Source: a virus. From it: DNA of 25,377 nt. Location of the stretch: IMG/VR virus record IMGVR_UViG_3300030110_001224, positions 1 through 25,377 of that record. One strand, 5' to 3'. The position numbers were made by a program, and so were the translations under genes. The notes beneath the pieces are model-generated. The model made no database searches. It was given only the letters and a program-made list of their open reading frames with translations, and was not told the DNA's origin. Positions 1 to 25,377 of the stretch are shown here, piece by piece; the first letter of the stretch is position 1, and each line of letters begins with the position of its first letter.

Positions 1-182
1 CTTTAAAAGAAAAAGCAAAGAACTCTAAATATACTTATGGACAGTTAGCTGCAGTTTACAGAAGAGGACAAGGTGCTTATGTATCTTCAGGTTCTCGTAA
101 TGTATCTATGGCTGCTTGGGCTATGGGAAGAGTAAATAGTTTTATGAAGGGTGGACATTCACAGGATAATGATTTGAAATGA
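1..182 (+). CDS. DUF5824-like phage protein, C-terminal part only
   Basis: Open from the left window edge (first full codon at base 3) to a TGA at 180-182, so 59 codons of the C-terminus are visible. The peptide has an arginine-rich VYRRGQGAY segment, then AWAMGRVNSF, and ends in a short acidic tail. I recognise this from memory as the DUF5824 type of small domain seen in many marine phage genomes, where it may stand alone or be joined to larger structural or peptidase-like proteins. Its function is not known to me. The stop overlaps the next gene's start as ATGA, so the two are probably translationally coupled. How much lies upstream cannot be seen. The reading frame is secure; the family name is moderately secure. 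Confidence 0.7.
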   Translation, partial: LKEKAKNSKYTYGQLAAVYRRGQGAYVSSGSRNVSMAAWAMGRVNSFMKGGHSQDNDLK

Positions 183-1387
183 GCAAAAGAACTCAACCTT
201 ACAAGTATGGAGTACCTGCAAAATATTTATCAGGTATGTCTGATGCAGAAGCACAAGAACTATTCAACGATGGTGTTGCTTTAGATGCTACTACACATAG
301 TAAATTTATAGATACAACCGATTTATTAGGTGGTAGCTATGATTTTACAAATGCAACTCAATGGAATCAAATTTCTAACGCAAATAGAACATCTGCTACA
401 TCAATAACTGCAACATCAGATAATGGTTCTATAAGGACTACAACTGGTTCTTTTGAAAGTGACACAAGATTATATAAAATTAGTATTCAAGGTTCTGTAA
501 CTACAGGAAACATTACTTTAAAATCATGGGGTGGGCAAGAGACTTGGAAAACAGGCATTACAGGAACATTTAACGAAACTGTTTATGCTACTACTTCTTA
601 TGGTGGTTTAATGATTATACTTACTGCAAATACTGCGGTAGCTACTATAACAAGTTTAAAAATTGAAAGACAATATTGTGTGGGTTATTGGAGAAATGAT
701 GGTGTAACTACATGGACTGATAGAAGTGGTGTTGGCAATAATGGCACAGTTGCGGGAAGTCCAGATTCTATAACAATTAGAGAAGGACTTAACTCAAACA
801 GAGATGGACTTGGGTTTTACTTTACTAATCCAAGTAACAATGTGTTAAGGTTAAATGGTGTTGATGAGTATGTAGAAGTACCTGTTTCTAAAGGACTACA
901 AAGTCAAAGTGCATTAACACTTGAAGCGTGGATTAAATGTAATTCAAAATCTACTGCGGGTGCAATTATTGCAAAAGATGATACAACAAATAGAGTATTT
1001 AATCTTACAGTTCTTGAAAGCTCATCTGGTAGTGCTAATAAAGTTATTTTTAATATATATAGCGGTGGTTCTGCTCAATCAGTTACATCAACATCTGTTG
1101 TTGCAGATGGTAATTGGCATCATATAGCAGGAACATTTGAACCTTCAACAAAACAAGTAATATATGTAGATGGAGTTGCAGAAACTACAGATACAAGCTC
1201 AATACCAAGCTCAATAGATTTAAGCACAGATGAAGCAAGTACACCAATTCGTATAGGTAGTTTTGAAAATAATGCTTTGTATTTTGAAGGACTTCTTGAT
1301 GAAATAAAATTATATAACAGAGCATTGTCAGCATCTGAAGTATTAAAAAACTATAAACACCAAAAAGGTAAACATAAAAATGACTAA
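179..1387 (+). CDS. LamG / concanavalin A-like lectin domain protein
   Basis: 402 residues. Residues about 220-392 form a clear LamG (concanavalin A-like glucanase/lectin) fold signature: an opening LRLNGVDEYVEVP strand, LTLEAWIK, then GNWHHIAGTFE, the VIYVDGVAE hairpin, IRIGSFE and a closing LDEIKLYNRALSASEV. Residues about 45-165 look like a separate beta-sandwich, Thr/Ser/Gly-rich and similar in texture to carbohydrate-binding modules. Such proteins are usually capsid or tail decorations or receptor-binding appendages that bind sugars; which one applies here is inference. There is no signal peptide. The ATG overlaps the upstream TGA (ATGA) and the 3' end overlaps the next gene by 8 bases. 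The domain call is strong and the exact virion role is unknown. Confidence 0.85.
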   Translation: MSKRTQPYKYGVPAKYLSGMSDAEAQELFNDGVALDATTHSKFIDTTDLLGGSYDFTNATQWNQISNANRTSATSITATSDNGSIRTTTGSFESDTRLYKISIQGSVTTGNITLKSWGGQETWKTGITGTFNETVYATTSYGGLMIILTANTAVATITSLKIERQYCVGYWRNDGVTTWTDRSGVGNNGTVAGSPDSITIREGLNSNRDGLGFYFTNPSNNVLRLNGVDEYVEVPVSKGLQSQSALTLEAWIKCNSKSTAGAIIAKDDTTNRVFNLTVLESSSGSANKVIFNIYSGGSAQSVTSTSVVADGNWHHIAGTFEPSTKQVIYVDGVAETTDTSSIPSSIDLSTDEASTPIRIGSFENNALYFEGLLDEIKLYNRALSASEVLKNYKHQKGKHKND

Positions 1388-1922
1388 TACATATTTAATA
1401 TTAACCAAAGCAGTATACGAAAGTAAACTGCCAAGTAAACTAAAAACTGCGGATAGATTGTCTTGGAATGAGTACACTTATAAAGATGTAGAAAAGACTG
1501 GCAAAAGAATGGTAGACAAGTACGATTACTACCCATCAGATAATAACACAAAAGCTGAAATAAAGGCGTATATGGACGATTGTAACGTAGATTATTCATC
1601 AAGCGATACCAAAGCAGAGTTACTTGAAAAGCTCATGTTAGAGCCTCATTCTGTGCCACAAGTTGAAGAAGAGTATAAGTACACAGAGCAAGAAGTAGAT
1701 ACTACTACATTGCAAGACCCAACTTGGCAAGAATGTGCATTTAAATATGGCAAGTTAGGTGCTCCAAGATGGAATAGTGACAATACAAAGGTTCTTGTTA
1801 AATATGAATTAGCAATAACTGATGGAACTCTAGACCAAGTTAAAGGAGTTAGTGGTATTACTGCTTTATCTCATAGTGAATGTTTAGCTGAAATGAAAAA
1901 GGATGAATGGTCTAATGAGTGA
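1380..1922 (+). CDS. HeH/LEM-like motif protein of unknown role
   Basis: 180 residues, overlapping the LamG gene by 8 bases. Residues about 56-87 read NTKAEIKAYMDDCNVDY followed by a serine-rich turn and DTKAELLEKL. This is the typical helix-extension-helix (HeH/LEM, SAP-like) pattern found at the ends of phage structural and head-associated proteins. The rest is charged, with an N-terminal segment rich in Lys and Tyr and a C-terminal part containing DPTWQECAFKYGK. No membrane segment or signal peptide is visible. In other phages HeH motifs occur in head-completion and capsid-accessory proteins and sometimes in DNA-binding proteins; nothing here decides between these. The next gene begins 8 bases before this stop. 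Confidence 0.65.
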   Translation: MTNTYLILTKAVYESKLPSKLKTADRLSWNEYTYKDVEKTGKRMVDKYDYYPSDNNTKAEIKAYMDDCNVDYSSSDTKAELLEKLMLEPHSVPQVEEEYKYTEQEVDTTTLQDPTWQECAFKYGKLGAPRWNSDNTKVLVKYELAITDGTLDQVKGVSGITALSHSECLAEMKKDEWSNE

Positions 1923-2034
1923 CGATTTGAAAGATTACATAACTATAATAGCTTTTTTAGTTATAGTACTTGGTGGTTTAGTGTTGCTTGGAAGTTGTGA
2001 TAGTGGTTGGTCAGTAGCTGGTTATGAGGTATGA
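1915..2034 (+). CDS. 39-residue single-TM protein with lipobox-like motif
   Basis: ATG at 1915 lies inside the end of the HeH gene, and the TGA at 2032-2034 overlaps the next ATG (ATGA). The 39-residue product has a short acidic N-terminus, an uninterrupted hydrophobic stretch from about residue 9 to 26, then L-L-G-S-C at 24-28, and a short polar tail. L-G-S-C fits the bacterial lipobox pattern, so this could be a tiny lipoprotein of the outer-spanin (Rz1) kind, or simply a one-pass membrane peptide. The N-terminus lacks the usual basic residues of a signal peptide apart from one Lys, which weakens the lipoprotein reading. Frame support comes from exact coupling at both ends. The function is unproven. 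Confidence 0.55.
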   Translation: MSDDLKDYITIIAFLVIVLGGLVLLGSCDSGWSVAGYEV

Positions 2035-2357
2035 GCGATGAAAAAACGTACAGGTCGGTCGGTATGGCAAAGATTGATGATAACTTTCGTATCAGTCTTA
2101 ACATTAAGTGGCTTGGTCAAATTATTGTTGGAGTTGGCATCCTTGTTATGGGATACTTACGTATTGAAAACAGGATTGGAGAACTTGAGCGAAGAGTTCA
2201 ACTTGCTGATACCAACATTGAAGAACTTGTAAGTAAACACATAGAGGAAGAAGATAAAAAAATAACACAAATGCAAGAGCAATTAGAATGGTATCAAACA
2301 GAATTAAACTTAAATCCCTTATCTTGGGGAAAGAAAAAAAGAAAGAAAAGAAAGTAA
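2031..2357 (+). CDS. Single-TM coiled-coil membrane protein
   Basis: 108 residues. One transmembrane segment is predicted at residues about 27-43 (WLGQIIVGVGILVMGYL), followed by a long charged helix at about 44-85 that reads as a coiled coil, and a C-terminus made almost only of Lys and Arg. This is the architecture of inner-membrane spanins or of accessory holin-like proteins, and the position among other small membrane proteins agrees. The start at 2031 overlaps the previous stop as ATGA. An internal Met at residue 12 (MAKIDDNFR) could be the real start, but neither has a strong Shine-Dalgarno. The 3' end runs through an A-rich tract containing a run of seven A at 2334-2340. The function is inferred from architecture only. 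Confidence 0.6.
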   Translation: MSDEKTYRSVGMAKIDDNFRISLNIKWLGQIIVGVGILVMGYLRIENRIGELERRVQLADTNIEELVSKHIEEEDKKITQMQEQLEWYQTELNLNPLSWGKKKRKKRK

Positions 2358-2359
2358 TC

Positions 2360-2422
2360 TTGACTGAAGATGACTTTAATCATAACTATTTTATTAACAG
2401 GGAACTACGGAGAGTCCGATGA
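2360..2422 (+). CDS. Possible 20-codon TTG-start ORF
   Basis: A short frame starting at TTG (2360) and ending in a TGA that overlaps the next ATG at 2419 as ATGA. The product would be MTEDDFNHNYFINRELRRVR. It fills the only gap in this gene run. Its frame is also the -1 frame relative to the preceding gene and stays open back through the A-rich tract, so it could instead be the tail of a frameshift product. The start codon is weak, the ORF is very short and no clear Shine-Dalgarno is seen, so it may be non-coding spacer. Confidence 0.2.
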   Translation: MTEDDFNHNYFINRELRRVR

Positions 2423-2520
2423 AAAAAATCCCATATTATTGCATATTTTGTAATAAACCAAAAGGGGAAATATATCTTGGAGTCTGCGAAAAATGTATTA
2501 AACAAGAAAAAGAACGATAA
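2419..2520 (+). CDS. 33-residue four-cysteine (zinc-ribbon-like) microprotein
   Basis: ATG at 2419 with a purine-rich GGAGAG just upstream; the TAA at 2518-2520 overlaps the next ATG by one base (TAATG). The product has 33 residues with two C-x2-C pairs: C-I-F-C near residues 8-11 and C-E-K-C near 23-26. They are separated by a Lys/Gly-containing loop, with a basic C-terminus. This is the minimal arrangement for a single zinc ribbon or knuckle. Such proteins may bind nucleic acid or protein; the target is unknown. It is embedded between two membrane-protein genes, which is an odd place for a zinc protein. The frame is well supported by the SD, the overlaps and the paired cysteines. Confidence 0.6.
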   Translation: MKKIPYYCIFCNKPKGEIYLGVCEKCIKQEKER

Positions 2521-2837
2521 TGAACTTTATGGAGATTTACAGCGAAGCGGGTATGATAGGTGTCGTAGGGGCTTTATTAGTGTACTTAGTATACTCAATG
2601 AGCAAAAGAGGAAACGAGCAAGCCAACGCAATAGAAGAACTAAAGATAGAAAACAAGGGACAGAGTGAAACACTTGAAAATATGGAAGGTATGGTTATAA
2701 AATTAATAGACAGATGGAATAAGTCTGATGAAAAATTAGATAGAAAATTTGATGACTTAACTAAAGAAATAAACGACTTAGATAATCAGGTATCTGAAAT
2801 CAAAGGAGTTATAAGTAGATTAAACGGAAAAAACTAA
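2520..2837 (+). CDS. Holin-like single-TM protein with coiled-coil tail
   Basis: 105 residues. A short N-terminal segment is followed by one transmembrane helix at about 10-27 (AGMIGVVGALLVYLVYSM), a basic stop-transfer patch (SKRG), and then a long heptad-like charged helix to the C-terminus. The layout resembles BhlA/UviB-type bacteriocin/phage holins (N-terminal TM, cytoplasmic coiled coil), but I see no sequence signature that proves the family. It starts by one-base overlap with the four-cysteine gene and ends by one-base overlap with the next membrane gene, so the group is probably produced together. Alternatives are a virion membrane-contact protein or a superinfection factor. Confidence 0.6.
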   Translation: MNFMEIYSEAGMIGVVGALLVYLVYSMSKRGNEQANAIEELKIENKGQSETLENMEGMVIKLIDRWNKSDEKLDRKFDDLTKEINDLDNQVSEIKGVISRLNGKN

Positions 2838-3073
2838 TGAAGTTAAATACAAATATATCAATAGAAAACATTGTAACAATCGTTGCTTTAATTTGTTCCG
2901 TAACATTAGCATTTGGTTTTATGAAATATGATGTAAACATATTAAAAAAAGAATTAGATTTAAAAGTAGATAAGAGAGAAGTAGTTGCTGATAGAGAACT
3001 TATTGCTTATAAACTTGATGTAATTATGCAAGATATTGCAGAAATAAAAGAAACACTAAAGGAGAATAAATAA
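2837..3073 (+). CDS. Small single-TM coiled-coil protein
   Basis: 78 residues with a transmembrane segment at about 9-29 (IENIVTIVALICSVTLAFGFM), followed by a charged helix to the end with regular hydrophobic spacing (LKKELDLKVDKREV and IMQDIAEIKETLKENK). The organisation repeats that of the preceding gene, so the two could be a holin/antiholin-type pair or a hetero-oligomeric membrane complex; this is inference from architecture and adjacency. It is coupled at both ends by TAATG. A strong AAAGGAG motif near its 3' end (about 3059-3065) serves the next gene. Confidence 0.55.
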   Translation: MKLNTNISIENIVTIVALICSVTLAFGFMKYDVNILKKELDLKVDKREVVADRELIAYKLDVIMQDIAEIKETLKENK

Positions 3074-3306
3074 TGGAATGGTTATCGTTAAGTAACGCAG
3101 CGTATTTGGCTGCTATTTTAATTGGTGGTTACATGAGTGTAGTTGCTGTAAAGTGGAGACCTATCTTAAAAGAATTTAAAGAAGTAGCTGAAAGATATAA
3201 TGAAGCTATGAAAGATGGTAAACTTAGTGCAAAAGAAAAGCAAGAGATTGCAAAAGAATGCATGGACATTTTATCTGTAGCAATTAGAATGGTATGGGGT
3301 AAATAA
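3073..3306 (+). CDS. Small single-TM protein, holin-like
   Basis: 77 residues. A transmembrane helix at about 7-26 (SNAAYLAAILIGGYMSVVAV) is followed by a basic patch (KWRP) and an amphipathic helical region containing DGKLSAKEKQEIAKECMDIL. The start is preceded by GGAGAATAA and overlaps the upstream TAA by one base. The TM plus short helical tail is typical of small holins such as the LLH and related classes, but a family cannot be fixed by eye. It is the last of the membrane-protein run; the genes that follow encode soluble basic proteins. Confidence 0.55.
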   Translation: MEWLSLSNAAYLAAILIGGYMSVVAVKWRPILKEFKEVAERYNEAMKDGKLSAKEKQEIAKECMDILSVAIRMVWGK

Positions 3307-3446
3307 TGCCTGCACAAAAAGCTAAAAAAGAAAAGAAAAAAAAAGAACCTGCAGTAGAAGTTGATGAAACAATGATACTTGTATTAGATAAACTAAGTGA
3401 ACTAGAAGAACGACTACAAAAAGTAGAAAGTCGAATGGGATTATAA
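3306..3446 (+). CDS. 46-residue basic/coiled-coil microprotein
   Basis: ATG at 3306 in one-base overlap with the previous TAA; stop TAA at 3444-3446 overlaps the next ATG. The 46-residue product has a Lys-dominated N-terminus (residues 5-14), a short Pro/Val/Glu linker and a C-terminal amphipathic helix (LDKLSELEERLQKVESRM) with leucines in heptad spacing, suggesting self-association. No known family is recognised. The basic head plus oligomerising tail would suit a DNA- or capsid-lattice-associated accessory protein, but that is speculation. Coding is supported by perfect end-to-end coupling. Confidence 0.55.
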   Translation: MPAQKAKKEKKKKEPAVEVDETMILVLDKLSELEERLQKVESRMGL

Positions 3447-3733
3447 TGGCTCGTAAACAAGGTAAAATGCCTGCTAAAAATAAAAAGAACTTTCGCTCCA
3501 CTAAATCTGGAGCTGGAATGACACGAGCAGGTGTAGCAGCTTACAGAAGAATGAATCCCGGTTCTAAGTTAAAGACAGCAGTAACTGGTAAAGTAAAAGC
3601 TGGTAGTAAATCAGCAAAACGAAGAAGTAGTTATTGCAGTAGGTCAGCAGGTCAAATGAAAATGCATAACATTAGTTGTTCAAAAACTCCTGATAAGAGA
3701 ATTTGCGCAGCTAGAAGAAGATGGAAGTGTTAA
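3446..3733 (+). CDS. Basic conserved marine-phage protein (DUF6321-like)
   Basis: 95 residues, strongly basic. It contains STKSGAGMTRAGVAAYRRMN, then PGSKLKTAVTG, a central KAGSKSAKRRSSYCSRSAGQ and a C-terminal KTPDKRICAARRRWKC. This set (G-x-T-x-x-G-V-A-A-Y-R-R-x-N-P-G-S-K-L-K-T-A-V and the final R-R-R/K-W-K-C) recurs in small phage and phage-like proteins that I recall as DUF6321; the label is from memory. Four cysteines are present and may bind metal. The role is unknown; DNA binding or an internal virion position is plausible from the charge. It starts in TAATG overlap and is followed after one base by the next gene. Confidence 0.7.
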   Translation: MARKQGKMPAKNKKNFRSTKSGAGMTRAGVAAYRRMNPGSKLKTAVTGKVKAGSKSAKRRSSYCSRSAGQMKMHNISCSKTPDKRICAARRRWKC

Positions 3734-3734
3734 T

Positions 3735-3878
3735 ATGTCAAAAAAAGATGCGTGTTATTTTAAAGTAAAAGCAAGATACAAAGTATGGCCATCAGCATAT
3801 GCTTCAGGTGCATTGAGTAAATGCAGAAAAGTTGGAGCAGCTAATTGGGGTAACTCTAGTAAAAAAGGTAAGAAGTAA
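3735..3878 (+). CDS. 47-residue conserved basic protein with W-P-S-A-Y-A-S-G motif
   Basis: The ATG follows the previous stop after one base (TAATATG) and the TAA overlaps the next ATG. The product reads with the core ACYFKVKARYKVWPSAYASG, followed by A-L-S-K-C-R-K-V-G-A-A-N-W-G-N. I have seen this K-A-R-Y-x-V-W-P-S-A-Y-A-S-G-x-L-x-K-C-R core in many phage and viral genomes as a small stand-alone protein of unknown function. It has two cysteines, a Lys-rich tail and no membrane segment. It is too short for many gene callers, but the coupling and the recognisable core make it secure. Confidence 0.7.
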   Translation: MSKKDACYFKVKARYKVWPSAYASGALSKCRKVGAANWGNSSKKGKK

Positions 3879-4039
3879 TGAATAAAAAAGTAAAAGCACC
3901 AAAAGGTTATCATTGGATGAAATCTGGTAGAGGCGTAAAACTTATGAAAAATCCAAGAGGTGGATATAAAGCACATAAAGGTGCTAGTCTTACTACTTCA
4001 TTTAAAGTACAAATGATTCCTCATAGAAAAAAGAAGTAA
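3878..4039 (+). CDS. 53-residue conserved basic protein (K-G-Y-H-W-M-K motif)
   Basis: Starts and ends in one-base stop/start overlaps. The core is KAPKGYHWMKSGRGVKLMK, then a Gly/Lys turn (NPRGGYKAHKGAS) and a short Thr/Ser segment ending in HRKKK. This resembles small Lys-rich phage proteins with a K-A-P-K-G-x-H-W-M-x-x-G opening that occur next to the other small basic genes in marine phages (recognition from memory). Nothing indicates an enzyme. High charge and aromatic residues suggest nucleic-acid or virion-surface contact, unproven. Confidence 0.62.
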   Translation: MNKKVKAPKGYHWMKSGRGVKLMKNPRGGYKAHKGASLTTSFKVQMIPHRKKK

Positions 4040-4233
4040 TGGCTAAAGAAGGATTAAGAAAATGGTTTTCTCGCAATCAAGGTAAAGGTTGGGTAGATTG
4101 TAAAACTGGAAAACCATGTGGAAGACGTAAAGGTGAAAAACGAAAATCATACCCAGCTTGTAGACCTACAATGGCTCAATGTACTTCTGCAATGAAAAAG
4201 AAAACGAGTAGTAAACGAATAAGTTGGAAATAG
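4039..4233 (+). CDS. 64-residue basic Cys protein (DUF5872-like)
   Basis: The sequence opens GLRKWFSRNQGKGWVDCKTG, then KPCGRRKGEKRKSYPACRP. The L-x-x-W-F ... G-W-V-D ... P-C-G-R ... Y-P-x-C-x-P arrangement matches a small protein family common in marine phages that I associate, with some uncertainty, with DUF5872. Cysteines at about 21, 27, 41 and 48 could form a metal site. It is coupled to the upstream gene by TAATG. Its stop TAG is part of the AGGAG Shine-Dalgarno of the next gene. The function is unknown. Confidence 0.65.
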   Translation: MAKEGLRKWFSRNQGKGWVDCKTGKPCGRRKGEKRKSYPACRPTMAQCTSAMKKKTSSKRISWK

Positions 4234-4242
4234 GAGTATATT

Positions 4243-4497
4243 ATGAAAAAAGGTAAAAAAGGTAAACGATGTGGCAGAGGTAAATTACCAGATGGTAAAG
4301 GTGGATGTCGTAAAATGACACGAAATGAATTAAGATATTTAGGTGATAAAACAGTATTAGGAGCAATAGCACCAAGTATGGCTACTATATATAAAGCTGG
4401 TCCTAAAGCAGCTGCTGTAGCAGGCGCTGTAGGTGCTTATAGAGCTGGTAAAAAAGCTAAGAAAAAAATGAGTAACTATTACAGAAAGAAAAAATAA
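4243..4497 (+). CDS. 84-residue basic protein with small hydrophobic core
   Basis: The N-terminus is almost all Lys/Gly with a C-G-R-G-K-x-P-D-G-K-G-G-C loop at residues 10-22, which could be a small metal or disulphide knot. Residues about 38-66 are Ala/Gly-rich and weakly hydrophobic (VLGAIAPSMATIYKAGPKAA, then AVAGAVGAY), possibly membrane-interacting. The C-terminus is again Lys-rich. The AGGAG at 4232-4236, overlapping the previous stop, stands 6 bases before the ATG, the best canonical SD in this stretch. The gene ends in TAATG overlap. Family not recognised; a DNA- or membrane-contacting minor virion protein is conceivable. Confidence 0.6.
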   Translation: MKKGKKGKRCGRGKLPDGKGGCRKMTRNELRYLGDKTVLGAIAPSMATIYKAGPKAAAVAGAVGAYRAGKKAKKKMSNYYRKKK

Positions 4498-4781
4498 TGT
4501 CTGACGTTATAGGATTAGCAGATGTATCTAGTAAAGATACAGGTCGTGGTAGTTCTTTAAAAACTGGAGGCATGCGCAGAACATATAATAAAAGGAGAAA
4601 AAAGATGCCAAGTGCAATGAAATGTAAAAGTGGATGGAAAAAGATGGGATACAAAAGCATGAGTGATTGTATGTCATATGGTAAGAAAAAAGTTGGTGAC
4701 TTAGACAAAGATGGCAAGATGTCTTCTTACGAAAGTAAAAGGTCAGCAGCTATACAAAAAGCAATGAAAGGTAGGAAGTAA
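4497..4781 (+). CDS. Basic protein with EF-hand loop; likely internal start at 4605
   Basis: 94 residues from the TAATG-coupled ATG at 4497, or 58 residues from an internal ATG at 4605 with an excellent AGGAG seven bases upstream. The 58-residue part opens MPSAMKCKSGWKKMGYKSMS and is clearly paralogous to the start of the next gene, which begins exactly at the equivalent Met; this argues that 4605 is the ancestral start. It then has a perfect 12-residue EF-hand calcium loop, DLDKDGKMSSYE (ligand positions D1, D3, D5, G6, hydrophobic 8, S9, E12), and a basic helix (SKRSAAIQKAMKGRK). The 36-residue extension is unrelated to the paralogue. Both forms may be made. Function unknown; a calcium-stabilised virion accessory is one idea. 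Confidence 0.65.
   Translation: MSDVIGLADVSSKDTGRGSSLKTGGMRRTYNKRRKKMPSAMKCKSGWKKMGYKSMSDCMSYGKKKVGDLDKDGKMSSYESKRSAAIQKAMKGRK
4593..4597 (+). promoter_or_regulatory. Internal Shine-Dalgarno AGGAG before ATG 4605
   Basis: AGGAG with a seven-base A-rich spacer to ATG 4605, inside the longer reading frame that begins at 4497. It is a stronger ribosome site than that at 4497, which relies on stop/start coupling. Together with the paralogue alignment it supports 4605 as a real, perhaps the main, start. Confidence 0.6.
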
Positions 4782-4867
4782 TGCCAAGTAAAGCAAAGTG
4801 CAAAGTAGGTTGGAAAGCTATGGGTTATAAATCCATGTCCGATTGTGCAAGTTATGGTAAAAAGAAA
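4605..4867 (+). repeat. Tandem gene duplication, two diverged copies of about 87 bp
   Basis: Bases 4605-4691 and 4781-4867 encode the same 29-residue pattern, M-P-S-x-x-K-C-K-x-G-W-K-x-M-G-Y-K-S-M-S-D-C-x-S-Y-G-K-K-K. The DNA is still alignable without gaps but differs at many codon positions, so the duplication is not recent. After the shared part the two proteins differ completely: an EF-hand plus basic helix in the first, a charged Lys/Glu/Arg helix in the second. Confidence 0.75.
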
Positions 4868-4987
4868 ATGACTCAAAAACCAGATACTAGTGTTAAAGAA
4901 GAAGGTGCTAAAAGAGGAAAAGATAGAGCTATAGCTGCTAACTCAAGAATGAAAAAACGATTAGCTAAAGAACGTAGTAGTTACTAA
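4781..4987 (+). CDS. Basic protein, paralogue of the preceding EF-hand protein
   Basis: 68 residues. Residues 1-29 (MPSKAKCKVGWKAMGYKSMS, then DCASYGKKK) repeat the module of the upstream gene, including both cysteines and the G-Y-K-S-M-S-D-C core. The second half is a highly charged helix (EEGAKRGKDRAIAANSRMKK and on) without an EF-hand. It starts and ends with one-base stop/start overlaps. Two proteins sharing a head and differing in the tail suggest that the shared Cys module docks to a common partner. The role is not known. Confidence 0.65.
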   Translation: MPSKAKCKVGWKAMGYKSMSDCASYGKKKMTQKPDTSVKEEGAKRGKDRAIAANSRMKKRLAKERSSY

Positions 4988-5142
4988 TGAAAATAGATGT
5001 AGATTTATTTGCAGACGATACAGGCTTTGGTGACACAGTCGGTAGAGCAATTAATGTAGTTACTAGAGGAAAAATAAAGGAGTGTGGAGGATGCAAGAAA
5101 AGAAAAGCGTTACTAAACAGGATGATACCTTACAGGAAATAG
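4987..5142 (+). CDS. 51-residue phage protein with C-terminal C-G-G-C-K-K-R motif
   Basis: ATG at 4987 in TAATG overlap; stop TAG at 5140-5142. The acidic N-terminus contains GFGDTVGRAINVVTRGK and is followed by C-G-G-C-K-K-R-K-A-L-L-N-R-M-I-P-Y. A G-D-x-I/V stretch, a T-x-G/R-K-x-x-x-C-G-x-C-x-K-R-x-x-x-L-N end and a final I/F-P-Y are known to me from small proteins next to phage head and neck genes in many marine phages; their function is undetermined. The last 52 bases overlap the next gene in another frame, and the bases encoding the Cys motif include that gene's Shine-Dalgarno and start codon. Confidence 0.65.
   Translation: MKIDVDLFADDTGFGDTVGRAINVVTRGKIKECGGCKKRKALLNRMIPYRK
5077..5090 (+). 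promoter_or_regulatory. Double SD (AAGGAG and GGAGG) deciding the start at 5091
   Basis: AAGGAG at 5077-5082 is eight bases before ATG 5091; a second GGAGG at 5086-5090 abuts the ATG. An in-frame GTG at 5082 lies inside the first SD and is therefore an unlikely start. The site lies within the coding sequence of the 51-residue protein. Confidence 0.6.
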
Positions 5143-5330
5143 CAAGAGGTGGAGGTCGCATATCTGGAAAAGAAGGTGGTCTTAGATTAGATGTTTTTAA
5201 ACATGATGAAATAGCTTATACTAATGGTACAGACTTTAGTGAAGAAGATTGTGCTGTTTGTGAACTTCCTGAAAATGCTCAAAGATACATAGTAGAAGAT
5301 ATAGAATACGAAGATTCTAGAGGCAGATAG
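5091..5330 (+). CDS. 79-residue acidic C-x2-C protein
   Basis: The start is chosen at ATG 5091 because of the AAGGAG eight bases upstream; the in-frame GTG at 5082 is inside that SD. The N-terminal half is polar with a Gly-rich turn (ARGGGRISGKEGG). The C-terminal half contains DFSEEDCAVCELPENAQRY and an acidic end. It has one C-x2-C pair (residues 54 and 57). It overlaps the upstream gene by 52 bases in a different frame, and its TAG overlaps the GTG start of the nozzle-like gene. Acidic composition contrasts with its basic neighbours, so charge pairing with one of them is a possible role. No family recognised. Confidence 0.65.
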   Translation: MQEKKSVTKQDDTLQEIARGGGRISGKEGGLRLDVFKHDEIAYTNGTDFSEEDCAVCELPENAQRYIVEDIEYEDSRGR

Positions 5331-8300
5331 TGCCTAAACAAACTTTTAAAATAGAAGGTTTTCATGGAGGAATTAATAGTAGTTCTGACCCTAGAGATAT
5401 AAGAGATGATGAATCTCCTAATCTTAGAGATGTTGCTATAGATTCTGTTGGTAAAATAAAAACATCTGGTAGATTTAATACCCCTTCTCATGGTAGTGAT
5501 TCAAATTCATTGATTATAGTTGCTAATAGAGGTTTATTTACTATGTCTAGCGATAGACAATTAGATGGAGGAGTTGCAGATGAAACACTTATATTTTTAT
5601 ATGATGATGGTGGAGACACTATAGATGTAAAAGATAGTGAAGGATGGGATACTGCTAAAATAAATATGGGTGGTAATACAATTCCAATTTATTATACTGC
5701 TGATGGAGTTGTAAGAGTTTCTGATATAGCTTTAGTACAAAATAGTCAATGGTTTGGATATATTATTGATGAAAGATTTGATGGATTAAATGCAGATTCT
5801 GGAGCAATTGGATGGTATAATGTACAACAATCACTAGCAACTCCAACATCAGGTAAGTGTTTAATATCTACTTCAGAAGTAGGAACTGATGCAAATGGTA
5901 TTAATTCTTCATCTTCAGAATATATAGGAACTGTAATAAATGATGGAAGTAGTTCTTATCAAGTAGTAAATCACAGCGCTGTTAATCTTAGAGTTGGTCT
6001 TCAATTAAATGAAATACTTTTTGATTCAAATCACAGTGATTGGACACAAGATGAAAGATGCGTAGCTCAGGCAAATGATTCACTTCTTCATCCATGTATA
6101 GGTACTAAAGTAACTAGAATGCAAGGTAATAATACTACTAAATCTACTAATTTTATAGTAAAAACTGGTTTAGATTTTTCCTATGAAGAAAATAAATCAC
6201 TTATAATTCCTATATTTATTAATTCTTCAGAAATAAATAAACTTATTAAATTTCAAATAGAATTAGGCAAAACAGATGGTAGTGGGAAAATAGGTGGTAC
6301 ATCACTTCAATTGCCTGTATCAAGTTCAATTGGGATTGTTGATGAATCAGTATCAGCAACTGGAATTAGATGGGAATTTGGAGTAGAAAAAATTAAACCA
6401 AATATGTGGAATTTTTTAGTTTGTTCTAGTGATAATATTTCTACTGATAGTGAATTATTTCCTATGTCTGATTGTAATTATGTAATGATTACTATGAAAG
6501 ATAAAGCTGTGCTTTTAGCAGGTGGTTCAACTGATAAAATGGATTATTATATAAGTGGAATAGCATTAACAGATAGTCAATCTATTAATGCATATACACC
6601 TAATACTTATACATTTCATCATACATATTTATATGATACAGAAAATAAACAAGAATCATTACCATTTACATTTAATAATATAAGTCCTTCTTCTAGTTTT
6701 ACATTAACTGGTTCAATAGACGTAACAGGAACTAATACAAATGTACCAGGTTCTGGTACAAAATTTTTAACAGAACTTGCAGTTGGAGATGAAATTACAG
6801 TTAGTGGAGAAACAAGAATAATAGCTACTATTACAGATGATACAACAGCAACTGTAACTGTTGCTTGGGGTAGTGATTTAGCTAATGATACCTCTCCAGA
6901 TTGTAATCCAATTGGAGAATATGATAATATTAATTCTATGAATATAGTAGGTTCATCTGTATTATTTAATTTTGATACATATATATGTAGTAACAATTCT
7001 TCACCTGCTTATGCTTTAAATAAAAGAATAAGTGGTTCTAGATTATATTATAAAAAAGAAGAGAATGATAATTACTTTCTTATTGGTGAATTAGATTTTG
7101 TTGATAAAGGATTTAAGTTTTTACCAGAAGCAGATACTCTTTCATATACAATGACTGATACATCAAATACATCAGGAAACATATTAAGTAAAACTGCTTT
7201 GATAAAAGCAATATCTCCAGAAACTGCAAATACAATAGATACATTTAAAACTATAAATGGTTTTTCTACAGAAGTAAAATCATTAGATGCTAAATATAAA
7301 ACTGCTGTAGTTCATGGTAGAAGAGTATATATAGGTAATATTAAAAGACCTGATGGTAAAACACATCCTGATAGAATTATTAAAAGTCAAGTAAATAGAT
7401 TTGATACATTTCCAGAAGGAATGGGTTCAGTAGATGTAGTAATACGAGATGGAGAAAGCATTGTTAAATTAGAAGCATATGCAGATAGAATACTTCAATT
7501 TAAACAACATAGTTTATATATAATTAATGTTTCAGAAAGTGTAGACTTTTTAGAAGACACATTTAGAAACAAAGGATGTGCATTTGATTATCATGTTGTA
7601 AGAACAGATATGGGTATTGCTTGGTTTAATGACCATGGTTGTTTTATATATGATGGTAGAAATGTTGTAGATTTACTTGAAAAAAATGGAATTAGAATTA
7701 TTAGTGAATCTGATTGGAGTGACCATGTTACAGATGCAGAAGATGGAAGTGCTGATGATACCACAATGGCTTATTCCCATATAGCATATATTCCTAAAAA
7801 GAAACAATTAATGATAAAAAATATGGATAAAGATGCTTATGTTTTTGATTTTGTATTAAAGTCGTGGACTTATATAAGAGATGTATTAGTATCCTTAACT
7901 GATGGAGTAACTCATAGTAATTTTGCTTTAGACGCTGACCAAAATTTATTTACAATTGAAGGAACTACAAGTAGGTTTACAACATATCAAACTTCTTCGC
8001 AAGATACACAAGCATTAATATATAATACTAAAGATATAGATTTTGGACAACCTTCTATAAGAAAAAAAATATATAGAGTTAGAATTAATTATAAAGGTGA
8101 TGCTGACTCATTAAATGTAAAATATTCTGTAAATGGAGATACAGATTTTCCATATAGTTTTGAAGGAACAGATGGCACAACAGGAAAACCAACAGGTTCT
8201 ACAGATGATAGCCCATTACATGATAAAACAGATTTAACACAATGGCATCAAGCAGAATTAAAACCTGACGTTTCATCTGAAGCAAATAATATATATAGTT

Positions 8301-8386
8301 TTCAATTAAGTATAACTGGAAGTTGCGGAGCTTCATTTGAAATAAATGATATAACAATTATATATAGATTAAAGAATGTTAAGTAA
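5330..8386 (+). CDS. Tail nozzle/stabilisation-like structural protein
   Basis: 1018 residues from a GTG overlapping the previous TAG. The N-terminus reads FKIEGFHGGINSSSDPRDIR, the F-x-G-G-I/L-N opening common in podovirus tail-tube/nozzle proteins (T7 gp12 and P22 gp10 classes have an analogous start). Most of the sequence is beta-rich. Residues about 455-530 form an inserted module (TGSIDVTGTNTNVPGSGTKF, LAVGDEITVSGETRIIATI) of the G-T-x-F-x-x-x-L-x-V-G-D-x-I type often seen in phage tail proteins. Residues about 700-800 (DGESIVKLEAYADRILQFKQ, SLYIIN) look like beta-propeller blades of P22 gp10-like stabilisation proteins. A C-terminal beta-sandwich follows (about 890-1010). The tail assignment is fairly safe; the exact equivalent is inference. 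Confidence 0.6.
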   Translation: MPKQTFKIEGFHGGINSSSDPRDIRDDESPNLRDVAIDSVGKIKTSGRFNTPSHGSDSNSLIIVANRGLFTMSSDRQLDGGVADETLIFLYDDGGDTIDVKDSEGWDTAKINMGGNTIPIYYTADGVVRVSDIALVQNSQWFGYIIDERFDGLNADSGAIGWYNVQQSLATPTSGKCLISTSEVGTDANGINSSSSEYIGTVINDGSSSYQVVNHSAVNLRVGLQLNEILFDSNHSDWTQDERCVAQANDSLLHPCIGTKVTRMQGNNTTKSTNFIVKTGLDFSYEENKSLIIPIFINSSEINKLIKFQIELGKTDGSGKIGGTSLQLPVSSSIGIVDESVSATGIRWEFGVEKIKPNMWNFLVCSSDNISTDSELFPMSDCNYVMITMKDKAVLLAGGSTDKMDYYISGIALTDSQSINAYTPNTYTFHHTYLYDTENKQESLPFTFNNISPSSSFTLTGSIDVTGTNTNVPGSGTKFLTELAVGDEITVSGETRIIATITDDTTATVTVAWGSDLANDTSPDCNPIGEYDNINSMNIVGSSVLFNFDTYICSNNSSPAYALNKRISGSRLYYKKEENDNYFLIGELDFVDKGFKFLPEADTLSYTMTDTSNTSGNILSKTALIKAISPETANTIDTFKTINGFSTEVKSLDAKYKTAVVHGRRVYIGNIKRPDGKTHPDRIIKSQVNRFDTFPEGMGSVDVVIRDGESIVKLEAYADRILQFKQHSLYIINVSESVDFLEDTFRNKGCAFDYHVVRTDMGIAWFNDHGCFIYDGRNVVDLLEKNGIRIISESDWSDHVTDAEDGSADDTTMAYSHIAYIPKKKQLMIKNMDKDAYVFDFVLKSWTYIRDVLVSLTDGVTHSNFALDADQNLFTIEGTTSRFTTYQTSSQDTQALIYNTKDIDFGQPSIRKKIYRVRINYKGDADSLNVKYSVNGDTDFPYSFEGTDGTTGKPTGSTDDSPLHDKTDLTQWHQAELKPDVSSEANNIYSFQLSITGSCGASFEINDITIIYRLKNVK

Positions 8387-9780
8387 TGGGATTAACTAGA
8401 GAAGAACGACAATTACTACATCAAAAGTCTAAACAACCTACATTTGGTAGTGGTAAACCTGATAGCAATCAAGGTAATGAAGGTGACATAGCATATAGGC
8501 AAGTAGAAGATTCTGGATTAGTTCAGTATGTAAAACAGAATGGAAGTTGGGTAGCAGTAGGCTCACAAGGTGATATGCCTGAAACTAGAGATGTAACTAG
8601 GACTGTATCTAGTGGTGGTGGTGTAGGTTCTCATAATCATGGTGAGTTTATTAAAAAAGATGGTAGTGTTGCATATACAGGAAATCAATCATTTGGAACT
8701 AATAATATAACTAATGTAGGTACTTTAGATGTAGATGGAGCAACTACTTTAGATAGAGTTACAATTGATACTGCTGATGGTGCTTTTGCAGTTAGTGGAG
8801 CAAATCCTATAAATCTTACTACAACTGGAACTAATAAAATTACTTTAACATCAGGAAATGATATAGATATTGCACCAACAGGTGATTTAGATATTGATGC
8901 TAATAATATAACTGTAGATACTTTAAGACAATATACTGGAAGTATAACAGGAGATTATGTTTTACAAGGTGCATCAAATATGACTACACAAGCAACTGGT
9001 AATGCTGCTAATACATTGTTAATTCAAAACACAAATCAACACGTTTCTTCATTTACAGGAATAAATATTAAAACAGATTCAGGTGGAGCTGCTAATGTTT
9101 TTAATAATATAGTAATTAATTGTGATAACGTAGCAACTAAAGGTAGCGATTATGGTGTTACAATTAGAAGTGAGAATGGAATAGTTATAGAAGCTGCTGA
9201 TGCAAATGCGGCTGATAATCCTACTCAAATAAAAATGGTAGCAAATGGTGGAATAGATATTGGAGTAGATACTACATTAACACCAGCCTCAACAAGTCCA
9301 CAAGTAAGAACTTTAGTTCATGGAAGATTTGAAATACAAACACTATATAAAGAAAGTGGTTCAATAAATTGTTCTACTCATAGTGTTAAGTTTGACCAAT
9401 TAGATACTCAAAAGTTAATGAGAAACTTTACTTATGTAGCTGAAGGCACATTAAGTGCTAATGGTTATTTAGAGATAGTTAGTGCAGCTAATGATGATAA
9501 TATTAATGGAACTGTATGGTTAGTAACTGTTGCTTTTAATAATGGAACAAAAGAAGGGTTAAGTGTTGGATATTGTTTCAGAATGAATGCAACTTTAATA
9601 GACCCAGTAGATATGTCAAATAATTATGTAGTTCATTATTATCAAGATGGTGGAACTTTTGGAGCAATTACATGGGATGCTAGTAATGGCATAAGGTATC
9701 AAAATTTAATATCTGGTTCAGTTGATGTAACTTATAAAGCATCTGCTCAACGAATACAAAGTGGAAATGATTTCTCATAA
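8386..9780 (+). CDS. Tail fibre / receptor-contact appendage protein
   Basis: 464 residues, ATG in TAATG overlap. Residues about 32-60 (GDIAYRQVEDSGLVQYVKQN, GSWVAVG) form the short beta motif that often starts marine phage fibres. An H-x-H at 83-85 (GSHNHGEF) may bind metal along a trimer axis. From about 90 to 180 there are triple-beta-helix-like repeats of the form N-V-G-T-L-D-V-D-G-A-T-T-L and D-I-x-x-T-G-D-L-D-I-D-A-N. The C-terminal 150 residues form a separate beta domain with two or three Cys, probably the tip. It follows the nozzle-like gene directly, as fibres do in podovirus tail blocks. The host-range role is inferred from family knowledge. Confidence 0.72.
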   Translation: MGLTREERQLLHQKSKQPTFGSGKPDSNQGNEGDIAYRQVEDSGLVQYVKQNGSWVAVGSQGDMPETRDVTRTVSSGGGVGSHNHGEFIKKDGSVAYTGNQSFGTNNITNVGTLDVDGATTLDRVTIDTADGAFAVSGANPINLTTTGTNKITLTSGNDIDIAPTGDLDIDANNITVDTLRQYTGSITGDYVLQGASNMTTQATGNAANTLLIQNTNQHVSSFTGINIKTDSGGAANVFNNIVINCDNVATKGSDYGVTIRSENGIVIEAADANAADNPTQIKMVANGGIDIGVDTTLTPASTSPQVRTLVHGRFEIQTLYKESGSINCSTHSVKFDQLDTQKLMRNFTYVAEGTLSANGYLEIVSAANDDNINGTVWLVTVAFNNGTKEGLSVGYCFRMNATLIDPVDMSNNYVVHYYQDGGTFGAITWDASNGIRYQNLISGSVDVTYKASAQRIQSGNDFS

Positions 9781-9781
9781 T

Positions 9782-9835
9782 ATGATATTGGAACAGAACA
9801 ATTTGTTTATTAAATTAAATAGTAAAAGTATATAG
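9782..9835 (+). CDS. Possible 17-codon micro-ORF in the only sizeable + strand gap
   Basis: Bases 9781-9840 separate the fibre gene from the ejection block. Within them ATG 9782 (in TAATATG context) opens a 17-codon frame, MILEQNNLFIKLNSKSI, ending in TAG at 9833-9835, six bases short of the next ATG. The start context matches that of real genes here, but the length gives no statistical support. It may be a leader peptide or chance. No clear promoter or hairpin is seen in the same 60 bases. Confidence 0.2.
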   Translation: MILEQNNLFIKLNSKSI

Positions 9836-9840
9836 TAGAT

Positions 9841-10992
9841 ATGGCAACAGCAAAGCAAATAAAATCAGCGATTAGGTCTCAATCATCTGCTCAAAGAGGT
9901 GTCACTCAACAATTAGCAGGAGTTGAAAGTTTATTACAACAAGCTGACTTTTCATCTAAAATGTCAGATATAAAAAATAAACAAAGAGAAACAATGTTTG
10001 CTACAGCCGCTTCTGGATTAGAATTAGCATCTACATTTGGAGAAGGATTAAAACAAAAAGCAGAATTAGAATCTAACATAAAAGCATTTGAAGAATCATT
10101 ACCTGAAGCAGTTCGTAAAGCAGGTGGTGTAAGTGTTATGAAAAATCCTAACAAAGCATCATTTATGGATGTATTAAAAGGTGAGGGTTCTTTAAGTTCT
10201 TTCTTGTATGATGAAAAAGAACAATATATGTTAGGTGAGAATGTATTAGGTAGTAAATACGATGTAGCTGCTATGGGAGAAAAAGCAAAAGCATTAGAAC
10301 AAACAGATTTATTAGATAGATTTATGCAAGGAGAACCTTTAGATAGTAAGTCTCCAACATTAGAATTAGAAGCAAGTCCTACTCTTAGTAAAAGTTTTAA
10401 AAGTATATATGGTAAAGAAACAGATATAGAATCATTACAAGATAGTGTAGATAAACCTTTAATTAAAGAAGATACTACAACTAAAACAAGTGATTCTGAA
10501 ATAATTGTTGATAGTGAAACAGGAAGTCCTTTAGAACCAAACTATACTATAGGTCCATTAGCTCCAGAATTGATTGAAAATAATAATTTATCAAGTTTCT
10601 TATTAGGTGGAGAAATAGGGGATTATTCAATGTCTCAACCAATACAAGAACCTGTTGAATCAATATCAGAAAGATATGCTAAAGCTGATTTTAAGAATAC
10701 TAAAGAAACTAGAAAAATATCAGCAGATGTTTTATCTGATAAAATTAAAGATTTAAAAATAGCAAGAGAAAATTTAAAAGGACTTCCTAAATATGATAAA
10801 CGCAATAAAAGAAAATTTTCATCTTTAGTATCTAAAAGAGAAGAACAATTAAAAGATTTATTATCTAAAGTTTATAATCCAGAATTAGATGTATTTTTTG
10901 GTGATGATTTTAAGGGAGTAAATTTAAGAAGTCGATTAAAACTTGAAGATAAAGATTCAATTAATTTTATTAAAGATTTTGTAAAAAGGTAA
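9841..10992 (+). CDS. Putative internal virion (ejection) protein, 383 residues
   Basis: Not recognisable as a named family. The N-terminal 90 residues are helical and Gln/Ala/Ser-rich (SSAQRGVTQQLAGVESLLQQ), the middle (about 165-280) is Ser/Thr/Pro/Glu-rich and probably disordered, and the C-terminal part (about 290-345) is Lys/Glu-rich coiled coil (ISADVLSDKIKDLKIAREN). No signal peptide or membrane segment. No Shine-Dalgarno is seen before the ATG. It opens the row of helix-rich genes leading to the giant protein, the position occupied by internal core or ejection proteins in T7-like and related phages. The function is inferred from context alone. Confidence 0.5.
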   Translation: MATAKQIKSAIRSQSSAQRGVTQQLAGVESLLQQADFSSKMSDIKNKQRETMFATAASGLELASTFGEGLKQKAELESNIKAFEESLPEAVRKAGGVSVMKNPNKASFMDVLKGEGSLSSFLYDEKEQYMLGENVLGSKYDVAAMGEKAKALEQTDLLDRFMQGEPLDSKSPTLELEASPTLSKSFKSIYGKETDIESLQDSVDKPLIKEDTTTKTSDSEIIVDSETGSPLEPNYTIGPLAPELIENNNLSSFLLGGEIGDYSMSQPIQEPVESISERYAKADFKNTKETRKISADVLSDKIKDLKIARENLKGLPKYDKRNKRKFSSLVSKREEQLKDLLSKVYNPELDVFFGDDFKGVNLRSRLKLEDKDSINFIKDFVKR

Positions 10993-10998
10993 TATAAT

Positions 10999-11499
10999 AT
11001 GTATATAGCAGCAGCAATGGCAGGATTAAGTTTATTAGAATCAATAAGTGGAACTTCAGCAACTAGAAAACAAGCAAAAACTCAATCAGATTATTTTAAA
11101 AAAGCAAGTCTTGAAATGGGAAAAGCTGAAGATGCATTTAATCAATCTCTTAATCCTAGTCTACAATCAGCAGTATTAGAAGGAAGAAGAACTTCAGATA
11201 TAGTTTCTAGTAGTGGGCAACAAAATATTATGCAAGCTAGAAAACAACAAGATGCTATAAGTAAAGCAAGTGGATTTGCTAGTATGTCTATGGATAATGA
11301 TATGATTAAAAATGTTAGAAGCGCATATACTACTAAACTAGAAGATATAGACATTGGATTAACAAAAAATTTAGGAGATATATTATCAGACTTTGAAAAA
11401 ACAAAATTTGAAATGAAATCTCAAAGAGAACAAATAGATATGCAGAAAAAATTAGCAGACCAACAATCTCAATCAAAATATCTAGGTATATTCGGATAA
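10999..11499 (+). CDS. Putative internal virion protein B-like, 166 residues
   Basis: Short hydrophobic N-terminus (MYIAAAMAGLSLLESISG) followed by an all-helical, Gln/Lys/Ser-rich body (ATRKQAKTQSDYFKKASLEM to QREQIDMQKKLADQQSQSK) and a short hydrophobic end (YLGIFG). Size, position and texture resemble the gp14-type internal core proteins of T7-like phages, which form part of the periplasm-spanning ejection tube, but no diagnostic motif is visible. The start is preceded by AAGGTAATATAAT, a weak SD with AT-rich spacer, six bases after the previous stop. The ejection role is inference. Confidence 0.5.
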   Translation: MYIAAAMAGLSLLESISGTSATRKQAKTQSDYFKKASLEMGKAEDAFNQSLNPSLQSAVLEGRRTSDIVSSSGQQNIMQARKQQDAISKASGFASMSMDNDMIKNVRSAYTTKLEDIDIGLTKNLGDILSDFEKTKFEMKSQREQIDMQKKLADQQSQSKYLGIFG

Positions 11500-11503
11500 T
11501 ATT

Positions 11504-12535
11504 ATGTCACAAGCATTACAATCATTAAACTCATTATTAAAGTATAAACAAGAAAGAGAACGTCAAAAGATTGACAAATCTTTATCTATGATGGATATGG
11601 CTACAAGATTAAGACAACAACAATTAGAGAATACTAGACAGAATCAAATAATGCAAATGAGAGTAAAACAAGAAAATAGAGAATCTCAATTATTTAGTAA
11701 ACAATTAGAATCTGCTGAACTTGCTTTAGAAAAAGAAAGAAGAGAATCCACTCCAGAATATATTGGAATTGCAAAAAGAAAACTAGAAGCTGAAGCTAAA
11801 AATGCTGAATTAATTGCTGAAACAAGATATAATACTATTAAAGAAACAGAATTAGATAATTTAACAGCTGCTATAAAATTAAAAAGTGTAAACAATAAAC
11901 AAGATATTGTAGATGATTTTAAAAGAAATGTAGGAATGAATGCATTATTTAGAGCAACTAGAGATTATACAATTGATGGAGAATTTGAAGGTAGTGATAT
12001 ACAAGAAGTAAAAGAAAATATTTCAAGGCACGCCAAAGATAAAAAACAAGCAAAGTTTCTTGGTAAAATAGTAGAACAATATCCAGGCCTTATAACAGGA
12101 ATAGCTTCATATCAAATGTTAGTAAATAAAGGAGAAAGGTCTGAGCAATCATTTCAACCATTATTTGAATCTATGAATAGATTGTATGATGATTTATCAA
12201 CTAAAAAAGATTTAGTAACAAGTTTTCAAAATGAACTTGGTGTTTCTTTAAATAATTTAGATATGAACAATATTGCATTAATGAGAAATCAATCTTTTGA
12301 CCAATCATTTGAATCTGGAGCATTAGATTCTCAAATATTAGACATTGTAAATAAAAATTTAAAAAACAAAGGTCAAGATAAAAATGCTTTACGAAATCAA
12401 TTAATGATGCAATCTTTATCTAAAATAGGAATGATACCTTCAGAACAAGAATTAAATGCTATAAATGAACAAAGAGCATCAGAAGGTAAATCACCCCTTA
12501 CATTAGAAGATTATACAGAAAAATTTGATAATTAA
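11504..12535 (+). CDS. Coiled-coil internal virion protein, 343 residues
   Basis: Residues about 10-130 are a long, highly charged, Gln/Glu/Arg-rich coiled coil (LLKYKQERERQKIDKSLSMM, and QLESAELALEKERRES). The rest is helical with a few hydrophobic clusters (LGKIVEQYPGLITGIASYQM). No enzymatic motif is seen. It lies between the 166-residue protein and the giant protein with four- and six-base AT-only gaps, and neither junction has a clear SD. A gp15-like ejection-tube role is suggested by order and helical character only. Confidence 0.5.
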   Translation: MSQALQSLNSLLKYKQERERQKIDKSLSMMDMATRLRQQQLENTRQNQIMQMRVKQENRESQLFSKQLESAELALEKERRESTPEYIGIAKRKLEAEAKNAELIAETRYNTIKETELDNLTAAIKLKSVNNKQDIVDDFKRNVGMNALFRATRDYTIDGEFEGSDIQEVKENISRHAKDKKQAKFLGKIVEQYPGLITGIASYQMLVNKGERSEQSFQPLFESMNRLYDDLSTKKDLVTSFQNELGVSLNNLDMNNIALMRNQSFDQSFESGALDSQILDIVNKNLKNKGQDKNALRNQLMMQSLSKIGMIPSEQELNAINEQRASEGKSPLTLEDYTEKFDN

Positions 12536-12541
12536 TAATAT

Positions 12542-15500
12542 ATGCCTACTCAAGAAGCTATAGAAGCTCTATTAAAACTTAGAAAAGAGCAACAACAAAA
12601 CTCCACAGAACCTTTTGCATTAACTGGAAATAGATTAGGCGATTCTCCTCTTCGTAGAATAACAGGAGAAACTGAACAAGAAACTGAAGATAGAGTTGAA
12701 AAAGACAAAGTATCTTTATTTAAATCAGTAGGTGCAGGTCTTTATGAGTTTGGTGAGTCTGCATCATTTGGATTATTAGGTCTTGCAGAAATAGGAGCAG
12801 AAAAAGCATTAGGAGAAGAGATAGAGTTTCAAGAATATTTTAGAGAAGCTCAAGAACAAAGTAGTTTAGCAGCTATATTAGGTGGAGTGGGAACAGGAGC
12901 AGGTTATTTACTGGGAGCTCCTATGAAGATTACTGGTAAATTATTACAAAAGCCTGCTACTGCATTAATAGCTAAAGCAACTAAAGGACAAACAATTGGT
13001 AAAGCATCTGCTCAAATAAATAAAGCAGCTGTTAAAAGTGGTATAGAACAAAAAGTAGCAAATGAATTTAGTGACGTTGTTGTTGGTTCTACTATTTCTG
13101 CTACTGCTAAAAATAAACTCGCTAATGATGCATTTAGAAATACTACAACTGGTTTTACAGCAAACATAAATAAAAGTTTAAATAGAAAGTTAGCTCAAAA
13201 ACAAATAACTCAAAAACAATATGATGCAGTCACAGAGATGGCTGAACAAGTTGCTACAAGAGGTATACCATTACAAAACATATCTCAATTTGCTAGAACT
13301 AAATATGGTAATACTAGGTTTGGTAGGTTTGCTACAGAAGCATTGCATGATGCATTTGTATTTTCAGTTGCTGATGCAGTTATGGATGCTTCATTCCAAT
13401 CACAACAAATGTTAAAAGGTGACCAAGAAGAATTTAATTTAGGTCAAGTTGGTTATTCAATGGTAACAGGATTGTTAGCAGGTACAGCTATTAACGCATC
13501 TACTTCTTTCTTTAAACCATTGGGTAAAATGTTAAACTCAAGAAAAGATTTTGGACAAGGCTTAAGAGCGTACTTAATGACTAGAGGTATGTATAAAGAT
13601 GCAAGTGTAAGAGAAGTTGTTAATAGTATGGTAGATGTTGCTAATAACAATAAAAAGAACTTATCAGCAGACCAATTAAAATTAAGAACTAGTTTTGAAT
13701 ACACATTAGATGGAAAAAAGAAAACTAAAGATTTATTATTATCTGAAAATTTAAGTCACAAAGCAAATGTAAATAGAATTACTTCTGAATTAATAGATGA
13801 ACTTGGAGAAAAAGAAGCAAAAACTAAATCATTAAATTGGTTAATGGCAAACAAAAAAATATACGCTAAAGAAATGATGGGTGAAGCAACTAGAGAAGGA
13901 TTGCAAAACTATAGATTAATATTTCCTAGAATGTTAGTAGCTGGAGCAGCAATGGGTGGTACTCAAGCAATACAGGGATATGCTACAGGAAATGAATTAA
14001 GAGCTGAAGATTATATATCTAGTATGTTAATAGGTGCTTGGACACAACGTAGAGGTAACTTTGCAAGAGATGTAGATTTAGGTAATAGAGTAAAAGAACT
14101 TAGGTCTACGTTAGAATTTATGGGTGTAAAAACAGAACACACTGCATTTGGTTCTACATTTTCTAAGAATAGTAATATGTTTGGTGTTGGCCTTGCAAGA
14201 GACAATCAAAGACTTACTGATTATTTAAAAGAAGAAAGATTAGTTAGTGATGAAGATGAAAGTATTCAAGGAGATAAACTAGCAGAAGATGAAAAAGTAT
14301 TTTATGAAGATGTAGGTGGTAATCCTATTGACCCTTATAATGGTAGAATGGATTATGTGTATGAATTAATAGAACAAGATTTTCAATATACAAAACCTAA
14401 AGACCAAATATCTGACACTCAAGCTAATGAAATAATAAATATTTTAGAAAAGCAAGGATTTAAAACATTAGATGATTTTGATAAAGCATATGATGATAGA
14501 GTAGGTGAATCTACAGAATCAATGGAAAGCACTATTGTTAGTGTTCTTAAAAATATTAAAAGTTCTAATTTTGATGAATTAAAAGATTTAACAATTGATA
14601 GTGATAGTGGAAAATTATCTATTCCAAATATTGATGTAGATGATTCATTATATAATAGAGCAAGAAATGGCGAGTTTAAAGAATGGCTTTCAAATAAAGA
14701 TGGAGAAAAAGCAGTAGAGGAATTAAAAGAATCATTAAGAAGTTTAAATGCTGTAATTCAAGTAACTGATGGATTATCATTATCGGAAATGGCAAACAAA
14801 ACAAATTCAATTAAAACATCAGAAACATTAAAAGGATTATATAACACTATAAGAGATTCTGAAAAAGCAATACATAATGTTGTTAGTCCTAAAGACAATA
14901 GAGCAGAATTTAGATTTAAAGATGTTCATTCTTACTTAATGCCTTTAATACAAAATAGAGGTAAACGATTTACAAAAAATCTTATGTCAAATCTAGAAAA
15001 AGATAACATGAGTGATGGATTAAAGAATGTATTATATGAAACTGGCATACTTCAAAAATCTGAAGATGGTGAATTTAGATTAATAGATGATGTATATAAA
15101 ATAAAAGTAGATGAAGAATATAAAACAAAATTTGATGATTTAACTAAATTGCAAAACATATTAGTATCATTAGGAGATTTTAAATTAACAAAAAAATCAA
15201 CTGGTAGAAATGTAGAAGCTGGTAGTATTAAAAAATTAAAAGGGGCATTAAGAGATATAGGTATTGACTTAGATGAATTTAATAATCCTAAAATGAAGTT
15301 TTTATATCAAATGGTTTTAAATGATATAAGCACAAAAAGATTAAACAATTCTATTGCATCAACTGCTGATATAGATTTTATTATACAACAATCAGGTAAT
15401 GCATTGTTTAGTGAACCGGGCCTTATAACAGATGGTGGATTTAGAGGATTTACATTAAAGAAAGTAGACATACCTCATAATAGAGATTTTCAAAATGAAT

Positions 15501-18500
15501 ACAATGGTAAGTTAGAAAAATTAAAAGAAGAATCTGGTGTTGTTAATATACTAGAAGATAAAGTTGTTGTATTAAATGAAATACAAAGCAATCAATTAGA
15601 AAGTATGTTTGATATTGTATATAATGCTCCAACTGTAGGAGAAAACGTAGGATTTAGAGATTTATATGAAACATTAACAAACAGCAAATTAGATAGAGTT
15701 AAAGATAGATTAATATCTTATATGCAAACTTTTGGTCGTAAAGGCGAAATTGAAATGTTATCTTTATTAAAAAGACAAGGTATTATAAATAGAAATGCTG
15801 ACGGAACATTAGAAGTAGATAATAAATTTACACTTGAAAAAATTAAAAATGAAATTGGTGAACCTAAGACTGAAGAAGAATTACAAAAATTTATAGGAGA
15901 GCAAAACAAATTAAAAGAAGAGTTAATTAAAGCAATACAACCTGTAAAAGATGCTTTAGATGGTAAGGGTATTAATAATGAGTATATAGAAAAAGAAATA
16001 AAAGCTAGGCAAGAATTAAACAGAAGGTATGTATCTCAAGCAAAAGATGAAGAAAAAAATCCTAGTCTTGGTATTGATGAATTTTTTAGAAAGTATAAAT
16101 TTTTTGTTGAAGTAACGCCTGGAGAGGGAGACTTTAATGATTATAGTAATCAAAGTTCTGAATGGAAAAATGAATTTTTTAAAGACCAAAGGTATTTATT
16201 AGATGATTTAGGAAATTTGTCACCTGATAGTATTACTAGAATACAAAATGACATTGTTAAAGATAATAAAAAATTTAAAGATTTAGATTCAGATGATAAA
16301 GAAATAGTATTACAAGATATTACTCAAGTAGTAAGAGGAATTATTAGAAAGAATGTAGTTAAAAAAGTTTCAATTATAAATGGTAAGATAGTAACTGACG
16401 ATATTGGTTCTAAAGAAGTAATGCAAAAGAATCCTGTGTTTGATTATTTAGATTCATTAGGAATGGATTATGCTATATTTGATAACAATGTAACGTATAC
16501 AGAGTTTGGTAGATTTATTACTGAAAAAACTTATAATATATTAAGTACAGAAGGATTAGGTGCTAAAGAAAAAATTCATGTTCAAGGATTAAGAGAAGAT
16601 GTAAAAAATCAATTAAGTCAAAGTTTAGTAAGTAAAAATATAAGTGCATTGTCAAGAAGTGATGTTGCAGTATCTGATGGTAGTTCAAAACATGGTATGC
16701 TTAAGATGGATATATATGATGGAATGGATAGTATAGTTATTGATAAAGCAGGTATGCAAAATATTGCTCAAGATTTTTTAAGGTTTTATAAAAAACACAT
16801 TAAAAGTATTACTGAACCATCTACTAAAAGTCAAATGAATAGATTAAAAAAAGCATTTGAAAGCACAAAAGATGAGTTTGATTATAAAGATGCAGATATA
16901 GAATCAGCAACAAGATTTTTAATATCAGAAGTTGCATTTAAAAGTGATAAAAATGATTTGTTTTATAAAGTATTAAATGAAACAAACCCTATGGAAGTAG
17001 ACAAGTATATTAAAAGAATGAAACTTGCTACAACTAAAAACTTTATTAGGTCTGATAAAACATTTCATCAATCTATTATTAATGCAAGAAATGAATTAGG
17101 ATTAAATAAAGACATTACTCAAATACTTCAAGATAGAATTACAAAATATAATAGTAAATACAGAGTTGCTGTGTGGGATGATGAAGGTACTGAAAGTATG
17201 AGAACTGTTATTGATGATACTATTAATGAATTTAAAGACCAATATCCAGAAATAAATAAAGCTAGCACTAAAAGTATTGTTGAGCAAGCGCATCAAAAAG
17301 TATCTGCATTTGATAGTATATCGTTTTTATCTAAAGAAGCTATAACAGAAATGCATACAATTATGGGGCATGACCCTGATTCTAAAAACCCTATAAAGCC
17401 TGTTATATCATCGCAAGGAGAGGGAAAAACATTATTGTATGGTAAGACATTGTTTATACATAGTCCTGCTTTAGATGGTTTCTTTAAAAAGAATCGTGTA
17501 GATATATTACTTACTGGTTCTGGAGCAAAAGCATATGATGGTGGTAAAGAAACAATAATTGAAGGTGTACGATGGGATGAATTATCAAACTATGAAATAT
17601 CTAAAAAATATCAACCTTCAGATATTATAAGAAAAATAGATTTAGATGCTATAGGATTAAAACCTGAAAAAGATGCTAGTTTATTATCAGCTAGTGAATC
17701 AGATGCTGATTATAATTATATGGATAGGTCTGAACATCAAAGAGCATTCCAAGAATTAAATGCTGAATTAAGTTACAATTTAGAACAAATGGCAAATATT
17801 ATGGGTGACCCTTACAGAATGAGAACATTCATGTTAGAGCAACTTAATAAAGGTAATATACCAGAAGATGCAGAAGATGGAGCATTAAAAAACTTAAGTA
17901 ATATGATATACTATCTTCAATTAAATGAATCTGCGAACCCAATGGATTATAGTTCTGCTCAAGTTCAAAAGTATTTATCGAAAGTATATATAGATAATAT
18001 ATTTAGCAATAGAAGGTCATTAGTTAATAATACATATAAAGATGTTCCATCAGAAGCATTTAGGTATGGTGGTCAAGCAGCTATAGTACAAACTGGAACT
18101 GCTAATTTAGGTAAAGGAAAGAAAACTAGATTGCTTCCTACGTTTTTTAATGCAGATAATAAAATGATTCTTCGTGGACAGATTATGTTACCTGATAAAG
18201 AAAGAACAACTACTTTATCTGGATTAGGTGTTAAAAAAATAAGAATAGTTTCTAATGAAAGAATACTAACATTAGAAGAATTTAAAAATGAATTAGTAGA
18301 AAAATTAAATGATGATAGTAATGATTTTAAAGAACAAATAGATGAGATTCAAAATTTAACAATTGAATCTGCTCACAAAATAATACAAAACTTAGCGAGT
18401 AGAACAGATACGAGATATGAATTAGGAATAGTATCAAGAAGAAATCCAAGAACAAGACCTAATGATATTACTTTACTGGGATTAAAAGGGTTTTTACATA

Positions 18501-21211
18501 AAGATACTGGATTAGCAGTAGAGATAAATAGTTTTGATGTTGCTAACATATATGAAGGTGACTATGATGCAGATAAAGTAGATTATTTCTTTGCTCATAG
18601 TGATTATATGTTTGATTATATTAAAAGAAGTCAATCTCATTTTGTTCAACAAATTGACCCTGATGGATTACAAATGAAACCTGATTTTACATTTGGTATG
18701 GAATCTAGTTTAGCAAGTCAATCTATAGTATCTAAAATGGGTAATGCTATTGCATTTAAAAAGGGAATAGGTATTGTTCAAAAGACTCATAGAAAACTTA
18801 ATTATGTACAAAATCTTACTAATAGAAACCATTTACTAAATGTAAAAGACAATGATTTAAAAAATGTAAAAAAAGAATGGAAAAATATTGTAAGAAAAAA
18901 TGCTAATGGAGACCTTGTAGGACCTGGAGTTTTATATGAAACACCTGATGGTGAAATAATTACAATGGATAGTGAATCACTTTCTTTCTTTCAAAGAGCT
19001 GCTTTAGAAGTTCAATACATTGTAGATGGTTCAGATAGACTTAATCCTAATATTGCAAATAGTATATACGAATGGACAAATAACTTTTTATTTCCAGATG
19101 CAGAAAATTCTATGTCTGCTTCGCAAGCTGATGCTAAAACTTTAGAAGAAATATTAGCAAAAGGAAGAGATGCAGATAATAAAAGAATAAGGATTTTTGA
19201 TAAGTATAAAAAAAATGATGATGGTGAATATGAACTTGTAGAAACTGGAGTAAATGAAGCAGATAAATTAATCATTAAAGAATTTTTAAATCAACAGAAT
19301 AAATTGTTAGCTTCTTTTGGTGACCAAAAATATGAAGGTGGACAAAGTAGGAAAACAAGTTTTTATGATATGGCAGTTGGTAGTAAAGTATTTAAAGACT
19401 TTCATCAAGATATATATAAATCATTAAATCAACATTTATTTAAAGGTTCTTGGAAAGCAAAAGATTTAGATGAAGCTGATAGAGCTTACTTAGATAATAT
19501 ATTAGATGCTAAAAAAGATGCTTTTAAATCAACAAAGAAAAATATAACAAATATATTTAAGGGAGAAGGTGGTAATTATTTAGATAGAATTGCTGTCAAA
19601 ATAGCAGATAGTAATTTTTTAGATAATAAAAAAGAATATCATTTAACTACTTCTAAACATCAAGTAATGGATGCTTGGTTCAATAAGTTATTATCTATAG
19701 AACCTAATGAAATAAAAGAAGTAGATGGTAAATTAGTTTCAGATGCTGATGCAATGCCACAAGATGAATTAGAAAAATTTAAATCAGATTTAGATGATGT
19801 ATCAGGAAAAATTGTAGGTCAAACTAAAAAGTTTAATAGTGTTATAGCATCAATAAAAAGATTAGATAAAAATAAAAAATATATTAGAAGAAGTCATTAC
19901 CCTGATGGATGGAAAAGAAAAAAAGTTGCTAGTATTGATTGGGTTATAAATAAACTACAAAATGACTTACAAGAAAAATATGATATACCAAAAAATAAAT
20001 TACATCCTAAAGATTTAGCATATAAAAAATATGTATCTATAGAATCAAATAGCGATTTAAGGTCAAGTGTTATTCATGCTAATAGTATGCATGCTTTATT
20101 AAGAGGTCAAAATGCTATGATGTATGATAGTTGGTATGACACATTAGGAGATGAAGCTAGAAAAGATATGAAGACACTTACTGATTTTAATAGATTAGAA
20201 TATGGTAAGGGAACTGTAATAGATGAAGTTCTTGCTTATAAAGAAAATCAAATAGTAGTTGATAGCAAAATGATAGATTTTATAAATAATTATAGACCTA
20301 ACATTTCTAATGTAATGGAATTAAGGAATCAATATCTTTTAAAAATGATTGAAAAGCATAAATTAAATTTTCTTTATGCATATATGGAACCTAGAAAAAA
20401 TAAAGATGATATAGGTGTATTTAATAATAGACCTATTGCAATACCATATAAAGAAACTGCTAGATATAAACAAGGAATACAATTACTAACTAGTTTAGCA
20501 AAAGGAAATGATACATTTGAAAAGAATCAATCTAATATAGAAGAATCTAGAAGAGCATCAGAGTTTGCATTAAAAACTATATTAGAAGGTAATGAGCATT
20601 ATAGAAGATTCTTTGATAAGGATGTTAGCTTAATGGATTTAACTAATTCTAATATGGAGATATTTGGATTAATGCCTTTTGATAAAAAAACAAGACAAAG
20701 ATTAAATCAAGATGGTTCAGATTTTAATTGGACATCAACAATGTTGCCACATAATCCTATGTCTACTATTAATAAATCCGTTATATCTTTATATACTGAA
20801 TATGCTAGTATGATGTCAGGTAAAAATAAAGAAGAGTACGCAGATTTTTTACAAAGACTTAATGATATAGAAGAATTTTCTTCAAGAAAAGATTATTTAA
20901 ATCCATCTAAATATATGCATTTAAGAATGTCATTAGACCAAGATTTTATGGATATGCTTACAAAAGATATATATAATATAGCAGGAGATGATAGCACACC
21001 AGAAAACATAAAAAACAATCCTATGTATGCTCATATGAAATATTTAAAGTATGAACCAAAACAAGTAAAATCTAGGAGTAAAGTTGTAAATATGTTAAAA
21101 TCTGTTACCGAAGCAAACAATGTACTTAACACAGCCGCAAGACAAAATCCTATGAAGGATAGTGGGTTTGAAGTATTTAATACTATGGGTGAATATTTAA
21201 AATGCAAGTAA
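12542..21211 (+). CDS. Giant virion protein with RNA polymerase-like double-psi barrel signature
   Basis: 2889 residues, the largest gene here. Residues 60-130 contain Gly/Ala-rich amphipathic stretches (GLLGLAEIGAEKALG, AAILGGVGTGAGYLLGAPMK), with more around 300-320 and 464-500, suggesting a membrane-active, ejected N-terminus. Residues about 500-1600 are mixed helical and charged. Residues 1966-1978 read RRNPRTRPNDITL and 2007-2011 read DYDAD, matching the N-P-x3-P-x-D-I ... D-x-D-G-D catalytic signature of RNAi-type/YonO/crAss-like RNA polymerases, with Ala for Gly. Residues 1653-1663 (VDILLTGSGAK) may carry the partner barrel's lysine. Known two-barrel phage polymerases such as phi14:2 gp66 are virion-packaged giants. 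I infer a virion RNA polymerase or a relative. It has no SD, an AT-only leader, and overlaps the next gene by 10 bases. Confidence 0.6.
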   Translation: MPTQEAIEALLKLRKEQQQNSTEPFALTGNRLGDSPLRRITGETEQETEDRVEKDKVSLFKSVGAGLYEFGESASFGLLGLAEIGAEKALGEEIEFQEYFREAQEQSSLAAILGGVGTGAGYLLGAPMKITGKLLQKPATALIAKATKGQTIGKASAQINKAAVKSGIEQKVANEFSDVVVGSTISATAKNKLANDAFRNTTTGFTANINKSLNRKLAQKQITQKQYDAVTEMAEQVATRGIPLQNISQFARTKYGNTRFGRFATEALHDAFVFSVADAVMDASFQSQQMLKGDQEEFNLGQVGYSMVTGLLAGTAINASTSFFKPLGKMLNSRKDFGQGLRAYLMTRGMYKDASVREVVNSMVDVANNNKKNLSADQLKLRTSFEYTLDGKKKTKDLLLSENLSHKANVNRITSELIDELGEKEAKTKSLNWLMANKKIYAKEMMGEATREGLQNYRLIFPRMLVAGAAMGGTQAIQGYATGNELRAEDYISSMLIGAWTQRRGNFARDVDLGNRVKELRSTLEFMGVKTEHTAFGSTFSKNSNMFGVGLARDNQRLTDYLKEERLVSDEDESIQGDKLAEDEKVFYEDVGGNPIDPYNGRMDYVYELIEQDFQYTKPKDQISDTQANEIINILEKQGFKTLDDFDKAYDDRVGESTESMESTIVSVLKNIKSSNFDELKDLTIDSDSGKLSIPNIDVDDSLYNRARNGEFKEWLSNKDGEKAVEELKESLRSLNAVIQVTDGLSLSEMANKTNSIKTSETLKGLYNTIRDSEKAIHNVVSPKDNRAEFRFKDVHSYLMPLIQNRGKRFTKNLMSNLEKDNMSDGLKNVLYETGILQKSEDGEFRLIDDVYKIKVDEEYKTKFDDLTKLQNILVSLGDFKLTKKSTGRNVEAGSIKKLKGALRDIGIDLDEFNNPKMKFLYQMVLNDISTKRLNNSIASTADIDFIIQQSGNALFSEPGLITDGGFRGFTLKKVDIPHNRDFQNEYNGKLEKLKEESGVVNILEDKVVVLNEIQSNQLESMFDIVYNAPTVGENVGFRDLYETLTNSKLDRVKDRLISYMQTFGRKGEIEMLSLLKRQGIINRNADGTLEVDNKFTLEKIKNEIGEPKTEEELQKFIGEQNKLKEELIKAIQPVKDALDGKGINNEYIEKEIKARQELNRRYVSQAKDEEKNPSLGIDEFFRKYKFFVEVTPGEGDFNDYSNQSSEWKNEFFKDQRYLLDDLGNLSPDSITRIQNDIVKDNKKFKDLDSDDKEIVLQDITQVVRGIIRKNVVKKVSIINGKIVTDDIGSKEVMQKNPVFDYLDSLGMDYAIFDNNVTYTEFGRFITEKTYNILSTEGLGAKEKIHVQGLREDVKNQLSQSLVSKNISALSRSDVAVSDGSSKHGMLKMDIYDGMDSIVIDKAGMQNIAQDFLRFYKKHIKSITEPSTKSQMNRLKKAFESTKDEFDYKDADIESATRFLISEVAFKSDKNDLFYKVLNETNPMEVDKYIKRMKLATTKNFIRSDKTFHQSIINARNELGLNKDITQILQDRITKYNSKYRVAVWDDEGTESMRTVIDDTINEFKDQYPEINKASTKSIVEQAHQKVSAFDSISFLSKEAITEMHTIMGHDPDSKNPIKPVISSQGEGKTLLYGKTLFIHSPALDGFFKKNRVDILLTGSGAKAYDGGKETIIEGVRWDELSNYEISKKYQPSDIIRKIDLDAIGLKPEKDASLLSASESDADYNYMDRSEHQRAFQELNAELSYNLEQMANIMGDPYRMRTFMLEQLNKGNIPEDAEDGALKNLSNMIYYLQLNESANPMDYSSAQVQKYLSKVYIDNIFSNRRSLVNNTYKDVPSEAFRYGGQAAIVQTGTANLGKGKKTRLLPTFFNADNKMILRGQIMLPDKERTTTLSGLGVKKIRIVSNERILTLEEFKNELVEKLNDDSNDFKEQIDEIQNLTIESAHKIIQNLASRTDTRYELGIVSRRNPRTRPNDITLLGLKGFLHKDTGLAVEINSFDVANIYEGDYDADKVDYFFAHSDYMFDYIKRSQSHFVQQIDPDGLQMKPDFTFGMESSLASQSIVSKMGNAIAFKKGIGIVQKTHRKLNYVQNLTNRNHLLNVKDNDLKNVKKEWKNIVRKNANGDLVGPGVLYETPDGEIITMDSESLSFFQRAALEVQYIVDGSDRLNPNIANSIYEWTNNFLFPDAENSMSASQADAKTLEEILAKGRDADNKRIRIFDKYKKNDDGEYELVETGVNEADKLIIKEFLNQQNKLLASFGDQKYEGGQSRKTSFYDMAVGSKVFKDFHQDIYKSLNQHLFKGSWKAKDLDEADRAYLDNILDAKKDAFKSTKKNITNIFKGEGGNYLDRIAVKIADSNFLDNKKEYHLTTSKHQVMDAWFNKLLSIEPNEIKEVDGKLVSDADAMPQDELEKFKSDLDDVSGKIVGQTKKFNSVIASIKRLDKNKKYIRRSHYPDGWKRKKVASIDWVINKLQNDLQEKYDIPKNKLHPKDLAYKKYVSIESNSDLRSSVIHANSMHALLRGQNAMMYDSWYDTLGDEARKDMKTLTDFNRLEYGKGTVIDEVLAYKENQIVVDSKMIDFINNYRPNISNVMELRNQYLLKMIEKHKLNFLYAYMEPRKNKDDIGVFNNRPIAIPYKETARYKQGIQLLTSLAKGNDTFEKNQSNIEESRRASEFALKTILEGNEHYRRFFDKDVSLMDLTNSNMEIFGLMPFDKKTRQRLNQDGSDFNWTSTMLPHNPMSTINKSVISLYTEYASMMSGKNKEEYADFLQRLNDIEEFSSRKDYLNPSKYMHLRMSLDQDFMDMLTKDIYNIAGDDSTPENIKNNPMYAHMKYLKYEPKQVKSRSKVVNMLKSVTEANNVLNTAARQNPMKDSGFEVFNTMGEYLKCK
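17399..17539 (+). other. Candidate first (beta-type) double-psi barrel segment, Lys motif
   Basis: Encodes residues about 1620-1666 of the giant protein: GEGKTLLYGKTLFIHSPALD, a Lys/Arg turn, then V-D-I-L-L-T-G-S-G-A-K-A-Y. The alternation of strands and the terminal (V)D-x(2-3)-x-S-x-x-K pattern recall the lysine-bearing barrel of two-barrel RNA polymerases, and it lies N-terminal of the D-x-D-x-D barrel as in those enzymes. K1663 is the main candidate, with K1629 and K1635 as alternatives. This is weaker than the D-x-D-x-D evidence. Confidence 0.4.
18437..18592 (+). other. Candidate second (beta-prime-type) double-psi barrel: RNP and DYDAD
   Basis: Encodes residues 1966-2017. R1967-N1968-P1969 then P1973-x-D1975-I1976 is followed by GLAVEINSFDVANIY and D2007-Y-D2009-A-D2011. 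In cellular beta-prime the corresponding elements are N-R-A-P and N-A-D-F-D-G-D about 35 residues later; in eukaryotic RNAi polymerases N-P-C-L-H-P-G-D-I and D-x-D-G-D. Spacing here is 40 residues from R1967 to D2007. The three Asp would chelate the catalytic magnesium. Confidence 0.62.
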
Positions 21212-24054
21212 GTTGTGATAATATAAATAATAAAAAAGCAATTAGATTGTGGAAAAACATTAGCAAATGGGCTGATAGTAGTATTGTAAATAAAAATATA
21301 CAAGCTCCATATCAAGCTGCTATGTCTATGTTTGAATCAAGATTTCATATACCAATGGATTATGCAGTATTATTAAGTGATGCTCAAGGTGGTGCTTTTC
21401 TTACCAGAGGAAACATTAATGCTTTTGTAAAAGATTTATATGATTATGCTAATAGAGTTAATAGTGGAAAGTTTAGTGAGTTTGAAGTTGCTGAAGGATT
21501 TATGACAGGAACTGTACTTGGTAAAAGAGACCCTGTTCTTGCTGAAAGTATTAAATCATTAAGAAAAGTTGTTGATAGTGATAAAAAAAGAAGTAACGAT
21601 TTAAACAATAAATTTAAAAAAGTTATAGACAACATACGAGGTTCTGGTGAAGTTGGTGGGTTTTTTAGTAATGCAAGATTAAATAAATCATTACGTAAAC
21701 ATAGAGAACTAGAATTAGATTATATAAAAGCATTAGATACTGGTAATGAAACAGATATAAATGAAAAGTATAAAGCATTGCAAACATTTGAAAGAAAAGG
21801 TTCTGTTAAATCTTTTACAGAATTTATACAAATAGTAGAAAAAGGAATGCCTCAAGTTATTATGTCTAAATATAATGCTGAAGTAGAATTAGCAAAGACA
21901 GATAAAAAAGCAGCTGAAAGAGTAAAAGAATATGATGAAGGTACAAAGTTAGTAAAACTAACTGATGATGAATCTCAAAAATATTTTTCAGAGTTAGGAT
22001 TACCAAGTGATATTACTCAAGCATTGAGAGATTATAATTCTTTAATGTCAGAGTCGTATGAAATTTTAAGAAAAGGTATAGATGAAAAAATTAATATACA
22101 TATTAAACAAATAGAAAATAGAAAAGGTTTTTCATTAACTGTAGATAAATTAAATACTTTAAAAGAAAAAATGCGTTCTGAATTAATGCCTAAATATAAA
22201 GAAGATGGTTACTTCCCTCACTTTACTAGACAACTTAATGCTAAGATGATGGATAATATGATGAAACATTTCGATGATTTAGATAATGCTAACCTTGATA
22301 TGAAGCATGATAGTCCTAGCATAGATAAGATTATTGATAATATAACATCTGCAATACCTAGTTATGCTAAGTCTAGAGACGATACTAACTTAGATTATAG
22401 TATGAATTTTGTTGATGTAGTTTCAACATATATTAATGATGTAAATAAATTTAATACTCAGGTATTTATAAAAAGCAACTTAATTGATTCTTTATCAAAA
22501 GCAAAAAGTATGTACAATACAGAAAATGAATATTCTGCTAAAATTGTTGATATGGTAAATAGTCTTTATGGTTCTGTAAATGGTCAGGTAAAAGATTCTG
22601 GTTCTATGCATGAGCTTAAAAAAATATTATTGTCTTATCAATTTACAAATAAATTAGGGTTTAGTGTAAGGTCTGCGGCTAGAAATGCTACTCAGTATTT
22701 AATGAATTATGCCACCTTTGGGTTTTCAGCTGTACGAGAATCAAAAGATTATTTAGCACAAAATAAAACTAGTGATATACTTGGTGGAGATTTAGATGAT
22801 TTTCTTAGAAGAGAAAACTTATTTATGGAAACGTCTGAAGCATTAATAGAATCAGGTATAAAAGCAGAAAACAAAACTCCATTTAAATTAAGACGCATGG
22901 ATGAAAATGGTAATATAGTGTATGCTGATGAGGAAAGTTTTGCTTATAAAGGAATGAAACAATTTGCAACTGGAATGAGTGGAGCTGCTAGAATAAGTTC
23001 TAAAATGCATAGAGCAGTAGAGAATGCTAATAGAAAACTAACTGCTGAAATAGCATTTGCTCAAGTACATAAAATAATGAATAAAAGTGATAGATTTGAT
23101 GCTTATATATCAAAACAAGCTGAAGAAAAAGGCGTAACTAAAACATCATTAAGAAGAAAGTTAGCTAAGACATATGCAAAGAATATGGTAATACTTAATC
23201 ACTTTGATTATGAATCATATGCTAAAGCTAAAAATATGAGAGAAGGTATTGGTCAATTTATGTTTCAGTTCCAACATTATGGAATGGAGTTTCTTGAAAG
23301 AAACTATTCTATATATAAAGAGGCTAAAGGTGACTTATCTGCTTTAGGTGAAGATAAATTTTCTAATTGGTTAAAAGATGCTAGGGGTGTACATAAAATG
23401 ATGAATGTATCAACAGCATACTTTTTAGCACCCGCTCTTATAAGTTATATATCAGGATATAATCAAACACTTGTTGAACACACTGGTAAAGAAATACTAG
23501 AAGATTTATATAATGTATTATTTACTGATTATGATGACCCAGAAGCATTAAAAAAATTAAATAAAGAATTTTATGGTAAAGGTATAGTTGGTTCTAAACT
23601 CGGTCCTACTTTTGGAACTATCTTTGATATAGGTATTGCAACAGAATTAATTAATGCTGATAGTGAATACTTAGATAATATACTTTTAACTGCTGGAGAT
23701 TTTGGTTTAGCAAATAAAGATTTAAATTCAAGTGATATGATGGGTCAGTATTTAAGAATTGTAAATCAAATGTTAGGTAGAACATATGATAGATATGTAC
23801 CAATGACAGTTAAGAGTCCTTATGGTATAGGTTCAGCTGCTATGCAAGAAATGACTATATATCCTACTAACAAGGAACAAGGTTCTTTATATAGAGATAT
23901 GTTAGAATCACCTTTAAAAGAAAATAAATACACAAAAAGTTATTATTTTAATAAATTGGAAAAACAAAGTAGGTCTAAGAAAAAGAAACTTTCTGGATTA
24001 CCTATTGATGTTCAAAATGCTTTAAGAGAATTAGAACGAGCAGGTAAAAAGTAA
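21202..24054 (+). CDS. Large internal virion (ejection) protein, 950 residues
   Basis: Starts 10 bases inside the giant gene. Mostly helical. Notable elements are GYFPHFTRQLNAKM near residue 336, a long segment DYSMNFVDVVSTYINDVNKF near 395-415, LGFSVRSAARNATQYLMNYA near 485-505, MFQFQHYGMEFLERNY near 686-702, and a hydrophobic helix STAYFLAPALISYISGY near 734-752. A Y-x-P-H element, an L-G-x-x-x-R/P-x-x-x-N-x-T/Q segment and a late F-x-F-Q-x-Y segment recur, in my memory, in the C-terminal parts of giant phage virion proteins, so this may be the split-off C-terminal portion of the polymerase-type virion protein. It is the last + strand gene and ends in a hairpin. An ejection role is inferred; no enzymatic motif is seen. 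Confidence 0.55.
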   Translation: MQVSCDNINNKKAIRLWKNISKWADSSIVNKNIQAPYQAAMSMFESRFHIPMDYAVLLSDAQGGAFLTRGNINAFVKDLYDYANRVNSGKFSEFEVAEGFMTGTVLGKRDPVLAESIKSLRKVVDSDKKRSNDLNNKFKKVIDNIRGSGEVGGFFSNARLNKSLRKHRELELDYIKALDTGNETDINEKYKALQTFERKGSVKSFTEFIQIVEKGMPQVIMSKYNAEVELAKTDKKAAERVKEYDEGTKLVKLTDDESQKYFSELGLPSDITQALRDYNSLMSESYEILRKGIDEKINIHIKQIENRKGFSLTVDKLNTLKEKMRSELMPKYKEDGYFPHFTRQLNAKMMDNMMKHFDDLDNANLDMKHDSPSIDKIIDNITSAIPSYAKSRDDTNLDYSMNFVDVVSTYINDVNKFNTQVFIKSNLIDSLSKAKSMYNTENEYSAKIVDMVNSLYGSVNGQVKDSGSMHELKKILLSYQFTNKLGFSVRSAARNATQYLMNYATFGFSAVRESKDYLAQNKTSDILGGDLDDFLRRENLFMETSEALIESGIKAENKTPFKLRRMDENGNIVYADEESFAYKGMKQFATGMSGAARISSKMHRAVENANRKLTAEIAFAQVHKIMNKSDRFDAYISKQAEEKGVTKTSLRRKLAKTYAKNMVILNHFDYESYAKAKNMREGIGQFMFQFQHYGMEFLERNYSIYKEAKGDLSALGEDKFSNWLKDARGVHKMMNVSTAYFLAPALISYISGYNQTLVEHTGKEILEDLYNVLFTDYDDPEALKKLNKEFYGKGIVGSKLGPTFGTIFDIGIATELINADSEYLDNILLTAGDFGLANKDLNSSDMMGQYLRIVNQMLGRTYDRYVPMTVKSPYGIGSAAMQEMTIYPTNKEQGSLYRDMLESPLKENKYTKSYYFNKLEKQSRSKKKKLSGLPIDVQNALRELERAGKK

Positions 24055-24061
24055 TACCTGC
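24040..24061. terminator. 7-bp hairpin at the end of the + strand operon
   Basis: GCAGGTA (24040-24046) pairs with TACCTGC (24055-24061) across an 8-base loop, AAAAGTAA, which contains the stop codon of the 950-residue gene. There is no U-tract after it on either strand, so it is not a standard intrinsic terminator; it may protect the mRNA 3' end or slow the polymerase at the convergent junction. Confidence 0.35.
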
Positions 24062-24069
24062 CCATTCTA

Positions 24070-24092
24070 TCAGCAAGGAGAAACTACGCTGA
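24070..24092 (+). terminator. Weak hairpin plus T-run at the convergent junction
   Basis: TCAGC (24070-24074) and GCTGA (24088-24092) can pair around a 13-base loop, followed on the + strand by AAACTTTTTCTTCTTT. A five-pair stem is weak, but the T-rich tail lies where a + strand terminator is expected, reading into the end of the opposing gene. Confidence 0.3.
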
Positions 24093-24278
24093 AACTTTTT
24101 CTTCTTTAGTTGCTTGTAATATTCCTACTAAACAATCAGTAGCAATAGAAAATTGTTTTAGTATTTGTATTAATGTATCAATATCTCCTTTTTCAGTTGC
24201 TACACCAATAGCCATTTTAATATTATTCATAGTTTCTATATATGAATCAAAATCTTTGGTATGTTCTTGTAATATCAT
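24084..24278 (-). CDS. 64-residue helical protein of unknown function
   Basis: Starts in ATGA overlap with the resolvase stop (ATG at 24276-24278 on the - strand) and ends in TAG 29 bases from the convergent 950-residue gene. The product is predicted helical and mildly acidic (YIETMNNIKMAIGVATEKGD, then I-D-T-L-I-Q-I-L-K-Q-F) with one Cys and a moderately hydrophobic C-terminal helix. No family recognised. Coupling to the resolvase suggests that it belongs to the replication/recombination operon, for example as a small accessory or host-takeover protein, without further evidence. Confidence 0.6.
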   Translation of the reverse strand: MILQEHTKDFDSYIETMNNIKMAIGVATEKGDIDTLIQILKQFSIATDCLVGILQATKEEKVSA

Positions 24279-24799
24279 TTATTATCTCTCTTTCTTAAAC
24301 TAGTTAATGTATCTACTTTTTGTTTTAAACTCATGTTATCTATTGCACTTTGTATAACTCCAAACATTCCTATAAGAACAGCATCAGCAGTATGCAATGT
24401 TACTCTTTTATTTAGTTCTTGCTTATCAATAACTTTTTGTGCAATAGTTTTTAACTTTCTTTTTCTACTTACTTTATCTTTTGGTAACTCTAGTGATTTC
24501 ATCCAGACTTGTGGAGCAATCAACTTAGTTTCTATCTTATTAGCTCCCAACAGACCTAACCAAATCCCATAGTTAGTACCGAATTTAAACACACTGCTAC
24601 GACCATCACTTGGGAATGCGTGTACTTGTTCAATGTATGCAGTAATTGGAATGGTACTTTCCCATGTCATTCTGTATGGTTCTAATAATTCTGCCATCTC
24701 TTCAATTGTTTTTGGGCATTTATACATTTCAATTATTCTATCTCCATTAATAAATACTATACCTCCGCTTTTACCCGGGTCTATACCTATTGTAATCAT
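24275..24799 (-). CDS. RuvC-like Holliday junction resolvase
   Basis: 174 residues with the RNase H-fold catalytic pattern of RuvC. GIDPGKSGG (D7) is strand 1, AYIEQVHAF (E57) is strand 4, and LHTADAVLIG (H136, D139) is the final catalytic helix. The length matches phage and bacterial RuvC. Such enzymes cut four-way junctions and branched replication intermediates, making the DNA suitable for packaging. The C-terminus is Lys/Arg-rich. The start is supported by AAGGA upstream and a one-base TAATG overlap with the Cys-containing gene on the same strand. The function call is strong; the precise substrate in this phage is not shown. Confidence 0.85.
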   Translation of the reverse strand: MITIGIDPGKSGGIVFINGDRIIEMYKCPKTIEEMAELLEPYRMTWESTIPITAYIEQVHAFPSDGRSSVFKFGTNYGIWLGLLGANKIETKLIAPQVWMKSLELPKDKVSRKRKLKTIAQKVIDKQELNKRVTLHTADAVLIGMFGVIQSAIDNMSLKQKVDTLTSLRKRDNK

Positions 24800-25122
24800 T
24801 AAAAATCCTTTCTTTCTGTGTAATTATGTCTTGTAGTGTATGTTTTCTTTTTATAATAATGTTTCTTCTTTTTAGTAGGAACATATTTATCTCCAATAAT
24901 CTCACCATCAAAAACACTAATTACTTTAATAGCTAACGCATTTCCTGCTTCATCACCAATTGATGCATTATTATATTGTTTGCATCCAATATCAAATGTA
25001 TCTGTAGGTATTGATTTAGGTTTGCTACCATGAACAAGTTCGAACCAATAACAAGTTCTATCATGCTCATAGTAGCATCCATTACAAGATTTACTTTGAA
25101 TCATCTTTTGCAAGTTTGTCAT
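24799..25122 (-). CDS. 107-residue putative zinc-binding protein
   Basis: Cysteines at residues 13, 16, 24 and 47 (SCNGCYYEHDRTCYW ... DIGCKQYNNAS) give C-x2-C-x7-C-x22-C, likely one metal site. I recall a similar C-x-x-C-x(7)-C-x-x-F pattern in small phage proteins near replication genes. The C-terminus is a Lys/Tyr-rich tail (KKKKHYYKKKTYTTRHN) suited to nucleic-acid contact. The first ATG (25122) lies 32 bases inside the helicase gene; a second Met at residue 7 still overlaps. It is followed by the resolvase with a one-base overlap. A DNA-associated accessory role in replication is inferred from context. Confidence 0.6.
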   Translation of the reverse strand: MTNLQKMIQSKSCNGCYYEHDRTCYWFELVHGSKPKSIPTDTFDIGCKQYNNASIGDEAGNALAIKVISVFDGEIIGDKYVPTKKKKHYYKKKTYTTRHNYTERKDF

Positions 25123-25377
25123 TCATATAGAATTTACAACGATTACCATTAAATCCAACTTGATGAGTTCCTATTCTACCATATCTACTTTTAGCTACAA
25201 TAATCTCACTCTTATGTTGGTCATATCGTTCACTATCAAAGTTATGTCCATAGAATACAAACATAGCAGACTCAGCAGTTTGTTCTATTACACCGCTTTC
25301 TGCGTAATCACTCATTCTAGGTCTAGGGTCAATACGTTTTTCAATCTCTCTGTTCAACTGCGATACTAAGATAACAC
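25091..25377 (-). CDS. DnaB-type replicative helicase, C-terminal part (runs off the window)
   Basis: The frame is open to the right edge, so 94 C-terminal residues are visible and the true start lies outside; a TTG at 25355-25357 is not the start. The visible part begins VILVSQLNREIEKR, then RPRMSDYAESGVIEQTAES, AMFVFYGHNFD, and EIIVAKSRYGRIGTHQVGF. This is helicase motif H4 and the following strands of the RecA-like DnaB/T7 gp4 helicase domain, with the conserved S-Q-L-N-R and the E-I-I-V-A-K-x-R-x-G-x-x-G-T element. The enzyme unwinds DNA at the fork using NTP hydrolysis. It heads a leftward operon with the zinc protein and resolvase. Confidence 0.88.
   Translation of the reverse strand, partial: VILVSQLNREIEKRIDPRPRMSDYAESGVIEQTAESAMFVFYGHNFDSERYDQHKSEIIVAKSRYGRIGTHQVGFNGNRCKFYMNDKLAKDDSK

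Follow-up and report, generated by a model that had tools for sequence, protein, structure and literature searches.

A predicted two-barrel RNA polymerase within a 2889-residue protein of a phage group outside Crassvirales

What might a phage do with a 2889-residue protein that lies among its structural genes and resembles nothing in the sequence libraries? Such a protein is encoded on the plus strand of a 25,377-base virus record, analysed over its whole length and referred to here as the window. Searches of Pfam, PHROGs and INPHARED gave no recognisable relative, tblastn found no match to it in the 50,697 phage records of INPHARED, phmmer and profile searches of PDB sequences returned nothing relevant, and hydropathy indicated no membrane segments at the cut-off used. 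The answer developed below is that the protein very probably contains a single-chain two-barrel RNA polymerase, most likely packaged in the virion and ejected, that would transcribe early genes. Its features, by window position, are as follows.

12542-21211 (+): 2889-residue protein with a central RNA polymerase module; an open reading frame whose full-length relatives are 44-98% identical over the whole protein
16346-16927 (+): possible N-terminal polymerase domain (residues 1269-1462), weakly suggested by a second AlphaFold2 model and a VIA match to RDR2 (7w88)
16889-19630 (+): predicted two-barrel RNA polymerase core, residues 1450-2363, from an AlphaFold2 model, Foldseek (6vr4, E 4.6e-8) and VIA matches
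17390-17536 (+): part of the first (beta-like) barrel, PIKP...GKTLF...SGAK (residues 1617-1665), in which K1619, K1635 and K1663 are invariant; from alignment, and where the crAss-like first-barrel segment matches best
18254-18406 (+): inter-barrel connector of variable length, residues 1905-1955, from comparison with relatives
18437-18592 (+): catalytic segment of the second (beta-prime-like) barrel, RxPRTRPND...EGDYDADKVDYFF (residues 1966-2017), from conservation and a crAss-like RNA polymerase profile match
18560-18574 (+): DYDAD, with proposed magnesium-binding Asp 2007, 2009 and 2011, invariant in 32 of 32 proteins
18704-18817 (+): predicted 38-residue helix, residues 2055-2092, which could be a bridge helix or a post-barrel clamp helix, from DSSP of the AlphaFold2 model

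A first-pass annotation of the window had read an RNA polymerase signature (RNP...PxDI...DYDAD) at 18437-18592, and translation bears this out: the plus strand there encodes RRNPRTRPNDITLLGLKGFLHKDTGLAVEINSFDVANIYEGDYDADKVDYFF, residues 1966-2017 (RRNPRTRPNDI...EGDYDADKVDYFF), with the aspartates numbered as in that annotation. The R-N-P ... P-x-D-I portion resembles the motif of the QDE-1/RDR polymerases. Scans of viral contigs recovered 26 related loci initially, a number that rose to about 60 when profiles served as queries; over these, core identity falls from 94% to 28%. Among 32 full-length proteins (that of the window and 31 relatives, with core identity down to about 28%), D2007, D2009, D2011, R1967, P1969, K1619, K1635 and K1663 are invariant. 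The protein holds only two DxDxD sites, and while all three aspartates of DYDAD at 2007 are kept in every sequence, those of DLDSD at 1247, which serves as a control, are kept in only 14, 5 and 5 of the 32, placing the motif far above chance. All 38 distinct motif contexts carry an R-x-P-x-T-[RK]-P-x-D element at constant spacing, and residues 2001-2025 form the best-conserved stretch, in which the window residue is kept in 0.77 of sequences as against mostly 0.2-0.5 elsewhere; outside the polymerase core, sequence divergence among the relatives is fast.

The first-pass annotation had let its reading depend on whether homologues retain the aspartates and the RNP, and the three aspartates and R-x-P are indeed retained throughout. 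The RNP signature itself stands in its arginine and proline, but its middle position may be N, K, F or Q. Two supposed peculiarities of the segment also lose their force. The change of glycine to alanine in DxDGD had been thought a deviation, but crAss-like enzymes have DFDID or DFDVD, and the fourth letter in the relatives' contexts is A (34), V (2), F (1) or Y (1); similarly, the missing beta-prime asparagine is missing in crAss-like enzymes too (GSDFDID). A separate observation concerns the inter-barrel connector: in loci L016 and L045, about 110 residues are inserted at protein residue ~1926, just ahead of the catalytic segment, with 98% identity over residues 1-1926 and, in L016, near-identical flanks.

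An AlphaFold2 model of residues 1450-2600, built on a 35-sequence alignment, reached a pLDDT of 78.8 and a pTM of 0.72. Strands at 1960-1967, 1975-1984 and 1992-1995 precede a helix at 1997-2002, the catalytic loop at 2007-2011 and a strand at 2013-2016; beta-beta-beta-alpha-loop-beta is the known order for the beta-prime barrel. Foldseek ranked the phi14:2 virion RNA polymerase (6vr4) first among PDB entries, followed at ranks 2-7 by QDE-1 (E 1.0e-3) and RDR2 and at ranks 8-13 by phage RNA polymerases throughout (PhiKZ, AR9 and P32, E 0.2-0.9), with N4 structures appearing only at E ~8. VIA gave its highest Z to RDR2 (15.1, 434 residues, 6.0 Å) and QDE-1 (14.6, 467 residues), then to 6vr4 (11.3, 616 residues, 5.6 Å), P32 gp64 (11.2) and P74 gp62 (10.8), and about 7 to cellular largest subunits. 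QDE-1, RDR2 and 6vr4 match the model across residues 1450-2363, that is, two barrels in one polypeptide, and the VIA matches to RDR2 and QDE-1 stop at model residues ~905-918. The viral structure library BFVD contributed many crAss-like phage proteins and two close proteins (E 9e-48 and 1e-29; A0A516...), which we take to be probably from marine metagenomic viruses. The model supports a two-barrel RNA polymerase fold for residues 1450-2363, with DxDxD predicted to lie in the second double-psi barrel; the best fold matches, phi14:2 gp66, QDE-1 and RDR2, and the expected order of elements around the motif agree with the barrel that the first-pass annotation had anticipated. A second model, covering residues 480-1480, was of low quality (pTM 0.46), and Foldseek gave no significant match for it; its best VIA row, RDR2 7w88 (model 790-983, chain 370-516), has a Z of 6.3, below the level trusted alone, and hints at the possible N-terminal domain listed above.

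The catalytic segment can also be set against that of phi14:2 gp66, which reads YRIPNQGQSSNDPLQIVGILPEAMGDTIVAYTEIPTKTGSDFDIDKMYVM. When a profile built from eight crAss-like and related proteins was compared by hhalign with the window protein's relatives, the best local alignment coincided exactly with the catalytic segment (score 31.2, E 0.041 for the whole core), a score reached by none of 200 column shuffles (best 29.5); the subregion alone gave E 0.002, hhalign probabilities were 1-14%, and global alignment was uninformative. The crAss-like first-barrel lysine segment scores best at residues 1570-1735 (17-20 versus at most 13.3 elsewhere), aligning VDILLTxSGAK with IDxxxxxSxxKVG. Because each segment finds its match, both barrels agree with the crAss-like enzymes and their order is conserved. 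Each of these matches is by itself modest, and the claim is carried by the fold.

Gene order suggests how such an enzyme might be deployed. The neighbours of the polymerase gene in the window are as follows.

9841-10992 (+): 383-residue protein, possible ejection protein by position; no family match
10999-11499 (+): 166-residue protein, possible ejection protein; Pfam T7_gp14 at E 0.33 (not significant), PHROG connector at E 0.0017
11504-12535 (+): 343-residue protein, possible ejection protein by position; directly upstream of the polymerase gene in relatives too
21202-24054 (+): 950-residue protein encoded immediately 3' of the polymerase gene, a pairing seen across the examined genomes, by gene order; no family match

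The genomes of two relatives, G001 and G002, are about 50 kb; the ends of G001 share a 588-base overlap at 94%, which makes its map near-complete and circularly permuted. Their late strand encodes TerS, TerL (phrog_38), portal (phrog_156), capsid (phrog_1328), a tail fibre and several proteins without known function, together with proteins of 424, 166 and 332 residues, the 2883-residue polymerase protein and a 950-residue protein. The opposite strand encodes a Holliday-junction resolvase, a DnaB-like helicase, a DNA methyltransferase and a Cas4-like exonuclease. A more distant relative of 48.5 kb, G003, has TerL, portal, capsid, helicase, methyltransferase and a pair of polymerase and 916-residue genes. 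The polymerase gene lies within the late structural block, opposite the early replication block. The TerL of a relative matches mostly proteobacterial phages, N4-like ones included, its portal and capsid match almost nothing, and no crAss-like terminase, portal or capsid was found among the matches listed; these comparisons and the ~50-kb genomes support the earlier placement of the phage outside the crAss-like group. No second RNA polymerase was recognised in the relatives' genomes, the T7-type test being one without a working control: PF00940 (T7/N4-like RNA polymerase) had no match, nor did any control genome give one.

Other parts of the window deserve brief mention. The minus-strand frame at 24275-24799 likely encodes a Holliday-junction resolvase (the equivalent G001 frame matches phrog_1770, E 8e-19), and the product of 179-1387 has a lectin domain of the Laminin-G/concanavalin type (Pfam E 2.9e-28) and probably belongs to a tail fibre. 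A series of small Lys/Arg-rich frames occupies 3446-4987 (for example, MSKKDACYFKVKARYKVWPSAYASGALSKCRKVG... at 3735-3878); these perhaps encode DNA-condensing virion peptides, and may resemble a known family of small basic phage proteins. The sole genome-collection match, L126 in a Flavobacteriales MAG, raised the possibility of a Bacteroidota host. Sequences are 29.8% G+C with frequent Shine-Dalgarno sites ahead of early genes, and because these sites argue against Bacteroidota, no host is assigned.

If the polymerase serves early genes, a promoter might be sought ahead of them. The early region lies beyond the window's reach and is known from relatives, where a non-coding block, ACGATAACTTGGGTATAAAC, occurs as a single copy per genome in the early region of G001 and G002, and also in G005, G008 and the distant G009. 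First spotted by eye between G001 and G002, the block was then tested by searching every viral contig for TTACRWTAACTTGGGYATWAAC; this returned 20 contigs, all related to this phage group, with one site apiece. We regard the block ACGATAACTTGGGTATWAAC as a candidate promoter of the polymerase, a lead only, put forward from sequence. An alternative to which we give even weight is that it is a host promoter, an RNA leader or a packaging or replication site: what is known of the block is its position and conservation, and Shine-Dalgarno sites follow it. Yet no sigma-70-type match was found there, and in most of the 20 contigs a ribosome-binding site follows about 10 bases after the end of the block, which is kept while the downstream genes change. 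k-mer counts upstream of early genes gave Shine-Dalgarno sites only.

Individual sites of the conserved single-copy block, written TTTTTACGATAACTTGGGTATWAAC, lie ahead of early genes at L138:5168-5189 (-), L143:16797-16813 (-) and in the 20 contigs L162-L181. Also conserved in the early region is a 76-base element with complementary ends, GCCTATCTAACGCAACAG...GGAGTCGGATGTAGGC (G001 42630-42707 (-), G002 34654-34729 (-), G005 8458-8533 (+)), near which lies a second element, TAGGCACTGTTC...AGCAGTGCCT. Both are possible structured RNAs; Rfam and tRNA scans of the early regions were empty.

The polymerase reading rests on sequence, conservation, predicted fold and gene order, from which we infer catalysis, packaging, a DNA template and an early-gene role. 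The polymerase would span from about residue 1270 or 1450 to 2363, its first barrel contributing Lys1635 and Lys1663 and its second Asp2007, Asp2009 and Asp2011, which would hold the catalytic magnesium ions. It would be produced together with the late structural proteins, packaged and, most likely, ejected before or with the DNA, the flanks 1-1270 and 2364-2889 perhaps serving packaging or ejection, after which it would transcribe the early genes on the opposite strand. The proposed role is modelled on phi14:2 and crAss001, where RNA polymerase-related proteins are virion cargo (PMC10172136), and on P23-45 gp96 (PMC10770324). Host RNA polymerase could serve the early genes instead.

It is unlikely that the enzyme is a two-barrel RNA polymerase made late to transcribe late genes and never carried in the virion, a reading encouraged by the fact that packaging is deduced from gene position and by P23-45 gp64, a non-virion two-barrel enzyme (PMC10770324). 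Against it, the gene sits within the structural block and adjoins possible ejection proteins, the protein has about 1270 extra N-terminal residues, and the crassvirus RNA polymerase proteins occur in virions as cargo (PMC10172136). More doubtful still is a different kind of two-barrel polymerase, either RNA-templated like QDE-1/RDR, to which the top VIA scores belong, or DNA-making like PolD, which shares the barrels (PMC10770324) and whose absence among the fold matches listed carries no weight against it; the best Foldseek E-value is to a DNA-dependent phage enzyme, and the context is that of a DNA phage. Least probable of all is an inactive structural or ejection protein that retains a polymerase fold. 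Giant size and rapid divergence outside the core speak for it, but nothing in the protein is better conserved than its catalytic residues, whose loss one would expect if activity had gone.

An active, virion-packaged polymerase would add to the predicted virion RNA polymerases a large family beyond Crassvirales and the Thermus phages, invisible to sequence libraries, would offer a new point of comparison between RNA interference and phage polymerases, and would suggest that small phages are able to start transcription with equipment of their own; with a concrete candidate promoter to hand, the idea can be put to a direct test in vitro. Somewhat short of an even chance, in our view, is the broader proposition that injected two-barrel RNA polymerases are not crAss-specific, that unrelated ~50-kb phages have a version of their own, deeply diverged and served by one dedicated early promoter, ACGATAACTTGGGTATWAAC, and that the enzyme type either passed between unrelated lineages of tailed phages or was ancestral to them.

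Among known systems, the N4 virion RNA polymerase is a functional analogue, a giant podovirus virion enzyme, but it has a T7-like fold. The phage multisubunit RNA polymerases (PhiKZ, AR9; the Caudovirales lineage of PMC7481178) belong to the two-barrel superfamily and give weak Foldseek matches, but their beta and beta-prime chains are separate, whereas here one reading frame carries both catalytic segments. The QDE-1/RDR eukaryotic RNAi polymerases share the fold (VIA Z 14-15); they differ in their flanking domains and in that the present protein is a phage protein without a PF05183 match (none at E 10 in five records, the control being detected in B. subtilis only). The non-virion P23-45 gp64 and P74 gp62 are alike in fold at a VIA Z of ~11, and in other two-barrel enzymes the inter-barrel connector is part of the clamp (PMC10770324). 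P23-45 gp96, a virion RNA polymerase fused to a tape measure, is a two-barrel enzyme inside a giant virion protein, as the window protein would be, but its polymerase is N-terminal rather than central, and no tape measure or long-tail genes were recognised here. Flavobacterium phage Fpv1 (KU599877.1, 34368-47573; L133), filed outside Crassvirales, encodes a 'structural protein' of ~4400 residues that matches a crAss-like virion RNA polymerase (E 1e-22) and has LDYDIDKE at the aligned place. From phi14:2 gp66 (6VR4) and the other Crassvirales enzymes the window protein differs in its lack of a tblastn match, its 2889 residues and longer N-terminal part, and its relatives' genomes, which are ~50 kb and whose terminase, portal and capsid are not of the crAss type; Crassvirales also have several RNA polymerase-associated giants, whereas here one further large protein, of 950 residues, stands alongside. 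What they share is a single polypeptide with two barrels in the same order, a first-barrel lysine segment, an R-x-P ... DxDxD-K segment whose fourth place is not glycine, and a gene that adjoins those for structural or cargo proteins.
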